From Tistrella mobilis (GTDB taxonomy: Bacteria > Pseudomonadota > Alphaproteobacteria > Tistrellales > Tistrellaceae), in contig NZ_CP121017.1 of assembly GCF_041468085.1 (NCBI RefSeq), forward strand, positions 3,351,676 to 3,415,675: 64,000 nucleotides of DNA, read 5' to 3'. Below are positions 1 through 64,000 of the stretch, piece by piece. Below the pieces are notes generated by a model. It saw nothing but the letters and a program-made list of their open reading frames with translations, did not search any database and was not told the origin of the DNA. Position numbers and translations under genes: made by a program. Each line of letters starts with the position of its first letter. The first letter of the stretch is position 1.

Positions 1-468
1 GACCACGATGCCGTCGCGGGGCTGCACTTCGCCATAGATGATGTCGGCATCGAATTCATTGGTCTCGAACCGCGCGTAATCGGTGTTGGCGGCCAGGCGG
101 ACATCGATCTCGGGATTGGCGTTCAGGAAGCGCGACAGCCGCGGCGTCAGCCAGGTGGCGGCGAAGCTCGGCGCGCAATGCAGCCGCAGCAGCCCGGGGC
201 CGCTGGTCGAAATCAGGTCGATGCCGCGGCGGATTTCCTCGAAGCCGCGCCCGACATGGCCGATCAGGGCGGCACCGTCGGGGCTGAGCCGCACCGCACG
301 GGTGGACCGCACGAACAGCACCACGCCCAGCTGATCTTCCAGCTTGCGCACCGCATGGCTGACGGCGCTGGGGGTCAACGACAATTCCTCGGCCGCCGCC
401 CGGAACGAGCCGGTGCGCGCGGCGGCCTCGAAGGCGCGAAGCAGGGAAAGCGGCAGGGGTGGCGCCAT
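1..468 (-). CDS. LysR-family transcriptional regulator (3' part cut off by window edge)
   Basis: Reading down from the ATG at 468 gives 156 codons that run off the window. The N-terminus (LSLLRAFEAAARTGSFRAA, then LSLTPSAVSHAVRKLE) is the LysR winged helix-turn-helix at residues 8-50. The start of the substrate-binding domain follows. The GcvA-like phrasing is typical of alphaproteobacterial LysR proteins. It diverges from the SDR at 576 and probably controls it and/or the catabolic genes behind it. The effector cannot be told because the ligand-binding part is missing. Confidence 0.9.
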   Translation of the reverse strand, partial: MAPPLPLSLLRAFEAAARTGSFRAAAEELSLTPSAVSHAVRKLEDQLGVVLFVRSTRAVRLSPDGAALIGHVGRGFEEIRRGIDLISTSGPGLLRLHCAPSFAATWLTPRLSRFLNANPEIDVRLAANTDYARFETNEFDADIIYGEVQPRDGIVV

Positions 469-487
469 GTTACGGATGAACCTGATT

Positions 488-499
488 CATCAATTGATG
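488..499. promoter_or_regulatory. Palindrome between lysR and the SDR, probable LysR operator
   Basis: CATCAATTGATG is a perfect 12-bp palindrome. It sits 20 bp upstream of the lysR start and 76 bp upstream of the SDR start. The wider TTCATCAATTGATGCAA has the T-(N11)-A shape of LysR boxes. Assignment to this LysR protein is inference from position. Confidence 0.5.
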
Positions 500-575
500 C
501 AAACTTCCCGTTTGTCGGGGCACGCGGGTTTGCCGATGCTTGGGTCAATCAAAACCCAAAACGGCGGAGGAAACC

Positions 576-1340
576 ATGCTCCTGAACGGCAGAACGGCCG
601 TGATTTCAGGTGCGGCGAGTGCGCGCGGCATCGGCTACGCCACCGCGAAACTGTTCGCGGGCCAGGGCGCCCGGGTGGTGATTCTGGATCTCGACGAGGC
701 GGCGTCGGCCGCCGCGGCCGCCGGCCTGCCGGCCACGCCCGCCGGCCTGCCGCATCTGGGCCTCGCCTGCGACGTCACCGACCGCGAGGCCTGCCTTGAA
801 GCCACCGCCCGGATCATCGCCACCTGCGGCCGGATCGACGTGCTGGTCAACAATGCCGGCGTCACCCAGCCGGTGAAGCTGCTCGACATCACCCCCGCCG
901 ACTGGGACCGCATCCAGGACGTCAACCTGCGCGGCACGCTCTATCTCAGCCAGGCGGTGATCCCGCATATGCGCGCAGCCGGCGGCGGATCCATCGCCTG
1001 CATGTCCTCGGTCTCCGCCCAGCGCGGCGGCGGCATCTTCGGCGGCCCGCACTACTCCGCCGCCAAGGCGGGGGTTCTGGGTCTCGCCAAGGCGATGGCC
1101 CGCGAATTCGGCCCGGCCGGAATCCGGGTCAACTGCATCACCCCCGGCCTCATCCAGACCGACATCACTGGCGGCAAACTGACCGACGAGATGCGCCACG
1201 AGATCCGCAAGACCATCCCGCTCGACCGGCTGGGCGAGGCCGCAGACGTCGCCGGCGCCTGCCTGTTCCTGGCCTCGGACCTCTCCTCCTACATCACCGG
1301 CGCGGTGATCGACGTGAATGGCGGCATGCTGATTCATTGA
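576..1340 (+). CDS. SDR-family NAD(P)-dependent oxidoreductase
   Basis: 254-aa classical short-chain dehydrogenase, a normal length for the family. Visible features are the cofactor-binding glycine motif (SGAASARGIG, residues 10-19), the NNAG motif, the catalytic Ser in MSSVSAQ, and YSAAKAG (YxxxK). The C-terminal ITGAVIDVNGG is typical. I chose the ATG at 576 because GGAGG lies 5 bp before it; an in-frame ATG at 540 has no such site. It may oxidise or reduce a polyol or hydroxy acid for the operon downstream, but substrate specificity cannot be read from the sequence. Confidence 0.9.
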   Translation: MLLNGRTAVISGAASARGIGYATAKLFAGQGARVVILDLDEAASAAAAAGLPATPAGLPHLGLACDVTDREACLEATARIIATCGRIDVLVNNAGVTQPVKLLDITPADWDRIQDVNLRGTLYLSQAVIPHMRAAGGGSIACMSSVSAQRGGGIFGGPHYSAAKAGVLGLAKAMAREFGPAGIRVNCITPGLIQTDITGGKLTDEMRHEIRKTIPLDRLGEAADVAGACLFLASDLSSYITGAVIDVNGGMLIH

Positions 1341-1343
1341 TCT

Positions 1344-1472
1344 GGCCCTCGCCGGGCGGGCACTCCGTGCCGGTTTGTCAGCCCCTCGCCGGGCAGGCAC
1401 TCCGTGCCCTTGGCCGCCGCCTCAATGGCGGCTGAGCGCTGCGCGCAGGCCGGGCGCTACCGCGCCGGCTCC
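1344..1472 (+). repeat. Copies of the dispersed palindromic repeat (same family as at 60.8 and 62.4 kb)
   Basis: One partial unit, one fairly complete unit and a third fragment of the unit that recurs at 60.8-61.1 and 62.4-62.9 kb. The shared block runs CCTCGCCGGGC, a small hairpin, CTTGGCCGCCGCCTCAATGG. Here the hairpin is GGCAC-TCC-GTGCC, whereas elsewhere it is GGGCGC-TGCC-GCGCCC. It is non-coding and lies directly after the SDR stop. Confidence 0.75.
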
Positions 1473-1475
1473 ACT

Positions 1476-1505
1476 GGCCTGGCACAGGCCCGGCTTTTCT
1501 TCTTT
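1476..1505 (+). terminator. Hairpin plus T-rich tract after the repeat, possible leaky terminator
   Basis: GGCCTG-GCA-CAGGCC (1476-1490) is followed by CGGCTTTTCTTCTTT. It stands only 20-35 bp before the transketolase start, which leaves no room for a promoter in between. It therefore either acts as an attenuator with read-through or is weak. Confidence 0.45.
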
Positions 1506-1525
1506 CCTGTATGTCGAGGTTCCTG

Positions 1526-2389
1526 ATGACCACCGAAATCGATGCGGCGCGTGGGCACGCGCTGGCCAATGTGAGCCTGGCGGAGCGCGCCTGGCGCATC
1601 CGGCGGCTGGCGGTGCGGATGGGGGAGGTTCAGGGGCAGGGCTATGTCGGCCAGGCCCTGGGTGTCGCCGATCTGCTGGCCGTCTCCTATTTCCACGCCC
1701 TGCGCTACCGCCCCGAGGATCCGCTCTGGGAGGGGCGGGACCGCTTCCTGCTCTCGATCGGCCACTATGCCATCGCCCTTTATGCCGCGCTGATCGAAGC
1801 CGGCATCATCCCCGAGGACGAGCTTGAAACCTATGGCACCGACGACAGCCGGCTGCCGATGTCGGGCATGGCCGCCTATACCCCGGGCATGGAGATCACC
1901 GGCGGCTCGCTGGGCCATGGCCTGCCGATCGCGATCGGCATGGCGCTGGGGCTGAAGCGCAAGGCCTCCACCTCGTTCATCTACAATCTGATGTCCGATG
2001 GCGAACTCGGCGAAGGCTCGACCTGGGAAGCGGCGATGTCGGCCGGTCATCATCGGCTCGACAATCTGATCGCGCTGGTCGACTTCAACGACCAGCAGGC
2101 CGACGGCCATTCCCGCCAGGTGCTGTCGGCCGAACCCGTCACCGACAAATTCCGGGCCTTCGGCTGGCACGTCCAGCGGGTGAACGGCAACGATATCGAG
2201 GCGCTGCGCGCAGCCTTCGACACCGCACGTGAGCTGGATGAGCCCAGGCCCCGGGTCATCATCTGCGACACCACCATGTGCAAGGGCGTGCCGTTCCTGG
2301 AAGCCCGCGAGATCACCCATTTCATCCGGGTGGAGCCCGATGAATGGCAGCTCGCCCTGGATGCGCTCGACGAAGGAAAGCCCGCATGA
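1526..2389 (+). CDS. Transketolase, N-terminal (TPP-binding) subunit
   Basis: 287-aa protein matching the first half of transketolase. It is one of the split two-chain transketolases. MSDGELGEGSTWEA (residues 156-169) is the Mg/thiamine-diphosphate motif, with D158 and E160. GSLGHGLPIAIGMA and the conserved GH of LSIGHYAIALYAAL are also present. I chose the ATG at 1526 because GAGG lies 7 bp upstream; another in-frame ATG is at 1511. It overlaps the C-subunit gene by 4 bp, so the two are translationally coupled. It should transfer two-carbon ketol units between sugars, or from hydroxypyruvate. Confidence 0.93.
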   Translation: MTTEIDAARGHALANVSLAERAWRIRRLAVRMGEVQGQGYVGQALGVADLLAVSYFHALRYRPEDPLWEGRDRFLLSIGHYAIALYAALIEAGIIPEDELETYGTDDSRLPMSGMAAYTPGMEITGGSLGHGLPIAIGMALGLKRKASTSFIYNLMSDGELGEGSTWEAAMSAGHHRLDNLIALVDFNDQQADGHSRQVLSAEPVTDKFRAFGWHVQRVNGNDIEALRAAFDTARELDEPRPRVIICDTTMCKGVPFLEAREITHFIRVEPDEWQLALDALDEGKPA

Positions 2390-3417
2390 CCGCCCTGAAG
2401 CGCCCCGCCGGCCGCCCCGCCCCGGTCCGCGATCCGTCGCGCCCCCGGCTGACCACCTCGGCCATGATCGCCTCGCTGGCAGCCGAAGGCCAGCGCACCG
2501 AGCCCGCCCCCTTCGGCCATGCCCTGGTCGAGCTGGCAAAGACCCGGCCCGACATCGTGGGGCTGACGGCCGATCTTTCGAAATACACCGATCTGCACGT
2601 CTTCGCGAAGGCCTTCCCCGACCGCTTCTATCAGATGGGCATGGCCGAACAGCTGTTGATGGGCGCCGCCGCCGGCCTTGCCCGCGAAGGCTTCATCCCC
2701 TTCGCCACCACCTATGCGGTCTTCGCCTCGCGCCGCGCCTATGACTTCGTCTGCATGGCGATCGCCGAAGAAAGCCTGCCGGTCAAGATCGTCTGCGCCC
2801 TGCCCGGCCTCACCACCGGCTACGGCCCCAGCCATCAGGCGACCGAGGATCTGGCGATCTTCCGGGGCCTGCCGAACATGACCATCGTCGATCCCTGCGA
2901 TGCCATCGACATCGCCCAGGCGGTGCCGGCAATCGCCGCCCATGACGGGCCGGTCTATATGCGGCTGCTGCGCGGCAATGTCCCGGCGGTGCTGGACGAC
3001 TACGACTACAGCTTCGAACTGGGCAAGGCAAAGCTGCTGCGCGACGGGGCGGAGGTGCTGTTCATCGCAAGCGGGCTGATGACCATGCGGGTGCTGGACG
3101 CGGCGAAATCGCTCGCCGCGGACCGGATCGGCGCCGCGGTGCTGCATGTGCCGACCATCAAGCCGCTCGATACCGAAACCATCCTGCGCGAGGCCGCCCG
3201 CCCCGGGCGGCTGGTGGTGGTGGCCGAAAACCATACCATCATGGGCGGGCTGGGCGAGGCGGTCGCCGCAACCCTGATGCGGGGCGGCGTCCACCCCGCC
3301 TTCCGGCAGATCGCCCTGCCCGATGCCTTCCTGGATGCGGGCGCCCTGCCCACGCTGCACGACCGCTACGGCCTGTCGGCCGCTGCCGTGACCGCCGCCG
3401 TAAAGGGGTGGCTCTGA
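2386..3417 (+). CDS. Transketolase, C-terminal (pyrimidine-binding) subunit
   Basis: 343-aa partner of the preceding gene, starting in an ATGA overlap. It carries the PYR domain, including the conserved Glu region of QMGMAEQLLMGAAAGLA, the TTYAVFASRRAYDF stretch, and GLTTGYGPSHQATEDLA. The transketolase C-terminal domain follows (VVVAENHTIMGGLGEAV). The first 45 residues are a Pro/Arg-rich extension. Split transketolases of this kind often sit in carbohydrate catabolic operons and act on unusual donors. Here the neighbours point to a hydroxypyruvate/glycerate connection. Confidence 0.93.
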   Translation: MTALKRPAGRPAPVRDPSRPRLTTSAMIASLAAEGQRTEPAPFGHALVELAKTRPDIVGLTADLSKYTDLHVFAKAFPDRFYQMGMAEQLLMGAAAGLAREGFIPFATTYAVFASRRAYDFVCMAIAEESLPVKIVCALPGLTTGYGPSHQATEDLAIFRGLPNMTIVDPCDAIDIAQAVPAIAAHDGPVYMRLLRGNVPAVLDDYDYSFELGKAKLLRDGAEVLFIASGLMTMRVLDAAKSLAADRIGAAVLHVPTIKPLDTETILREAARPGRLVVVAENHTIMGGLGEAVAATLMRGGVHPAFRQIALPDAFLDAGALPTLHDRYGLSAAAVTAAVKGWL

Positions 3418-3485
3418 CGTCAGGCCGGCTCCGAGGGAGCCCGAGCTGAGGCCGAACCGGTGCCGGGCCGGACAAACCCGGACGA

Positions 3486-3507
3486 CCGGCCCCGAAAACG
3501 GGGCCGG
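3486..3507 (+). promoter_or_regulatory. Intercistronic hairpin ahead of the TRAP binding-protein gene
   Basis: CCGGCCCCG-AAAA-CGGGGCCGG, a perfect 9-bp stem, lies in the 123-bp gap between the transketolase C-subunit and dctP. A strong ribosome site (AAGGGGGGA) follows it. Hairpins here commonly protect or process mRNA so that the binding protein is made in excess. That role is inference. Confidence 0.5.
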
Positions 3508-3540
3508 CGCCACACAGAAAGACCAAGGGGGGAAAACCAC

Positions 3541-4551
3541 ATGCCGATCGAAATGCGCCGCCGCACCTTCCTGGCCGCAGGTGCCGGGCTGTTTGCCGCC
3601 CCGGCGATCCTGAGCCTGACCGGCGGGCGCGCCCGCGCCGCCACCACGCTGACCCTGGGCCATGGTGCCGCCGCCGGCAATCCGCGGGCCGTCGCCGCCG
3701 AAAAATTCGCCGAACTGGTCAAGGCGAAGACCAATGGCGAAATCGCGATCAACATCGCGGGTTCGGAACAGCTGGGCAATGACGTCGCCATGCTGACCTC
3801 GATCCGCACCGGCAGCCTGGACCTTACGGCCAACAGCCAGGGGGCGGCATCGGGCCTCGTGCCGGAAATCGCCGCGCTGGGCCTGCCCTTCCTGTTCAAG
3901 GACGCCACCGCCGCGATCCGCGTGCTCGACGGGCCGATCGGCGCCGATCTGGATGCAGCCTTCGGCAAGGTCGGCATGATCCCCCTCGACTGGTGGGATA
4001 ACGGCATTCGCCATGTCACCAACGGCAAGCGGCCGGTGGCCACGCCCGCCGACCTCAAGGGTCTGAAGATCCGCACCCCAGCCGATCCGATGACGATCTA
4101 CATCTTCACCGTCCTCGGCGCCGCCACCCAGCAGATCGCCTTCAGCGAACTTTACGTGGCGCTCCAGCAGGGCGTCGTCGACGGCCAGGAGAACCCGCTC
4201 GCCAATATCGCGAGTTCCAAGCTCTACGAGGTCAACAAATACATCAGCCTGACCGCCCATAAATGGGAGTCGACCCCCTTCCTGATGTCGCCGATCGCCG
4301 CCGCCCGCGTCGGCAAGGACGGGCTTGCCGCGATCAAGGCGGCCGCGAAGGAAGCGGGCGTGCTCCAGCGCCGGCTGATGGCCGAAGCGGACGTGAAGCT
4401 GCTCGCCGACTTCAAGGCCAATCCGGCGGTGGCGGTGAACGAGGTCGACCATGCGGCCTTCGTGCAGGCGACGGAACCGGTCAACGCGGCCTGGATCGAC
4501 AAGCCCTTCGGCGGCTTCGTCAAGCGCCTGATCGACGCCGCCAAGGCCTGA
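3541..4551 (+). CDS. dctP: TRAP transporter substrate-binding protein (DctP family)
   Basis: 336-aa periplasmic binding protein. The N-terminus has a twin-arginine-type signal (MRRRTFLAAGAGLFAAPAIL) with likely cleavage after ARA near residue 33. Family signatures include LTLGHGAAAGNP near the mature N-terminus and LKIRTPADPMTIYIF, with the Arg that usually binds a carboxylate. Also present is QQGVVDGQENPLANI. It captures an organic acid, probably a sugar acid, for the DctQM permease encoded next. The 3541 start is fixed by the purine-rich site just before it. Confidence 0.93.
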   Translation: MPIEMRRRTFLAAGAGLFAAPAILSLTGGRARAATTLTLGHGAAAGNPRAVAAEKFAELVKAKTNGEIAINIAGSEQLGNDVAMLTSIRTGSLDLTANSQGAASGLVPEIAALGLPFLFKDATAAIRVLDGPIGADLDAAFGKVGMIPLDWWDNGIRHVTNGKRPVATPADLKGLKIRTPADPMTIYIFTVLGAATQQIAFSELYVALQQGVVDGQENPLANIASSKLYEVNKYISLTAHKWESTPFLMSPIAAARVGKDGLAAIKAAAKEAGVLQRRLMAEADVKLLADFKANPAVAVNEVDHAAFVQATEPVNAAWIDKPFGGFVKRLIDAAKA

Positions 4552-4562
4552 TGGAGGCAATC

Positions 4563-5111
4563 ATGAAGACGCTTTCGGCCGGCGGCCCGTTCATGGCCGC
4601 CGCCGACGGCGTCGACCGGGTGCTGGGCGCGATCTGCCGCGCCGTGCTTCTGGTGACGCTGTCCCTGATGCTGGCCGGGCTGGGCCTGAACGTGGTGATC
4701 CGCTACGTCGCGACCCAGGGCGGCATCGACTGGATCAACGAGGCGACGGAGTTCCTGTTCCCCTGGGCGATCGCCGCCGGGATCGTGCTCGCCGTCCAGC
4801 GCGGCGCCCATATCGCGGTGGATGTGTTGTTCGGCTTCTTCGGCCCGCAAGGCGCGCGGGTGCTGGGCACGGCGATCCATCTTCTGGTCGCGGTCGCCTA
4901 TCTGCTGCTGCTGAAAGTGACGATCGGGCTGATCCAGATCGTCTCGATCGAGATGAGCCCGCTGCTCGGCATCTCCCGATCCTGGGCCTATTGGGCCCTG
5001 GCCTTCGGTGCCGGCGGTGCCGCCTTCGCCAATGCCGCCATCGCGCTCAGGGTGGCGCTGAACGGCGTCTCCGCCCTGCCCGCCGCCCCGGCCGAGGAGA
5101 GCGTGACATGA
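4563..5111 (+). CDS. dctQ: TRAP transporter small permease subunit (DctQ family)
   Basis: 182-aa membrane protein with four predicted hydrophobic helices, the DctQ pattern. It includes the conserved NVVIRYV and EATEFLFPWAIAAG. I placed the start at ATG 4563 because GGAGG lies 5 bp upstream; the ATG at 4551 overlaps the dctP stop. The 3' end overlaps dctM by 4 bp (ATGA). Confidence 0.92.
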   Translation: MKTLSAGGPFMAAADGVDRVLGAICRAVLLVTLSLMLAGLGLNVVIRYVATQGGIDWINEATEFLFPWAIAAGIVLAVQRGAHIAVDVLFGFFGPQGARVLGTAIHLLVAVAYLLLLKVTIGLIQIVSIEMSPLLGISRSWAYWALAFGAGGAAFANAAIALRVALNGVSALPAAPAEESVT

Positions 5112-6367
5112 TCGGCGTGATGGTCTTCGTCTTTCTGGGCCTGCTGATCCTGGCGGTGCCGGTCGGCCACGTGCTGATGATCGCCTCGGGTGCCGCGGTG
5201 GTCTCGCAGGGCATGCTGCCGCTCAGCATCGTCGCCCAGCAGATGTTCAACCAGACCCAGTCCTTCCCGATGCTGGCCCTGCCCTTCTTCATTCTGGCCG
5301 GCAGTCTGATGATGAGCGGCCGGCTGGGCGACCATCTGATCGGCTTCGCCAAGATGCTGGTCCAGCGCTATCGGGGCGGCCTCGCCTCGGTCTCGGTGGT
5401 GGGCTCGGCGGTCTTCGGCGGTGTCTCGGGTTCGGCGGTCGCCGATGCCACGGCGCTCGGCTCCATGCTCATCCCCTGGCAGAAGCGCGAGGGCTATCCG
5501 GGCGGTTTCGTCGCCGCCAACAACGCCGCCTCGGCGATGATCGCGATCCTGATCCCGCCCTCGATCCCGCTGATCCTCTATTCGCTGGTCTCGGGCGTTT
5601 CGGTCGCGGCCCTGTTCGTGGCCGGTGTGCTGCCGGGTGTGCTGATCACGGTCGGCTTCGTGATGATCTGCAACATCTCGGCGCGGCTGCGCGGCTTCCC
5701 GCTGCATCGCGAACCTTTCGACTGGGCGGCCTTCCGCCATGTCGGGCTGCGCGCCCTGCCGGCGCTGGCCCTGCCGGTGCTGATCCTGGTGCTGCTACGC
5801 TTCGGCTTCGCCACGCCCACCGAAGTCTCGGTGCTGGCCACGATCTATGCCATGGCGGCGGGCCTGCTGATCTATCGCGATCTCACCCTCGACCGGGTGG
5901 TGAAGGCGATGATCCAGGCGGGCATCGCCACCGGCGTCGTGATGCTGGTGATCATGGGCTCGGCCGCCGTCGGCTGGCTGATGACCTTCGCCCAGATCCC
6001 GCAGAATTTCGCCGCCTGGTGCGTGGAAACCCTGCGCCATCCCTGGGCGATCATTCTGGCGATGAACGTGATCATGCTGATCGTCGGCATGTTCATCGAC
6101 CTGCCGGCCGCGATCCTGCTGCTGGGGCCGATCTTCGTGCCGCTGGCCCAGACCATCGGGCTCGACCCCCTGCAGCTGGGCATCATGATGGTGCTGAACC
6201 TGGCCATTGGCCTGTTCACGCCGCCGGTCGGCACCACGCTGTTCATCTCGGCCTCGATCGCCCGGGTGCCGATTCTGACGGTCACCCGCGAACTCTGGCC
6301 GTTCTACCTGTTCACGCTAGCGGTGGTGATGGCCTTCAGCTTCATCCCCGCGCTCACCATCGGCTGA
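5108..6367 (+). CDS. dctM: TRAP transporter large permease subunit (DctM family)
   Basis: 419-aa integral membrane protein of about a dozen helices, the sodium-coupled transport subunit. Family marks are LPFFILAGSLM, GSAVFGGVSGSAVADATALGS and LIPPSIPLILYSLVSGVS. The C-terminal NLAIGLFTPPVGTTLF is characteristic. The start overlaps the dctQ stop, so P, Q and M form one transporter unit. The next gene begins 4 bp after its stop. Confidence 0.95.
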   Translation: MIGVMVFVFLGLLILAVPVGHVLMIASGAAVVSQGMLPLSIVAQQMFNQTQSFPMLALPFFILAGSLMMSGRLGDHLIGFAKMLVQRYRGGLASVSVVGSAVFGGVSGSAVADATALGSMLIPWQKREGYPGGFVAANNAASAMIAILIPPSIPLILYSLVSGVSVAALFVAGVLPGVLITVGFVMICNISARLRGFPLHREPFDWAAFRHVGLRALPALALPVLILVLLRFGFATPTEVSVLATIYAMAAGLLIYRDLTLDRVVKAMIQAGIATGVVMLVIMGSAAVGWLMTFAQIPQNFAAWCVETLRHPWAIILAMNVIMLIVGMFIDLPAAILLLGPIFVPLAQTIGLDPLQLGIMMVLNLAIGLFTPPVGTTLFISASIARVPILTVTRELWPFYLFTLAVVMAFSFIPALTIG

Positions 6368-6370
6368 TCC

Positions 6371-7384
6371 ATGACCTCACCCCGACTGGTCTTCCTGGAC
6401 CGCGGGACGCTGTCGCCCGGAACCCGGCTGCGCCGCCCCGCTTTCGACCACGACGTCGTGGTCCATGACCGCACCGCCCCCGATCAGGTGGCCGGCCGCA
6501 TCGCCGGCGCCAGTATCGTGATCACCAACAAGGTGCGGATCGGGGCGGATGCGCTGGATGCAGCCCCCGGGCTGCGGCTGATCGCGGTCGCCGCCACCGG
6601 CACCGATGTCATCGACCTTGCCGCCTGTACGGCCCGCGGCATCACCGTCTGCAACATCCGCGACTATGCCCGCCACACCGTACCGGAACACACCTTCGCG
6701 CTGATCTTCGCCCTGCGCCGCAGCCTGCTGGCCTATGCCGATGCGGTCAGGGCCGGGCGCTGGCAGGCGGCCGGGCAGTTCTGCTTCTTCGACCACCCGA
6801 TCCGTGATCTGGCCGGGTCGCGCCTCGGCATCATCGGTGATGGCGCGCTCGGCCGCGCGGTCGGGCGGATCGGTGCCGCCCTGGGGCTGGATGTCGTCTT
6901 CGCCGCCCATAAGGGCCGCAGCGTCGCCGGGGCGCAGGGCATGGGGCCGCTTTATACCGATTTCGACAGGGTGCTGGAAACCGCCGACATCCTGACCCTG
7001 CATGCCCCGCTGATCGAGCCCGGCCCCCATGGCCCGGGCACGAGACACATGATCGGCCGGCCGGAATTCGCCCGCATGGCCCGCCGGCCGCTGCTGATCA
7101 ACACCGCGCGCGGCGGGCTGGTCGATGAAACCGCCCTGGTCGAGGCGCTGGAAGCCGGGCAGATCTCCGGCGCCGGTTTCGACGTCGCCACCGCCGAACC
7201 ACCGGCGCCGGATCATCCGCTGATGCGCATCGCCGGCAGGCCCGACGTGATCATCACCCCCCATATCGCCTGGGCGGCGGAAGAGGCGATCCAGACGCTC
7301 GCCGATCAGCTGATCGACCTGATCGAGGCCTTCATGGCCGGCCGGCCGCGCAATGTCGTCGCCGGCCCGGGGGCCGGATCATGA
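6371..7384 (+). CDS. D-2-hydroxyacid dehydrogenase, probably hydroxypyruvate/glyoxylate reductase
   Basis: 337-aa NAD(P)-dependent D-isomer-specific 2-hydroxyacid dehydrogenase. The Rossmann motif is GIIGDGALGRAVG, with a D in place of the usual middle residue. The catalytic Arg is in INTARGGLVDE and the catalytic His in ITPHIAWAA. NIRDYARHTVPEHTFAL resembles glycerate dehydrogenases. Together with the following glycerate kinase, reduction of hydroxypyruvate to D-glycerate is the natural reading. Tight packing with dctM and a 4-bp overlap with the kinase place it in the operon. Confidence 0.88.
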   Translation: MTSPRLVFLDRGTLSPGTRLRRPAFDHDVVVHDRTAPDQVAGRIAGASIVITNKVRIGADALDAAPGLRLIAVAATGTDVIDLAACTARGITVCNIRDYARHTVPEHTFALIFALRRSLLAYADAVRAGRWQAAGQFCFFDHPIRDLAGSRLGIIGDGALGRAVGRIGAALGLDVVFAAHKGRSVAGAQGMGPLYTDFDRVLETADILTLHAPLIEPGPHGPGTRHMIGRPEFARMARRPLLINTARGGLVDETALVEALEAGQISGAGFDVATAEPPAPDHPLMRIAGRPDVIITPHIAWAAEEAIQTLADQLIDLIEAFMAGRPRNVVAGPGAGS

Positions 7385-8706
7385 GCGGCGGGGCCGATCC
7401 CCGCCGGGCGATCTTCGACGCCGCCGTGGCCGCCTGCGATCCGGGCCTCGTGCTGCCGGCCCATCTGCCCGATGCCCCGCCCCGTGGCCGGGTGGTGCTG
7501 CTGGCCTGCGGCAAGGCCGGCGCGGCGATGATCGCGGCCGCGGCCCGCCGGTATCGCGCAGCGGGGCTCCCCCCCGATCGCCTGCAGGGCCTGGCGGTGG
7601 TGCGCCATGGCTACGGCGCCCGCGACGACGACGGCCTGCCGCCCGGGATCGAGGTGGTGGAGGCCGGCCATCCGGTCCCGGACGAGGCCGGGCTTGCAGC
7701 CACCCGCCGGGTGCTGACGATGGCGGCGGCGGCACGCCCGGACGATCTGGTGCTGGCGCTGATCTCGGGCGGGGGGTCCGCCAACTGGGTGGCCCCCGCC
7801 CCGGGCGTCGACCTTGCGGAGAAACAGGCGCTGACCCGCGCCTTGCTCCGCTCAGGGGCCGATATCCACGAGATCAATGCGGTGCGCCGGCATCTTTCGG
7901 CGATCAAGGGCGGGCGGCTCGCCGGGCTGATCCGCGGCCGGCTGGAAAGCTTCGCCATCTCGGATGTGCCGGGCGACGACCCCGCCGCCATCGCCTCGGG
8001 CCCCACGGTCGCCGACCCGACCACCCTGGCGGATGCCCGCGCGGTGCTGGAGAGATATGATGTGCCCCCCTCTCCCGCCATCGCGCTCAGGCTGCGGGAT
8101 CCGGCTGCCGAGACGCCCAAACCGGGCGACCCGGCCGTCGACCGCCGCCCCTTCACCCTGCTCGCCCGACCCGCCGATGCCCTGGCTGCCGCCGCCGATG
8201 CCGCAGCCCGGGCCGGCTATCGTCCGGTTCTGCTGGGCAGCGATCTTGCCGGCGAGGCACGAGACGAGGGCACACGTCAGGCGTCCCTGGCCCTGGCGGC
8301 ACAGGCGGAAGGGCACCGGGTCGCGCTGATCTCGGGCGGGGAGCTTACGGTCACCCTCCGCGGCGACGGCCGGGGCGGCCCCAATCAGGAATTCGCCCTG
8401 GCGCTGGCGATTGCGCTGGGCGGCGCCCCGGGCATCCGGGCGCTGGCAGCCGATACCGACGGCACCGATGGCGGCGCGGGTGCCGCCAGCGATCCGGCCG
8501 GTGCGCTGGTCGACCCCGATACCCTGGCACGCGCCCGGGCCGCCGGAACCGATGCCCGCGCGGCCCTGCTGCGCAATGATTCGACCGGCTTCTTTCAGGC
8601 GGCGGGCGGGCTGTTCCACCCTGGCCCCACCCGCACCAATGTCAACGACCTGCGGGTGATCCTGGTCGACCCGCTGCCGCCCGCCGGCACATCAGTTCGC
8701 GCCTGA
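7381..8706 (+). CDS. Glycerate kinase, MOFRL/GckA-TtuD type
   Basis: 441-aa protein of the glycerate 2-kinase family with an N-terminal DUF4147-type domain and a C-terminal MOFRL domain. Marks are LLACGKAGAAM, LALISGGGSANWVAP, NAVRRHLSAIKGGRLA, the SGPTVADPTT loop, and GGPNQEFALALAIAL. It should phosphorylate D-glycerate (usually to 2-phosphoglycerate), feeding lower glycolysis. The last gene of the operon, it overlaps the oppositely oriented cyclase-like gene tail to tail by 15 bp. Confidence 0.92.
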   Translation: MSGGADPRRAIFDAAVAACDPGLVLPAHLPDAPPRGRVVLLACGKAGAAMIAAAARRYRAAGLPPDRLQGLAVVRHGYGARDDDGLPPGIEVVEAGHPVPDEAGLAATRRVLTMAAAARPDDLVLALISGGGSANWVAPAPGVDLAEKQALTRALLRSGADIHEINAVRRHLSAIKGGRLAGLIRGRLESFAISDVPGDDPAAIASGPTVADPTTLADARAVLERYDVPPSPAIALRLRDPAAETPKPGDPAVDRRPFTLLARPADALAAAADAAARAGYRPVLLGSDLAGEARDEGTRQASLALAAQAEGHRVALISGGELTVTLRGDGRGGPNQEFALALAIALGGAPGIRALAADTDGTDGGAGAASDPAGALVDPDTLARARAAGTDARAALLRNDSTGFFQAAGGLFHPGPTRTNVNDLRVILVDPLPPAGTSVRA

Positions 8707-10653
8707 AGCCCGCCGGATGAAATCGCCGACGGCGGTGCCGCGCAGCATCGCCAGACGATAGACAAACATCGCGTCGCGTTTGCGCAGATCCGTGGTCGCC
8801 ATATCGGCGTGCAGCCTTTTCAGCCGCTCGGTGTCGAGCATCTCGCAGGCCGCAGGCGACCGCAGAATGCCTTCGACCGTGCTGTCCAGCAGCTCCGGCT
8901 TTGCGGTGAGGGCTTCGTGCCAGTCCGGCGCCTGCAGGCCGCGGCGACGCTCCGCCAGTACCTCGCGCGGCAAACGGTCGGTCATGGCGCGCCGGGCGAG
9001 CGCACGCCCGCCACCATTCTCGACGAAGATCTCGTCCGGCACCCGCATCGCAAACTCGATCAGGCGGATGTCCGAGGTCGGATCCCGGCTGTCCAGCCCC
9101 CAGCCGGCCAGTACAGCCTTGTGGTAATTGCCGCCGTCGACACGACGCAAAACCCTGAGACGCAACTCGATGCTGTCGAGGCTGGGGCGATAGGAGAGGT
9201 CGAAACCAGCCCTCTTTGCCGCTTCGAAGGCCCGGGCCCGCCTGTCGGGATGCAGCAGAGAGATGGTGGCAAGGTCCATCTGCCGCCCGGCCAGCTTCAT
9301 CAGGCCGAGCCATGCCCAGGACGGCAGGGCCGGACCAATGGACTGCGCCAGCATGCCACGCCACCGCCACTGCCCGCCGGCGCGGACATGGCCGCGCGCC
9401 TCCTTGAACCAGCGCACGAAACGGCCGGACAGAAAGAGCTGGGGATAGAAGGTGTAGCCGTCATAGCTGAGGCTCATATTCCCCATCTGCCCCGACAACA
9501 CGACGCGGTGCCCCGCCTTTCGGGCCATGTCGTTGATCTGATTCATCCAGACATGATTGCAGGGGTTGAGGATCGGGCGATCCATGAACTGAAACCCCGT
9601 CCCCAGCATCTCTATCGGCGAGGTACCGTCGTTGACCACCCGGACATGGTCGACATTCGGATAAAGCCGGGCGGTCGCCGAAGCCAGCGGCCATTCATCG
9701 GCCATCCGGTCGCGATCCACGAACCGGTCGTCATAGCCGGGGCGGACCGTCGAGGTATAGGCCGTCACCCGGCCCGGCGCGATCAGACGCGCGGCCGTGG
9801 CGGTCACCGACGAACTGTCGAGACCCGAACTCAGATGGGTCGCCACCCGGTCGCCCGCACCTCTGAGCCGGCAGCGCACCGCCCGGTCCAGTTCAGTGCG
9901 CAGGGCCTCGGCATATTCGTCACGGCTGGACAGGCGGAGGAGCGGCGGCGCGGGGTTCCACCAGCCCTCGGCGCGGACGCCGCCGTCGGCCGTCACCACG
10001 GCGCGGTGGCCAGGCAGGAGGCGTTCGATGCCTTCGAAGAAGGAATTGGTCCCCAGTTCCGGCAGCAGGGCCAGGAAGCCGTTGAGCCGTTCCATATCGG
10101 GGGCCATGCGCAGCCAGGGCAGCGCCAGCAGGCCGCGGGGCATGGTCGCCACAGCAAAGAAGCGGCCGCCGCCGGGCAGGGTTCCCGCATGATAGTGCAG
10201 CGGCCGGGCGCCCAGATGGTCGCGGGCCATCAGCAGGCGGCGTTCACGGACGTCCCAGACCACAAAGGCGAAATCGCCGTAGAAATGATGGACGCAGTCC
10301 AGCTCCCAGCGTTCGAACGCCGCCATGGCCAGATCGGAATCGGCCATGGTCTTCAGCCGGTCGGCGCTGATGCCCAACTCCTGCGCCAGATCCTCGCGGT
10401 TGTCCAGGCGCAGATCGGCCACCATGACGAAGCGGCCGCCGGCGCCTTCCACCGGCTGGCGGTCGTAAATGTCTTCCGGCAGCGACGGGTTGAGCCGCAA
10501 CCCGATCGTGATCCGTTCATCGGCCCACCCCTGATCCGCTGCCCCGGGGCGGGCATGGGGAGTATAAATGGCCTGGGCAGCCAGCATCCGGGTGAGCGCG
10601 GCATCGCCCTCGGTGTTGCCATCGACCTGCCAGAAAGCAGCAAGCGCGGTCAT
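8692..10653 (-). CDS. Asparagine-synthetase-like protein, lasso-cyclase type (orphan)
   Basis: 653 aa with an N-terminal glutamine-amidotransferase-like domain (about 1-215) and a C-terminal ATP-dependent synthetase domain. The ATP-binding loop is SSGLDS at 275-280. The protein begins Met-Thr-Ala, so the Cys-2 nucleophile needed for glutaminase activity is absent. That is normal for lasso cyclases (McjC family) but not for true AsnB. The phrase VVLSGQMGNMSLSYDG resembles alphaproteobacterial lasso cyclases. GGAGGA lies before the start. No precursor, B1 or B2 gene adjoins it. It may act in trans with the RiPP operon at 15-22 kb or be a remnant of another cluster. Confidence 0.8.
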   Translation of the reverse strand: MTALAAFWQVDGNTEGDAALTRMLAAQAIYTPHARPGAADQGWADERITIGLRLNPSLPEDIYDRQPVEGAGGRFVMVADLRLDNREDLAQELGISADRLKTMADSDLAMAAFERWELDCVHHFYGDFAFVVWDVRERRLLMARDHLGARPLHYHAGTLPGGGRFFAVATMPRGLLALPWLRMAPDMERLNGFLALLPELGTNSFFEGIERLLPGHRAVVTADGGVRAEGWWNPAPPLLRLSSRDEYAEALRTELDRAVRCRLRGAGDRVATHLSSGLDSSSVTATAARLIAPGRVTAYTSTVRPGYDDRFVDRDRMADEWPLASATARLYPNVDHVRVVNDGTSPIEMLGTGFQFMDRPILNPCNHVWMNQINDMARKAGHRVVLSGQMGNMSLSYDGYTFYPQLFLSGRFVRWFKEARGHVRAGGQWRWRGMLAQSIGPALPSWAWLGLMKLAGRQMDLATISLLHPDRRARAFEAAKRAGFDLSYRPSLDSIELRLRVLRRVDGGNYHKAVLAGWGLDSRDPTSDIRLIEFAMRVPDEIFVENGGGRALARRAMTDRLPREVLAERRRGLQAPDWHEALTAKPELLDSTVEGILRSPAACEMLDTERLKRLHADMATTDLRKRDAMFVYRLAMLRGTAVGDFIRRASGAN

Positions 10654-10738
10654 ACGCGGGTCCTCCGGCTCCGGAGGGCGACACGGCAGATGGCAGGATC
10701 AGGCAGGCTCATGAGGCGACACGTCCCGGGAAATGCGA

Positions 10739-10771
10739 ACCGGCCCGGATCATAGCCGATTCCGGGCCGGT
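10739..10771 (-). terminator. Perfect 11-bp hairpin after the sulfite reductase/DUF934 unit
   Basis: ACCGGCCCGGA, an 11-nt loop, then TCCGGGCCGGT. It lies in the 150-bp gap between the DUF934 stop and the start of the orphan cyclase gene, on the same strand. It probably ends the cysI transcript, although no T-run follows. Confidence 0.5.
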
Positions 10772-10803
10772 CACACATCCTCTCTTTCCAGTCCCGACGG
10801 CCG

Positions 10804-11304
10804 TCAGGCGCGCCCGGATACCAGGCGGCGGAAGAGCTGAACCGGCCGCGCCGGCTCGGGACCATGCGGCTGCAGCACCAGGAACTCGGCCCAGCGGGCA
10901 ATCGGCCGATCCTCGGGCGCTTCCACCGTGGTGAAGCCGCAATCGAGCAGCATGACGAACTGGTCGGGCAGAACATGGCCGCGGGCGCGGATCTCACCCT
11001 CATAGCCCATGTGCTCACGCAGCGTGCGGGCAATGGTGAAGCCGCGGCCGTCGCGGAATTTCGGGAAGTCGATCGCCACCAGATCGATGGCATCCAGCAC
11101 CTCGCGCAGCCGCTCTGGCCGGGCATCGGGCCCCAGCGCCACACCACGCGCCAGCCCGTCGCCCGCAACCTCCGGCGTGCCGGCCCGGGCGGCCAGGAAG
11201 CGGGCCAGCGGCAGGATGGTCTCGGGGGTGGTTACCGCCTCGCCATCGGCCGCCACCTGCCAGCGATCGGCGATCGGCTGCCCCTGATCATTTAGCAGAG
11301 CCAT
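10804..11304 (-). CDS. DUF934 family protein, sulfite-reduction partner
   Basis: 166-aa protein with the DUF934 pattern: PLARFLAAR, LGPDARPERLREVLDAIDLVAIDFPKFRDGRGF, and REHMGYEGEIRARGHVLPDQFVMLLDCGF. It starts 17 bp inside the end of cysI, so it is co-translated. DUF934 genes are regularly found beside nitrite/sulfite reductase and CysH in proteobacteria. The biochemical role is not settled, and an assembly or electron-transfer accessory is usually assumed. Confidence 0.9.
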   Translation of the reverse strand: MALLNDQGQPIADRWQVAADGEAVTTPETILPLARFLAARAGTPEVAGDGLARGVALGPDARPERLREVLDAIDLVAIDFPKFRDGRGFTIARTLREHMGYEGEIRARGHVLPDQFVMLLDCGFTTVEAPEDRPIARWAEFLVLQPHGPEPARPVQLFRRLVSGRA

Positions 11305-13303
11305 ACAGCGCGTCCTTGAACGGGGTGATGCCGATGCGGCGATAGGTGTCGATGAAGGTCTCGCCGGCCTCGCGGTGGGCGACATGGACGTTGACGATGG
11401 TCTCGATCGCATCGACCACGTCTTCATACGAGACCGACGGCCCCAGGATCTGGCCCACGGCCGCCTGCTCGTCGGCCGCACCGCCCAGCGTGATCTGATA
11501 GGCTTCGACGCCGGCGCGATCCAGGCCCAGAATGCCGATATTGCCGATATGGTGATGGCCGCAGGCATTGATGCAGCCCGAGATGTTCAGCGTCAGCCGG
11601 CCGATATCGTGCTGGCGGTCCAGATCGGCGAAACGTTCGGCGATCCGCTGGGCGACGGGGATGCTGCGGGCCGTCGCCAGCGCGCAGTAATCCATGCCCG
11701 GGCAGGCGATGATGTCGCTGACCAGCCCGATATTGGCGGTCTCCAGCCCGGTGCCCTGCAGGGCCTGCCACAGCGCGTAGAGCGCGTCCTGGCGGACATG
11801 GGGCAGAACCAGGTTCTGTTCATGCGCCACGCGGATCTCGCCGAAGGAATGCCGGTCGGCAAGGTCGGCGACCAGGTCCATCTGCGCATCGGTGGCATCG
11901 CCCGGAATGCCGCCCACCGGCTTCAGCGAGATGACCGCCGAGATGTAGCCCGGCCGCTTGTGCGGGTTGGTGTTGGTCCGCACCCAGGCTGCGAAGGCCG
12001 GATCCGCGGCTTTGGCACGCGTGAAGGCATCGGACACCGCCGGCAGGGTCTCGAAATCCGGATCGACGAAACGGGCCGCGATCGCCTCCACCACCTCAGG
12101 CTCAAGGCGGTAGCCCTCGGCATCCATCGCCGCGAATTCTTCCTCGACCATCTGGCGGAAACGTTCGGGCTTGGTCTCGCGGACCAGGATCTTGATCCGG
12201 GCCTTGTAGAGATTGTCGCGCCGGCCGAGAGCGTTATAGACCCGCAGCACCGCTTCCATGTAGCGCAGGAAATCCGGCACCGCCACCCAGTCGGCAACCC
12301 TGGTCGCCACGATCGGCGTGCGGCCCAGCCCGCCGCCGACATGGATCTCGAACCCGATCTCGCCCGCCGCATTGCGCTTCGCCAGCACGCCGATATCGTG
12401 CAGCCGCACGGCCGCGCGGTCATTCGGGCTGCCGGTGATGGCGATCTTGAACTTGCGCGGCAGGAAGGTGAATTCCGGGTGGTCGGTGGACCACTGGCGC
12501 AGGATTTCGGCGAAGATGCGGGGATCGACCACCTCGTCGGCGGCCGCGCCCGCAAACTGGTCGGTGGTCACGTTGCGGATGCAGTTGCCGCTGGTCTGGA
12601 TGGCGTGGATGTCGGCATCGGCCAGCACCTCCAGAATATCGGGGGTGTCGACCAGCCGCGGCCAGTTGAACTGGATGTTCTGGCGGGTGGTGAAATGGCC
12701 ATACCCCCGGTCATAGACCCGGGCGACATAGGCCAGCTGGCGCATCTGGTCCGACGACAGCACGCCATAGGGCACGGCCACCCGCAGCATATAGCCGTGC
12801 AGCTGAAGATAGAGGCCGTTCATCAGCCGGAAGGAGCGGAACTCCTCTTCCGTCAGCTCACCGGCGATGCGACGCTCGACCTGGCGGCGGAAGACCTCGG
12901 CCCGATCCTTCAGGAAGGCGCGGTCCTGCTCGTCGTAATTGTAGATGCCGGCGGTCGCGCGATGCTGCGGCCGGGGGGCTGCCGACACCGGCGGCGCCGG
13001 CGGCCATGCGGTTTCGCCCGCCTGCTTGCCCAGATCGGCGCGCACGCTGGGGCCACGGCTGCGGATGCTCTCCCGCCGGGTGGCGGGCACCGGGCGGCCG
13101 CCGTCCACCTCGGCCGGGGCCTCGGCCACCGAGACGACCTCCTGGCGACGCTCACCTTCGGCCGCGAGCGCACGCCCGGCCTCCAGCGTCTCGCGGTCGA
13201 AGACGGCGGCACCGTCGACCCGTTCCACCCACTCGCCCGCCTGATTGAGCCAGACGGCAACGCCGTCGGTCAGGCGGTTGGCGGAAATCACATGCAAGCT
13301 CAT
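11288..13303 (-). CDS. cysI: Nitrite/sulfite reductase with fused N-terminal DUF2849 domain
   Basis: 671 aa. Residues 1-75 are a DUF2849 domain (VISANRLTDGVAVWLNQAGEW, AAVFDRETLEAGRALA). A Pro/Ala-rich linker to about 115 joins it to a complete sirohaem reductase. The ferredoxin-like half has YGHFTTRQNIQFNWPRL. The [4Fe-4S]-sirohaem ligands are ACPGMDYC and SGCINACGHHH. It reduces sulfite to sulfide for cysteine synthesis. In many relatives DUF2849 is a separate small gene just upstream; here it is continuous. DUF934 follows with an overlap. Confidence 0.92.
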   Translation of the reverse strand: MSLHVISANRLTDGVAVWLNQAGEWVERVDGAAVFDRETLEAGRALAAEGERRQEVVSVAEAPAEVDGGRPVPATRRESIRSRGPSVRADLGKQAGETAWPPAPPVSAAPRPQHRATAGIYNYDEQDRAFLKDRAEVFRRQVERRIAGELTEEEFRSFRLMNGLYLQLHGYMLRVAVPYGVLSSDQMRQLAYVARVYDRGYGHFTTRQNIQFNWPRLVDTPDILEVLADADIHAIQTSGNCIRNVTTDQFAGAAADEVVDPRIFAEILRQWSTDHPEFTFLPRKFKIAITGSPNDRAAVRLHDIGVLAKRNAAGEIGFEIHVGGGLGRTPIVATRVADWVAVPDFLRYMEAVLRVYNALGRRDNLYKARIKILVRETKPERFRQMVEEEFAAMDAEGYRLEPEVVEAIAARFVDPDFETLPAVSDAFTRAKAADPAFAAWVRTNTNPHKRPGYISAVISLKPVGGIPGDATDAQMDLVADLADRHSFGEIRVAHEQNLVLPHVRQDALYALWQALQGTGLETANIGLVSDIIACPGMDYCALATARSIPVAQRIAERFADLDRQHDIGRLTLNISGCINACGHHHIGNIGILGLDRAGVEAYQITLGGAADEQAAVGQILGPSVSYEDVVDAIETIVNVHVAHREAGETFIDTYRRIGITPFKDALYGSAK

Positions 13304-13403
13304 GACCCGAACTCCTGCTCACCGCCGGCTGCGGGGACCGTCGGTGAAGGGGCAATCCGCGACGACATTGTTGTTTCGCGGCTTAATCCACACACGAAGA
13401 TCA

Positions 13404-13431
13404 TATATACGGCCGACGCCGGGAATTGCAA
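13404..13431 (-). promoter_or_regulatory. Sigma-70-like promoter for the sulfite reductase operon
   Basis: On the minus strand TTGCAA (13431-13426), a 16-bp spacer, then TATATA (13409-13404), about 100 bp before the cysI start. This stretch is markedly AT-rich compared with its surroundings. The 259-bp gap around it holds no gene that I can support. Confidence 0.55.
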
Positions 13432-13516
13432 CGCAATCCGATGTGAATAAAGGTGATGCCTGCATTGATGCCGGGACAATCTCACCGAAGATAGTCTCAG
13501 CCTGGGCTAGATAACA

Positions 13517-13543
13517 TATTTTCGGTAGAAAACCCGAAAAATA
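13517..13543 (-). terminator. AT-flanked hairpin after the nucleotide cyclase gene
   Basis: TTTTCGG, an 8-nt loop, CCGAAAA with A/T tracts on both sides. It lies 20-45 bp beyond the cyclase stop in an unusually AT-rich stretch. It fits a rho-independent terminator for the minus-strand gene. Confidence 0.45.
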
Positions 13544-13562
13544 ACACTAATTTTTTGTTTAA

Positions 13563-14762
13563 TCAGGCATCGGGGGTATAGAGGTGCTGAACCACCTCGA
13601 CGCCGCGGAGCGCGAAACGTCCGACCGAGGCCACCTGATGGCCTGCGCCGTCCAGGGCATCGACGAAGGCCTGCGACAACAGCAGATTGCGGTCGACCGA
13701 CCGGCACATGGCGGAAATGCGGGCGACCTCGTTCACCGCCGGCCCCACGACGGTGAAGTCCAGCCGGTCGGGACCGCCGACATTGCCGTAGAACACCGAC
13801 CCCACATGCAGGGCAAGATAGAGCCCGGTCGAGGGCAGCCCCGCGCCTTCGCGCATCCGCGCCAGATCGCCGAGGCCCTGCCGGGCGGCAGCGGCGGCGG
13901 CCAGCGCCCGTTCCGTCGCCGCCTGGCGGTCGTCGGCAGGGAAGACGGCCAGAATGCCGTCGCCCATGAATTTCAGGACTTCGCCACCCTCGGCATGGAT
14001 GGCGGCAACCACCGGTTCGACATGGTCGTTCAGGAAAGGGATCACCTGATCGGGCGGCAGGCTGCCGCTGATCCGCGTCCAGTCGCGCAGATCGCTGAAC
14101 CACAGCACGGCATCGCGCTTTTCGGCGACCCCGCGCACGATCCGTCCCGACATCACCTGGCGGGCGACGTCGCGGCCCAGATAGGTGCGGGCGATGGTAT
14201 GTGCGATACCGGACAGCGAGGCCGCGCGTATCGCCAGCCCCAGGGATGGCATGACCGCCAGGACGGCCGCCACGTCCGCCTCGCCGAACCCGCCCGGATG
14301 ATCGGTGATCCACGAGACATAGACGCATTCCATGCCACCGACGCCGATCCCGTCGCCACCGGTGCCGCCGAAGCGGACGATGGTGGCCAGATAGCCGGTC
14401 TGGCCCTCGGCACGCAGCTCGGCCAGGTAGTCGAACTCGCCATCGGTCGCCGGCGACAGCAGGCGCAGCAGCATCGGCGCGCCACTCTGCTCCAGATGAT
14501 TGAACGGGCTGCCCGCCCAGCTGTCCGGATCATGATCGCGACCATAGGCGATCACCGCCGTCTCTTCCTCTCCGGACCGCCAGCGAAAGGCATGTCCCTC
14601 CAGGATCGGGTGCAGGGTGTCGCAGACCATGTTGGCGCGGGTCAACGGCACACCCAAAGCCCGCAACCGCTCGGCCGTGCCGTTCAGCAGCGCCTGCTCA
14701 CCGTCTCCGGCAAGGCCGGTGTCCAGGATCCAGCGGCAGATATCCCCGACGTCGATCGCCAT
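13563..14762 (-). CDS. Class III adenylate/guanylate cyclase
   Basis: 399-aa soluble protein. The N-terminal 200 residues form a sensor-like region of a kind often paired with these cyclases. It contains TLHPILEGHAFRWR and a conserved PFNHL-type segment. The C-terminal catalytic domain has both metal aspartates (WFSDLRDWTRIS and KFMGDGILAVFP), the substrate-selecting Lys in VLKFMGDG, and the transition-state Asn/Arg pair in VNEVARISAM. It is therefore probably active and makes cAMP, with ATP preferred judging from the Lys. It appears monocistronic. Confidence 0.92.
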   Translation of the reverse strand: MAIDVGDICRWILDTGLAGDGEQALLNGTAERLRALGVPLTRANMVCDTLHPILEGHAFRWRSGEEETAVIAYGRDHDPDSWAGSPFNHLEQSGAPMLLRLLSPATDGEFDYLAELRAEGQTGYLATIVRFGGTGGDGIGVGGMECVYVSWITDHPGGFGEADVAAVLAVMPSLGLAIRAASLSGIAHTIARTYLGRDVARQVMSGRIVRGVAEKRDAVLWFSDLRDWTRISGSLPPDQVIPFLNDHVEPVVAAIHAEGGEVLKFMGDGILAVFPADDRQAATERALAAAAAARQGLGDLARMREGAGLPSTGLYLALHVGSVFYGNVGGPDRLDFTVVGPAVNEVARISAMCRSVDRNLLLSQAFVDALDGAGHQVASVGRFALRGVEVVQHLYTPDA

Positions 14763-14845
14763 ACCCGGCCTCTTTCACAAAGCGCCACATCCCGACCGCC
14801 TGATATAAACTGGCGATCGGATGATACCATGCGCGGAGCCGGCCG

Positions 14846-15202
14846 ATGTCGCAACGCCTCCTCTTCCTGCGTCTTGCAACCGTCACGCGGCGCGACCGCC
14901 ATCTGGCGACGGATCAGGTCGCCGATGCCGTGGGGGCCGCCGGAGGCTGGATCGACGGCCACAACCAGTTCTCCAACAAGATGACCACGCTGCGCTTCAC
15001 GGTCCCCGCAGGCGGGCTGGAGCTGCTCCGCAGGCGGCTGGCCGATCTTAAACTCGCGCTGACCGACGAGACCGCGGCGGCGCTGGACGCGGCCATCGCC
15101 GCCGGCCACGCGCCCGAGCGCGAGGTCTCTGCCAGTTTCCAGCTGACCTTCATCCACGACGAACCGGATCTCAGGATCGACATTCCGGCCGTGCCGGGGT
15201 GA
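14846..15202 (+). CDS. Conserved-looking hypothetical protein, unknown function
   Basis: 118 aa with no signal peptide or membrane helix and no family I recognise. The pattern is an amphipathic alpha/beta protein: MSQRLLFLRLATV as first strand, GGWIDGHNQFSNKMTTLRF in the middle, and SFQLTFIHDEPDLRIDIP as C-terminal strands. This suggests a small ferredoxin-like fold. It is the only plus-strand gene here. It diverges from the nucleotide cyclase and meets the RiPP operon tail to tail, overlapping the Nif11-like gene by 32 bp. Confidence 0.65.
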   Translation: MSQRLLFLRLATVTRRDRHLATDQVADAVGAAGGWIDGHNQFSNKMTTLRFTVPAGGLELLRRRLADLKLALTDETAAALDAAIAAGHAPEREVSASFQLTFIHDEPDLRIDIPAVPG

Positions 15203-15404
15203 TCGCGGCCGCCATCTGCCGCATGCGCCGGTCGACGGCAAATGCCCGTACAAGATCTTCCCCGGTAAAGACCAGGCCGCAACCGGCGGCAAGCGCGATC
15301 AGATCGTCGAGGCACAGCGGTGCGGGCAGCGCCTCCAGGCGGCTGCGAAGTGCCGTTTCCTCACGGCACCGGCGCAGGAAGACCAGGGCGGCCTGGCGGC
15401 TCAT
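15171..15404 (-). CDS. Nif11-like domain protein in the RiPP operon
   Basis: 77 aa from an ATG that overlaps the P450 stop (ATGA). The pattern matches the Nif11 helical domain: ALVFLRRCREETALRSRLEA, then DDLIALAAGCGLVFTGEDL. Nif11 domains are known as leader regions of some RiPP precursors (N11P) and as stand-alone proteins. Here no double-glycine site and no Cys/Ser-rich core follows, since the protein ends soon after the domain. An accessory or vestigial leader role is more likely than a second precursor. It is the last gene of the operon. Confidence 0.7.
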   Translation of the reverse strand: MSRQAALVFLRRCREETALRSRLEALPAPLCLDDLIALAAGCGLVFTGEDLVRAFAVDRRMRQMAAAITPARPECRS

Positions 15405-16699
15405 CCCGATCTCCTCCCGGGCTGCCCCGACCAGGCAAGCGGCAGACTTTCCAGCCCGCGCACGGCATAGCAGCCGTTCCACCGGCCGGGCCCGGCAAGA
15501 TGCAGATCCGGGGCCATGGCGACGAGCGCGCCCACGGCAATCCGCGCCTGGGCCCGGGCAAGCATGGCCCCCGGGCAGGCATGCATCCCGGCACCGAATG
15601 CCATATGCCCCCGGGCACCGCCCGAGGTGATGTCGAACGGCCGTTCGGGTTCATGGCCGGCCGCGGCAATCACCAGCAGAACCCGGTCACCGGCGCGAAT
15701 GACCCGGCCGCCGATCTCCAGATCGGCAAGGGCCGTGCGGGTGACCACCTGTGCCGGCGGATCGACGCGCAACACCTCTTCGATCGCCCCGTCGATCAGC
15801 GACGGCCGCTCCCGCAGCAGAGCGAGCTGGTCCGGATGGCGCAGCAAGGTCAGCACCAGATTGCCGATCAGGGCTTCGGTGGTGGCGTGCCCCGCGAACA
15901 GCATCAGCGAAAGCTGGGCAATGGCCTCCTCCTCGCCCAGAACCCCGCGATGACGGGCGGCAGCCAGCCGGGACACCAGCGGCGGCAGACCGCGCGCCGG
16001 CTCCCCCTCTTCCGCAGCGCGCAGAAACAGCCGGCGGAAGCCCATATTCACCATCGACAGAGCGAACCAGCCCTCGGCCTCCCGCTCGGGCAGGGGATCG
16101 ACATCGGTCGCAGGTGCCGTGCGCCGGATGGCCGCCATCAGCGACGCCATCAGCCCCTCCGGTATGCCGATCAGGGCGGCGATCACCTGGGCCGGGAGGG
16201 GCCGGGCCAGATCGCGCATCAGATCGAAAGGCCCGGTGGCGGTCTTCAGCAGGCGGGCGGTCTCTGCCCGGATCAGCCTGTCGAGCGCATGGAGCGCGGC
16301 AGGCGACAGCGACTCCCGGACCAGGCCGCGCAGCCGGCCATGATCGGGGGCATTGCGTTTGGTGAACCACAGCATCGCAGACCGCCGCGCCGCCAGAATC
16401 GTGGCCGACATGCTGCCGCTGCCATCCAGTTCGGGGCCCGGCTCGCCATGGCCGAGCTCGGCCGCGCGCAGCAGCCGGGCGATGTCGGCCCGGCGGGTGA
16501 TCACCCAATCACCGCGCCCGGGCCGGCGCCAGACCGGATAATGATCGCGCAGCACGGCATATGTCGGATAGGGATCCGCCAGAAAGGCCGGGACACGAGG
16601 GTCGAAAGGGGCAACCCCCAGGGCCGCGAAATCCGGCTGCGGAGTCTGGGCATCAACGGCGGGGTCGGCCAGGGGAGAGGTCATCATGGCAGCTGACAT
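15401..16699 (-). CDS. Cytochrome P450, RiPP tailoring candidate
   Basis: 432-aa soluble bacterial P450. It has the I-helix AGHATTEALIGN (269-280), the K-helix ExxR in IEEVLRVDPP (residues 308-311), and the haem loop FGAGMHACPG with Cys375. Everything needed for activity is in place. The chosen ATG at 16699 overlaps the stop of the methyltransferase-fusion gene (TGATG), so it is translationally coupled into the operon. Oxidation of the peptide product (hydroxylation or cross-linking of Trp or Tyr) is inference from context. Confidence 0.92.
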   Translation of the reverse strand: MSAAMMTSPLADPAVDAQTPQPDFAALGVAPFDPRVPAFLADPYPTYAVLRDHYPVWRRPGRGDWVITRRADIARLLRAAELGHGEPGPELDGSGSMSATILAARRSAMLWFTKRNAPDHGRLRGLVRESLSPAALHALDRLIRAETARLLKTATGPFDLMRDLARPLPAQVIAALIGIPEGLMASLMAAIRRTAPATDVDPLPEREAEGWFALSMVNMGFRRLFLRAAEEGEPARGLPPLVSRLAAARHRGVLGEEEAIAQLSLMLFAGHATTEALIGNLVLTLLRHPDQLALLRERPSLIDGAIEEVLRVDPPAQVVTRTALADLEIGGRVIRAGDRVLLVIAAAGHEPERPFDITSGGARGHMAFGAGMHACPGAMLARAQARIAVGALVAMAPDLHLAGPGRWNGCYAVRGLESLPLAWSGQPGRRSG

Positions 16700-18540
16700 C
16701 ACGAACGCGCGTGGGGCTTCACCGCCCGTGCCTCGCCACAGAAAACCGGCGACGGCCCGGCGGCGTGATCCGGGAACAGATACAATCCGCCGAGACCGGT
16801 CGTCACCGGCACCGGCCCTGCCTCGTGGACATAGGCCCGCGTCCAGCGCCGTGTCGAGACCATCCCGGTGAGATCGGCCGTGCTCACTCCCTCGAACCCC
16901 GCCTGGCGGAGGGCTGCGGCGGTCTGCGAGAGGGTGCGTGTCCGATCCGCATTCACCCGGTCGAAGCGGTCGACGAACGCCCGCCCCCCGGCATCGAGCG
17001 TCTCCGCCGGCCGGGTGAAACAATCGCTGATATAGAGAATGCCGCCCGGGCGCAAGATCCGATGCATGGCGCGAAACAGGGCGGCGGGGTCGTCGGTGTG
17101 GTTCGAGCTTTCGAAGAAGACGACGGCATCGAAGAAGCCATCCGGCCAGGGGGGATGGTGATAATCCCCCGCCACCAGCCGGACCCGGTCGGACAGGCCG
17201 GCCCGCATGACGAGCCGCCGGCCAAGGGCTGCCTGATCGGGCATCAGGGTCAGCCCCCACACCTCTGCGCCGATGTCGCGGGCAAGATCCATTGCCGGCC
17301 CCCCGACGCCGCAGCCGGCATCCAGAACCCGCATCCCGGGTACCAGCCCGGCCCTCTGCGCCCAGGCGAGGTTCGATCGCCTGACATCCCCGTCGCTTCC
17401 CAGCTGATAGGCCCGGAATGTGGTGCCGAGGTGATGCAGATAGGCTGTCGTCATCTGCCGGAAATAGCGACGGGTCCTTTCCAGGATCGGCAGCCCGTCC
17501 GGCGTCTCCCAGTCGGAAGAGACCCGGGGCGGCAACCCTTCGCGCCCGTGCCCGAACCAGAGATATGCTTTGGCCGCCATCTGCCCCCCGGCATCGCGCG
17601 TGACCTTGATGTGGCTTATCCCCAGAGTGAGAACGCTCTGGCCGGCATCGGGCGCCAGCAGATCGGCACGGATCAACTCGGCAGGCCAGGGGATGTCGTC
17701 AGGCGAAAGGCGGCAGGGCCAGGCTTCCGCGGCGCTGCGCCGTTCCACATCGGCAAGCCCCAGAACGGTCGTCAGCGCCAGGGGGGGATGCGGCGGACGG
17801 GGGCCCGCGGCGCATTCAAAGCCGATCGCCGGCAGCACCCCCCGCTCCGGATCCAGATCCACGGTGAGGGTCATCCGGTCGGAGACGGCAAGAAGGGCGC
17901 GACCGAGCATTGCCGCCTCGGTCAGATCACCTGGCCAGCCGATCACCTCCAGGGTCGGGACAATCATGTCCGCCTGAAGCCGTTTGATGTTGAGCCGCAT
18001 GCCGCCGCCGGGACGGCCGAGCATCAGGCCCAGATGCGACGGAAAGGCACCGGGGACGGCCGCTCTCAAGGCCGTGACAAGCCGCATCAGACGGTCCGGT
18101 TGCCGTCCCGTCAACCGCGCCGCCACATCCCCCATCGCCGATGCCGGATCCTCGTCGGGCCTGGTCGGTGGAAAGCCCAGGAAGACCGAGGGCAGGAAGC
18201 CCCCCGGCACCGGATCGAACTCCAGCCAGATTTCGACAAGGGGCGTTGTGGTCCGCCAGTCGGCCAGCAGCCCGTCCAGGCGATCCGGCGTCGCCCCCGG
18301 GGGCGCCAGCTGGTGGAGAGCGGCCCGCAATGCCGGCTCCAGACGGGCTGCGAGACGATCCTCTCGCAGCAGGCAGAGTTGAAGATCCACCTGGCGCGAG
18401 GCGCCGGAAAGCCGGCATTCAAATCCGCCCGTCAGAATGGGCGGCAGGGCGCGCATCAACGCCCCGAGCCCGCCGACATCGCCGAGTACGGGAGAGATCC
18501 GGTGTGCGAGGGCGGGCAGGACGTCGATCGGCGGTGTCAT
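16699..18540 (-). CDS. Two-domain protein: unrecognised N-terminal domain plus SAM methyltransferase
   Basis: 613 aa. The C-terminal third is a class I SAM methyltransferase: motif I VLDAGCGVGGPAMDLA starts at residue 405, then EVWGLTLMPDQA, DAVVFFESSNHTDDP and RILRPGGILYISDCF. Its wording is close to small-molecule and sterol-type C/O-methylases. The first 370 residues belong to no family I can name. They show alternating strands and helices and a conserved-looking end (GISHIKVTRD, KAYLWFGH). An ABBA-type prenyltransferase fold is only a guess. It overlaps both neighbours by 1-4 bp, so it belongs to the RiPP operon. Confidence 0.8.
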   Translation of the reverse strand: MTPPIDVLPALAHRISPVLGDVGGLGALMRALPPILTGGFECRLSGASRQVDLQLCLLREDRLAARLEPALRAALHQLAPPGATPDRLDGLLADWRTTTPLVEIWLEFDPVPGGFLPSVFLGFPPTRPDEDPASAMGDVAARLTGRQPDRLMRLVTALRAAVPGAFPSHLGLMLGRPGGGMRLNIKRLQADMIVPTLEVIGWPGDLTEAAMLGRALLAVSDRMTLTVDLDPERGVLPAIGFECAAGPRPPHPPLALTTVLGLADVERRSAAEAWPCRLSPDDIPWPAELIRADLLAPDAGQSVLTLGISHIKVTRDAGGQMAAKAYLWFGHGREGLPPRVSSDWETPDGLPILERTRRYFRQMTTAYLHHLGTTFRAYQLGSDGDVRRSNLAWAQRAGLVPGMRVLDAGCGVGGPAMDLARDIGAEVWGLTLMPDQAALGRRLVMRAGLSDRVRLVAGDYHHPPWPDGFFDAVVFFESSNHTDDPAALFRAMHRILRPGGILYISDCFTRPAETLDAGGRAFVDRFDRVNADRTRTLSQTAAALRQAGFEGVSTADLTGMVSTRRWTRAYVHEAGPVPVTTGLGGLYLFPDHAAGPSPVFCGEARAVKPHARS

Positions 18541-19547
18541 GACGGCAAGGGACCACGAGCGAGATCACGGGTCGCCCCCAGCGCATCCCATCGATCCGGA
18601 CGTTCGAGGTACAGCACCGGCACCTCGCGCAGAATGCGGGCCAGACGACGAAACAGCGCGGCCCGTTCCCACGGACGTGGCGGCAGAAAGGCCGGGTGAA
18701 GCATCGCCTCCAGAGCCGGCAGCGCGGCCACCGGCGGAACGCGCCGCAAAGCCGGCGATCCGCTGCCGGTTCGCGGCCCGAGCAGCAGGATCCGCCCTAC
18801 CGGCAGGCTCCCTGCCCCGTCATAGACCGGGAATTCCGGAGAAACCACCCGCCGCTTGGGCGCAATCGACCAGACCCGGGGCAGCGAGACGGGGTCGAGG
18901 CCGAACTTGGCGAGCGTGTCGGGCAGCAGCCGCGGCCCGTCCTGACCGCGATGCACGCAAAACCCGCCCGGAGTTTCGTCGAGGATTGCCTGATCATCCG
19001 CAAGCACCGGACAACCATCTCGCGCAAACGCAGCCAGAAGGGTGGACTTGCCGGCACCGCTCGGCCCCGACATCAGGATCGCCTCGCCGCCGGACACCAC
19101 CGCGGCGGCATGCAGAGGCAATCGCCCCAGCCGACGCGCGACCAGGGCGAGCACCGGCCCGAGAAACAGGGAGGCGAGATCCTGCGGCAGCGTCCCGTCA
19201 TCAGGCTCCGCGATCCGTCCCGCCCAGAACAGCGTCACCGACGCCCCGTCCGGAGAGATCAGGCATTCCGCAGGCATCTCGTGACCGAAGCGGATCAACC
19301 AGGGACCGTCGGGGCCATCCTGGTCCGTCTCATAGACCACGACCCCGCGATCCTTCACGTCGTCATATGATGACGGTCGCGATACCGGACGCCAGTGCCG
19401 GGCGGTGCGCGACGGGAAGCCCTGGGGCGGAACCGCAGCGACACATTCAAGGGAGGTATGGGCGACCTCCGCGGCTCCGCCGTCGAGCCAGGGGAAGCTT
19501 CGCGTCGACGCCACCCCGATCCCCTGTATCCGTGTCAGGACCGTCAC
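18537..19547 (-). CDS. HPr-kinase-like (HprK) peptide kinase of the lasso cluster
   Basis: 336 aa, starting at a GTG that overlaps the B1 stop (GTGA). It has a P-loop GPSGAGKST at 161-169, preceded by LPLHAAAVVSGGEAILM, and the downstream acidic VLADDQAIL. This is the arrangement of HprK-related kinases found in paeninodin-type lasso clusters (PadeK, ThcoK), which phosphorylate the side chain of the C-terminal Ser. The precursor encoded two genes upstream ends in Ser, which agrees. HPr itself and PTS genes are absent here, so a carbon-regulation role is unlikely. Confidence 0.85.
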   Translation of the reverse strand: MTVLTRIQGIGVASTRSFPWLDGGAAEVAHTSLECVAAVPPQGFPSRTARHWRPVSRPSSYDDVKDRGVVVYETDQDGPDGPWLIRFGHEMPAECLISPDGASVTLFWAGRIAEPDDGTLPQDLASLFLGPVLALVARRLGRLPLHAAAVVSGGEAILMSGPSGAGKSTLLAAFARDGCPVLADDQAILDETPGGFCVHRGQDGPRLLPDTLAKFGLDPVSLPRVWSIAPKRRVVSPEFPVYDGAGSLPVGRILLLGPRTGSGSPALRRVPPVAALPALEAMLHPAFLPPRPWERAALFRRLARILREVPVLYLERPDRWDALGATRDLARGPLPS

Positions 19548-19816
19548 GCCCCGGTAACCGTCAGCACGCCGGCGGCGGCGAGTTCGTCAACGAGCTCCGC
19601 GATATCGTTTCGAAGCGTCTCCTCGCCGACCTCGTATTCCCCGAGGAGAACCGCCACGGCCCGGTTCAGATCACCATCTTCCTGGCACAGCTGCCACAGG
19701 CGCGCGCCCACGCCGTCGAGGGCGAGATATTCCCCCGATCGCACATCAAAAATGACGACCGTCTCGCCGATGATCTGGCAGAGTACATCGTCTGGTATGA
19801 CAACCCGTTTCCCCAT
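19544..19816 (-). CDS. PqqD-like RiPP recognition element (lasso B1)
   Basis: 90-aa PqqD/RRE-fold protein. VVIPDDVLCQIIGETVVIFD, SGEYLALDGVGARLWQL and LRNDIAELVDELAAAGVL match the three beta strands and helices. It binds the leader peptide and presents it to the processing enzymes. I place the start at ATG 19816 because the longer frame from 19921 would run through the precursor gene. GAGAAG stands a few bases before it. In most proteobacterial clusters of this class the next partner is the B2 peptidase. Here the following gene is the kinase. Confidence 0.88.
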   Translation of the reverse strand: MGKRVVIPDDVLCQIIGETVVIFDVRSGEYLALDGVGARLWQLCQEDGDLNRAVAVLLGEYEVGEETLRNDIAELVDELAAAGVLTVTGA

Positions 19817-19871
19817 CCGAGCTTCTCGATTAAGTCCCCGCGGCTCGTACGGAACCACGGGGAGATGCGCA

Positions 19872-20021
19872 TCAGGAGTCGTAAGCCGATCCGCTGAAGT
19901 CGCCGTCCCAGGTGGGGCCATTGGCGGGAGCGGACCGGGTCAGGTCGGAAACCGGCGCAAGCCGCTGGAGGACCGGCTTGCGATAGGTCTTTCTGGGGGA
20001 GATGGCAGTCACGTTCGACAT
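19872..20021 (-). CDS. Lasso-type RiPP precursor peptide
   Basis: 49 aa, starting 8 bp after the cyclase stop, with AGGAAGG immediately ahead of the ATG. The leader carries the Tyr-x-x-Pro-x-Leu-x-x-Leu pattern (YRKPVLQRLAP, residues 13-23), then VSDLT with Thr28, the kind of leader bound by B1 proteins. The C-terminal part is SAPANGPTWDGDFSGSAYDS. If Ala31 is residue 1, Asp39 is residue 9 and gives a standard 9-residue ring, as in paeninodin. If the usual Thr at -2 rule holds, residue 1 is Ser30 and the ring would need ten residues. It ends Tyr-Asp-Ser, the same three residues as paeninodin, fitting the adjacent kinase. Confidence 0.82.
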   Translation of the reverse strand: MSNVTAISPRKTYRKPVLQRLAPVSDLTRSAPANGPTWDGDFSGSAYDS

Positions 20022-20029
20022 CCTTCCTG

Positions 20030-21898
20030 TCAGTGGAGCTGTGGTATTCCCCGGCTCTGATCCGGTCTTTCCTGATCACCCGACCAGGGCTCCCGGATCG
20101 TCACGGGTCGGTGGAGCCGGTCGCGCCATTTCAGCCAGTAGGCCAGCTGCCACACGCGGCGGAACCGGGCAAAGCTGTAAAACGTCCATCGCTGCTGATC
20201 GTGCAGGTCACGGCGAAGAGCTGCGACATCGACGAACCCGCCAAGATCCGGTACATCGAGCAGCGCCTCCATCCAGCCCTGCAGGCCCCGTCGCCTGACG
20301 GCGATCGATCCCGGATCACCCCCGAGCGGGGTCTTGCGCCGGCGCAGGATCTCTGTCGGCAGCTGCCCCGCCAGTGCAACCCGCAGCAACATCTTTCCCG
20401 GATGCCACGGGCGTGCAGGTACCCTGGAAACGGCATCGATCACCCGCCTGTCAAAAAACGGATGCCGCACCCGCAACGGCAGGCCGGTCACGTCGGGATC
20501 TGCATGCTGGAAAATTTCCGGCCAGAGCGGCGCACGGGCCATGCCTGCCCGGCCACTGCTGTCGCCGTCGTCATACCAGCTGGCCAGCCGGTCGCTGACC
20601 CCGCCGGGTTCGACAAGCCAGCCCGGTGCCTCCAGCCGTGCCGGTGGCGTCTTCGGAGCCTGGCGCGGGAAGGGCCGAAGCGCAGGCCGCAGACCGGAAA
20701 TCCGCCAGCAGTGAAACGCATGCAGCGGAAAGGCGACCAGCGCTGCAAACGGCATGACGAAAGCCGTGTGGTGGTCGTCTGAAAACAGCGGATCTCCGCC
20801 ATAGCCGCAGAAGAAGACCCGGGAGTGCCTCGCGGCCCGAATGTAGATATGCCTGTCGGCGACTTGCCGCATGGCCTCACCAGGCTCCGGCGGCAACATG
20901 TCCGGTGGGTCGACGGGCGCGGTGAGCGGCAGATGATCCGTCGCAAGCACCTCGATGGGAATTTTCAGACGGGCGGCGACCTGACGCGCCAGCTGCCCCT
21001 CCTGATCAGGCAACAGTTCACGGAGTTCGGCCGTATAAGCCCTGAGCCCTTCCGTCCCCGTGACGGAAGCCAGTCGGGCAGCAATGCTTGTCGAGTCCAG
21101 CCCCCCGCTCAGAGACAGACCGGCTTGCGGCCAGCGTCGCCGGTCAGCGACCGCCTGGTCGAATGCCTGGCGGAAGGCATCCATCTGACGGCGTGGCGAG
21201 AACCGCACGCAGGGGCGCCCGTCGGGCTCGGGCTGCCAGTATCGCCGCAGAACGGTTCTGCCTGCCTCGCAGACCAACAGATGTCCGGGCGGGATCCTGT
21301 TGACGGATCGGTAGATCGTCGCGTCCGGGCGGCTGCGGGCCGGCAGGACAAGGAAATCCATCACCGCGGTGCGATCGAGCTGCCGATCGGCGCCAGGATG
21401 CGTGAGCATGCAGGAGAGGCTGTTGGAGACGAGCAGCGTATCGCCGATGGTTGCCGTGTAGAGCTGGGCGACACCATAGTGATCGCGTGCCGCAACAAGA
21501 CGTCGACGCGCCCCATCCCACAGGATGACGGCGAAGTCTCCGAAGATCCGGTCGAGGGCCGCCAGATCCCAGCAGGCAAAGGCCCGCAGCACCAGCGCCT
21601 CATCGCTCATTCCGGCATCGACCTGCATGCCGGCCGCGGTCAGAGCGTCAATCAGATCAGACCGGCCGTCCAGCCGGACATCGCCGGCAAGAATGAGAAC
21701 CCCCGACTGCTCCAGCCCGTCACCGGCAGCCGCTTCCTGCACGGATCTCAGAGACGCCCGCCCCAGCGCGACAGACCGATCAACGATCACCCTGTCCCCA
21801 TCCGGGGCACGGTAGCTCGTCGTCGCGAGCATCGCCCGGGCGAGCCGATGCGGCGCGGGCGCAGCATCAGGTGCCAGAAGAGCGAGAACGACGCTCAC
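20030..21898 (-). CDS. Lasso peptide cyclase (asparagine-synthetase homologue, C protein)
   Basis: 622 aa, GTG start. The N-terminal amidotransferase-like domain lacks Cys-2 (Met-Ser-Val-Val). The synthetase domain has SGGLDS at 264-269 and CGYGGDPLFSDDHHTAF. It should adenylate an Asp/Glu side chain of the core and close the macrolactam on the N-terminal amine. It is the first gene of the compact run cyclase, precursor, B1, kinase, methyltransferase, P450, Nif11. The order C-A-B1-K differs from the common A-first layout. No strong ribosome site is visible at the GTG, so expression of this gene may be low. Confidence 0.87.
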   Translation of the reverse strand: MSVVLALLAPDAAPAPHRLARAMLATTSYRAPDGDRVIVDRSVALGRASLRSVQEAAAGDGLEQSGVLILAGDVRLDGRSDLIDALTAAGMQVDAGMSDEALVLRAFACWDLAALDRIFGDFAVILWDGARRRLVAARDHYGVAQLYTATIGDTLLVSNSLSCMLTHPGADRQLDRTAVMDFLVLPARSRPDATIYRSVNRIPPGHLLVCEAGRTVLRRYWQPEPDGRPCVRFSPRRQMDAFRQAFDQAVADRRRWPQAGLSLSGGLDSTSIAARLASVTGTEGLRAYTAELRELLPDQEGQLARQVAARLKIPIEVLATDHLPLTAPVDPPDMLPPEPGEAMRQVADRHIYIRAARHSRVFFCGYGGDPLFSDDHHTAFVMPFAALVAFPLHAFHCWRISGLRPALRPFPRQAPKTPPARLEAPGWLVEPGGVSDRLASWYDDGDSSGRAGMARAPLWPEIFQHADPDVTGLPLRVRHPFFDRRVIDAVSRVPARPWHPGKMLLRVALAGQLPTEILRRRKTPLGGDPGSIAVRRRGLQGWMEALLDVPDLGGFVDVAALRRDLHDQQRWTFYSFARFRRVWQLAYWLKWRDRLHRPVTIREPWSGDQERPDQSRGIPQLH

Positions 21899-22207
21899 GA
21901 AGCGACGGCGAAGGAATTTCTTCCATCCCCCCTCGGCAACCAGCTGCCGTCCTGGCTCCCGATCTCTCGATCACGATCCATTTCTGCGTCACCATGTCCG
22001 CTGCCCCATCAGCGATCATGCAGAAAGAGACAATATTCAGTCAATTCCATTCAAATTTCAGGCATCCGAAATCCCCATCCAATATCGTCATCGGAGCATT
22101 ACCTCGAAGATAAACTACATCAAATTGAAAATCAGAAAGACAGCTGATCTATCATCAACCATAAATGTGTACATCGTCCTCAGAAATAATATATGAGTGC
22201 CCTGGAC
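21899..22207 (-). promoter_or_regulatory. AT-rich leader region of the lasso operon, no supported gene
   Basis: 309 bp between the 2OG oxygenase and the cyclase. From about 22020 to 22200 base composition falls far below the surroundings, with A/T-rich tracts such as AATATATGAG and ATAAATGTG. I read this as the promoter zone of the operon. Tiny minus-strand frames of 15-49 codons exist, but none resembles a leader peptide. No clear -35/-10 pair stands out. Confidence 0.45.
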
Positions 22208-22822
22208 TCAGCTCCACTCCGGCGTGCGCAGAAAGAAGCAGGTCAGATTGTACTTCACCCCGCGCACCGGCGGAGCGCCGCGGTGGAGATGGGTCCAGAA
22301 GGGCGGGAACAGGACAAGCAGGCCCCTGGTCGGCTTGATCGCGACCTGCTGATACGGGAATTCGGTGTGCCCGCCCTCTTCCACCGTGCGCAGATAGCAG
22401 AGCGCCGAAACGAAGCGGTCATAGGTATCGCGTGGGCCGGCATCGATATGCCAGCCGAAGCCCTGGCCGGGTTCGATCTTCTCGATGATCGGGACGCTCA
22501 TCCGATGATTGGCCGGGGCGGTCATCCGCAGCACGGACTGGTACTTCTCCGCATAGCTGCCGAGCGCCTTGTAGAGCGCCGCCTCCACCGGCGCCATCAG
22601 GTCGTCCCAATGCGGCCCTTCCATCGAGGACATCACGCCGCTGCGATTGGCGCTCTGGCCGGCCGCCGTACGGCTGGCAAAGCGACCCTCATCCTGTTCG
22701 AAACGCGCAATCAGCTGATCGCAGAGGGTATCCGGAAGAGCATGGGGAAAGGCATCGACGAAGGCCGGTTGGGGCGGCGGCGCCGGCCGGCTGCGTGGCG
22801 GGCGGTGGGTAGCGGGCATCAT
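22208..22822 (-). CDS. 2-oxoglutarate/Fe(II)-dependent oxygenase (prolyl-4-hydroxylase-like)
   Basis: 204 aa. The iron triad is His125-x-Asp127 in GWHIDAGPR and His178 or His180 in FWTHLHRGAP. Lys190 is placed to bind 2-oxoglutarate, and CYLRTVEEGGHTEFP fits the family. I chose ATG 22822 because GGAGGG lies 8 bp upstream. The N-terminal 20 residues are Pro/Arg-rich. It lies upstream of the cyclase on the same strand, 309 bp away. It may hydroxylate the RiPP (its core has two Pro and three Asp), or it may be an unrelated neighbour. Confidence 0.85.
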   Translation of the reverse strand: MMPATHRPPRSRPAPPPQPAFVDAFPHALPDTLCDQLIARFEQDEGRFASRTAAGQSANRSGVMSSMEGPHWDDLMAPVEAALYKALGSYAEKYQSVLRMTAPANHRMSVPIIEKIEPGQGFGWHIDAGPRDTYDRFVSALCYLRTVEEGGHTEFPYQQVAIKPTRGLLVLFPPFWTHLHRGAPPVRGVKYNLTCFFLRTPEWS

Positions 22823-23205
22823 TGGCACATCCCTCCACAGTCACCGGATGCTGCAGGAAGGTGGCGTGAACGGCACACGCCCACCTTCCTGCCGACACCC
22901 GGGGAACATGACAGTCGTCACAAATATATCCTTTTGAAGAGCAACCCCTTCTCTCGGACTCATGACTCAGAGTCCCGCTCTCTGTCTGAGATTTTCATCA
23001 CACCTTGAGTCTCTTTGCCGGATTTTCTGCCATGCAGGCAAAAATGTACATCGATCACACTTCATACATCCCAATCGCGGAAATAGGAGCCGCATGCCAT
23101 TCCGACCGAAGCACAAATCTGACCAAAAATTGAATATTTGAATCGATGATAAACTTATTGGGGAATATCCTGGTCGGTGCGAACGACATAACAGGACGAG
23201 CCGCC
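22823..23205. promoter_or_regulatory. Divergent, AT-rich intergenic region
   Basis: 383 bp between the 2OG oxygenase (minus) and the secreted haem-motif protein (plus). Composition is much lower in GC than the flanks (for example CAAAAATTGAATATTTGAA near 23122). It must hold promoters for both genes. An imperfect inverted repeat around 22973-23000 (CTCAGAG with CTGTCTGAG) could be an operator. I see no RNA gene or ORF here. Confidence 0.4.
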
Positions 23206-25017
23206 ATGAAGACAGCCCGCTTCGTCGCCTGCGCCCTGCCTCTGCTCTGCAGCACCGCCGCGCTGGCCCAGACAATCACCTACGCCCCGGACACGGCCTC
23301 ATCGCTGGTCATGATGCCGCCACTCCAGGCAAACAGCCTGTCGCCGACGCCACCCGCCGATGTGAGCGGCGGGGCACCGCAGGCCAATCTGGTCGATGCC
23401 GCCTATTTCGCCTGGGAGGAGTTCATCGCCCTGAACTGGCCGGCCCTGAAACAGAACGGCCGGGTGGTGCGCGACACGCCCGATCCGGCCGCGACCTTCG
23501 GCGACCCCAAGGCCGGGCCGCTGGTCTGGGAGACCTATCGCCACAAGATCGAGATCTTCCCGGGCAGCAATTCACCGAACGACCCGCCGCATGGCGTGCC
23601 ACCCGGCACCAACGATCCCTGGGGCTACAGCGCACCGCCATCCTATGTCTATTCACCGGCGATCTTCGGTGCCGGCGGCCAGGTACCGGCCTGCCCCGGC
23701 CAACCGGCCGTCGCCCAGCCGGCCTGGATCAATCTGGACGAGACCAGCCAGATCGGCCTCGCCACCATGCATGCCGGCATCCTGGACGGCGCGCCGCCTG
23801 CCAGCCCGAACAGCGCGCCGTCGCTGATCCGCTACCTGGCCAAGGCCAACCAGACCGAATTCGACTATGTCGTGACCAACCGGCTCTGGTATGTCGGCAC
23901 CGACGGCACCACCCCGCTGGAACAGCGCATCGCCACCTGGAAGGCGGGGCTGGCCGCCGGCAAGCCGGCGCCCGAGAATCAGGTCGTGACCCTGCCGGCC
24001 GGTACGATCGAGGTCAAATCCGCCTGGCGGCCGCTGGTCGCGGGCAAGGAAGATTCGACCCGCTACCACACCAACACGGTGCGCTATTACGAATCCGGCC
24101 CGGCCGGCACGCCCTGCTGGTGGGAGGCAGAATGGGCGCTGGTCGCCCTGCACATCATCCAGAAGACGCCGAGCGCGCCCCATTTCATCTTTGCGACCTT
24201 CGAGCAGGCCGACAATATCCTGCAGCCCGACGGCACACCGATCGAGGATGCGAGCGGCAAAATCGTCCAGCAGCCGGTGGGCGCCACGCCGACCACGCCC
24301 TATCTGGCCTATCAGGACAACCCGACCCATCCCTTCGTGGTACCGCTCGGCGGCGATCAGTTTTGCAACACCCCGCAGAACCGGCTCTATTTCCAGGAAC
24401 TGCCGCCGGGTGATCCTTCGGTTCAGCCCGGGACACCGGTCGGCGGCAATCTCTGCGTCAATACCCGCTACGAGCCGATCAACTATACGCTGCAGCAGAT
24501 CAACACCAACTTCCAGAACAGTATCCGCTCGTACATTGCCAATAAGGGCCTCTCGTCGACGCCCTGGCTGAACTACAAGCTGGTCAATGTGCAGGTGGTC
24601 CCGTTCAATCGTTCAGAGGCCCTGCCCTACAACAACACCAACTTCGTCAGCCCGAAGCTGCGCAGCGCCTTCTATCAGGCCAATATCACGGTCGAGACCG
24701 ACTACACCCTGCAGCAGTTCAACGGCCGGATCGCGGCCGACAATGCGCCCACCACCTATCCGGAGGGCGGCACGCAGCAGAATTTCCAGAACGTCTACAT
24801 TCGCAACCAGAACAACACGTCGTTCACCACCTATCAGATGGGCGGCTGCATGGGCTGCCACGGCAACGCCCAGGTCGGCGGCACCGATTTCAGCTTCATC
24901 ATCGGCGGCAACCCGCTGAGCCTGAAACCCGACACGCCCGAGCCCGAAAGCGCCGCCGATGCCCGGGCCTTCTACACCGATCGCCTGAGCCGTCTGCCCT
25001 CGTTCAAACATCCGTAA
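23206..25017 (+). CDS. Secreted protein with one C-terminal CxxCH haem motif, family not recognised
   Basis: 603 aa. The signal peptide MKTARFVACALPLLCSTAALA is cleaved before QTITYAP. The mature protein is rich in Asn, Thr, Pro and Trp and has no repeats. Near the end MGGCMGCHGNAQVGGTDFSF holds a single c-type haem site (Cys548, Cys551, His552). Phrases such as FAWEEFIALNWPAL and FNTPQN-like loops suggest a conserved periplasmic family. I chose ATG 23206, which gives a signal peptide and has AGGA upstream. A role in periplasmic electron transfer or oxidation is plausible but unproven. The gene stands alone. Confidence 0.8.
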   Translation: MKTARFVACALPLLCSTAALAQTITYAPDTASSLVMMPPLQANSLSPTPPADVSGGAPQANLVDAAYFAWEEFIALNWPALKQNGRVVRDTPDPAATFGDPKAGPLVWETYRHKIEIFPGSNSPNDPPHGVPPGTNDPWGYSAPPSYVYSPAIFGAGGQVPACPGQPAVAQPAWINLDETSQIGLATMHAGILDGAPPASPNSAPSLIRYLAKANQTEFDYVVTNRLWYVGTDGTTPLEQRIATWKAGLAAGKPAPENQVVTLPAGTIEVKSAWRPLVAGKEDSTRYHTNTVRYYESGPAGTPCWWEAEWALVALHIIQKTPSAPHFIFATFEQADNILQPDGTPIEDASGKIVQQPVGATPTTPYLAYQDNPTHPFVVPLGGDQFCNTPQNRLYFQELPPGDPSVQPGTPVGGNLCVNTRYEPINYTLQQINTNFQNSIRSYIANKGLSSTPWLNYKLVNVQVVPFNRSEALPYNNTNFVSPKLRSAFYQANITVETDYTLQQFNGRIAADNAPTTYPEGGTQQNFQNVYIRNQNNTSFTTYQMGGCMGCHGNAQVGGTDFSFIIGGNPLSLKPDTPEPESAADARAFYTDRLSRLPSFKHP

Positions 25018-25028
25018 TCGCGGATCCC

Positions 25029-25075
25029 ACAGACGACGACACCCCCGCCGGTTTCCCGGCGGGGGTGTCGTCTGT
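25029..25075. terminator. Long bidirectional terminator hairpin between convergent genes
   Basis: The inner stem ACGACACCCCCGCCGG / CCGGCGGGGGTGTCGT is about 16 bp with a TTTC loop. Pairing of the ACAGAC/GTCTGT ends continues past a 3-nt bulge. It lies between the stops of the haem-motif gene and the acyl-CoA dehydrogenase gene, so it can serve both strands. Confidence 0.8.
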
Positions 25076-25093
25076 CGAGGCCTGTGGCGACGA

Positions 25094-26884
25094 TCAGAAC
25101 TCGTCGTCGGCCATCGCCATCACGGTCTTCGCGCCGGCCATGGCCACCGCAAAGGCCGCCAGATGCTCGGGCAGCACCTGCTCCATGAAGAAGCGGGCGG
25201 TCTTGAGCTTGCGCTGGTGGAAGTCGACATCCTCGCCCGCGGCGATCTTGCCGGTCGCGACCTCGGCCATCTTCGTCCACATGAAGGCGAGTGCGACCAG
25301 CGCGAACATGCGCAGATAGGGCGAGGCCGCAGCACCCGCCTCGTCGGGATTGGCCATGGCCTTCTGCGCCAGGCCGGCGGTCGCCTGCTGCAGGCGCTGG
25401 AAGGCCTTGGCGAAGGGGCCGACGAACTCCTTCAGCGCCGGATCCGACTTCTTCGCGGCGATATAGGCATCGGCCGGATGGAAGAAGCGGCGCAGCAGCC
25501 GGCCCATGCCGGCGGACAGCTTGCGGCCGACCAGATCCATCGCCTGGATGCCGTTGGTGCCCTCGTAGAGCTGGGTGATGCGGGCATCGCGGACATACTG
25601 TTCCATGCCGTGCTCACGGATATAGCCGTGGCCGCCATAGATCTGCACGCCGCGATTGGCGTTGTCGAAACCCAGATCGGTCAGGAAGGCCTTGATGATC
25701 GGGGTCATCAGCTGGACCAGATCATCCGCCTCCTGCCGCACCGCCGGATCGGGGTGGTGGTGCGAGACGTCGATCTCGGTGCCGATCCAGTAGGACAGCG
25801 CCCGCGCACCCTCGTTCAGCGCGCGCATGGTCATCAGATTCCGGCGCACATCCGGATGAACCACGATCGGGTCGGCCGACCGGTCCGGATATTTGGTGCC
25901 GGTCAGCGCCCGGCCGGCGGTGCGGTCCAGCGCATAGGCAACCGCCCCCTGATAGGCCGCTTCGCCGATGCCCAGCCCCTGCATGCCGACGGCGAGCCGC
26001 GCGACATTCATCATGGTGAACATCGCCTGAAGGCCGCGATGGGGCTTGCCCACCATCCAGCCGACCGCGTCGTCGAAGTTGAGCACGCAGGTCGCCGACG
26101 CCTTGATGCCCATCTTGTGCTCGATGGCGCCGCAGGCGACGCCGTTGCGCTCCGCCGGTGCGCCATTGGCATCGGGGATGAATTTCGGCACCAGGAACAG
26201 GCTGATGCCGCGGGTGCCCTCGGGCGCATCGGGCAGCTTGGCCAGCACCAGATGGATGATGTTCTCGGTCAGGTCGTGCTCGCCGGCCGAGATGAAGATC
26301 TTGGTACCGGTGATGCGGAAGCTGCCGTCATCGTCCGGTACCGCCCTGGTGCGGATCAGCCCCAGATCGGTGCCGCAATGCGGCTCGGTCAGGCACATGG
26401 TGCCCGACCAGGTGCCGTCGGAAAGCTTGGGCAGATAGCGGGCCTTCAGCTCGTCCGAGGCATGGGCGGCGATGGCGTTATAGGCGCCGGCCGACAGGCC
26501 CGGATACATGCCGAAGGCGAGATTGGCCGAGCAGATCATCTCCTCGACCACGAAGTTCAGGGTCTTGGGCAGCCCCTGCCCGCCATATTCCGGATGGGTG
26601 GCAAGCGCCGTCCAGCCGCCCTCGATGAAGGTGGCATAGGCTTCCTTGAAGCCCTTGGGCGTGCGCACCACGCCGTTCTCGAAGGTGCAGCCTTCCTCGT
26701 CGCCCGGGCGATTGAGCGGGAACAGCTCGTTCTCGCACATCTTCGCCGCCTCTTCGAGCACGGCATCGAAGATGTCGGGGGTGGCATCCTCGTAGCCCGG
26801 CAGCTTCGAGATCCGCGAAACGTCGAGCACGTCGTGCAGCACGAAACGGATGTCGCGCAGCGGTGCCTTGTAGGTTGCGGCCAT
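25094..26884 (-). CDS. Acyl-CoA dehydrogenase with C-terminal extension (DmdC/FadE-like)
   Basis: 596 aa, longer than a standard 380-aa acyl-CoA dehydrogenase because of an extra C-terminal helical domain from about residue 470. It carries CLTEPHCGTDLGLIRT and KIFISAGEHDLTENI (FAD/substrate loops), GGHGYIREHGMEQYVRDARI, and the catalytic Glu in LYEGTNGIQ (about residue 441). It catalyses the first, FAD-linked step of beta-oxidation. Last gene of the merR-fadA-HAD/ECH-acd run. DmdC, which uses methylmercaptopropionyl-CoA, is a close relative, so the exact acyl substrate is open. Confidence 0.92.
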   Translation of the reverse strand: MAATYKAPLRDIRFVLHDVLDVSRISKLPGYEDATPDIFDAVLEEAAKMCENELFPLNRPGDEEGCTFENGVVRTPKGFKEAYATFIEGGWTALATHPEYGGQGLPKTLNFVVEEMICSANLAFGMYPGLSAGAYNAIAAHASDELKARYLPKLSDGTWSGTMCLTEPHCGTDLGLIRTRAVPDDDGSFRITGTKIFISAGEHDLTENIIHLVLAKLPDAPEGTRGISLFLVPKFIPDANGAPAERNGVACGAIEHKMGIKASATCVLNFDDAVGWMVGKPHRGLQAMFTMMNVARLAVGMQGLGIGEAAYQGAVAYALDRTAGRALTGTKYPDRSADPIVVHPDVRRNLMTMRALNEGARALSYWIGTEIDVSHHHPDPAVRQEADDLVQLMTPIIKAFLTDLGFDNANRGVQIYGGHGYIREHGMEQYVRDARITQLYEGTNGIQAMDLVGRKLSAGMGRLLRRFFHPADAYIAAKKSDPALKEFVGPFAKAFQRLQQATAGLAQKAMANPDEAGAAASPYLRMFALVALAFMWTKMAEVATGKIAAGEDVDFHQRKLKTARFFMEQVLPEHLAAFAVAMAGAKTVMAMADDEF

Positions 26885-26909
26885 GGGATCGGTCTCCTCT
26901 CCGCAGGGC

Positions 26910-29243
26910 TCAGTTGCGCAGCGGCTTGCCGGTTTCGAGCATGTGCTCGATCCGGGCCAGCGTCGCAGGCGTCTTCAGAAGCGAGATGAAGGCCTCGCGC
27001 TCCAGCCGGGTGACATCATCCTCGCGCAGCGTCTCGGTGATGTCGGTGTCGCCGCCCGAGAGCACGCGGGCAAGCGCGCCCGACACCACCACGTCATGCG
27101 GCGTGGCCTTGCCCTGCTGGAAGAAGCCGTCCACCGCCATTTCCAGCGCCACCCGTGCCGAGGGGCCGGGCAACGAGATTTCGGCGGGTTCCGGCTTCCG
27201 ATAGCCCTCGGCCAGTTCCAGCGCCCGGGCCTTGGCATCGGCCAGCACCCGGTCGCGGTTCATGGTGATCCGGTCGCGGTCGACGAGCAGCAGCATGTCG
27301 CGCGCCTCGTCGGCGCTTTCCGACACTTTCGCGGTCGAGACCATTTCGAAGACCTGGCCCACCGCCGGCATCGGGCCGCCCGGACGACGCTTGTTGGCCA
27401 TCCAGCGGAACAGCAGCTCCTTGCAGCCGCCCCAGCCCGGCACCACGCCGACGCCGACCTCGACCAGACCCATATAGGTCTCGGCATGGGCCTGAACGGC
27501 ATCGCAATGGAGCAGGATTTCGCAGCCGCCGCCCAGCGCCATGCCCGCCGGCGCACCGACCACCGGGAAGGGCGCGTATTTCAGCGCCTTATAGGCTTCC
27601 TGGCCCATGCGGATCATGCCGTCGATCATGTCCCAGGCGGCGATGTTCGAGGCGAACAGGGCCAGCCCGACATTGGCGCCGACCGAGAAGTTGTCGGCCT
27701 CGTTATAGATCACCAGCGCCTTGTAGCCGCCACGCACGATCTCGGTCGACTTCGCGACCATTTCGAGCACGCCCGGATCGATCGCATTCATCTTGGTGTG
27801 GAATTCCAGGCAGAGCACGCCGTCGCCCAGATCCCACAGGCTGGCCGACCCGTTGCCGTCGACCCGCTTCGAGCGCCGCTTGACGTCGGAGAGGCGCAGC
27901 ACGCCCTCCGGCACCGGCACCGGGGCATAGCCGCCGGCACGGGTGGCATATTCGAGCACGCCGTCCGAAACCCGATAGAAGCGGCCGGTGCCGTTGCCGG
28001 CGACGGCAGCCAGGATGTCGGGCACCTTGCGGCCCTCGGCCTTCAGCCGGTCGGCGAACCAGCCGGCGCCCATGCGGTCGATCAGCTCGAACGGGCCGTA
28101 CTTCCAGCCATAGCCGAGGCGCATCGCCTCGTCGATCGCCGGCACCTCGTCGGCGATGACGCCGACCAGATCTGCGGTGTAAGACAGCGCCGCCGAAATA
28201 ACCGCCCAGGCATAGGCGCCGCCGGCATCCTCGTGCGAGACCAGGGCGCGGAGATCCTTCGCCCCGGCACGGATGCTGGCAAGGTCGGGCTTGCGCTTCG
28301 CCCGGTATTCGCCGGTCGCGAGGTCCATCGCCTCCTGAATGGTCTGGCCAGCATCCTTGCGCCGACGGTAGAAGCCGCCCTTGCCCTTCCGGCCGGTATA
28401 GCCCTCGGCGATCATCTTCCGGAACAGATCGCTGTCGCGGTAGATGGCGTGATAGGCGTCATCGGCGGGCAGGGTCGCCTTCATGCTGGCGGCGACATGG
28501 GGCATGAGGTCCAGACCGACGAGATCGATCAGCCCGAACACGCCGGTCTTGGGGATGCCGACCGGCTTCGAGAGCAGCGCATCGACCGCCTCGACATCGA
28601 GCTTGCGGTCCATGGCCTCGGTCACCGCCGCCTGCATCCAGAAGGTGCCGATGCGGTTGGCGATGAAGCCGGGGGTATCCTTGCAGTCGACCACGCCCTT
28701 GCCGAGCGCATGGTCGCCGAAGGCGCGGATCGCTTCCACCGCATCCGCACGCGTCTCGGGGCCGGCGACCAGCTCCAGCAGACGCATATAGCGCGGCGGG
28801 TTGAAGAAATGGGTGATCAGGAAATCGCCCTTGAACGCCGCCGACCGGCCCTCGACCAGCAGGCCAAGCGGGATGGTCGAGGTGTTCGACGACACGATCG
28901 AGCCGGGCTTGCGGACCTCGTCGAGCGTCGCATACAGCCTGCGCTTGATGTCGAGGTTCTCGATCACCGCCTCGACGATCCAGTCGGCATCGGCCAGCTG
29001 GCCCAGATCGTCTTCCAGATTGCCGGTGGTGACGAGCTTCGCGCGGCTCGGATGCATGAAGCTTTTGGGCTTGGTCTTCAGCATCTTCTGGACCGCGCCC
29101 TCGGCGAGCGCGTTCCGGTTTTCTGCCCCCTTGGGCACGATGTCGAGCAGCACCACCGGCACGCCGGCATTGGCGATATGGGCCGCGATGCCGGCGCCCA
29201 TGACGCCGGCGCCGATCACGGCCGCCTTCTTGATTGCAGTCAT
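26910..29243 (-). CDS. Bifunctional 3-hydroxyacyl-CoA dehydrogenase / enoyl-CoA hydratase (FadN type)
   Basis: 777 aa with the dehydrogenase part first: Rossmann motif GAGVMGAGIAAHIANAG at 11-27, and THFFNPPRYMRLLELV near 165-180. The crotonase part comes last, about 480-700, with APAGMALGGGCEILLHCDA. This domain order is that of Bacillus subtilis FadN and the reverse of E. coli FadB. It carries out the hydration and NAD-linked oxidation steps of fatty-acid breakdown. The grouping with fadA and an acyl-CoA dehydrogenase mirrors the B. subtilis fadNAE operon. Confidence 0.93.
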   Translation of the reverse strand: MTAIKKAAVIGAGVMGAGIAAHIANAGVPVVLLDIVPKGAENRNALAEGAVQKMLKTKPKSFMHPSRAKLVTTGNLEDDLGQLADADWIVEAVIENLDIKRRLYATLDEVRKPGSIVSSNTSTIPLGLLVEGRSAAFKGDFLITHFFNPPRYMRLLELVAGPETRADAVEAIRAFGDHALGKGVVDCKDTPGFIANRIGTFWMQAAVTEAMDRKLDVEAVDALLSKPVGIPKTGVFGLIDLVGLDLMPHVAASMKATLPADDAYHAIYRDSDLFRKMIAEGYTGRKGKGGFYRRRKDAGQTIQEAMDLATGEYRAKRKPDLASIRAGAKDLRALVSHEDAGGAYAWAVISAALSYTADLVGVIADEVPAIDEAMRLGYGWKYGPFELIDRMGAGWFADRLKAEGRKVPDILAAVAGNGTGRFYRVSDGVLEYATRAGGYAPVPVPEGVLRLSDVKRRSKRVDGNGSASLWDLGDGVLCLEFHTKMNAIDPGVLEMVAKSTEIVRGGYKALVIYNEADNFSVGANVGLALFASNIAAWDMIDGMIRMGQEAYKALKYAPFPVVGAPAGMALGGGCEILLHCDAVQAHAETYMGLVEVGVGVVPGWGGCKELLFRWMANKRRPGGPMPAVGQVFEMVSTAKVSESADEARDMLLLVDRDRITMNRDRVLADAKARALELAEGYRKPEPAEISLPGPSARVALEMAVDGFFQQGKATPHDVVVSGALARVLSGGDTDITETLREDDVTRLEREAFISLLKTPATLARIEHMLETGKPLRN

Positions 29244-29288
29244 CTCAAAGCATCTCCGGTCGCTTGGGACAGCCGTCTGGTTCCTGCG

Positions 29289-30428
29289 TCAGAGCGCTTC
29301 GAGGACCGTGGCGATGCCCTGGCCGCCGCCGATGCACTGGGTGGCCAGCGCATAGCGCCCGCCTTCCCGCTTCAGCAGGGCCGCCGCCTTGCCGGTGATG
29401 CGGGCACCGGTGGCACCCAGCGGATGGCCGAGAGCGATGGCGCCGCCATCCAGGTTCACCCGGGCCGGATCGAGGCCCAGATCCTGGATGCAGGCCAGCG
29501 CCTGAGAGGCGAAGGCCTCGTTCAGCTCCACAACGTCCAGATCACCGGCCTTCACGCCGGCGCGGTCCAGCGCCTTGCGGCTGGCCGCCACCGGACCGAT
29601 GCCCATGATCTCGGGCGCGCAGCCGGCAACGGCCACCGAGCGGATGCGGGCGAGCGGGGTGAGGTTGTTCTTCGCCGCATATTCTTCGGTGCAGACCAGG
29701 CAGGCCGAGGCGCCGTCGGTGAGCGGCGACGAGGTGCCGGCGGTGACCACGCCATCCTTCTTGAAGGCGGGATCGAGCCCGGCCAGCCCTTCCACCGACG
29801 CATCGGGGCGGATGCAGCCGTCGGCATCGACGGCCGGGCCCTTCTTCTGGGTGATCGCGACGATCTCGTCGGCGAACCGGCCCTGCTCGCGCGCCGCGGC
29901 CGCCTTCTTATGCGAGGCGACGGCGAATTCCTCCTGGGCGGCGCGGCTGATCTGCCACTTTTCGGCGACGTTCTCGGCCGTTATGCCCATCGGCATATAG
30001 GCGCCGGGCATCATCTCGGCCAGCACCGGGTTCGGTGCCGGGTTGAAGCCCATCATCGGCACGCGGGTCATCGATTCGACGCCGGCGGCGATGAAGGCCT
30101 CGCCCGCACCCAGCTGGATGGCGCCGGCCGCCATATGAACCGACTGCATCGACGAGCCGCAGAAGCGGTTGACGGTGGCACCGGCCACCGACTGGGGCAG
30201 GCCGGCCAGCAGGCCGATCAGGCGCGCGGCATTGAAGCCCTGTTCCCCCTCGGGGAAGGCGCAGCCCAGGATCAGGTCTTCGATCGTCTCGGGATCGATG
30301 CCGCTCCGCTCGACCAGGCCCTTGACCACCTGGGCTGCCAGATCATCCGGACGGACCTTGGTCAGCGCGCCCTTGCGCGCGAAGTGGAAAGGCGAACGGG
30401 CATAGCCCGCGATCACGACGCTCTTCAT
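29289..30428 (-). CDS. fadA: Acetyl-CoA C-acyltransferase (3-ketoacyl-CoA thiolase)
   Basis: 379 aa thiolase. The acyl-accepting Cys90 is in VNRFCGSSMQS. The His of GHPLGATGAR and the second Cys in LATQCIGGGQG are also present, so the catalytic set is complete. It performs the final thiolytic step of beta-oxidation. Transcribed between the MerR regulator gene (138 bp upstream) and the dehydrogenase/hydratase gene (45 bp downstream). Confidence 0.95.
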   Translation of the reverse strand: MKSVVIAGYARSPFHFARKGALTKVRPDDLAAQVVKGLVERSGIDPETIEDLILGCAFPEGEQGFNAARLIGLLAGLPQSVAGATVNRFCGSSMQSVHMAAGAIQLGAGEAFIAAGVESMTRVPMMGFNPAPNPVLAEMMPGAYMPMGITAENVAEKWQISRAAQEEFAVASHKKAAAAREQGRFADEIVAITQKKGPAVDADGCIRPDASVEGLAGLDPAFKKDGVVTAGTSSPLTDGASACLVCTEEYAAKNNLTPLARIRSVAVAGCAPEIMGIGPVAASRKALDRAGVKAGDLDVVELNEAFASQALACIQDLGLDPARVNLDGGAIALGHPLGATGARITGKAAALLKREGGRYALATQCIGGGQGIATVLEAL

Positions 30429-30565
30429 GGGGGCCCTCGGCTCCTGGATTGTCTCTCCCGTGCGCCGGCGTGCCGGCGCTCGTGGTTCTGGTGTCAGACA
30501 TGTGGTCTTACATGGTGGCGCGGGAACGATGACGGTTCCGCGATGCCTCTGGCGACATCCGGCAA

Positions 30566-30958
30566 TCAGCCGGCGGCATCGACGCCCTTGACGGCCAGCG
30601 CGGCCAGCACCTGGGCCTCGATGTCGCGCAGCTCGTCGAGGGTCACCATCAGATCGCTCAACTGGCCCTGAAGCTGTTCCATCCGCTCGGTCACCGCGCT
30701 GCGCAACTGGCGCAGCTGCTCCACCTGGGTGCGGTCGGCCTCGTAGAGGTCCAGGAATTCCTTGATCTCCGCCAGGCTGAAGCCCAGCCGCTTACCGCGC
30801 AGGATCAGCTTCAGCCGTGCGCGATCGCGATAGGAATAGACCCGGTTCATGCCCTCCCGTGCGGGCTTGATGAGGTGCTGATCCTCGTAGAACCGGATCG
30901 CCCGGGGCGTGATCGAGAATTCCTCGGCCAGTTGGGTGATCGTGAAGGTGTCCGGCAT
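30566..30958 (-). CDS. MerR-family regulator of fatty-acid degradation (LiuR-like)
   Basis: 130 aa. The MerR DNA-binding domain is FTITQLAEEFSITPRAIRFYEDQHLIKPAREG, followed by NRVYSYRDRARLKLILRGKRLGFSLAEIKEFL. A coiled-coil of about 40 residues and a short tail with no metal-binding Cys come next, as in LiuR-type regulators that sense acyl-CoA. I chose ATG 30958, preceded by GGGGAG. It is the first gene of its operon and sits downstream of the palindrome at 31072-31103, so it should regulate itself, fadA onward, and fadD. Confidence 0.9.
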   Translation of the reverse strand: MPDTFTITQLAEEFSITPRAIRFYEDQHLIKPAREGMNRVYSYRDRARLKLILRGKRLGFSLAEIKEFLDLYEADRTQVEQLRQLRSAVTERMEQLQGQLSDLMVTLDELRDIEAQVLAALAVKGVDAAG

Positions 30959-31071
30959 GCGCTCCCCCGCTTGTGCACAGGCCCGGCGGACCTCGGGGGC
31001 GGTGCCACTGCCCCGGGCCCGGTTCTTCACCTGTGTGGCTCTTCGCCTGTGTGCCATCCCGACCCGGGCAT

Positions 31072-31103
31072 GTTAGTTGACGTTTACGTAAACGTCAACT
31101 AAC
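31072..31103. promoter_or_regulatory. Perfect 32-bp palindromic operator upstream of the MerR regulator
   Basis: GTTAGTTGACGTTTAC / GTAAACGTCAACTAAC, perfect over 32 bp. The centre is GTTTACGTAAAC (31082-31093). It is 114 bp before the regulator start and 16 bp past fadD's stop. MerR proteins bind such dyads between -35 and -10. A near copy of the core lies in front of fadD (32955). Confidence 0.75.
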
Positions 31104-31118
31104 TCCGCACGGGCCCGT

Positions 31119-32849
31119 TCAACCGGCGGCCTTGCGGCGCGCCTCGTATTTCTCCTTCTCCTCCTGCACCAGCTCCTTCTTCGACAGCTTGCCGATCAGG
31201 GTCTTGGGCAGGGCGTCGCGGAACTCGATCTGCTTGGGCATCTCGATCGGCGACAACCGCTCCTTCAGGAAGGCGGTGAGTTCGGCCGCCGTCAGATGGG
31301 TGCCGGCCTTCAGCTTCACGAAAGCCTTGACCGTCTGGCCGCGATACTCGTCGGGGATGCCGATGACCGTGCATTCCTCGACCGACTCATGCAGATAGAT
31401 CGCCTCTTCGACCATGCGCGGATAGACGTTGTAGCCGCCGGCGATGATCAGATCCTTGATCCGGTCGACGATGAAGGCATAGCCGTCCTCGTCCAGATAG
31501 CCGACATCGCCGGTGTGCAGCCGGGCGCCGGCCATGGCCTTCGCGGTCTCCTCGGGCTTGTTCCAGTAGCCGGCCATCACCTGGGGGCCGCGGATGCAGA
31601 TTTCGCCGCGGCTGCCCTGGGGCAGCACGGTCTCGCCATCCTCAAGATCGACGATCTCGATCGTGGTGCCCGGCATGGGCAGGCCGATCGAGCCTTCCTT
31701 GCTGATGCCGTTGAACGGGTTGCAATGGGTGACGGGCGATGTCTCGGTCAGGCCGTAACCTTCGACCAGCGTGCAACCGGTCAGCTTCTCGAAGGTCTGC
31801 TTCACCTCCAACGGCAGCGGTGCCCCACCCGACAGACAGTAATTGATCGACGAGAGGTCGAACTCCCTGATCTTCGGATGATTGGCGATGGCCGTGTACA
31901 TGGTGGGCACGCCGGGGAACAGGCTCGGCTTCTTCTTCGCCAGCGTCTCCAGAACCTGGTCCAGTTCGAAGCGCGGCAGCATGATCATGCAGGCCCCGGC
32001 CAGCACCGAATAATTCATGCAGACCGTCATGGCGAAGACGTGGAACAGCGGCAGCACCACCATGGTGCGCTCCTGCCCCGGCCGCGCATCGGGGAACCAG
32101 GCCTCCAGCTGCCGGGCATTGGCATGCAGATTGGCGTGGGTCAGCATCGCGCCCTTGGGCAGGCCGGTGGTGCCGCCGGTATATTGCAGCACCGCCACCG
32201 TGGCTTCGGGATCGATCTGAACCGGCGCATAGCGGCCGTCATTCTGCATCAGCGCCTTGTGATGGACGATCCGGGCGCTCTTCTCGACCTTGCCGATCTC
32301 CTTGCCCTTCACCAGCGGGAACAGCAGGTTCTTCGGGAAGGGCAGCACACCGGCCATAGGGCACACGATCACCCGTTCAAGACAGGTCTTGCCCAGAAGG
32401 TCCTGGACCTTGTCGTAGACCACCGCCAGATCCAGCGTCACCATCACCCGGGTGCCGCTGTCATTCACCTGGTGTTCGATCTCGCGCGCGGCATAGAGCG
32501 GGTTGAAGTTGACGATCGTGGCGCCGATGGTCAGCGCGGCATAGTAATAGACGATCGAATAGGGCGTGTTGGGCAGGAACAGGCCGACCCGGTCCCCCGG
32601 CTTCACGCCGATCTGCTGCAGCCCCTTGGCGGCCTGGCCGACCATCCGCCCGATCTCGCCGAAGGTGAGGATCTTGCCCAGGAAGTCGACCGCCGGCCGA
32701 TCGGCGTAAGCCTTGACCGCGTGATCCATCAGCGAGGTCAGCGGCGCGGGCGAAATCGTCTTGCGCCAGTTCACGTCGGCAGGATATTTGCGCAACCAGA
32801 CCGGCTCGGCTCCGCCGGGATCGATCCCGGCACCCATCATCTGTGTCAT
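31119..32849 (-). CDS. fadD: Long-chain acyl-CoA synthetase
   Basis: 576 aa adenylate-forming enzyme. The P-loop is LQYTGGTTGLPKGAML. The A5/A8 regions include VEGYGLTETSPVTHCNP and HTGDVGYLDEDGYAFIVDRIKDLII. The catalytic Lys is in LPKTLIGKLSKKEL. It activates fatty acids to acyl-CoA for the beta-oxidation genes downstream. I chose ATG 32849, which has GGGAGGACC just upstream. Confidence 0.94.
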   Translation of the reverse strand: MTQMMGAGIDPGGAEPVWLRKYPADVNWRKTISPAPLTSLMDHAVKAYADRPAVDFLGKILTFGEIGRMVGQAAKGLQQIGVKPGDRVGLFLPNTPYSIVYYYAALTIGATIVNFNPLYAAREIEHQVNDSGTRVMVTLDLAVVYDKVQDLLGKTCLERVIVCPMAGVLPFPKNLLFPLVKGKEIGKVEKSARIVHHKALMQNDGRYAPVQIDPEATVAVLQYTGGTTGLPKGAMLTHANLHANARQLEAWFPDARPGQERTMVVLPLFHVFAMTVCMNYSVLAGACMIMLPRFELDQVLETLAKKKPSLFPGVPTMYTAIANHPKIREFDLSSINYCLSGGAPLPLEVKQTFEKLTGCTLVEGYGLTETSPVTHCNPFNGISKEGSIGLPMPGTTIEIVDLEDGETVLPQGSRGEICIRGPQVMAGYWNKPEETAKAMAGARLHTGDVGYLDEDGYAFIVDRIKDLIIAGGYNVYPRMVEEAIYLHESVEECTVIGIPDEYRGQTVKAFVKLKAGTHLTAAELTAFLKERLSPIEMPKQIEFRDALPKTLIGKLSKKELVQEEKEKYEARRKAAG

Positions 32850-33243
32850 TGGTCCTCCCGAGACCTTGTCGCGACCCCGGCGCCCGCCCCTGCCCGGCCC
32901 GGACCCCGTACCGCTTCCTTGATGAGCCGTCCCCCAACGGCAATACCGGTTTCCGTTTACGTCAACCGGCCGTTCGACTATCCCAGGACACGCGCCCCGG
33001 ATCAACAGTCACGCCGCGAACCGGCGCCGGATTCTTTGCCGGCCGCATATGCCCGGACGCAACCATGGGTCTGTCCTCAACCCAGAGTTACAATACCCGG
33101 AATCATGTCTCAAGACAGGTCGGAACGATCGGGAGGATTGTCAATCGGATCGGGGCGACGTCGGGGATTGAAAGCGCATGACAGGCGGCCCAGTTTCACG
33201 GGATCATCGGTGGCATACGGCGCGATCCCGGGGGAACAGAAAT
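32850..33243. promoter_or_regulatory. Intergenic region with fadD promoter and toxin-antitoxin promoter
   Basis: 394 bp without a supported gene between divergent fadD and the antitoxin-like gene. It contains the MerR-type site at 32955-32966 and a less GC-rich stretch near 33075-33115, where I would place the promoter of the plus-strand pair. No RNA gene is apparent. Confidence 0.4.
32955..32966. promoter_or_regulatory. Second copy of the MerR operator core, upstream of fadD
   Basis: GTTTACGTCAAC differs at one of 12 positions from the centre GTTTACGTAAAC of the palindrome at 31072-31103. It is about 105 bp upstream of the fadD start. The two sites make fadD and merR-fadA-acd one regulon. 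Confidence 0.6.
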
Positions 33244-33465
33244 ATGTCGACAGCACCGGAGGATACTCTGGCGCGGATGCTGGACGAGGCAGGCGAGGAC
33301 AGCTCAGAGGCTGCCGGGCACCTCGCTGCCGGGCGCCCGATCTACTACAGAACCTCCGACCTTCCACCGCGGCAGGTCATCAAACAGTATCCTGACGGCC
33401 GCAGGGAACTGGTGAGCTTTGAAACCGGCCGGGAAACCCTGATCGGGGAGCTGTCGGCAGCGTGA
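33244..33465 (+). CDS. Small antitoxin-like protein paired with the zeta-like toxin
   Basis: 73 aa, acidic at the N-terminus, ending DLPPRQVIKQYPDGRRELVSF and a short helix. A clear ribosome site (GGGGGAACAG) precedes ATG 33244. It overlaps the kinase-fold toxin gene by 4 bp (GTGA), the usual coupling of an antitoxin with its toxin. I recognise no DNA-binding domain. The antitoxin assignment rests on position and size. Confidence 0.65.
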   Translation: MSTAPEDTLARMLDEAGEDSSEAAGHLAAGRPIYYRTSDLPPRQVIKQYPDGRRELVSFETGRETLIGELSAA

Positions 33466-34043
33466 CTCGCCTGTGGGTGATCGCCGGCCCCAACGGCGCC
33501 GGCAAATCGAGCCTGACGCGCCGTTACATCTCTCTTTTGACGCGGTTGCACGTCATCAATCCTGACACCATTGCTGCGAATCTTGCGGGCGGCGGCCGCT
33601 TCACCGCAGACCAGGCGGCACGCGCCGGCAGAGTGGCCCTGAAGGAGCAGCGCCTTTATCTGGCCGAGCGCCGAAGCTTTGCCGTCGAGACGACACTGAC
33701 CGGACAGGCCCCTCTCCGCCTTCTGACGACGGCAAGAGACGTCGGCTACAAAACCAGCCTCGTCTATGTCGGTCTGGACGATGTGGGCCTGTCATTGGCG
33801 CGCGTCGCGGCACGTGTTTCCGCGGGTGGCCATGACATACCGCCCGCAGATATCCTCAGACGTTTCGACCGAAGCATGGCGAACCTCCACAGGGCCCTGC
33901 CGCTGGTGGACAGGCTCTGGCTGTTCGACAACTCCCGAGATCGGTGGCGCCTTATCCTTCGCACGGAAGGCCGACACCTTCGCTTCGCAAGCCCTGACCT
34001 GCCGCGCTGGGCAGCAGACATCGTGACAGGTTACAGGCGCTGA
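33462..34043 (+). CDS. Zeta-toxin-family / AAA P-loop kinase
   Basis: 193 aa from GTG 33462. Walker A GPNGAGKSSLTRRY at 8-21, NPDTIAANLA, then RRSFAVETTLTGQ. This follows the zeta/PezT pattern, in which the substrate (UDP-N-acetylglucosamine in known zeta toxins) is phosphorylated. RFDRSMANLHRALPLVDRLWLFDNS is typical of short chromosomal members of this family. The co-expressed 73-aa protein is the likely antidote. Some family members are not toxic, so the activity is open. Confidence 0.82.
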   Translation: MTRLWVIAGPNGAGKSSLTRRYISLLTRLHVINPDTIAANLAGGGRFTADQAARAGRVALKEQRLYLAERRSFAVETTLTGQAPLRLLTTARDVGYKTSLVYVGLDDVGLSLARVAARVSAGGHDIPPADILRRFDRSMANLHRALPLVDRLWLFDNSRDRWRLILRTEGRHLRFASPDLPRWAADIVTGYRR

Positions 34044-34377
34044 TCGCCCGCAGACCTTGGGCGCCGCGCCCCGATCACTGTCGCAACCCCTCCAAGCACC
34101 ACCTGCCCGGGCACGAAAATCATCCGCGCCATGCCGCTGAAGGCATTGGCGTCCTTGTAGATGAAGGGGGTGATCTGTTCGGCGGGGTCGATATGAATAT
34201 AGAGATACCAGCCGAGGCAGGCCCGGCCCAGCGTCAGAGCGGCGCAGGCTGCCGCCAGCGGCCAGGCGGGGCGCGCAGCAGGGCCAGGAAGTCCAGCACC
34301 TCGACCAGCAGAAAGGCCGCATAGCCGCCATAGGCGGCTATGACGAGGCCAAGGATGCGGCGCAGGGCGGCGGTCAT
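34031..34377 (-). pseudogene. Small membrane-protein gene broken by a one-base frameshift
   Basis: From ATG 34377 the first frame reads MTAALRRILGLVIAAYGGY, then a hydrophobic FLLVEVLDFLALL, and stops early. The sense continues in another frame with WPLAAACAALTLGRACLGW, YLYIHIDPAEQITPFIYKD and MARMIFVPGQVVLGGVATV, ending at TAA 34031. The span is 347 bp, one short of a multiple of three. One missing base in the run GCGCGCCCCGCC near 34265-34280 would restore a protein of about 115 aa with two or three membrane helices. It may be a real mutation or a sequencing error. Confidence 0.6.
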
Positions 34378-34387
34378 CCGACTGCCG

Positions 34388-35020
34388 TTATCCCTGGGCC
34401 TGGAGCGCACGCAGCCGCTCCATATGGGGGCGCACCGCCTCCAGCTCGGCCGCGGAGATCGCCATCACCGGGCGGTTCATCTCGTCCGACGGGCCGTAGC
34501 TCTGCAGCAGCTGCCGCTTCTGGGCGTCGGTCAGCTGGTCGCTGTCGCGGATCCGCGTTCTCAGGGCATCGCGCTCGGCCCGGGCGGCAACCGATGCCGC
34601 GCCGTCGTAATCGAGCGTCAGATAAGCCTGCATGATCCGATCGCCGGTCGCGGCCCAGGCAGCGAGATCGGCAAAACCGCGCTTCATCATCATGGCCGAG
34701 GCCTCGTGCCATTCCGGCATGCCCTCGATCGCGGCGGTCATCGCCGTAAGATCCCGGCCCGGCTGCGTCGGCGTCGCCACCCGATGATCGCGGATCGCCT
34801 GGCCGATCTCCGCGCGCCGATCCGGCGGCAGAGCCCCCGACCAGTCCGTGAACGCCTGCCAGCTGTCGAGCCAGAGCGTCACCACCTCGCCGGTCAGAGG
34901 GCCGGTCAGGTCGACACCGGCCTCCCCTGCGGCGTGCGCGGCGCGGGGTGCCGCCACGCACGCGGTCATCGGAATGGCGACGGCAAGCACCAGAACCAGC
35001 AGGCGGCGGGCGATCTGCAC
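34388..35020 (-). CDS. Secreted helical protein, paralogue of the next upstream gene
   Basis: 210 aa. The signal sequence is MQIARRLLVLVLAVAIPMTA; the Cys that follows (TAC-VAA) could be a lipobox. The mature part is helical. It shares with the 35129-35773 product the blocks DWSGALPPDRRAEI, GFADLAAWAATGDRIMQAY and AVRPHMERLRAL. No known domain is recognised. The frameshifted membrane gene follows 10 bp downstream. Confidence 0.8.
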   Translation of the reverse strand: MQIARRLLVLVLAVAIPMTACVAAPRAAHAAGEAGVDLTGPLTGEVVTLWLDSWQAFTDWSGALPPDRRAEIGQAIRDHRVATPTQPGRDLTAMTAAIEGMPEWHEASAMMMKRGFADLAAWAATGDRIMQAYLTLDYDGAASVAARAERDALRTRIRDSDQLTDAQKRQLLQSYGPSDEMNRPVMAISAAELEAVRPHMERLRALQAQG

Positions 35021-35082
35021 GGGCGGATCCTCATGGCGCAGAAGAAGAGAAGGCGAGGAAGCGGGCGACGCCGGCCCAGCGC

Positions 35083-35130
35083 CAGCCCGCCGGATCGGCC
35101 AGCCCGCCGGATCAGTCAGCCCGCCGGATC
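35083..35130. repeat. Three tandem copies of a 17-bp repeat
   Basis: CAGCCCGCCGGATC occurs at 35083, 35100 and 35117. The period is 17 bp, with GGC/AGT-type spacers. The last copy covers the stop codon of the upstream paralogue gene. It is a short slippage-prone tract in the gap between the two duplicated genes. Confidence 0.8.
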
Positions 35131-35773
35131 AGTCGCCGCCGCCCATGTTCCGGATACGCTCCAGATGCGGCTGCACCGCGGCGATGTCGGCCGGATCGGC
35201 CTTGCCGGCCTGATCCATCATCGCCCCGGCATCGCCCAGCATCTGCAGCATCATCTTCTTCTGCTCGGCGGTCATGTCGGGCGAGTTCATGATCTGGCTG
35301 CGTGCGGCCTCCATCTCGGCCCGCTGGCCCTGGACATCCTCGCCCTGCATCTCGATCGCCATATAGGCCTGCATCACCCGATCGCCGATGGTCGCCCAGT
35401 CGTCGAGGCCCGAGAAGCCGTGCTTCGAGACGATGCCGGCAGCCTGCGCCGCCTCGGGCGCGCCCGCCATGCGGGCCACGGCGGCGGAAAGCATGCGGCC
35501 ATCGGCCATATCGCCCATCAGGGCCTGCGGATCACCGGCACCGCCAAGGGCCTCGCGGCGGTCCTCGGGCAGGGTGTCGCTCCAGGCTTCAAGCGCCTGC
35601 GAGGCATCCAGCCAGCGGCCGACGGTGGCGCTGTCGAGGCCGGCGGCACGGGCCGGCTGGGCAAGGCCCAGGGGCAGGCCAACGGTCAGGGCCGCGGGCA
35701 GTGCCACGGCCAGACTGGCCAGACTGGCGCGGAAGGCGGCCGCGGCAAGGCGGCGGCGAAGGATCGCGGTCAT
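35129..35773 (-). CDS. Secreted helical protein, paralogue of the 34388-35020 product
   Basis: 214 aa. A long signal peptide ends ARA before AGLDSATVG. The mature protein is predicted all-helical and Met-rich near the C-terminus (MNSPDMTAEQKKMMLQML). Blocks AWSDTLPEDRREAL, GFSGLDDWATIGDRVMQAY and AVQPHLERIRNM align with the downstream paralogue. The pair clearly arose by tandem duplication. An extracytoplasmic role is all that can be said. I chose ATG 35773; an in-frame ATG at 35791 is possible. Confidence 0.82.
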   Translation of the reverse strand: MTAILRRRLAAAAFRASLASLAVALPAALTVGLPLGLAQPARAAGLDSATVGRWLDASQALEAWSDTLPEDRREALGGAGDPQALMGDMADGRMLSAAVARMAGAPEAAQAAGIVSKHGFSGLDDWATIGDRVMQAYMAIEMQGEDVQGQRAEMEAARSQIMNSPDMTAEQKKMMLQMLGDAGAMMDQAGKADPADIAAVQPHLERIRNMGGGD

Positions 35774-35911
35774 CGTCCAGACGTCTCCCATCCAGGCGGG
35801 CCTTCTGCCCGCCGGCACAATCGGACCGGGGCCCCGGGCCGGTGGTTCCGGCCTCTTGCGGTCCTGATGCGATACATCACCCGACCATACTGCCGGACCG
35901 GCACGCCCGCG

Positions 35912-36901
35912 TCAGCGGTCGAGGCGGGCGGTCAGTTCTTCGGCGGCAGCGGCCAGGCGCCGGAACGGCCCCTGCCCGGCTGCAGAACCGGTACCCGCAC
36001 CACCCAGGCGACGCAGACCCTCGGTTCCGAAACGATCCTTGAGCGACGAGGCGATCCAGCCCTCGGCCTGGGCCTGGCGCCGCGGCGCCAGCCGGTCTTC
36101 GGCGATCAGCCAGTCGTGATGGCGGTCTGCTGCGGCGATCAGATCCCCGATCCCCTCGCCCGTCGCCGAGGCGACCTTCAGCACCGGCACCTTCCAGCCA
36201 TCCGCACGCAGCCCCACGGCCTTGAGCGCGGTTGCGACATCGGTACGGGCGCGTTCGGCGGCCGGCCCGATATCGGCCTTGGTGACAACGGCCAGGTCCG
36301 GAATCTCCATGATCCCGGCCTTCATGAACTGCAGGCTGTCGCCCGATGCGGGCTGGACGCAGAACAGCACCGTGTCGGCCACCTCTTCGACATCGGTCTC
36401 GGACTGGCCGACGCCCACCGTTTCGACCAGCACCACGTCGAACACCGCACGCATCAGCACGGTGGCGGCGATGGTCAGATCGGCAAGCCCGCCCAGCCGG
36501 TCACGGGCCGCCATCGAGCGGATGAACACGCCCTGGTCTTCAGGATCGGTCTGGATGCGCGTGCGGTCGCCGAGCAGCGCGCCCTTGGTGCGCTTCGACG
36601 AGGGGTCGACCGCGATCACCCCGACACTGCGGCCCTGATCGCGATAGCAGCGGATCAGAGCGGAAAGCAGCGAGGATTTGCCGACACCGGGCGGACCGGT
36701 GATGCCCAGAACCCGGGCGGCCGGCGCTTCATGCGCGGCATCGAGCAGGGCCGCAGTCTCCGGCCGCCCGGCCCGGCTTTCCAGTTCCGCCAGCGCGCGG
36801 GCAAGCGCCGGCTTGCCGCCGTCCCGGATGGCGTCGAGACGGCGGAGGCCGGCAGCGCTGCTGCCGGCCTCCATCCTGTTCCCGTCGGAACCGCCTGTCA
36901 T
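35912..36901 (-). CDS. meaB: Methylmalonyl-CoA mutase-associated GTPase MeaB (ArgK family)
   Basis: 329 aa G3E-type GTPase. The P-loop is GITGPPGVGKSSLLSAL (67-83), with AVDPSSKRTKGALLGDRTRI (switch region), VLVETVGVGQSE and VVTKADI (base recognition). These proteins guard and reactivate B12-dependent acyl-CoA mutases by controlling cofactor loading. No mutase gene lies in the window. The start at 36901 is the likeliest of two in-frame ATGs (36901, 36874). Confidence 0.93.
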   Translation of the reverse strand: MTGGSDGNRMEAGSSAAGLRRLDAIRDGGKPALARALAELESRAGRPETAALLDAAHEAPAARVLGITGPPGVGKSSLLSALIRCYRDQGRSVGVIAVDPSSKRTKGALLGDRTRIQTDPEDQGVFIRSMAARDRLGGLADLTIAATVLMRAVFDVVLVETVGVGQSETDVEEVADTVLFCVQPASGDSLQFMKAGIMEIPDLAVVTKADIGPAAERARTDVATALKAVGLRADGWKVPVLKVASATGEGIGDLIAAADRHHDWLIAEDRLAPRRQAQAEGWIASSLKDRFGTEGLRRLGGAGTGSAAGQGPFRRLAAAAEELTARLDR

Positions 36902-36917
36902 GCCGCTGTCCCGGCCG

Positions 36918-39584
36918 TCAGCCGCGGGCGCGGAGCGCCGCCTGGGCGGCGGCCAGGCGCGCGATCGGCACGCGATAGGGCGAGCACGAGACGTAGTCGA
37001 GGCCGGCACGCTGGCAGAAGTCGATCGACGCCGGGTCGCCACCATGCTCGCCGCAGATGCCGAGCTTGATGTCGGGGCGGGTCGAACGGCCGCGCTCGGC
37101 CGCGATCTTCACCAGTTCGCCGACGCCGTCCTGGTCCAGGCTGACGAAGGGATCCTGATCGAAGATGCCGGCCTCGCGATAGCTGTCGAGGAAGGCGCCC
37201 GAATCGTCGCGGCTGATGCCGAAGGTGGTCTGGGTCAGGTCGTTGGTGCCGAAGCTGAAGAACTCGCCGACCTCGGCGATCTTCGCGGCCTGAAGGGCGG
37301 CGCGCGGCAGCTCGATCATGGTGCCCACCAGATACTCGACCTTCGCCCCCTTCTCGGCGAAGACCTTGGCCGCAGTGTCGTCGACCAGCTTGCGCAGGAT
37401 TTCCAGCTCGCGGCGGGTCGCAACCAGCGGGATCATGATCTCGGGCGTCACGGTCTGGCCAAGCTCGGCCGAAACCTCGACCGCAGCTTCCAGGATCGCC
37501 CGGGCCTGCATCTCGTAGATTTCGGGGTAAGAGATGCCCAGACGGCAACCGCGATGGCCCAGCATCGGGTTGCTCTCGTGCAGGGCCGAGGCGCGGGCAG
37601 CCAGCTTCTGCGCATCGATGCCCGAGGCGGCGGCCACCTCGGCGATGTCCTTCTCGGTATGCGGCAGGAACTCGTGGAGCGGCGGGTCCAGCAGGCGCAC
37701 CGTCACCGGCAGGCCGGCCATGATCCGGAACAGCGAGACGAAGTCGCCGCGCTGCATCGGCAGCAGCTTGGCCAGCGCCGCACGACGGCCGTCGGCATCA
37801 TCCGACAGGATCATCTGGCGCACCGCGATGATGCGGTCGTCGCTGAAGAACATGTGCTCGGTCCGGCAGAGGCCGATGCCCTCGGCACCGAAGGTGCGCG
37901 CGGTTTCGGCATCCAGCGGGGTCTCGGCATTGGTGCGGACCTTGAGCGTGCGGATCTCGTCCGCCCAGGCCATCAGCGTGCCGAAATCGCCCGACAGGTC
38001 CGGCTTGATGGTCGGCACACGGCCGAGCATCACCTCGCCCTTGCCGCCGTCGATGGTGATGGTCTCACCCGCCTTGACGGTGACGTCGCCGACGGTGAAC
38101 TGACCCTTCGCATAGTCGATGCGCACGGTGCCGGCACCCGACACGCAGGCGCGGCCCATGCCGCGGGCAACCACCGCCGCATGGCTGGTCATGCCGCCGC
38201 GGGCGGTCAGGATGCCGCGGGCGGCATGCATGCCATGGATGTCTTCGGGGCTGGTCTCGATGCGGACCAGGATGACGTCCTCGCCGGTCTGGGCACGCTT
38301 CTCGGCCTCGTCGGCGGTGAAGACCACCACGCCCGAAGCGGCACCGGGAGAGGCCGGCAGACCCTTGGCGACGACCTGCTTGGGGGCCTTGGGGTCCAGC
38401 GTCGGATGCAGCAGCTGATCCAGCGCCTGGGCCTCGATGCGGGCCACCGCCTGCTCGTGGGTGATCAGCCCCTCTTCCGCCATGTCGACCGCGATCTTGA
38501 GCGCGGCGGCGGCGGTGCGCTTGCCGTTGCGGGTCTGCAGCATGTAGAGCCGGCCCTGCTGGACCGTGAACTCGATGTCCTGCATATCCCGGTAGTGCTG
38601 CTCCAGCCGGTCCTTCACGGCGACCAGCTCGGCGAAGACCTCGGGCATCTCCTCTTCCATCGACGGATCGGAAGAACCGTTGGCCTGCTTGCCGGCAACC
38701 GTCAGGTGCTGCGGGGTGCGGATGCCCGCCACCACGTCCTCACCCTGAGCGTTGACCAGGAATTCGCCGTAGAACTCCTTAGCACCGGTCGAGGGGTTGC
38801 GGGTGAAGGCCACGCCGGTCGCGCAGTCGTCGCCCATATTGCCGAACACCATCGCCTGCACGTTGACGGCGGTGCCCCACTCGGCGGGGATGTTGTGCAG
38901 ACGGCGATAGGTCTTGGCGCGCTGGTTCATCCAGGAACCGAACACCGCGCCGATCGCGCCCCAGAGCTGCTCACGCGGGTCATCCGGGAAGGGACGCCCC
39001 AGCTCGCGCTCGACGATCGCCTTGTAGTCGTCGATCAGCGACTTCCAGTCGTCGGCGGTCATCTCGGTGTCGAGATGGTAGCCGCGCTCTTCCTTGCGCG
39101 CCTCCAGCCGGTCCTCGAAGAAGCTGTGATCGACGCCGAGCACGACGTCGGAATACATCTGGATGAAGCGGCGATAGCTGTCATAGGCGAAGCGCTCGTC
39201 ACCGCTGCGGCGGGCGAGACCATCGACCGTGACCGGGCTGAGGCCCAGGTTCAGCACCGTATCCATCATGCCGGGCATCGAGGCGCGCGCACCGGAGCGG
39301 ACTGAGACCAGCAGCGGGTTCTCGGCATCGCCGAAGCGCATGCCCATCTCGGTCTCGACCTTGGCGAGCGCTTCCGACACCTGCGCCTCAAGCTCGGCCG
39401 GATAGGTCTGGCCGTTGGCGTAATAATAGGTGCAGACCTCGGTGGTGATCGTCAGACCGGGCGGAACCGGCAGGCCCAGATTGCTCATCTCGGCCAGGTT
39501 CGCACCCTTGCCGCCGAGAAGGTTGCGCATGTCCGCGGTGCCTTCGGAGCCGTTGCGGCCGAAACTGTACACCCACTTGGTCAT
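36918..39584 (-). CDS. ppdK: Pyruvate, phosphate dikinase
   Basis: 888 aa, the family's usual length. The N-terminal nucleotide-binding domain has LLGGKGANLAEMSNLGLPVP. The central phospho-His domain has ARGGMTSHAAVVARGMGRACVSG. The C-terminal PEP/pyruvate TIM barrel has GTNDLTQTTFGISRDD and CGEHGGDPASIDFC. It interconverts pyruvate/ATP/Pi and PEP/AMP/PPi. I chose ATG 39584 (MTKWVYSFG). It follows glyS after 8 bp, so it is co-transcribed with glyQS, an arrangement common in alphaproteobacteria. Confidence 0.97.
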   Translation of the reverse strand: MTKWVYSFGRNGSEGTADMRNLLGGKGANLAEMSNLGLPVPPGLTITTEVCTYYYANGQTYPAELEAQVSEALAKVETEMGMRFGDAENPLLVSVRSGARASMPGMMDTVLNLGLSPVTVDGLARRSGDERFAYDSYRRFIQMYSDVVLGVDHSFFEDRLEARKEERGYHLDTEMTADDWKSLIDDYKAIVERELGRPFPDDPREQLWGAIGAVFGSWMNQRAKTYRRLHNIPAEWGTAVNVQAMVFGNMGDDCATGVAFTRNPSTGAKEFYGEFLVNAQGEDVVAGIRTPQHLTVAGKQANGSSDPSMEEEMPEVFAELVAVKDRLEQHYRDMQDIEFTVQQGRLYMLQTRNGKRTAAAALKIAVDMAEEGLITHEQAVARIEAQALDQLLHPTLDPKAPKQVVAKGLPASPGAASGVVVFTADEAEKRAQTGEDVILVRIETSPEDIHGMHAARGILTARGGMTSHAAVVARGMGRACVSGAGTVRIDYAKGQFTVGDVTVKAGETITIDGGKGEVMLGRVPTIKPDLSGDFGTLMAWADEIRTLKVRTNAETPLDAETARTFGAEGIGLCRTEHMFFSDDRIIAVRQMILSDDADGRRAALAKLLPMQRGDFVSLFRIMAGLPVTVRLLDPPLHEFLPHTEKDIAEVAAASGIDAQKLAARASALHESNPMLGHRGCRLGISYPEIYEMQARAILEAAVEVSAELGQTVTPEIMIPLVATRRELEILRKLVDDTAAKVFAEKGAKVEYLVGTMIELPRAALQAAKIAEVGEFFSFGTNDLTQTTFGISRDDSGAFLDSYREAGIFDQDPFVSLDQDGVGELVKIAAERGRSTRPDIKLGICGEHGGDPASIDFCQRAGLDYVSCSPYRVPIARLAAAQAALRARG

Positions 39585-39592
39585 CGGTCGAC

Positions 39593-41668
39593 TCACCCTT
39601 CGATCTTCGAAAAATCGGCCACGGCCTCCAGCGCCGCCCGGATCTCGGACAGCAGATGGAGCCGGTTGCGCCGACGCTCCGGCATATCGCAATTGACCGT
39701 CACACGGTCGAAGAACGCGTCGACCGGCACCCGGATCCCTGCCAGAGCCGTCATCGCCCGCTCGTACTCCTCCCCGGCCAGCGCCGCGGCGATATCCGCC
39801 CGCGCCTGGACGAGGGCGCCATGCAGCGCCACCTCTTCGGGTTCGACCAGCAGCGCCGCATCGGCATCGCCACCATAGGTCGTCCCGTCCTTCTTCTCTT
39901 CGATACGCACGATGTTGCTTGCCCGCCGGTACGCCGCCAGCAGGTTCGCCCCATCCTCGCCATCCAGGAACGACTGCAGGGCGCGCACGCGCGCCAGCAG
40001 CCGGACGACGTCGTCATCATCGACACCGGCCAGCGTCGCCGCGATCAGATCATGGCGCACGCCGCGGTCGCGCATCAAGACCTTCAGCCGGTCGGCGAAA
40101 AAGCCCATCAGATCGCCGTGAAGGCGGCCTGTGTCGATCTCGCCCAGGATCGGCCGGTAACCGTCGGCCGCAGCCGTGATCGCCGCCTTGAGCGGCAGGC
40201 GCACACCGGTCTCGATCAGGATGCGCAGCACGCCCAGCGCCGCACGGCGCAGCGCATACGGATCCTTGGAGCCGGTCGGTTTCTCGTCGATGGCAAAGAA
40301 ACCGGCGAGCGTGTCGAGCTTGTCGGCCAGCGCCACCGCCACCGACAAGGGCGCGGTCGGCACGCTGTCCGACGCACCGGCCGGCGCGTAATGCTCTCCG
40401 ATCGCCTGGGCGACCTCGGCCGGTTCGCCGTCATGGGTGGCGTAGTAGCGGCCCATGATGCCCTGGATTTCGGGGAACTCGCCGACCATGCCGGTGACGA
40501 GATCGGCCTTGGCCAGCCGGCCGGCCCGCTCTGCCCGCTCGGGATCGGCACCCGGCACATGGGCCGCAAGCCACCGGGCCAGCGACGCGATGCGCGCGGC
40601 CTTGTCTGCGACGGTGCCGAGCTTCGCCTGGAACAGGATCGCGGTCAGCCGGTCGAGACGCGCATCCAGGCGGGTCTGACGGTCGGTGTCCCAGAAGAAC
40701 TTGGCATCGGCGAGGCGCGCGCGCAGCACCCGTTCATTGCCGTGGACGATCACCTTCGCCCCCTCGGCATCGGGGGCGAGATTGCTCACCAGCACGAAGA
40801 CCGGCGCCAGCCGGCCCTCGGCATCCTCGGCGACGAAATAGCGCTGATGGGTGCGCATGGCCGAGACCAGAACCTCGGAGGGCACATCCATGAAAGCATC
40901 GTCGATGCGGCCGGCAAGCACGGTCGGCCATTCGACCAGGCCGGCCACCTCTTCCAGCAGGCCTTCATCGGCGCGGAGCATCAGCCCCAGATCGGAAGCG
41001 AGTGCCGCGGCATCCGATGCGATCTTCCGCCGCCGCTCTGCCGCGTCCAGCACCACATGGGCACCGGCCAGCGCCGCGCGATAACCGGCGAAATCATGCA
41101 CCTCGATGGTGGCCGGCGCCAGGAAGCGATGGCCCTGGGTGGTGTTGCCGGCGGTCAGATGACCGAAGCGCACCGGCACGACCGCGCCGCCGAACAGGCA
41201 GAGGATCGAGCGCAGCGGCCGCACCCAGCGGATCTGATGGGCCCCCCAGCGCATGGATTTGGGCCAGGGCAGATCGGCGAGCGCACCCGCGATCAGCTCC
41301 GGCAGCACCTCGATGGTGGGCCGGCCGGGCTCGAACACGTCGAGGAACCAGAAACTGCCCTTGGGCGTCTCGCGCTCGATCAGCGAGGAGCGGTCGGCAT
41401 TGTTGGCGGCAAGGAAGCCCGCCAGCGCCTGTTCGGGCGCACCGACCCGCGGGCCGCGGCGCTCTTCCGCCCGATCGGGCTGGGCCTCGGCCAGATCATG
41501 GATCACCAGCGTCAGGCGGCGCGGGGTCGAGAAGGCCTCGGCGCGGCCGAAGGTGATCCGCTGTGCGGCCAGACGCTCGGTCACCAGACGCGCCAGATCG
41601 TCGGCGGCCCGGCCCTGCATGCGGGCGGGAATCTCTTCCGACAGAAGTTCGAGAAGCAGTTCGGCCAT
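39593..41668 (-). CDS. glyS: Glycine-tRNA ligase beta subunit
   Basis: 691 aa. It starts MAELLLELLSEEIPARMQ, the invariant GlyS N-terminus, and has TPRRLTLVI, SMRWGAHQIRWVRPLRSI and the HD-like segment KADLVTGMVGEFPEIQGIMG. The C-terminal anticodon-binding helices end FFDRVTVNCD. It forms the alpha2beta2 bacterial glycyl-tRNA synthetase with GlyQ, encoded 4 bp upstream. Confidence 0.97.
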   Translation of the reverse strand: MAELLLELLSEEIPARMQGRAADDLARLVTERLAAQRITFGRAEAFSTPRRLTLVIHDLAEAQPDRAEERRGPRVGAPEQALAGFLAANNADRSSLIERETPKGSFWFLDVFEPGRPTIEVLPELIAGALADLPWPKSMRWGAHQIRWVRPLRSILCLFGGAVVPVRFGHLTAGNTTQGHRFLAPATIEVHDFAGYRAALAGAHVVLDAAERRRKIASDAAALASDLGLMLRADEGLLEEVAGLVEWPTVLAGRIDDAFMDVPSEVLVSAMRTHQRYFVAEDAEGRLAPVFVLVSNLAPDAEGAKVIVHGNERVLRARLADAKFFWDTDRQTRLDARLDRLTAILFQAKLGTVADKAARIASLARWLAAHVPGADPERAERAGRLAKADLVTGMVGEFPEIQGIMGRYYATHDGEPAEVAQAIGEHYAPAGASDSVPTAPLSVAVALADKLDTLAGFFAIDEKPTGSKDPYALRRAALGVLRILIETGVRLPLKAAITAAADGYRPILGEIDTGRLHGDLMGFFADRLKVLMRDRGVRHDLIAATLAGVDDDDVVRLLARVRALQSFLDGEDGANLLAAYRRASNIVRIEEKKDGTTYGGDADAALLVEPEEVALHGALVQARADIAAALAGEEYERAMTALAGIRVPVDAFFDRVTVNCDMPERRRNRLHLLSEIRAALEAVADFSKIEG

Positions 41669-41672
41669 GGGA

Positions 41673-42566
41673 TCAGGCCTTTCCGGCGGCAGAGACGGAG
41701 GGGCTGCCCGCGATCCAGGCCTCGCAGCACCCCTTGGCCAGCGCCCGCACCCGGCCGATATAGGCCGCACGCTCGGTGACGCTGATCACGCCGCGCGCAT
41801 CCAGCAGGTTGAAGAGGTGGCTGGCCTTGATGCACTGGTCGTAGGCCGGCTGGGCCAGACGTGCAGCCAGCAGGCGGGCGCATTCGGCCTCGGCATCGGC
41901 GAAGTGCCGGAACAGCATGCCGGTATCGGCCTGCTCGAAATTATGTGCCGAATAGTCGCGCTCGGCCCTGAGGAAGATGTCGCCGTAACGCACGCCGCGG
42001 TCGTTATAGGCCAGGTCGTAGATGTTCTCCACGCCCTGGATGAACATCGCCAGGCGTTCCAGGCCATAGGTCAGCTCACCCGAGACCGGCTCGCATTCGA
42101 TGCCGCCGACCTGCTGGAAATAGGTGAACTGCGACACCTCCATGCCGTCGCACCAGACCTCCCAGCCGAGCCCCCAGGCGCCCAGCGTCGGGCTCTCCCA
42201 GTCGTCCTCGACGAAGCGGATGTCATGGACCAGCGGATCGATCCCCAGAACCGCCAGGCTGCCCAGATACAGCTCCTGCAGGTTCTCGGGCGACGGCTTC
42301 ATGATCACCTGGAACTGGTAATAATGCTGCAGCCGGTTGGGATTCTCGCCGTAACGACCGTCGGAGGGCCGGCGCGACGGCTGGACATAGGCCGCGTTCC
42401 AGGCATCGGGGCCAAGTGCCCTGAGCGTGGTGGCCGGATGGAAAGTTCCTGCGCCGACTTCCATGTCATAGGGCTGCATGATGACGCAGCCCCGCTCCGA
42501 CCAATAGTGCTGGAGACGGAGAATGATCTCCTGGAAAGACGGCGCGCCTTTGCGCTCTGTCGCCAT
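41673..42566 (-). CDS. glyQ: Glycine-tRNA ligase alpha subunit
   Basis: 297 aa catalytic subunit. [19 protein letters not shown] and [21 protein letters not shown] are near the N-terminus. [20 protein letters not shown] and [18 protein letters not shown] (glycine/AMP site) follow. I chose ATG 42566. First gene of glyQ-glyS-ppdK(-meaB). Confidence 0.97.
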
Positions 42567-42793
42567 GCTCAGCCCGCTGATGCGTGTCGGCAATCCTGCC
42601 GCCGACCGGTTCGTTTGGTGCGGCGCGAACATAGCCGCCGGCCGGTTGAGGGTCAAGGATCGCGCGCTTCGCGCAAGATGCGTGCGCGCCGCCCCGGCCG
42701 GGCCGTCCCCCCGGTTTCCGGGGGAGACGCGGCAGCATGGCTATGATTAAGGGTTAGTTAAGATCCGATATGCACGCACCGCGTGTATTCGCC

Positions 42794-43045
42794 TCAGCCG
42801 ACCGGACAGTCGCCCCGGCCGCAGGGCCCGGCGCCGGGCACCACGAAGCTGCCGCAGCGGGCGCAGCGGTCGGCATCGGCCACCTCGCGCCCCGCCCGGC
42901 GCCGGCGCGGCACATGGCGGGGTTCCCGCCGGTCTTCGCGGGCGATGGTCTCGCGGCGCTGGCCGAAGATCCGCGCCAGCCGGACCCCGGTAAACACGGC
43001 CAGCACCACCAGCACCAGCAGCAGGATCTTCGACAGGCTGAGCAT
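42794..43045 (-). CDS. Small membrane-anchored protein with C-terminal Cys cluster
   Basis: 83 aa. The hydrophobic N-terminus SKILLLVLVVLAVFTGVRL forms one membrane helix. An Arg-rich stretch and a Cys4 motif (CARCGSFVVPGAGPCGRGDC) that could bind zinc follow. It starts 12 bp after the sppA stop, so it is probably in the sppA operon. Small zinc-ribbon-like proteins of this shape occur in alphaproteobacteria without known function. Confidence 0.75.
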   Translation of the reverse strand: MLSLSKILLLVLVVLAVFTGVRLARIFGQRRETIAREDRREPRHVPRRRRAGREVADADRCARCGSFVVPGAGPCGRGDCPVG

Positions 43046-43057
43046 GGCCCCGCGCCC

Positions 43058-43933
43058 TCAGAGACCGTAGCGCGACCAGAGCGCGCGGGCTTCGACCTGC
43101 TCGACCAGTCCGGCGACGGCGGCGGTGCCGGCACGCTCGGCCTGCAGCCCCAGCCTGACCCGGCCGAACAGGCCGCTGCGCTCCTGGATCTGCGCGAAAC
43201 GGACCTCCTCGCCGAAGCGGCTGCGCATCACGCTGCGCAGATCGCCCAGACCGTCGGCAAGCCCCAGTTCCACGGCCCGCGCGCCGACCCAGACGTCACC
43301 CTCGAACAGCGGCGTGTCACCCGCCTTCTCAAGCCGTTGCCCCCGGCGCTCGCGCACCACTTCGATGAAACGCTGATGCACCTGTTCCTGAATGCCACCC
43401 AGCCAGGCGATATCCTCGGCCTTCTCGGGCTGGAACGGATCGAGCCGCATCTTGGAATTGCCCATGGTGTAGACGCGGCGGTCGAGCCCGAGCCGCGCCA
43501 TGGCGCGGTCGAAGCCGAAGCCGGCCGAGACGACGCCGATCGAGCCCACCATCGAGGTCTCGTCGACATAGATCTCGTCGCCGGCCATGGCCAGCCAGTA
43601 GCCGCCGCTCGCCGCCACGTCCTCGACGAAGGCGATCACCGGCAGCTTCTTCTCGGCAGCACGGGCCCGGATATGCTTCCAGATCAGCGAAGACTGGGCC
43701 GGCGAACCGCCAGGCGAGTTGATGACCAGCGCCACCGCCTTTGCCTCGGGCAGCTTGAAAGCCCGCTCGATCAGCGGCTTCACCGCCTCGTGCGACAGGT
43801 TCGCCTGGAAGCTGCGGCCGGACATGATCATGCCCTCAAGGCGCAGCACGGCCACGACCGGCGGCGGATTGCGGAACCGCTTCACCGGCAGCAGGCGGAG
43901 CAGGCGGCGGAAGCGGCTGGGCTTGTCGGTCAA
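43058..43933 (-). CDS. sppA: Signal-peptide peptidase, S49 family (SppA/SohB-like)
   Basis: 291 aa short-form S49 peptidase. VVAVLRLEGMI, VALVINSPGGSPAQSSLIW, the nucleophile Ser in DVAASGGYWLAMAGDEIY, and SMVGSIGVVSAGFGF are all present. Short forms use a Ser/Lys dyad and degrade cleaved signal peptides in the membrane. The start is TTG 43933: no in-frame ATG precedes the first conserved strand, and GGGAGA stands about 9 bp upstream. Confidence 0.92.
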   Translation of the reverse strand: MTDKPSRFRRLLRLLPVKRFRNPPPVVAVLRLEGMIMSGRSFQANLSHEAVKPLIERAFKLPEAKAVALVINSPGGSPAQSSLIWKHIRARAAEKKLPVIAFVEDVAASGGYWLAMAGDEIYVDETSMVGSIGVVSAGFGFDRAMARLGLDRRVYTMGNSKMRLDPFQPEKAEDIAWLGGIQEQVHQRFIEVVRERRGQRLEKAGDTPLFEGDVWVGARAVELGLADGLGDLRSVMRSRFGEEVRFAQIQERSGLFGRVRLGLQAERAGTAAVAGLVEQVEARALWSRYGL

Positions 43934-43993
43934 GGCGGCATCTCTCCCGGGTGCTGGGTTCAGGGGATCATATCGAGTGGCGGGCAGCGCCTG

Positions 43994-44812
43994 TCAACGC
44001 CGGGGCGGTGCGTCAAGCGACAGGGCGGCCGCCTCTTCGAGCACGGCCCGGACCGTCGGCGTCCAGTTCCGCCCCTCCCCCGCCAGGACCAGCGGCGCCA
44101 GCAGGGTAAGCGGTGCCCGTCGTCCCTTGCGGGCCTGAACGATCACCCGCTTGGCCGGCCGGCCATCGTCCACCGTGTGGACCGGCAGAACCCGGATGTC
44201 GCCGGCCGGGCCGGTCAGCGCCGTCAGGATGCCGGCCAGCCGGTCGGCCCGCATCACGATGGTGAAACTGCCGCCGGGCTTCAGCCGCTTCAGACCGGCC
44301 GCGATCCAGGCATCGAGACCGATGCCGTCCTCGACATGGGCGGCACGGCGGCCCGGATCGGGCGGCGGGGCGGCGCGGATGTCCTCAAGAAAGGGCGGGT
44401 TGGTCAGAACATGATCGAAGGGCTGCGCGCGCGGATCCTCCGCCCCGGACAGCCGGGCCCCGACATCCGTCTCCACCACCGTCAGGGCTGCGCCGGCAAG
44501 CCCGGCATTCACCCGGGCGAGCGCCGCCGCACCACCATGACGCTCCACGCCGACCAGCGCCAGCCCGGGCACCCGGGCCGCAAGGCAAAGGCTGGCCGCA
44601 CCGGCCCCCAGCCCCAGATCCAGCACCCGCTGCCCCGGCTCGGCCGGCACGGCGGCGGCCAGCAGCACCGGATCGACCGCCGCACGATAGCCGTCGATGA
44701 ACTGGACCAGCCGCACCCGCCGGCCCAGAAGATGGTCGAGACTGACCGTCGCCGGATCGATGCCCTGGCGGGCGAGCGCCTCGTCGAGGCCGAAGGCGGT
44801 GATCACGGTCAC
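43994..44812 (-). CDS. tRNA1(Val) adenine N6-methyltransferase-like protein (TrmN6 family)
   Basis: 272 aa SAM-dependent methylase. QFIDGYRAAVDPVLLAAAVP is at the N-terminus, SAM motif I is VLDLGLGAGAASLCLAARV, and the adenine-N6 signature is NPPF. GTG start at 44812, overlapping the DUF2007 stop. It probably modifies A37 of tRNA-Val, as TrmN6 does, but related methylases act on other RNAs. Confidence 0.87.
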   Translation of the reverse strand: MTVITAFGLDEALARQGIDPATVSLDHLLGRRVRLVQFIDGYRAAVDPVLLAAAVPAEPGQRVLDLGLGAGAASLCLAARVPGLALVGVERHGGAAALARVNAGLAGAALTVVETDVGARLSGAEDPRAQPFDHVLTNPPFLEDIRAAPPPDPGRRAAHVEDGIGLDAWIAAGLKRLKPGGSFTIVMRADRLAGILTALTGPAGDIRVLPVHTVDDGRPAKRVIVQARKGRRAPLTLLAPLVLAGEGRNWTPTVRAVLEEAAALSLDAPPRR

Positions 44813-45138
44813 CGCCGGGGACCCAGAACCCGTGCGACCAGGCCGGCCAGACCGCCGGCGGCAGAACCCGGGCCATCCGCGGCCCCGGAAGGGTTCCTGC
44901 GGGGCGGCGCTGAGATCGGCCCGGTTTCCCCCAATGCCTGTGCCGCTTCGTCCAGCAGGTTGCGGGCGCGCGGCGCCAGGAGATCATCCACCATCAGCCG
45001 GCGCGGGAAGGCGCCGATGGAACCTTCGGCGAGGCTCATCTGTTCGTCGAAGACCAGGGTCTCGATGCCTTCAGCGGCCAGAACCGCGCGCGCCCAGGAC
45101 AGGCGTACCGGATCGGTGGTCAGCAATACGACATCCAT
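44809..45138 (-). CDS. DUF2007 domain protein
   Basis: 109 aa. MDVVLLTTDPVRLSWARAVL, AEGIETLVFDEQMS and FPRRLMVDDLLAPRARNLL follow the DUF2007 (PII-like fold) pattern. It overlaps the TrmN6-like gene by 4 bp, a pairing seen in other alphaproteobacteria. The C-terminal 35 residues are Gly/Ala/Pro-rich. Function unknown. Confidence 0.85.
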   Translation of the reverse strand: MDVVLLTTDPVRLSWARAVLAAEGIETLVFDEQMSLAEGSIGAFPRRLMVDDLLAPRARNLLDEAAQALGETGPISAPPRRNPSGAADGPGSAAGGLAGLVARVLGPRR

Positions 45139-45461
45139 CGGCGGCGATCCCGGGAGAGTGAGGCGGTGACCGTCGCCACACCAGGAGCGCAGGACGGACG
45201 GGGTGAGGTCTGGGTGAGGTGAAGAGACGGTGACGACGGCAAGGCATACGCACGGCGGCTTGTGCAACGCACACGGGCGGGGCAGGATGTGCGGCGATAC
45301 ACTCTGTCTGCCCCCTGCGTCGCTGCGCATCTTGACCGCGCCGCGCGCCACTTCATATGCTCCCCAGCGCCGCGCGGAGCGTCAAGCCCTGCCGGCCCCG
45401 GGTCCAACGTTGCCCTGTCTTCCAACGTTGCCCTGAAACAAGACGGATCGGCTGCTCTCTC
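45139..45461. promoter_or_regulatory. Divergent intergenic region with a 15-bp direct repeat
   Basis: 323 bp between DUF2007 (minus) and ispB (plus). TCCAACGTTGCCCTG occurs twice, at 45403-45417 and 45421-45435, each with an internal CAACGTTG palindrome. This looks like a tandem binding site or duplicated leader in front of ispB. No gene is supported; several frames stay open only because of the high GC content. Confidence 0.5.
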
Positions 45462-46463
45462 GTGGATGCGCGCGCACACTCCTCGCAAGAGGTCCTCTCG
45501 ACCCTTCAGGCTCTGGTGGCAGATGACCTGAAGCGTGTCAATCAGGTCATCATCGACAACATGCAGAGCCAGGTGGGGCTCATCCCCCAGCTGGCCGGCC
45601 ACATCGTGTCGTCCGGCGGCAAGCGGCTCAGGCCCCTGCTGCTGCTGATGTCGGCCAGGCTCTGCGGCTATACCGGCGACCGCCATGTGCCGCTGGCGGC
45701 CTGTGTGGAATTCATCCACACCGCCACGCTGCTTCATGACGATGTCGTGGACGAAAGCGAGCTGCGGCGCGGCAAGGCCACCGCCAATGCGGTCTTCGGC
45801 AACAAGGCCAGCGTGCTGGTCGGCGACTTCCTGTTCAGCCGGGCCTTCCAGCTGATGACCCGCGACGGCTCGCTGGAGGTGCTGCGCATCCTCTCGGATG
45901 CTTCGGCGGTGATTGCGGAAGGCGAGGTGATGCAGCTGCTCACCTCCAACGACCTCGAAACCGACGAGGCCGCCTATCTCCGCGTCATCGAAAGCAAGAC
46001 CGCCAAGCTGTTCGAGGCCGCCTGCCAGATCGGCCCGGTGGTCGCCGAGCGCCCGGATGCGGACATCGAAGCCCTGGCCCGCTACGGCATGGCACTGGGC
46101 GTGATCTTCCAGCTGACCGACGACCTTCTCGACTATTCGGCAGAACAGGCGGCACTGGGCAAGACCATCGGCGACGACTTCCGCGAGGGCAAGATCACCC
46201 TGCCGGTCATCGTGGCCCATGAGCGGGGCGATGCGGAAGAACGTGCCTTCTGGTCGCGGACCATGGAAGAGCTGGATCAGCGCGAAGGCGATCTGGAACA
46301 CGCCATCGGGCTGATGCGCCGCCACGACGCTTTCGGTGAAACCCTGCGTCGTGCCGAGACTTACGGCGAGATCGCCCGCGCCTCTCTGCAGGGCTTCGCC
46401 GATGGGATCGAGCGCCGCACCCTGGACGATCTGATCTCGTTCTGCATCGCTCGCGGTTTCTGA
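45462..46463 (+). CDS. ispB: Polyprenyl (octaprenyl/decaprenyl) diphosphate synthase
   Basis: 333 aa if GTG 45462 is the start; a frame from ATG 45357 adds 35 unlikely residues. The first Asp-rich motif is LLHDDVVDESE (DDVVD, 93-97) and the second is LTDDLLDYSA. KRLRPLLLL binds diphosphate. It makes the isoprenoid side chain of ubiquinone. Chain length cannot be read securely. No good ribosome site precedes the GTG, so the start is uncertain. Confidence 0.93.
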   Translation: MDARAHSSQEVLSTLQALVADDLKRVNQVIIDNMQSQVGLIPQLAGHIVSSGGKRLRPLLLLMSARLCGYTGDRHVPLAACVEFIHTATLLHDDVVDESELRRGKATANAVFGNKASVLVGDFLFSRAFQLMTRDGSLEVLRILSDASAVIAEGEVMQLLTSNDLETDEAAYLRVIESKTAKLFEAACQIGPVVAERPDADIEALARYGMALGVIFQLTDDLLDYSAEQAALGKTIGDDFREGKITLPVIVAHERGDAEERAFWSRTMEELDQREGDLEHAIGLMRRHDAFGETLRRAETYGEIARASLQGFADGIERRTLDDLISFCIARGF

Positions 46464-46521
46464 TCGAAAACCTGCTTGCAGGGGCCGCCGGATCCCGCTA
46501 TAAGGCGCCCCACGGACGCAC

Positions 46522-46598
46522 CGGAGTGTAGCTCAGCCTGGTAGAGCACCGTCTTCGGGAGGCGGGGGCCGCAGGTTCGAATCCTGCCACTCCGACCA
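46522..46598 (+). tRNA. tRNA-Pro (anticodon CGG)
   Basis: 77 nt with encoded CCA. The acceptor stem is CGGAGTG/CACTCCG with discriminator A. The anticodon arm is CCGTC-TTCGGGA-GGCGG with anticodon CGG, and the T arm GCAGG-TTCGAAT-CCTGC. All arms pair properly. A terminator follows 21 bp downstream. Confidence 0.97.
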
Positions 46599-46619
46599 AC
46601 TTCGGTATGTCCGATCGTC

Positions 46620-46649
46620 ACACCCCGGCAGGGAAACCTGCCGGGGTGT
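46620..46649 (+). terminator. Terminator hairpin after tRNA-Pro
   Basis: ACACCCCGGCAGG-GAAA-CCTGCCGGGGTGT, a perfect 13-bp stem with a stable GAAA loop, 22 nt past the tRNA CCA end. Confidence 0.75.
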
Positions 46650-46886
46650 CGTCGTTCAGGGGTCAGGCGTCCGATCGCCGACATGCGGTGACCGAAGGTT
46701 CCTGGTCCGGCATGCGCGACATCTTTGGGCCGACTTGCGTGCGTTGCGGCATTTCGCAAGGGCAAATGTCGACTTACATTGCAACCTGATGGTGATCACG
46801 GCACCATCATGCAATGCATACGGATCAAATGTGACGCAGGCGCGCCACATACCCGGTCTGCCATCCTGAACCACCGGATCCCTCAC

Positions 46887-48170
46887 ATGGCCGACGGAGA
46901 CGCCCTGGACGACGCGATGGAAGACAGCGTGCAGCATGCCGACCGGCTGCTGCGTATGGCGGTCAACCGGATTCCGGAAGCCGTGATCATCTACGACACC
47001 GATGATCGCGTCGCCTTCGTCAATCAGGCCTATTGCGATTTCTTTCCCTATATGCCCCCGGTCGGGCAGCTGATGGGCCAGCGCTTCGAAGACGTCATCC
47101 GCCACAGCATGGTGGCCCCGGGTGTCGTGCTCGATCCGCTGGCCCGGACCGATCCGGATGCCTATATCGCCAAGCGCCGCCACCGGCTGCACAACCCGCA
47201 GCCCCAGCCCTTCGAGCAGCTGACGGCCGGCCGCTGGCATCTCGTGCGCGAGGTCAGGGTGCCCGGCGTCGGCTTCTTCGGCCTGCGCAGCGACATCACC
47301 GACATCAAGCAGCGCGAGATCGAGCTGAAGATGGCGCGCGATCATCTGGCCCGCCAGACCCAGCAGCTGGCGGAAGCGCGCGAGGTGGCGGTCCGCGCCC
47401 GCGAGATCGCGATCGCCGCCAGGCTGGAGGCAGAGCGGGCCAGCGCCGCCAAGTCCGAGTTCCTCGCCCGGGTCAGCCACGAGCTGCGCACGCCTTTGAA
47501 TGCGATTCTGGGTTTCTCCGAAATCATCCGCGACCAGCTTCTCGGTGATCGGGCACCGCAGCGTTATGCCGAATATGCCGCCGACATCCATCACGCCGGC
47601 TCGCATCTGCTGAAGCTGATCGACGATATCCTCGACATGGCCAAGATCGAGGCCGGCCGGCTGGATCTGCTGGTCGACGACGTGGATCTCCACGGCCTGC
47701 TGCGCGAACTGATGCACACCTGCAAGCCGCTCGCCCGCCGGAACAACAACCGGTTCGAGACGCAGATCCCAAACGACATCGGCACGTTGAAAGGCGATGT
47801 CACACGGCTGCGACAGGTGGTGCTGAACCTTTTGTCCAATGCCTGCAAGTTCACCCGGGGGGGCGCGGTGACCCTGACCGCCCGGCGGATCAGCTCCGTC
47901 GACGGCCGCAGCGATCTGGTCGAGATCGTGGTCACCGACACCGGCATCGGCATGACCGAGGCACAGCTGGCCCGGGTGTTCGAGGATTTCATTCAGGCCG
48001 ACGCCGCGATCGCCCGCACCTATGGCGGCACGGGGCTGGGGCTGCCGATCTGCCGGCGGCTCTGCCTGCTGATGGGCGGAGATATCCGCCTGGACAGCAG
48101 CCCCGGCACCGGCACCACTGCCCGGGTGACCCTGCCGGTCTCGGGCCCGCCCGGCTGCATCCCTGTCTGA
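46887..48170 (+). CDS. PAS-domain sensor histidine kinase
   Basis: 427 aa cytoplasmic sensor. A PAS domain (about 25-150: VIIYDTDDRVAFVNQAYCDFF) is followed by a coiled-coil to about residue 195. The H-box is FLARVSHELRTPLNAILGFSE; the N, G1 and G2 boxes are LNLLSNACKFT, VTDTGIGMT and YGGTGLGLPI. It has no membrane segment and no receiver domain. No response regulator lies beside it, so it is an orphan kinase. I chose ATG 46887; 46809 is a possible longer start. Confidence 0.92.
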   Translation: MADGDALDDAMEDSVQHADRLLRMAVNRIPEAVIIYDTDDRVAFVNQAYCDFFPYMPPVGQLMGQRFEDVIRHSMVAPGVVLDPLARTDPDAYIAKRRHRLHNPQPQPFEQLTAGRWHLVREVRVPGVGFFGLRSDITDIKQREIELKMARDHLARQTQQLAEAREVAVRAREIAIAARLEAERASAAKSEFLARVSHELRTPLNAILGFSEIIRDQLLGDRAPQRYAEYAADIHHAGSHLLKLIDDILDMAKIEAGRLDLLVDDVDLHGLLRELMHTCKPLARRNNNRFETQIPNDIGTLKGDVTRLRQVVLNLLSNACKFTRGGAVTLTARRISSVDGRSDLVEIVVTDTGIGMTEAQLARVFEDFIQADAAIARTYGGTGLGLPICRRLCLLMGGDIRLDSSPGTGTTARVTLPVSGPPGCIPV

Positions 48171-48230
48171 CCGATCGACGCGACATACAACCCTAAGGCG
48201 TCAAATCCCGCGCCATGCGTCCAACATTGC

Positions 48231-48260
48231 TTGAAATTTCTCGCAAGGGTTGTTTATATA
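48231..48260 (+). promoter_or_regulatory. Sigma-70-like promoter upstream of the desaturase
   Basis: TTGAAA (48231-48236), an 18-bp spacer, TATATA (48255-48260), within an AT-rich island 65-95 bp before the desaturase start. Confidence 0.55.
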
Positions 48261-48325
48261 GGGTTCAAAGCAACATTGGAGTTTGCAACGACCGCGGCCG
48301 GGAGACGGATGCGGACGAAGGGGGG

Positions 48326-49321
48326 ATGATGTCGTCTGACACGCCGACCAGCGGATCGGCCCGCCCCGGTGCCCGGAGCGGCCAGGATCCGCGCCTCAGG
48401 CGGGCACAGGCCCGCCACGCCTTCGCGATCCTGGTGCTGCCCGCCATCGGCAGCCTGATCGCCATCGGCCTTGCCATCCACGAGGGCAGTGTGCCGGCCG
48501 CAGCCCTGGTCATTCTGGCCGTCTCTTACATTGCGACTTATGCCGGCATCACCGTCGGGCTGCACCGGCTGTTCGCCCATCGCGCTTTCGAGACCAGGCC
48601 CTGGCTGCGCGCGGTCTTCGCCGTGCTCGGCTGCATGGCGGCCCAGGGACCCGCGATCTACTGGGCGGCCAATCACCGGGTTCATCATATCCGGTCGGAC
48701 CGTGACGGCGACCCGCACAGCCCGCGAATCGCAGACGGGCGGCAGCTGGGGCGCTGGGAAGGGTTCTGGCACGCCCAGGCCGGCTGGACCTTCAGCCATC
48801 GGCCGGCCGACGTCTTTGCGGTCACCCGCGACCTGACCCGCGACCGGCTGCTGATGTGGATCAACCAGCGCTATCTGTGGTGGGTGGCGCTGGGGCTGGT
48901 TCTGCCCACGCTGGCCGGTGCGCTCGCCATCGGCGGCATCCGGGGCGCGGTGCTGGGCCTGCTCTGGGGCGGCGCAGTGCGGCTGACCCTCAGCTATCAC
49001 TTCACCAATGCGATCAATTCACTCACCCACATGATCGGCACCCGGCCCTTCGGCGGCCGGAACACATCGACCAATCTGTGGCCGATCGCCCTGCCGACCC
49101 TGGGGGAGGCCTGGCACAACAACCACCATGCCTTCCCCACCTCCGCCCGCTTCGGCCTGGCGGTGTGGGAGCTGGATATCGGCTGGTGGATCATCCGCAG
49201 CCTGGAAGCCGTGGGGCTTGCCTGGAACGTCCGCCGCCCCCTGCCCGAGAGCATCCGCGCCAAGCGCGCCGCAGCCGCTGCAGGCATGCAGGTCGACGAC
49301 GACGACCGTGTGACGGCCTGA
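48326..49321 (+). CDS. Membrane fatty-acid (acyl-CoA/acyl-ACP) desaturase
   Basis: 331 aa with four hydrophobic segments. It has the three histidine boxes of di-iron membrane desaturases: HRLFAH, HRVHH and HNNHH. WAANHRVHHIRSDRDGDPHSP places it with delta-9-type desaturases, the family that also includes the acetylenase JamB. AAGGGGGG precedes two successive ATGs (48326, 48329). It is followed, after 192 bp, by an ACP-MT-FAAL-dehydrogenase-crotonase run, so it may act on the ACP-bound chain rather than on bulk lipids. Confidence 0.9.
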   Translation: MMSSDTPTSGSARPGARSGQDPRLRRAQARHAFAILVLPAIGSLIAIGLAIHEGSVPAAALVILAVSYIATYAGITVGLHRLFAHRAFETRPWLRAVFAVLGCMAAQGPAIYWAANHRVHHIRSDRDGDPHSPRIADGRQLGRWEGFWHAQAGWTFSHRPADVFAVTRDLTRDRLLMWINQRYLWWVALGLVLPTLAGALAIGGIRGAVLGLLWGGAVRLTLSYHFTNAINSLTHMIGTRPFGGRNTSTNLWPIALPTLGEAWHNNHHAFPTSARFGLAVWELDIGWWIIRSLEAVGLAWNVRRPLPESIRAKRAAAAAGMQVDDDDRVTA

Positions 49322-49513
49322 ACGCCCGCCTGGCCGCCCCGCTTGCGGCCGCATCTCAATCTGGATGGGCCGATCAGAAATTATCGCGCCTGACGCGAAA
49401 TTTTCTCTGGCCTCAAGCGTATATCATGCGCATATCAACCCAAGATTGAGTGTTTTTCAGCCTCTCTGACCCTTCCAACGCCGGGCGCAGCCCGCAGCCG
49501 GAGAACTTGCTCC

Positions 49514-49810
49514 ATGAACACCCAGACCACGCTTCCTGGTGCCCAGCAGGCCGCCCCTGGTGCCCAGGCGGCCACCCGCCCCGATGCCGCGGCCATCGAG
49601 GCCTGGCTCGTCGATTATCTGGCCGACCGCCTTGGCCGCGATCGCTCCGAGATCCGCCGGACCGAACGCTTCGAGCGCATGGGCGTCGATTCGCTCGCCG
49701 TGGTCTCGATGACCGGGGAACTGGAAGAGTGGCTCGGCCGCAAGGTGGAGCCCACGCTCGCCTACGATCACCCCACCGTCCAGGATCTTGCAGCCGCCCT
49801 TGCCGGCTGA
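49514..49810 (+). CDS. Acyl carrier protein
   Basis: 98 aa. The first 25 residues are a flexible Ala/Gln/Thr-rich extension. The carrier fold has the phosphopantetheine site MGVDSLAVVSM, with Ser60. Unlike the primary AcpP it is not acidic throughout and is not beside fab genes. It is a dedicated carrier for the following FAAL. GGAG stands 10-14 bp upstream. Confidence 0.92.
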   Translation: MNTQTTLPGAQQAAPGAQAATRPDAAAIEAWLVDYLADRLGRDRSEIRRTERFERMGVDSLAVVSMTGELEEWLGRKVEPTLAYDHPTVQDLAAALAG

Positions 49811-49837
49811 GGCCGTGCCCCGACCGGAGTTCGCGCC

Positions 49838-50737
49838 ATGTCACCTGATACCAACCAGATCCATCCCACCAGCCCTGCCGGCGGCCACCCCGGCACGTCG
49901 TCGGACGCGCTGCGCTCGCATTACGACATCGGGACCGACTTCTTCGGTCTGTGGCTCGACCCGTCGCTGACCTATTCCTGCGCCCTGTACGAGGCCGGCG
50001 ACACCGATGATCCGGCGGGCTTCCTGGCTGCCCAGACCCGCAAGCTGGATTTCCATATCGATCAGGCCCATGCCGCCGGTGCGGCGCGGGTGCTGGATAT
50101 CGGCTGCGGCTGGGGCTCGATGATGCGGCGCCTGGCTGAACGCGGCGCAGGCCACGTCACCGGCATGACCATGACCGAAGCCCATCGCACCCATGTCGAG
50201 AGTTTCGGCGATCCGCGCCTTGAGGTCGCCCTCACCCCCTGGGCGGGGTTCGAGCCCGAAGCGCCCTATGACGCCATCGTGTCGCTGGAAGCCTTCGAAC
50301 ACTTCGCCCGGCTCGATTCGACCGAGGCGGAGAAGAAGGCCGGCTATCGCGCCTTCTTCGAACGCGCCCATTCCTGGCTGAAGCCCGGCGGGCGGATGTC
50401 GATCCAGACGATCGTCTACGGCCGGGCGACCAAGGCCGATTTCAGCGCCTTCTGCGCCGCCGAAGTCTTCCCGGACAGCGACCTGCCGCGCCTGCACGAG
50501 ATCATGGAAGGCTGCGACCGCCTGTTCGAGGTGGAGCGCCTGCGGTGTGACCGCCAGATGTATGTCCGCACCTTCCAGAGCTGGCTCGACGGGCTTCGGG
50601 CCAATCGCGCGGCGGCCGAGGCCATCGTCGGTCCCGCCGTGGTCGATCGGTTCGAGAAGTATTGCGGCGTGTTCATGATCGGTTTCCACACCGGCGCCAT
50701 GAACCTGGCCCGCATCGGCTTCCGCAAGGCAGGCTGA
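49838..50737 (+). CDS. Cyclopropane-fatty-acid-synthase-type SAM methyltransferase
   Basis: 299 aa. The CFA-synthase signature RSHYDIGTDFFGLWLDPSL is at 26-44, with SAM motif VLDIGCGWGSMMRRLAERG at 85-103 and EAFEHF carrying the conserved Glu. C-terminal YCGVFMIGFHTGAMNLARI is typical. E. coli Cfa has an extra N-terminal domain that is absent here. The short form resembles mycolic-acid-type methylases, which can cyclopropanate or methyl-branch a double bond. Placed between ACP and FAAL genes. Confidence 0.88.
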   Translation: MSPDTNQIHPTSPAGGHPGTSSDALRSHYDIGTDFFGLWLDPSLTYSCALYEAGDTDDPAGFLAAQTRKLDFHIDQAHAAGAARVLDIGCGWGSMMRRLAERGAGHVTGMTMTEAHRTHVESFGDPRLEVALTPWAGFEPEAPYDAIVSLEAFEHFARLDSTEAEKKAGYRAFFERAHSWLKPGGRMSIQTIVYGRATKADFSAFCAAEVFPDSDLPRLHEIMEGCDRLFEVERLRCDRQMYVRTFQSWLDGLRANRAAAEAIVGPAVVDRFEKYCGVFMIGFHTGAMNLARIGFRKAG

Positions 50738-50753
50738 GCGAAGGGGGGCGTCG

Positions 50754-52538
50754 ATGACCACCGATACCACCGCCACCACCCTGGTCCATCGCCTTGAAGA
50801 CCTGGCCCGCAACCGCGGCGACGCGCTGGCCTATGTCTTCCTGGCCGATGGCGAGCGCGAACAGGCCCGGATCGACTATGCCGGGCTGAATGCCCGCGCC
50901 CGGGCGATCGCCCGCGGCCTGCTGGCGGTGGCGGAACCGGGAGACCGGGCCCTGCTGCTGCATCAGCCGGGCATGGGGTTCATCGAGGCCTTTTTCGGCT
51001 GTCTGGTCGCCGGTCTGGTGGCGGTGCCGGCCTATCCGCCGCGCCGCAACCAGTCGCTCGACCGGCTGGGCGCCATCGTTTCGGGCTGCGGTGCCCGGGT
51101 GATCCTGATCGCCGGTGACCAGCGCGCCCAGCTGGAACCGCGCCTTGCCGAGGCCGGCGCCGAGGGGGCCGGCGCGATCGCCGCTGCCCGGATCCTGGCG
51201 ACCGACGAGATGGCAACCCGGGCCGAAGACCTGTTACCGCATGCGCCCGCCGTCGGCCCCGACGATCTCGCCTTCCTGCAATACACCTCGGGCTCGACCG
51301 GCGACCCCAAGGGCGTGATGGTCAGCCACGGCGCGCTTGCGGCCAATCAGCGGCTGATCCGCCGCGCCATGGGCCATGGGCCCGAGACGGTGTTCGCCGG
51401 CTGGCTGCCGCTCTATCACGATATGGGGCTGGTCGGGAATCTGCTCCAGCCGCTCTGGCTGGGCATTCCGTCGGTGCTGATGGCGCCCGCCGCCTTCCTG
51501 CAGAAGCCGATGCGCTGGCTGCGGGCGATTTCCGACTGGAAGGCCACCACCGCCGGCAGCCCCGATTTCGGCTACGACCTGTGCGTGCGCCGCTTCCGCC
51601 CCGATCTCTGCGAGGGGCTGGACCTGTCGTCCTGGACCGTCGCCTATAACGGCGCCGAGCCGGTCCGGGCCGAGACGCTGGAGCGTTTCGCCCGCACCTT
51701 CGCGCCCTATGGCTTTCGCGCCGAGGCCTTTTATCCCTGCTACGGCATGGCCGAGACCACGCTGATGATCTCGGGCGGCAGCCAGGGCATTGCACCGCCG
51801 GTCATCGATGTGGACGGCGGCGCGCTCGATCTGGGCCGGGTGGTGCCGCCGGTTCCGGACGCCATCATCCCGCCTCGCCGGCTGGTCGGCTGCGGCCGGC
51901 CCGGCGAAGGACTGGCGGTGGCGATCGCCGACCCGGAAACCGGCCGCCCGCTGCCCGAAGGCCGGATCGGCGAAATCCTGGTCACGGGCACGAGTCTGGC
52001 CCGCGGCTACTGGCAGCGCCCCGAGCTGACGGAAGACGTGTTCGGTGCCCGCCTGCCCGGCGACGATCGCCGCTGGCTGCGCACCGGCGATCTCGGCTGC
52101 CGGATCGACGGCGAGCTTTACGTCACCGGCCGGATCAAGGAGCTGATCATCATCCGCGGCCGCAACCACTATCCGCAGGACGTCGAAACCGCAATCACCG
52201 CCGCCTGCCCCGATCTTGCCGCCGGGGCCGCGGCTGCGGTCTCGGTCGACGGCCCCCATGGCGAGATGGTGGTGGCGATGATCGAGGCCGAGCGCGAACG
52301 CATGCGTCGGCTGGACGGGCCCGAGATCTTCGCCGATGCGGTGGAGGCGGTGGCAGCCGCCCTGGAACTGCGCCTGGACCGGCTGGTGATCCTGAGGCCG
52401 AACACCATCCTCAGAACCTCGTCGGGCAAGATCCGGCGCCGCGAGATGCGCGCCCGGCTGCTGGCCGGCATGCTCGATCCGCTCTGGGACAGCGCGGTAC
52501 GCGAACCCGCCCGTCAGCCCGAAGCCGCGGAGGCATGA
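50754..52538 (+). CDS. Fatty acyl-AMP ligase (FAAL)
   Basis: 594 aa. The adenylation P-loop is LQYTSGSTGDPKGVMV (175-190). FAAL-type features are VPAYPPRRNQSLDRLGAI, GWLPLYHDMGLVGNLLQPL, YNGAEPVRAETLERFARTF and FYPCYGMAETTLMISGG. The Lys of LRTSSGKIRRREM is present. FAALs activate a free fatty acid and load it on a carrier protein, here surely the ACP two genes upstream. Spacing to neighbours is 16 and 3 bp. Confidence 0.93.
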   Translation: MTTDTTATTLVHRLEDLARNRGDALAYVFLADGEREQARIDYAGLNARARAIARGLLAVAEPGDRALLLHQPGMGFIEAFFGCLVAGLVAVPAYPPRRNQSLDRLGAIVSGCGARVILIAGDQRAQLEPRLAEAGAEGAGAIAAARILATDEMATRAEDLLPHAPAVGPDDLAFLQYTSGSTGDPKGVMVSHGALAANQRLIRRAMGHGPETVFAGWLPLYHDMGLVGNLLQPLWLGIPSVLMAPAAFLQKPMRWLRAISDWKATTAGSPDFGYDLCVRRFRPDLCEGLDLSSWTVAYNGAEPVRAETLERFARTFAPYGFRAEAFYPCYGMAETTLMISGGSQGIAPPVIDVDGGALDLGRVVPPVPDAIIPPRRLVGCGRPGEGLAVAIADPETGRPLPEGRIGEILVTGTSLARGYWQRPELTEDVFGARLPGDDRRWLRTGDLGCRIDGELYVTGRIKELIIIRGRNHYPQDVETAITAACPDLAAGAAAAVSVDGPHGEMVVAMIEAERERMRRLDGPEIFADAVEAVAAALELRLDRLVILRPNTILRTSSGKIRRREMRARLLAGMLDPLWDSAVREPARQPEAAEA

Positions 52539-52541
52539 CGG

Positions 52542-53705
52542 ATGGAACCCGCCTGGTCGGCCCAGGAAGAACTGCGCATCTTCCGCCATGCCGTACGCGG
52601 CTTCCTGGCCACGGAATTCGTCCCCCGGCTGGGCGCCTGGCGTGCGCAGGGCATCGTCGACCGCGAAGCCTGGACGGCAGCGGGAAGCATGGGCCTGCTT
52701 TTGACCGAGCACGACCCGGATCTGGGCGGCGGCGGCGGCAGTTTCGCAACCGAGGCGATCGTCTACGAGGAGCTGGCGCGGATCGGCGACACATCCTTCT
52801 GCAAGGGCGTGCATGAATGCTGCGCCGGCTATATCCGCGCCTATGGCACACCAGAACAGCGGCGCCGCTGGCTGCCCGATCTCGCTGCCGGCCGGCGGAT
52901 CGGGGCCATCGCGATGACCGAGCCCGGCAACGGATCGGACCTGAAGGCCGTGCGCACCACCGCCCTGCCGCATGGCGACCATTACCTGGTCTCCGGCTCC
53001 AAAACCTTCATTTCCAACGGGGCTTCGGCCGATCTGATCCTGCTGGTGGCGACCGTCGATCCGACGGCAGGCGCAAAGGGCATCACCCTGCTGGTGCTGG
53101 AAACCGACGACCTGCCCGGTTTCCGCCGCGGCCGGCGGCTTGCGAAGATGGGCCAGTGCGGCCAGGACACCGCGGAACTGTTCTTCGACGAGATGATCGT
53201 ACCGGCCGCCAACCGGCTGGGGGCGACGGATGGTATGGGCTTCGGCCAGTTGATGTCGCAGCTGGCCTATGAGCGGCTGATCATCGCCGTGCAGGCGGTG
53301 ACCTTCGCCGAGCGTGCCCTTGCGCTTGCCGTGGACCACGCCATGACCCGCGAGACCTTCGGCCGGCCGCTGATCGACCATCAGGCGCTGCGCTTCACCC
53401 TGGCCGATGCCCGCACCGAAGCCCATACCGGCCGGGTGCTGGTCGATGACTGCATCACCCGCATCATTCAGGGCCGGCTGGATGCCGAAACCGCGGCCAT
53501 GGCGAAGCTCTGGACCACCGAGATGCAGGGCCGGGTGGTCGATGCCTGCCTGCAGGTCTTCGGCGGGGCGGGCTATATGGCCGAACACCCGCTGGCGCAG
53601 ATGTATGTCGATGCCCGCGCCCAGCGGATCTATGCCGGCTCCAACGAGGTGATGAAGGAAATCGTCGCCCGCGGCCTGGCTGCGCTCAAAGGATCCCCGC
53701 AATGA
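52542..53705 (+). CDS. Acyl-CoA/acyl-ACP dehydrogenase
   Basis: 387 aa. IAMTEPGNGSDLKAVRTTA and YLVSGSKTFISNG line the FAD/substrate site. The usual C-terminal YEGT Glu is replaced by IYAGSNEVMK. The alternative catalytic Glu used by isovaleryl/long-chain enzymes is present as Glu244 in LAYERLIIAVQ. It is therefore probably active, introducing an alpha,beta double bond into the FAAL-loaded chain. It overlaps the crotonase gene by 4 bp. Confidence 0.92.
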   Translation: MEPAWSAQEELRIFRHAVRGFLATEFVPRLGAWRAQGIVDREAWTAAGSMGLLLTEHDPDLGGGGGSFATEAIVYEELARIGDTSFCKGVHECCAGYIRAYGTPEQRRRWLPDLAAGRRIGAIAMTEPGNGSDLKAVRTTALPHGDHYLVSGSKTFISNGASADLILLVATVDPTAGAKGITLLVLETDDLPGFRRGRRLAKMGQCGQDTAELFFDEMIVPAANRLGATDGMGFGQLMSQLAYERLIIAVQAVTFAERALALAVDHAMTRETFGRPLIDHQALRFTLADARTEAHTGRVLVDDCITRIIQGRLDAETAAMAKLWTTEMQGRVVDACLQVFGGAGYMAEHPLAQMYVDARAQRIYAGSNEVMKEIVARGLAALKGSPQ

Positions 53706-54877
53706 CCGACACCCGGCCGCTCGATGCCGCGCGCACGGCAGAAGCCCGCGCGCTTTATGATCACCTGACCGGCAATGGCAGCCGGTTCCTGCGGGTGGGG
53801 GAATTGCTGACCGCAGGGGCGGAAGCGGCCCCCGGGCTGCTGCCCGATGTCGCAACGCTCGCGGCCGAAGCCGCCCGCCCGCTGTCGGCCAAGACCGGTG
53901 TCGAGATGGCCCAGGCGCTGTTCCTGCAGGCAATCTTCGCCGATCAGCCCCGCGGCCTGCATCTTTGCCATGCGATGCTGCTGCCCCGCCCCGAAGCCGC
54001 CGCCAATGCCGCGCGGCTTGCCCGCGACGGGGTGCTGGATCTGGGGCTGGTCCGGGTGGAACGGCGCGGCCGGCTGCTGGTGGTGGAAAACCGCAATGCC
54101 GGCCGGCTGAATGCCGAGGACGTGCCCACCATCGACGCGCTGGAACATGCGGTCGATGCCGCGCTGCTGGACGAAGAGAGCACCGCCTGCATCCTGCGCG
54201 GCGGCGTGGTCGACCATCCCCGCTATGCCGGCCGACGGCTGGCCGGGGCCGGGCTGAACCTGACCGATCTCTACGAAGGCCGCGTGCCCTATGTGATGTA
54301 TATCGAGCGCGAGATGGGCTGGGTGGCCAAGGTCTTCCGCGGCCTGGCGGCCCCGGACCGCCTGCCCGACGAACTGGCGGAAACGCGCGAGAAGGCCTGG
54401 ATCGGGGTGATCGACGGCTTCGCCATCGGCGCCGCCACCCAGGCGCTGCTGGTCTGCGATGCGGTGGTGGCCGAAGCCGGCAGCTGGTTCAACGTGCCCG
54501 CCCGCAAGGAAGGGCTGGTGCCGGGCTGCACCAATCTGCGCCTGCCCCGGATCATGGGCGACCGGCTGGCCCGCCAGATCATCATGAACGGTCGCACCAT
54601 CCGGGTCGACGAGCCCGAAGCCCGGCTGCTGATCGACCGCGTGGCCGAACCCGACGGGCTGGAGACGGCGATCGACGAGGTGGCGGCCGATCTGGTCGAT
54701 GGCGGCGTGGTCTCGATCGCCGGCAACCGCCGCGCCTTCCGGGTGGCCCAGGAACCGCTGGACCTGTTCCGCGCCTATCTTGCGACCTATACCCGCGAGG
54801 TGGCGGTCTGCCATCTGAGCCCGGCGCTGGTCGCCAATCTGGAACGGCACTGGACCGGGCGGAAGGCGCGCGGCTGA
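53702..54877 (+). CDS. DpgC-like crotonase-family enzyme
   Basis: 391 aa, longer than a 260-aa enoyl-CoA hydratase because of an N-terminal helical domain (about 1-125). The central phrase GRRLAGAGLNLTDLYEGRVPYVMYIEREMGWVAKV strongly recalls DpgC, the cofactor-free dioxygenase of dihydroxyphenylacetyl-CoA. It is also found in DpgC-like proteins annotated simply as hydratase/isomerase. VIDGFAIGAATQALLVCDAV is the crotonase oxyanion region. Hydration, isomerisation or O2-dependent chemistry on the unsaturated thioester are all possible. Last gene of the cluster. Confidence 0.82.
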   Translation: MTDTRPLDAARTAEARALYDHLTGNGSRFLRVGELLTAGAEAAPGLLPDVATLAAEAARPLSAKTGVEMAQALFLQAIFADQPRGLHLCHAMLLPRPEAAANAARLARDGVLDLGLVRVERRGRLLVVENRNAGRLNAEDVPTIDALEHAVDAALLDEESTACILRGGVVDHPRYAGRRLAGAGLNLTDLYEGRVPYVMYIEREMGWVAKVFRGLAAPDRLPDELAETREKAWIGVIDGFAIGAATQALLVCDAVVAEAGSWFNVPARKEGLVPGCTNLRLPRIMGDRLARQIIMNGRTIRVDEPEARLLIDRVAEPDGLETAIDEVAADLVDGGVVSIAGNRRAFRVAQEPLDLFRAYLATYTREVAVCHLSPALVANLERHWTGRKARG

Positions 54878-54882
54878 GCGCT

Positions 54883-55593
54883 TCAGGCGGTCGCGACCCA
54901 GCCCCGCCAGGTGAAGGCGGCGAAGAACGGGCTGACGTCGCGGAAGCCACCCTCCTCCAGAATCGTCGCGTCGGTGGCAGGATCGAAGGTCATCAGGCTG
55001 CGGCGCACCGCGTCCCGGGCGCCGTTGGTCTGTTCGACATCCGCACCCATCGACACCGCATAGGCGGCATAGCGCGACAGCCAGAGATCGCGTTCCGCCG
55101 CCCCTTGCGGAAAACTGGAATGGGCGGCGACGAACGGCGCGCCCGGCACCAGGCGGCGGTGGATCTCCGCCACCGTCCGCCGGCGTTCGGCCGCCTCCAG
55201 GAAATGCAGGGTCAGCAGGCAGGTTGCGGCATCGAACGGCCCCCGGGGCGCATCGTCGATATAGCCGTCAACCAGATCGACCCGTTCGGCCAGCGGCCCC
55301 AATGTGCGGCGGGCAAGCGCCAGCATCTCGCGCGAGGGATCCACACCGGTGAACCGCCAGCCGGGCCGCGCCTCGGCCATGGCCTTCAGTTCCAGCCCAC
55401 CCCCGGCCCCCAGCACCAGGATCCGGGCATCGGCCGGCACCCGTTCGGCCAGCAGCAGCCAGGTCATGCGGTGCAGCGCCTCCAGCCCCGGCACGAAGCG
55501 TCGCGGACCGTCGGCATAGCCGGCCACGGCCTCGGGGTTGCAGAAATGGCTGACGAGATCGGCCGTGCCGCCATCGGCAGGGGTGTCCGACAT
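54883..55593 (-). CDS. Class I SAM-dependent methyltransferase
   Basis: 236 aa. Motif I is ARILVLGAGGGLELKAMAE, then FTGVDPSREMLALARR, DAATCLLTLHFLE and HRRLVPGAPFVAAHSSF. I chose ATG 55593, with GGAGGACTG about 10 bp upstream. The substrate is not evident. It converges with the lipid cluster (5-bp gap) and has its own promoter with a palindrome. Confidence 0.85.
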   Translation of the reverse strand: MSDTPADGGTADLVSHFCNPEAVAGYADGPRRFVPGLEALHRMTWLLLAERVPADARILVLGAGGGLELKAMAEARPGWRFTGVDPSREMLALARRTLGPLAERVDLVDGYIDDAPRGPFDAATCLLTLHFLEAAERRRTVAEIHRRLVPGAPFVAAHSSFPQGAAERDLWLSRYAAYAVSMGADVEQTNGARDAVRRSLMTFDPATDATILEEGGFRDVSPFFAAFTWRGWVATA

Positions 55594-55616
55594 GAGATGC
55601 AGTCCTCCGGATCCTG

Positions 55617-55641
55617 ATTCGTAACTTACGATGATACGAAT
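55617..55641. promoter_or_regulatory. Palindromic operator upstream of the methyltransferase gene
   Basis: ATTCGTA-N11-TACGAAT, with a nested perfect dyad TCGTAA-C-TTACGA at 55619-55631, 24-48 bp before the ATG. Its form suits a TetR- or ArsR-type repressor, but no regulator gene adjoins it. Confidence 0.55.
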
Positions 55642-55688
55642 ATGGATGAAGGTCAACGGCGGGGGATCGCGCGGGGCCGGCGGTCGGG

Positions 55689-56195
55689 TCAGACCGCCTC
55701 GGCCGGGGTGTCGAACAGGAAACAGCCGGTGATGCGATGATCGCCCGCGACCACTTCCAGCGTGTAGACCGCCATCACCACCCCGCCCTCGCGGGTCTGG
55801 AGCATTGCCCGCTGGACGAAGCGGCCATCGGCGAGACGCCAGGCGGGGCCGTAATCCACCTGCACCGGCCGGATCACGGCCGGATAGGCATGGCGCACCA
55901 TGCGCAGGAAGCGGTCGGGCGTGCCGAACCGGGCCTGGATGGCGGGCGCCGCCATGGCGAAGGCGCCGGCGGCATCATCGCGGGCCAGCGCCGCAAGCTG
56001 GCGGTCGATGGCCGCGATCACCGCGGCCCGCTCTGTCGCATCGGCGACGACGGCTTCAGGCGCCGCGGTCCGGGCCGGATGATCGGCCCGCGGATGATCG
56101 GCCGCAACCACCACCAGCGCCGCGCCGATCATCAGCGATGCCGCAATCTTGATCCACCCCCGGCCCATAGCCGGCAAGCCTTGCTGACGGGACAT
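55689..56195 (-). CDS. DUF4864-type exported protein
   Basis: 168 aa. A hydrophobic N-terminal segment (WIKIAASLMIGAALVVVAA) serves as signal or anchor. A cystatin/NTF2-like domain follows: VIAAIDRQLAALARDDAAGAFAMAAPAIQARF and VYTLEVVAGDHRITGCFLF. GGGGGAGG precedes ATG 56195. Function unknown. Confidence 0.8.
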   Translation of the reverse strand: MSRQQGLPAMGRGWIKIAASLMIGAALVVVAADHPRADHPARTAAPEAVVADATERAAVIAAIDRQLAALARDDAAGAFAMAAPAIQARFGTPDRFLRMVRHAYPAVIRPVQVDYGPAWRLADGRFVQRAMLQTREGGVVMAVYTLEVVAGDHRITGCFLFDTPAEAV

Positions 56196-56272
56196 CTGCG
56201 GGCCTCCCCCTGCCGTCGCACGCGCACCCCATGCTGATGACATGGGGTGGCGCGGGGGAAGATCCAGGGTGA

Positions 56273-56668
56273 TCAGGCGGTTGCCAGGCGCGGCCGGCGC
56301 AGGCCCAGGAGCTGAAGCTCGGCCAGCACCGCCACCACCACCGCCTGACCGATGACCAGGGCGTAGCCGAGGCTGGTGGGGTCCACCCAGCCGAAGATCA
56401 GGAGGGCGATGCTGTCGACCACCCAGAGCAGGTTGACGATGGCGAGCGTCCGGACCGCCAAGCGGGGCAGCGGGTCGCGGGCGGCGATGAGCAGAATGCC
56501 GCCGGCGATGACGATCAGGACCATGGCGGTACCGGTCAGCAGGCCGCGGGGCAGGCCGGTGAGATCCGAGACGAGGCCACCGGCGATCAGGAACAGGGCG
56601 GCCATGCCCAGCCCGCTCAGGGCATCGAGCCAGAGCACGCGGCGCAGCAGGGTCGGGGTGATGGTCAT
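56273..56668 (-). CDS. Small integral membrane protein
   Basis: 131 aa with four hydrophobic helices: LDALSGLGMAALFLIAGGLV, LTGTAMVLIVIAGGILLIA, TLAIVNLLWVVDSIALLIFG and YALVIGQAVVVAVLAELQL. AGGAGA precedes ATG 56668. I recognise no named family. Confidence 0.8.
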   Translation of the reverse strand: MTITPTLLRRVLWLDALSGLGMAALFLIAGGLVSDLTGLPRGLLTGTAMVLIVIAGGILLIAARDPLPRLAVRTLAIVNLLWVVDSIALLIFGWVDPTSLGYALVIGQAVVVAVLAELQLLGLRRPRLATA

Positions 56669-56920
56669 GACGGGTCTCCTTCGCAGAGCGGTGCCGGACG
56701 GGCCCCTTGCCCGCCGTCCTGCCCCCATCAGACACCGGCGATACGCGCCCGGCGATTATGCCGGAGGTAATGACCAGGATGACGTCATGCCTGCCGTCAT
56801 CATGCTTTCATCGATGCGGCCGCATCATGACCGGCGACGAAACCGGAAACGCTCCCCATATATTGTCGTCCCACCCGAGGCCGCAGCTCTTGCGGCCACC
56901 TTCGGAACGGACAGGAAAAC

Positions 56921-57523
56921 ATGACCGATGCCGAACTTCACGGCTGCCTCGACTTTATCCGTCAGACCGAAAAGCTGAAGGACGTCCTGCGCAATTCCTA
57001 CACCGCCTCCGGCCGTCACGAGAGCACTGCCGAACACAGCTGGCGTCTGGCGCTGATGGCGATGGTGTTCGGCCCGGATCTGGGCCAGGTCGACCTGCTG
57101 CGCGTGCTGAAGCTCTGCCTGATCCATGATCTGGGCGAGGCGATCGGCGGTGATGTGCCGGCCATCCACCAGACCGGCGGCCCGGACAAGGCGGCACAGG
57201 AACGCGCCGATCTGATCACGCTTCTGGAACCGCTGGATGCCGCGCGCCGCGCCGACTTCCTGGCGCTCTGGGATGAATACGAGGCGGCCGCCACACCTGA
57301 GGCCCGGCTGGTCAAGGCGCTCGACAAGATGGAAACCATCATCCAGCACAATCAGGGCACCACGGCCCCCGATTTCGACCATGGCTTCAACCTGGATTAC
57401 GGCCGCCGCTATGCCGACGGCCATCCGCTGCTCGCCCGGCTGCGCCGTCTGGTCGATGCCGACACCCGCGCCCGGATGGCGGAGGCGGCCCCGCCGCCCC
57501 GACGCACCGGTTCGGACGGTTGA
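56921..57523 (+). CDS. HD-domain phosphohydrolase (YfbR/HDDC2-like)
   Basis: 200 aa. The metal ligands are ESTAEHSWRLALMAM (His), LIHDLGEAIGGDVPA (HD) and KALDKMETIIQHN (Asp). This is the pattern of 5'-deoxynucleotidases of the HDDC2/YfbR group. It is monocistronic, with GGACAGGAAAAC before the ATG. Confidence 0.9.
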   Translation: MTDAELHGCLDFIRQTEKLKDVLRNSYTASGRHESTAEHSWRLALMAMVFGPDLGQVDLLRVLKLCLIHDLGEAIGGDVPAIHQTGGPDKAAQERADLITLLEPLDAARRADFLALWDEYEAAATPEARLVKALDKMETIIQHNQGTTAPDFDHGFNLDYGRRYADGHPLLARLRRLVDADTRARMAEAAPPPRRTGSDG

Positions 57524-57535
57524 TCCGCCGCAGCC

Positions 57536-58153
57536 TCAACCGGGCATGATCTGATCGACCATGGCCAGCAGTTCATCGCGCCCGGCGCCGTCGCGGGCCT
57601 GGATCGACATGCCCTGGATGACGGCACCATAGAGCCGGGCCAGCGCCTCGGCATCCGTCCCCGCAGGCCAGTCGCCGGCAGCGATGCCGCGGCGGATGCA
57701 GGCGGCAATGGCGGCAAGGGTATCGCGGCGCAGCCGGGCGGTCTCCGCCGCCACCGCGTCATGCTCGGGCGCGCAGGTGATCAGGGCGGTGGAGATCAGG
57801 CAGCCGGCAGGACAGGCGGGATCGGTGAAGGCGATCGCCGTCTCGCGCAGCAGTCGCCGGATCGCCGCCCGGGCGTCGGGCTCTTCCTCCAGCGCGCGGA
57901 GCGTGAACACCCCCGGCCCGGCCCGATAGGCGCGCATCACCTCGCGGTACAGCTCTTCCTTCGACCCGAAGGCGGCGTAGAGGCTGGGCGGGGTGATGCC
58001 CATCGCCTGGGTCAGGTCGGCGACCGACGTACCCTCATATCCCCGGTCCCAGAACAGGCGCATGGCCTTGGCCAGCGCCGCATCACGATCGAAACTGCGC
58101 GGGCGGCCACGGCCCTGACGCGGGGCCGGCGATGGGGGTGGCGATATTTCCAT
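57536..58153 (-). CDS. TetR-family transcriptional regulator
   Basis: 205 aa. The N-terminal HTH is ALAKAMRLFWDRGYEGTSVADLTQAMGITPPSLYAAFGSKEEL. The C-terminal ligand domain has CPAGCLISTALITCAPE, typical of AcrR/TetR_C_33-like proteins. It diverges from the serine hydrolase gene; the 82-bp gap holds the dyad at 58205. Confidence 0.92.
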   Translation of the reverse strand: MEISPPPSPAPRQGRGRPRSFDRDAALAKAMRLFWDRGYEGTSVADLTQAMGITPPSLYAAFGSKEELYREVMRAYRAGPGVFTLRALEEEPDARAAIRRLLRETAIAFTDPACPAGCLISTALITCAPEHDAVAAETARLRRDTLAAIAACIRRGIAAGDWPAGTDAEALARLYGAVIQGMSIQARDGAGRDELLAMVDQIMPG

Positions 58154-58204
58154 AGCGATCGATATATATTTCTGTTGCACGAGGGGAAGCGTCCGCTCAT
58201 TAAT

Positions 58205-58218
58205 ATAGCGACTGCTAT
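58205..58218. promoter_or_regulatory. Inverted repeat in the tetR/serine-hydrolase promoter
   Basis: ATAGC-GACT-GCTAT lies in an AT-rich stretch 18-31 bp before the hydrolase start. It is a likely operator for the divergent TetR protein. A related ATAGCGATCG element lies next to the tetR start. Confidence 0.55.
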
Positions 58219-58235
58219 CTAAATGGAGAAGCGCC

Positions 58236-59453
58236 ATGCGCAACCTGTCCTCCGCCGCATCCCTCGCGGCGGTCACGCTCCCCCTCGCCCTGATGCCGGC
58301 CGCGGCCGACGACAAGACTCTCGGGGCACGGATCGACCGGGTGATCGACATGGCGATCGCCGAAGGCCGGATCGCCGGTGCCGTGATCCTGGTCGCCGAG
58401 GACGGCCGGCTGATCCATCGCCGTGCCGCCGGCCATCTGGATCGCGAGGCGGGCCTGCCGATGCGCGAGGATGCCATCTTCCGCTTCGCCTCGGTCAGCA
58501 AGCCCTTCGTGGCGGCGGCGGCCCTGGCGCTGGTCGATGACGGGGTTCTGGACCTCGATGCGCCGGTCACCCGCCACCTGCCCGATTTCCGGCCGGCAAC
58601 CGCCGACGGCGACCGGCCGGTGATCACGCTGCGCCAGCTGTTGAGCCATACCGCCGGGCTCGATTACGGCTTTTTCCAGCCCGCCGACGGCCCCTATGCC
58701 CGGGCGGGCATCTCGGACGGCATGGACGATCGCCCCGGCCTGACCCTGGCCCAAAACCTGCGCCGGCTGGCCCTGGTGCCGCTGCGCAACCGGCCGGGTG
58801 CGGCCTGGCATTACTCGCTGGCGATCGATGTCGCCGGCGGGCTGATCGAGGCCGCGACCGGCCGCGCGCTGCCGGCTGTGGTGCGGGAGAAGGTGACCGC
58901 ACCGCTCGGCCTTGAAGACACCGGCTTCATCGTCGCCGATACCGCACGGCTGGCGGTGCCCTATGTCGATGGCCCCGAAGGCGGGGTCCCGCGGCGGATG
59001 GCAGCTGCCGAAGCGGTGCCCTTCGGCGGCAGCGCCGTGCATTACGCGCCGGCAAGGATCCTGGATCCGGATGCCTGGCCGTCGGGCGGGGCCGGCATGG
59101 CGGGGACCGCCGCCGATATCCTGGCGCTGCTGGAAGCGATCCGTACCGGCGGCGGCGGGGTGTTGAGCCCGGACATGGCGGCGGCCTTCGTCCGCCCGGC
59201 AACCGGCGATCTGCCGCTCGACGTTTCAGGCCCCGGCTGGGCCTTCGGGCTGGGTGCCTCGGTGCTGACCGATCCCGCCCTGGCGGGCAGCCCGCAGAGC
59301 CCGGGCACATGGGCCTGGGGTGGTGCCTATGGCCATTCCTGGTTCGTCGATCCCGCCCGCAGACTGAGCGTGGTGGCGATGACCAACACCGCCCTCGCCG
59401 GCATGACCGGGGCCTTCCCGGATGCCCTGCGCGATGCGATCTATGCCGGGTGA
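58236..59453 (+). CDS. Beta-lactamase-family (class C-like) serine hydrolase
   Basis: 405 aa with an Ala-rich signal peptide ending AAA before DDKTLG. The catalytic SxxK is SVSK (86-89). The YxN-like element is WHYSLAID and the KTG-like region WGGAYGHSWFVDP (HSW). It belongs to the esterase/DD-peptidase/AmpC superfamily. The HSW element favours an EstB-type esterase over a true beta-lactamase. Probably repressed by the divergent TetR. Confidence 0.9.
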   Translation: MRNLSSAASLAAVTLPLALMPAAADDKTLGARIDRVIDMAIAEGRIAGAVILVAEDGRLIHRRAAGHLDREAGLPMREDAIFRFASVSKPFVAAAALALVDDGVLDLDAPVTRHLPDFRPATADGDRPVITLRQLLSHTAGLDYGFFQPADGPYARAGISDGMDDRPGLTLAQNLRRLALVPLRNRPGAAWHYSLAIDVAGGLIEAATGRALPAVVREKVTAPLGLEDTGFIVADTARLAVPYVDGPEGGVPRRMAAAEAVPFGGSAVHYAPARILDPDAWPSGGAGMAGTAADILALLEAIRTGGGGVLSPDMAAAFVRPATGDLPLDVSGPGWAFGLGASVLTDPALAGSPQSPGTWAWGGAYGHSWFVDPARRLSVVAMTNTALAGMTGAFPDALRDAIYAG

Positions 59454-60040
59454 GCGGTGCCGGCCACGGGCCAGAGGGCCGCGACGGTCCGCGTCACGAT
59501 GGCCGGCACGGTGTCGCCGGGTGCGATCGCCAGCCGGCCGTCGATGATCAGCATCGACAGGCCATGGACCAGAGCCCAGCGCGCCCGCCCGAGATCGGGG
59601 TCGATGTCGGGGCCGGCCCCCATGGCATGGGCGGCCTCGGCATCCGCGGCGATCCGCTGCTTCTGCGCCGGATTGAGCGGCCCCACCATCAACCGGAACA
59701 GGCCAGGATTTGCGCAGGCAAAGCCGACATAGGCCAGTGCCTGTGCCAATGACCGCGACCTGGGATCAACCCCCTGTTCCGTCGCGGCTTTCAACGCCGC
59801 CCCCAGCTCGCGAAACCCTTCGGCGGCCAGTTCGGCGAGCAGGGCCTCGCGGTTCTCGACATGGCGGTAAGGCGCCATGGCCGAGACGCCGGCCTGGCGC
59901 GCCACCTCGCGCAGGGACAGCCGGTCATGGCCTTCCGCCTCGATCAGACGACGCGCAGCCGCGATCAGCACCGGCTTGAGATCACGGTGATGGTAGCCGT
60001 CGGACGGGTGTGAAGCCTCCGTCTCGCCCATTGACGTCAT
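59441..60040 (-). CDS. TetR-family regulator with WHG-type C-terminal domain
   Basis: 199 aa. The HTH is LIEAEGHDRLSLREVARQAGVSAMAPYRHVENREALLAELA. The C-terminal part has ARWALVHGLSMLIIDGRLA, the WHG-domain signature. It overlaps the hydrolase tail to tail by 13 bp. It is divergent from the GST gene. Confidence 0.92.
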   Translation of the reverse strand: MTSMGETEASHPSDGYHHRDLKPVLIAAARRLIEAEGHDRLSLREVARQAGVSAMAPYRHVENREALLAELAAEGFRELGAALKAATEQGVDPRSRSLAQALAYVGFACANPGLFRLMVGPLNPAQKQRIAADAEAAHAMGAGPDIDPDLGRARWALVHGLSMLIIDGRLAIAPGDTVPAIVTRTVAALWPVAGTAHPA

Positions 60041-60055
60041 CCTCTTCCGCCTTAA

Positions 60056-60072
60056 TGTTTACAGTGTAAACA
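60056..60072. promoter_or_regulatory. Palindromic operator between tetR and the GST gene
   Basis: TGTTTAC-AGT-GTAAACA, a perfect 17-bp dyad 16 bp from the TetR start and 60 bp from the GST start. TetR WHG regulators typically bind such sites, so control of both genes is likely. Confidence 0.7.
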
Positions 60073-60131
60073 TATGAGGGGCGGCCAGTCCAGCCGCCGG
60101 CGCAAGGCAGGGTCAAGGGGTCTGAAGGGTC

Positions 60132-60800
60132 ATGATCGTCGTCCACCATCTGAACAATTCGCGCTCGCAGCGCGTGCTCTGGCTGCTGGAGGAGCTGGGG
60201 CTCGACTACGAGATCCGGCGCTATGAGCGCGACCCGGCCACAATGGAGGCGCCGGCAAGCCTGAAGGCGGTGCATCCGCTGGGCAAATCGCCGGTCATCA
60301 CCGACGGCGACGTCACCGTGGCCGAAACCGGCGCCATCGTCGACTACATCCTGGAGCAGTACGGCAACGGCCGCCTGGTTCCGGCCGCCGGCACGCCGGA
60401 ACGGCTGCGCTGGCGCTATTGGATGCACTATGCCGAAGGCTCGGCAATGCCGCTGCTGGTGATGAAGCTGGTGCTGATGCGCGCCCCCGATCGCACGCCG
60501 GCGCTGATCCGGCCGCTGGCGCGCAAGATCACCGGCGCGATCAATGCCGGCTTCGTCGACCCCAGGCTCAACACCAACCTCGCCTTCTGGGAGGCGGAGC
60601 TTGGCCGCGGCCCCTGGTTCGCGGGTGCAGAATTCACCACCGCCGACATCATGATGAGCTTCCCGGCCGAGGTATCCGCGCAGCGGATCGAGGGCGCCCG
60701 CAATGCCACCCGGGTGCAGGATTTCGTGAAGCGGATTCATGCCCGCCCGGCCTACCGCCGCGCCCTGGAGCGCGGCGGCGCCTATGCCTACGCCGACTGA
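60132..60800 (+). CDS. Glutathione S-transferase family protein
   Basis: 222 aa. The thioredoxin-like N-terminal domain has HHLNNSRSQRVLWLLEELGL (with Ser as probable catalytic residue), HPLGKSPVITDGD and ETGAIVDYI. The helical C-terminal domain has FTTADIMMSFP. It conjugates glutathione to electrophiles. Regulated presumably by the divergent TetR protein. Confidence 0.92.
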   Translation: MIVVHHLNNSRSQRVLWLLEELGLDYEIRRYERDPATMEAPASLKAVHPLGKSPVITDGDVTVAETGAIVDYILEQYGNGRLVPAAGTPERLRWRYWMHYAEGSAMPLLVMKLVLMRAPDRTPALIRPLARKITGAINAGFVDPRLNTNLAFWEAELGRGPWFAGAEFTTADIMMSFPAEVSAQRIEGARNATRVQDFVKRIHARPAYRRALERGGAYAYAD

Positions 60801-60831
60801 CACCCGCCCAGAACCACGACGGCGGCCATGA

Positions 60832-61116
60832 AGCCCCCGCTCCCGCACGTCCCCGTGCGGGAGCAAGCCGCCATTGAGGCGGCGGCCAAGGGCGCGGCAG
60901 CGCCCGCCCGGCGAGGGCCAAACAGACTCCCGCCATTGAGGCGGCGGCCAAGGGCGCGGCAGCGCCCGCCCGGCGAGGGTCAAACAGAACCCCGCCATTG
61001 AGGCGGCGGCCAAGGGGGGCGGAAGCACCCCGCCCGGCGAGGGTCAAACAGACTCCCGCCATTGCGGCGGCGACCAAGGGGGGCGGAAGCACTCCGCCCG
61101 GCGAAGGCCAGACAGA
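60832..61116 (-). repeat. Array of four palindromic repeat units (inverted relative to the 62.4-kb array)
   Basis: Four units of about 62 bp in reverse orientation, each reading CCGCCATTGAGGCGGCGG, a small GC hairpin, then CGCCCGGCGAGGG and CAAACAGA. A longer stem CTCCCGCAC...GTGCGGGAG stands at 60840-60866. The array fills the 316-bp gap between the GST and DUF4394 genes, and no gene is supported. Two units carry GGGGGCGGAAGCACCCC-type hairpins and two carry GGGCGCGGCAGCGCCC. Confidence 0.85.
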
Positions 61117-61935
61117 CTACTCCATCCAGGCGAGGTCGGTGATCGGTGCCGGTGCGCCTTCCACCGGGCGGACCGGCGTGGCCTTGCCGGTGGCCAGATC
61201 CAGCTTGTGGATCATCCCGCCATTCACCATCCAGCCGGCCTCGCCCCCCATATCGGTCGAGACGATGTTGAAGGCGATGGGCGTATCGACGGTGATGCCC
61301 AGCCGGCCGATCGCGGTCAGCACGCCGTCATTCGGCGGCGCCTGCTTCACCAGGGCGCCGATCGTGGCGTCGATATCGTAAAGCGCGGTGGCTTCGGCCT
61401 TCCGGCCGGTGCGCGAATTGGTATAGGCGCCGGCCACGATGTTCGGGGTCTCGCCCTTGTGCATATCGGCATAGGCGAGCCGGCCATCGATCACCGCCTT
61501 GCCGTCATCGACATTCACCCTGAGATTGGTGCCGTCGGGCGTGATCACCCGCAACCGGTCGGCAGCCGGATTGAAATCGACCGTCACACCATGGCTGGCC
61601 GACAGCTTCTCCGACAGGGTCGCCCGCGCCGTCGCCATGCCGGTATCGGGATCGATGGTGACGATCCGGCCGTCGTTTGCCAGGCCGTAAAGCTTGCCGT
61701 CGGCCGGCCGGACATCGATGCCCACCAGGCCGGGTACCCCCGAAATCCGGACCGTGTCGGTCACCTTGCCGGTATCCGGGTCGATCTGCACCAGGCTGCT
61801 GTCGCCCGCCAGCCCGACCAGCGTGCCGGCAGAGGCGGTGGTCATGCCCGGCATCATCGCCAGCATCGGCAGGGCGAGAACCGCCGCGGCGGCGGCACGG
61901 GCGGAACCGGTCTTCAGGTGTTGGAAGCGTGTCAT
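61117..61935 (-). CDS. DUF4394 domain secreted protein
   Basis: 272 aa. The signal peptide ends ASA before GTLVGLAG. The mature part is one beta-propeller-like DUF4394 domain: LVQIDPDTGKVTDTV, LYGLANDGRIVTIDPDTG, HGVTVDFNPAADRLRVI, LAYADMH and WMVNGGMIHKLDLATGKAT. GGGAG precedes ATG 61935. Function unknown. It lies between oppositely oriented repeat arrays. Confidence 0.88.
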   Translation of the reverse strand: MTRFQHLKTGSARAAAAAVLALPMLAMMPGMTTASAGTLVGLAGDSSLVQIDPDTGKVTDTVRISGVPGLVGIDVRPADGKLYGLANDGRIVTIDPDTGMATARATLSEKLSASHGVTVDFNPAADRLRVITPDGTNLRVNVDDGKAVIDGRLAYADMHKGETPNIVAGAYTNSRTGRKAEATALYDIDATIGALVKQAPPNDGVLTAIGRLGITVDTPIAFNIVSTDMGGEAGWMVNGGMIHKLDLATGKATPVRPVEGAPAPITDLAWME

Positions 61936-62157
61936 GGTCGGCGTCTCCCTCTCAATACGGGGCGGCGTCGGCGGGACGATCACGTCCCGATCCACCCATC
62001 AGGGAAACAACGCACCGACCGGCACCACTGGATGCACACCCCCGGGATTTTTTTGAGCCGGCGCTCCAGCAGGGCGAAATCCCCGGAACCATCGGCCTGC
62101 AAGCTGCAGCCCGACAGGTCGTTGGACATTCTGCAATGCGTTATTTCAAACGTTCAA

Positions 62158-62186
62158 TTGACTCTCGCGAAACTTTCCCCTACACA
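62158..62186 (+). promoter_or_regulatory. Promoter for the candidate small RNA
   Basis: TTGACT (62158-62163), a 17-bp spacer, TACACA (62181-62186), in an AT-rich island. A transcript would start near 62193. Confidence 0.45.
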
Positions 62187-62192
62187 GGACCT

Positions 62193-62419
62193 GCGCTTAC
62201 GAAAGGATCGGTCAGGAAACCCGGCAGACACTGTCGGAAACAGCCGATCTTCGTTGAACGCCCTGATGACTGGCAATCCGGCGGCGCAGGCTGCGTCTCC
62301 CCGGCAGATCCGCCGCCGTTGCTCATCCGTCACCGGTCCCCCTCCTCTCCCCCATGAGTGAGCGGTGGCGGATGTAGTCTCGGACGCCCGGCCCTGGTGG
62401 CCCGGGCGTCCTTTTTTTT
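62193..62419 (+). ncRNA. Candidate structured small RNA, about 225 nt
   Basis: It is bounded by a TTGACT promoter and a strong intrinsic terminator, and no convincing ORF lies between. Internal pairing is good. GATCGG (62206-62211) pairs with CCGATC (62244-62249), with an inner CTGT-CGGAA-ACAG hairpin beside it. ATCCGCC (62308-62314) pairs with GGCGGAT (62367-62373), and GCTCA with TGAGC lie inside it. I could not match it to SRP, 6S, tmRNA or RNase P. A 73-codon frame (62136-62357) overlaps it but looks accidental. Confidence 0.42.
62382..62419 (+). terminator. Strong rho-independent terminator on the plus strand
   Basis: GGACGCCCGG, a 10-nt loop, CCGGGCGTCC, then eight T residues (62412-62419). 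No plus-strand protein gene ends in front of it. This is why I propose an RNA gene upstream. Confidence 0.85.
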
Positions 62420-62429
62420 GGGGGGAGAG

Positions 62430-62939
62430 GAGTCTGTTTGGCCCTCGCCGGGCGGGCGCTGCCGCGCCCTTGGCCGCCGCCTCAATGGCGGCTTGCTCCC
62501 GCACGGGGACGTGCGGGAGCGGAGCCTGTACGGCTGACATCGAGCCTCTGGCCGGGCGGGGCGCTGCCGCGCCCTTGGCCGCCGCCTCAATGGCGGGAGC
62601 CTGTTTGGCCCTCGCCGGGCGGGCGCTACCGCGCCCTTGGCCGCCGCCTCAATGGCGGCTTACTCCCGCACGGGGACGTGCGGGAGCGGAGCCTGTACGG
62701 CTGACATCGAGCCTCTGGCCGGGCGGGGTGCTTCCGCACCCCTTGGCCGCCGCCTCAATGGCGGGAGCCTGTTTGGCCCTCGCCGGGCGGGCGCTGCCGC
62801 GCCCTTGGCCGCCGCCTCAATGGCGGGAGCCTGTTTGGCCCTCGCCGGGCGGGCGCTGCCGCGCCCTTGGCCGCCGCCTCAATGGCGGCTTGCTCCCGCA
62901 CGGGGCCGTGCGGGAGCGGAGCCTGTATGGCTGAGATCG
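62430..62939 (+). repeat. Array of six palindromic repeat units
   Basis: Six units built as CCTCGCCGGGCGGGCGC, a TGCC/TACC/TTCC loop, GCGCCC, then TTGGCCGCCGCCTCAATGG. They are joined either by a short GAGCCTGTTTGG link (62-bp period) or by a longer link with the stem GCTCCCGCAC / GTGCGGGAGC and a trailing GGAGCCTGTACGG. One unit has GGGGTGC-TTCC-GCACCCC, so both arms changed together. The array lies between the sRNA terminator and the PhzF gene; the 61936-62952 gap holds no supported protein gene. Confidence 0.88.
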
Positions 62940-62952
62940 GGCCTCTGATCAG

Positions 62953-63834
62953 TCAGCGGATGGGGGCGGTCAGGCCTGAGATGCGGATGGGGCTGCCGGG
63001 TTCGGGGCCGAAGCTGGCATGGATCAGGCTGGGGCGGCCCATGTCTTCGCCCTGCACCACCTCGATCGCCCCCTCTTCCAGCCAGCGGATGTCGCGCAGA
63101 TAGCCGGCCAGCGCCGCCGCGGCGGCGCCGGTCGCCGGGTCCTCGTAGACCCCGCCGATCGCGAAGGGGTTGCGGGTATGGAAGCGGGTGCGGCTTTCTG
63201 CGGTCACGAACAGGAAGGTGGCAAGCGACTGTTCCGCCTGAAGTGCCGCGCCACGGGCAAAGGCGTAGCCCAGCTGCGACAGACGTCGGCGGTCCTTCAG
63301 CGCCACCACCAGATGGTTGGCGCCGGCATGGATCAGCCGCACCGGCAGATGCGGATCCAGATCCCCCTCGCCCAGCCCGAATTCAGCCAGAACGCGCGCG
63401 ACGTAATCCGCCGGCGGCAGCCGGGTCCAGGTCGGCGGCGAGGTCAGCGCCGCAGCCCAGCCATCGCCATCGGGAATGGCCTCGACCGTGATCCGGCCGG
63501 CATTCAGGGTAAGATTATAGACCCCGGCCCCTGTCCGCGCACCAAGAGCGGCCCCGAGAGCGATGGTCGCATGACCGCAGAACGGCACCTCCTGGCGGGG
63601 TGCGAAATAGCGCACCCGCCAGCTGCCGGCCGTGCCGGATCGCGACAGATCCGGCCCAGGCAGATCAGGCACGGCAAAGGCGGTTTCGGAATAGCCGACC
63701 GCCCTGGCCACGGCCAGCATCTCCGCCTCGGACGGCCAGCTGTCGGCGAAGACCACCCCGGCCGGATTGCCGCCATCGGCATCCGTGGTGTCAGAGGTGA
63801 AGGCCGCGATCTTCAACACGGTGTCGGGGATCAT
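62953..63834 (-). CDS. PhzF-family isomerase
   Basis: 293 aa. It has the diaminopimelate-epimerase-like fold of PhzF proteins. The N-terminal GGNPAGVVF and YSETAFAV (catalytic Glu50) and the second-half EDPATGAAAAALAGYL are intact. VRYFAPRQEVPFCGHATIA is also diagnostic. The substrate is unknown in most non-phenazine members. It is divergent from a MocR-type regulator, a common pairing. Confidence 0.93.
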   Translation of the reverse strand: MIPDTVLKIAAFTSDTTDADGGNPAGVVFADSWPSEAEMLAVARAVGYSETAFAVPDLPGPDLSRSGTAGSWRVRYFAPRQEVPFCGHATIALGAALGARTGAGVYNLTLNAGRITVEAIPDGDGWAAALTSPPTWTRLPPADYVARVLAEFGLGEGDLDPHLPVRLIHAGANHLVVALKDRRRLSQLGYAFARGAALQAEQSLATFLFVTAESRTRFHTRNPFAIGGVYEDPATGAAAAALAGYLRDIRWLEEGAIEVVQGEDMGRPSLIHASFGPEPGSPIRISGLTAPIR

Positions 63835-63880
63835 GGGGGCATCGCTCCGGTTGCAGCTGCGTGGAGGATGACCGTATGAT

Positions 63881-63924
63881 GGTGACACTTGGCGCTCAAT
63901 CCCTATAGTGTCACGGTACACTTT
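63881..63924. promoter_or_regulatory. Repeated site in the phzF/mocR divergent promoter
   Basis: GGTGACACTT (63881) and GGTACACTTT (63915) form a direct repeat 34 bp apart. GTGACAC (63882-63888) and GTGTCAC (63908-63914) also form an inverted repeat. MocR/PdxR regulators bind such mixed direct/inverted boxes. Confidence 0.5.
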
Positions 63925-63945
63925 CGCCCGGAAGGCAGGACACGC

Positions 63946-64000
63946 ATGCGTCGCGGCTCGGACTGGACACCCCGCCTTGCGGCGGGCGACGGGTCGCTGG
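63946..64000 (+). CDS. Start of a MocR-type (GntR-aminotransferase) regulator, cut by window end
   Basis: 18 complete codons from ATG 63946: MRRGSDWTPRLAAGDGSL. The W-x-P-x-L-x8-L pattern is the usual opening of MocR/PdxR proteins, just before the GntR winged helix. Position divergent from PhzF supports this. The rest lies outside the window. Confidence 0.55.
   Translation, partial: MRRGSDWTPRLAAGDGSL

Follow-up and report, generated by a model that had tools for sequence, protein, structure and literature searches.

A predicted prenyltransferase–methyltransferase fusion in a lasso-type RiPP island of Tistrella mobilis

The stretch of Tistrella mobilis DNA that was analysed (64,000 nucleotides of contig NZ_CP121017.1, hereafter the window) carries a minus-strand gene run whose product is best read, from sequence, as a phosphorylated, prenylated and methylated lasso-type peptide. 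The run encodes a cyclase (C), a precursor (A), a leader-binding protein (B1), a kinase (K), a two-domain fusion, a cytochrome P450 and a Nif11-like protein. The fusion (16699–18540) had been described in an earlier note as a methyltransferase fusion; its methyltransferase half stands, and residues 1–345 are a predicted ABBA-fold prenyltransferase that had been overlooked. Since the N-terminal half is a prenyltransferase on this prediction, a prenyl or terpenoid chain is probably the chief decoration.

The operon described in that note, and its unusual set of tailoring enzymes, agree with the coordinates and the Pfam matches. C and A are separated by 8 bp and A and B1 by 55 bp; from B1 onward the genes overlap by 4, 4, 1 and 4 bp, within the range of 1–4 bp given before. 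As judged from sequence matches, the gene set is far beyond chance, with PF00733 (94 bits), PqqD (PF05402, 60.4 bits), Methyltransf_11 (70 bits), p450 (PF00067, 58.7 bits) and Nif11 (PF07862, 25.5 bits) each over the Pfam cut-off. All reading frames of the island are open and the catalytic motifs are intact. A search for a dedicated promoter gave one promoter-like site against 0.7 expected.

C (20030–21898, minus strand like all the genes of the run) is an Asn-synthetase-like, lasso-type macrolactam cyclase of 622 residues if read from a GTG, the true start being uncertain. Its SGGLDS loop is intact, GATase_7 (49 bits) is over its cut-off as PF00733 is, and the best NCBIfam match is the lasso cyclase NF033535 (177.6 bits, below the cut-off of 525). 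A (19872–20021) encodes 49 residues; the leader reads Y-x-x-P-x-L...L-T-R, with the YxxPxL motif and a Thr at position −2, and the predicted core is SAPANGPTWDGDFSGSAYDS. The lasso_leader_L3 model scores 16 bits (cut-off 19). The ring acceptor of lasso peptides is usually Asp or Glu at core position 7–9. With the Thr(−2) rule the acceptor Asp of A is residue 10, which implies a 10-residue ring; it would be Asp9 if cleavage occurs one residue later. Calculated masses for the core are 1982.79 as the lactam, 2062.76 with phosphate added, and 2050.85, 2118.92, 2186.98 or 2255.04 for the lactam with a C5, C10, C15 or C20 prenyl group, a methyl adding 14.016 to each; the shifted cleavage lowers the lactam to 1895.76. 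B1 (19544–19816) is a PqqD-like leader-binding protein (RRE). K (18537–19547) is an HprK-like kinase (HprK_rel_A, 1e-9) that scores below the named HprK family cut-offs yet keeps the His-Lys-Asp-Asp motif (LHAAAV...GPSGAGKS...ADD), a motif of lasso kinases according to PMC9266682. K is predicted to phosphorylate the C-terminal Ser of A. The P450 (15401–16699, 432 aa) has the motifs AGHAT, EVLR and an intact haem motif, FGAGMHACPG.

The prenyltransferase domain (residues 1–345; 17506–18540) is recognized by its predicted structure. It has no Pfam match up to E 10, a PDB sequence search with it returned nothing meaningful, and the best 25 of 40 NCBIfam families for the fusion include no prenyltransferase; because the domain has no Pfam match, such clusters are easily taken for plain methyltransferase or squalene-cyclase clusters. 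The AlphaFold2 model (pLDDT 84.2, pTM 0.85) has five alpha-beta-beta-alpha repeats, matches 1zb6 in Foldseek (2e-8) and matches MpnD with a Z-score of 18.9; TleC is also among the fold matches. R176, R182, H310, K312, K324 and Y326 are invariant across 16 sequences.

The same domain occurs in seven further RiPP-type clusters, six of which carry it joined to a cyclase resembling MstE, so that the partner is terpene-cyclase-like in 6 of the 7 clusters whose prenyltransferase is fused to an enzyme. One of these, L049, is a second locus of the same genome, where the partner domain matches MstE at 2e-25; L074 combines a prenyl/cyclase fusion with a separate methyltransferase. The tree of the prenyltransferases is too poorly resolved to place the two prenyl/methyl fusions as sisters. 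The domain was matched in 23 places (the window, L049 and 21 others, taken as 19 regions), and L079 (genome G001; fragments only), L080, L087 and L090 (no gene assigned to the domain) are left out of the counts. The genome searches gave at least 15 of 385 and at least 2 of 398, with the best four or five candidates scored in most genomes; a first scan of genome contigs found nothing, a second found three loci, one of which (L105, Archangium) has no gene assigned to the domain, and tblastn of the prenyl/cyclase fusion in plasmids gave no match. The earlier note had tied its reading to tailoring genes that do not occur without the lasso genes. This holds for one half: precursor, B1-like and K-like genes accompany the prenyltransferase in all eight clusters, but the lasso cyclase is absent from the examined region in five. 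The apparent cyclase of L076 was rejected as a lasso C because it is an N-acetylglutaminylglutamine amidotransferase (975 bits), and the kinase of L075 has a changed P-loop (GDKSMGKS).

A Tyr lies within the last four precursor residues in 7 of the 8 clusters with the prenyltransferase and in 0 of 13 control precursors without it, although the controls are not independent, three coming from two genomes of one genus (Fisher 1.0e-4 against the 12 controls that end in Ser, the L142 precursor, which does not, being left out). The exception, the L077 precursor, has neither a Tyr near its end nor an Asp at positions 8–10. The controls come from L134, L135, L137, L141 (two), L142, L145, L147, L150 and L044–L047; none was found in L136, L138, L140 and L149, and the L144 candidate, which ends in Val and lacks Tyr, was left out, with B2, B1, sulfotransferase, K and C all present at that locus. 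K is present in 13 of the 20 B2 regions, and 8 of these 13 supplied control precursors. Among the other control loci, K is missing from the examined regions of L044, L045 and L047, Gln replaces the motif His in the L046 kinase, and in L044 the asparagine synthase model outscores the lasso cyclase model. Paeninodin ends in HYDS and is not known to involve a prenyltransferase, so a Tyr near the end is not specific to prenyltransferase clusters.

The second half of the fusion (residues 346–613; 16699–17505) is a class I SAM methyltransferase domain. Its relatives in the PDB are MitM, BezA, TleD and a GPP C-methyltransferase, and its model (pLDDT 79) matches RebM (Z-score 25.8) and TleD (Z-score 24.7). 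Neither sequence nor fold could identify the methyl target, as the neighbours mix O-, N- and C-methyltransferases; we consider a carbon of the prenyl chain somewhat short of an even chance, and the peptide or another atom the likelier acceptor. The strongest alternative keeps the prenyltransferase as proposed and makes its partner an ordinary O- or N-methyltransferase acting on a peptide carboxyl, a hydroxyl or the phosphate, for which the fused methyl/prenyl-transferase AgeMTPT of linear cyanobactins, which methylates the peptide, is a model. Its chances are only slightly below even: the top sequence and fold matches include the O-methyltransferases MitM, AtmM and RebM, which are not separated from TleD or BezA, and L074, with its separate methyltransferase, implies that methylation need not replace cyclisation. 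Against it, the position of the fused domain hints that it acts on the prenyl chain, given the terpene-cyclase-like partners of most enzyme-fused prenyltransferases. The boldest reading, which we put forward tentatively and consider unlikely as a whole, is that the fusion acts on a ribosomal lasso peptide as a prenyltransferase joined to a terpene cyclase that methylation triggers. SAM-dependent methylation of the isoprenoid would start a carbocation cyclisation, where NctPC relatives use a cyclase domain started by a proton. A leader that has lost its core and become a separate, trans-acting Nif11-like protein would steer the enzyme.

That protein (77 aa; 15171–15404) scores 25.0 bits against TIGR03798, below the cut-off of 32.3, and inspection by eye found no GG site and no recognizable core. 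It was rejected as a second precursor because it lacks a core and a cleavage site and because the 3′ end of its gene runs into a neighbouring conserved backbone gene, inside which its last codons lie. A Nif11-like ORF is present in 7 of the 8 prenyltransferase clusters. In the eighth, L076, the prenyltransferase carries it as a C-terminal extension that Pfam does not detect and that scores 13.4 bits (1000 shuffles reached 10.5 bits at most; hhalign gives E 1.5e-5 with a probability of 79). At E ≤ 1 the Nif11-like profile matches none of the 3395 ORFs in 24 loci that lack the prenyltransferase, namely L044–L047 and 20 B2 regions, some of which (e.g. L133, L139, L143, L151 and L152) have no lasso genes besides B2. 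An earlier profile of four sequences gave a chance-level match in L047 (E 0.13) and, in L076, one to an ORF distant from the prenyltransferase (E 0.0038). From this distribution we take the Nif11-like protein to be, most plausibly, a prenyltransferase partner. Another member of the prenyltransferase family (L160) adjoins a LanM and a precursor with a Nif11 leader, and the lanthipeptide prenyltransferase MppC needs its own Nif11-like leader, according to PMC12715784.

The genes lie on a 7.0-kb island (15203–22213) that is missing from both of the other Tistrella genomes sampled, in which only 20 or 33 bp separate the aligned flanks; the left edge falls at 15203 against one genome and at 15209 against the other, and no tRNA was found adjoining the island. 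The hydroxylation step that had been attributed to the 2OG-Fe oxygenase (22208–22828) is not borne out and was dropped, because the oxygenase is not part of the island: it belongs to the genus backbone, kept in both island-free genomes, where it adjoins the gene at 14846–15202. The analysis does support the earlier reading of a lasso-type RiPP operon whose kinase is paeninodin-like.

No B2 leader peptidase was found in the cluster or elsewhere in the window, and the genome search found none beside the other lasso-type C genes either; the host genome has one B2, on another contig. This lack, the absence of the island from both other sampled species, and the finding of only fragments of an L049-type gene in G001 would fit a decaying or incomplete cluster that is non-productive for want of B2. 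Such decay seems quite improbable to us, with all frames open, the catalytic motifs intact and one stand-alone B2 kept in each of the three sampled Tistrella genomes; the title of the pseudomycoidin paper, moreover, reports synthesis without a leader or leader peptidase.

The probable product of the island is a phosphorylated and prenylated peptide of the lasso (macrolactam) type. The sequences themselves show the gene content, the predicted prenyltransferase fold, its constant company of Nif11-like, K and B1 genes, the borders of the island and the one stand-alone B2. We infer every chemical step, the acceptor residues, the order of the steps and the threaded shape of the product, as follows. 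B1 would bind the YxxPxL leader of A, and K would phosphorylate the C-terminal Ser. The ABBA prenyltransferase domain, helped in trans by the coreless, leader-like Nif11 partner, would attach an isoprenoid to the core, the Tyr beside the C-terminus being the likeliest site and the only Trp the next. The methyltransferase half of the fusion would then methylate either this chain or the peptide, and oxidation of the product would fall to the P450. A B2 encoded elsewhere may remove the leader, and C would close the ring on Asp10 (Asp9 with the shifted cleavage). The prenyltransferase reading is supported by the ABBA fold model, the conserved Arg, Lys and Tyr residues and the MstE-like fusion in L049. 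Also in favour of the whole are the precursor, B1-like and K-like genes of all eight clusters, the distribution of Nif11-like sequences, the parallels with L160 and MppC, and the Tyr near the precursor end. Counted against the whole are the lack of a local B2, the position of Asp10, the scores of C and the leader below curated cut-offs, the resemblance of the methyltransferase to O-, N- and C-methyltransferases alike, the L077 precursor, the non-independent controls, the Tyr near the end of paeninodin and the L076 extension that Pfam misses.

The product might instead be a phosphorylated, methylated and P450-oxidised lasso with no prenyl group, as the earlier note had it, in which the N-terminal domain of the fusion only helps the methyltransferase. 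The lack of Pfam, NCBIfam or PDB sequence matches to this domain among the matches listed would agree; the confident ABBA fold, the conserved donor-site-like residues and the occurrence of the domain in fusion with an MstE-like cyclase make it very improbable. That a non-peptide compound is the substrate of the prenyltransferase, methyltransferase and P450, with the peptide genes as mere neighbours, has hardly any credence, for although 9 of the 12 alphaproteobacterial regions L080–L091 (those with an assigned gene) are stand-alone members without matching B1, K, C or Nif11-like genes nearby, the reading frames here overlap with B1 and K and a lasso-type precursor is present in 8 of 8 clusters.

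The cluster points to an alphaproteobacterial group of RiPP clusters in which three subjects so far studied separately would meet: phosphorylation with lasso-type leaders, terpenoid enzymes acting on peptides, and recognition of Nif11 leaders. If these readings are true, the fusion could be used to test whether methylation triggers terpene cyclisation on a ribosomal peptide, engineers of peptide prenyltransferases would gain a naturally trans-acting leader in the Nif11-like protein, and several lasso-type operons may draw on a single B2 peptidase. No description of the cluster was found among the papers listed in searches of the open-licence PMC literature, and Hubrich 2024 or Harris 2024 may already list Tistrella or alphaproteobacterial clusters. 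Prenyl/cyclase fusions and prenylated lasso peptides have precedents; the occurrence of lasso and kinase genes together with a prenyl/methyl-transferase fusion seems to be new.

Paeninodin-type clusters share C, A, B1 and K, the His-Lys-Asp-Asp motif and the C-terminal Ser with the window cluster, which differs in lacking B2, in its Asp10 rather than an acceptor at 7–9, and in the added prenyltransferase-methyltransferase, P450 and Nif11-like genes. NctPC, known here by its description in PMC13290415 (citing Hubrich 2024), is an ABBA prenyltransferase fused with a class II terpene cyclase of the MstE type; it attaches a prenyl chain to Trp and cyclises it. The same kind of N-terminal ABBA domain stands in a RiPP cluster in both cases, and L049 has the full two-domain architecture, whereas in the window enzyme the cyclase is replaced by a methyltransferase, and a lasso C, B1 and kinase lie alongside. 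The prenylated lasso peptides of Harris 2024 and collinodin (2025), likewise compared by description, have lasso and prenylation in common with our prediction, and the collinodin title names oxidative as well as prenylation modifications; a fused methyltransferase, kinase or Nif11-like partner is not mentioned in those descriptions. In MppC, as described in PMC12715784, a Nif11-like module is also the handle of a peptide prenyltransferase, but the lasso-type clusters carry the Nif11-like protein as a separate, coreless gene. A further parallel is teleocidin, for which PMC8159823 describes the P450 TleB, the ABBA prenyltransferase TleC and the methyltransferase TleD, which triggers terpene cyclisation. 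The same trio of activities would act on a peptide-derived core in both, and TleC and TleD are among the fold matches; in teleocidin the substrate is made by TleA, not from a ribosomal precursor, and the enzymes are separate. TleD-like chemistry is a conceivable role for the window methyltransferase.

The seven-gene operon (15171-21898) runs on the minus strand in the order proposed earlier, C, A, B1, K, the fusion, P450 and Nif11-like protein; starting at B1, consecutive genes overlap by 4, 4, 1 and 4 bp. Pfam assigns Asn_synthase and GATase_7 to the cyclase C, PqqD to B1, Methyltransf_11 to the fusion, p450 to the P450 (haem motif intact) and Nif11 to the last gene. K is HprK-like by family model, weakly, and keeps the His, the P-loop Lys and the Asp-Asp motif known from lasso kinases, as reviewed in PMC9266682. 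In the precursor A the leader is of the lasso type and the last residue is Ser.

Residues 1-345, the N-terminal part of the protein encoded by the fusion gene (16699-18540), lie in a stretch that has no Pfam match up to E 10 and no match in a sequence search of the PDB. An AlphaFold2 model from 16 sequences (pLDDT 84.2, pTM 0.85) has five alternations of helix pairs with strand pairs. The best 50 Foldseek matches listed are all prenyltransferases (top 1zb6, 2e-8), and structure comparison identifies MpnD (Z 18.9 across 295 residues at 4.0 Å), CymD (Z 18.4), PriB (18.1), TleC (16.6) and PatF (15.8). Ten positions are invariant in the domain alignment, including R176, R182, H310, K312, K324 and Y326. 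By its modelled fold the domain is a predicted prenyltransferase, and would be expected to act as one. It is rare: a profile built from two sequences, the window domain and its relative elsewhere in the source genome, matches in at least 15 of 385 alphaproteobacterial genomes, the source genome counted, and the domain occurs in at least 2 of 398 genomes of the phylum sample, the source genome being one of the two. Proteins consisting of a related ABBA-fold domain alone, most of them about 350-380 aa long, occur in other alphaproteobacterial regions (L081-L091), where reference RiPP genes gave no match nearby.

PDB sequence matches to the methyltransferase domain include MitM (1.5e-22), BezA (5.8e-19) and TleD (6e-13), and the structural neighbours of its model include RebM (Z 25.8), a GPP methyltransferase (24.8), TleD (24.7) and MitM (24.4); O-methyltransferases and terpene C-methyltransferases are mixed among both sets. 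Methylation by TleD initiates terpene cyclisation in teleocidin B biosynthesis, according to PMC8159823.

The prenyltransferase domain is found in eight RiPP-type clusters: the window operon, L049 in the same genome (joined there to a different domain), L073 (a Rhodospirillales MAG), L074-L077 and L078 (genome G002). L074-L077 are four clusters of this type in one alphaproteobacterial genome, G096. A squalene-cyclase-like domain is fused to the prenyltransferase in six of the eight; in L049 it matches MstE at 2e-25, in L073 and L075 it scores above Pfam's threshold for SQHop_cyclase_C, and in L074, L077 and L078, where it does not, it is assigned from similarity to L049. L076 has no second enzyme domain, and of the eight clusters only that of the window has a methyltransferase fused there. 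All eight clusters have a lasso-type precursor; a lasso-type cyclase lies within the fetched region in three (window, L073, L078) and is absent from it in five, and the leader peptidase B2 is present in two (L073, L075). The L049 locus (5804-10901) contains B1, a precursor ending AAYQS, K, the prenyltransferase-MstE-like fusion, a Nif11-like protein and an amidohydrolase, with no local C. On the Acaryochloris plasmid pMB07 (L098, 8439-10059) a prenyltransferase is followed by a methyltransferase, in the same order as in the window, but the reading frame is interrupted; a Nif11 precursor gene and a RiPP radical SAM C-methyltransferase lie nearby.

Tyr is a candidate acceptor. It stands among the last four residues in seven of the eight precursors with a prenyltransferase, L077 being the exception, versus none of 13 lasso-type precursors without one; for 7/8 against the 12 control precursors ending in Ser, Fisher's test gives 1.0e-4. 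The missing Tyr of L077, the close relatives among the controls and the C-terminus of paeninodin, HYDS, count against this reading. Across the last 20 residues of the eight precursors, the only Trp is the one in the window core.

A separate Nif11-like ORF accompanies the prenyltransferase in 7/8 clusters, a four-sequence profile having added L073 (2.6e-7), L075 (6e-6) and L078 (7e-8). In L076 the prenyltransferase has a C-terminal extension, in which Pfam finds no Nif11, scoring 13.4 bits against the seven-sequence profile, above all 1000 shuffles (best 10.5 bits); hhalign gives E 1.5e-5 and a probability of 79. Applied to 24 loci that lack the prenyltransferase (20 B2 regions and four lasso-type loci from the source genome), the seven-sequence profile finds no match at E<=1 among 3395 ORFs. 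Elsewhere, a prenyltransferase relative adjoins an NHLP-type gene (L103), and a stand-alone relative, LanM and a Nif11-leader lanthipeptide precursor lie side by side (L160, 3309-9111). The lanthipeptide prenyltransferase MppC requires its Nif11-like leader, according to PMC12715784. Because of the co-occurrence with the prenyltransferase, the LanM and NHLP neighbours and the leader requirement of MppC, we infer from association that the coreless Nif11-like protein may be a leader turned partner of the prenyltransferase.

The source genome is a Tistrella, with 87% identity to a T. mobilis plasmid across 88% of the query. The stretch 15203-22213 is absent from both other sampled Tistrella genomes, where the flanking genes are almost adjacent; the cluster is therefore a variable island of 7.0 kb that excludes the 2OG oxygenase, which the earlier note had counted among the tailoring enzymes. 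At the island border the end of the Nif11-like ORF (15171-15202) overlaps a conserved opposite-strand gene (14846-15202). Six genes of the source genome are lasso-cyclase-like (those at 20030 and 8692 in the window, and L044-L047), all scoring under the curated cut-off. The second in the window (8692-10653, minus strand, 653 aa) reaches 283 bits with NF033535, below cut-off, and no precursor, B1 or K was recognised in its neighbourhood. L044-L047 are four further lasso-type loci; L046 has a sulfotransferase and a kinase, L044 and L047 have weaker sulfotransferase matches, and L044 has a 2OG oxygenase. No B2 was seen in these four, nor any B1 or K in L045. The single B2 of the source genome stands alone on another contig than the window (L002, 14838-15452, minus strand). 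Each of the three sampled Tistrella genomes has one stand-alone B2 (L002, L151, L152) apart from lasso operons, with no C or B1 in the 15-kb regions around those of the other two. In the simplest reading, this B2 would be supplied in trans to the lasso-type operons.

Searches of open-licence papers brought up no cluster that combines a prenyl/methyltransferase fusion, lasso and kinase genes, and a Nif11-like partner encoded separately. RiPP prenylation, bifunctional enzymes of the NctPC type and phosphorylated lasso peptides are already known. According to PMC13290415, NctPC geranylgeranylates Trp and then cyclises, and has the prenyltransferase-cyclase architecture seen in the six fused relatives of the window enzyme.
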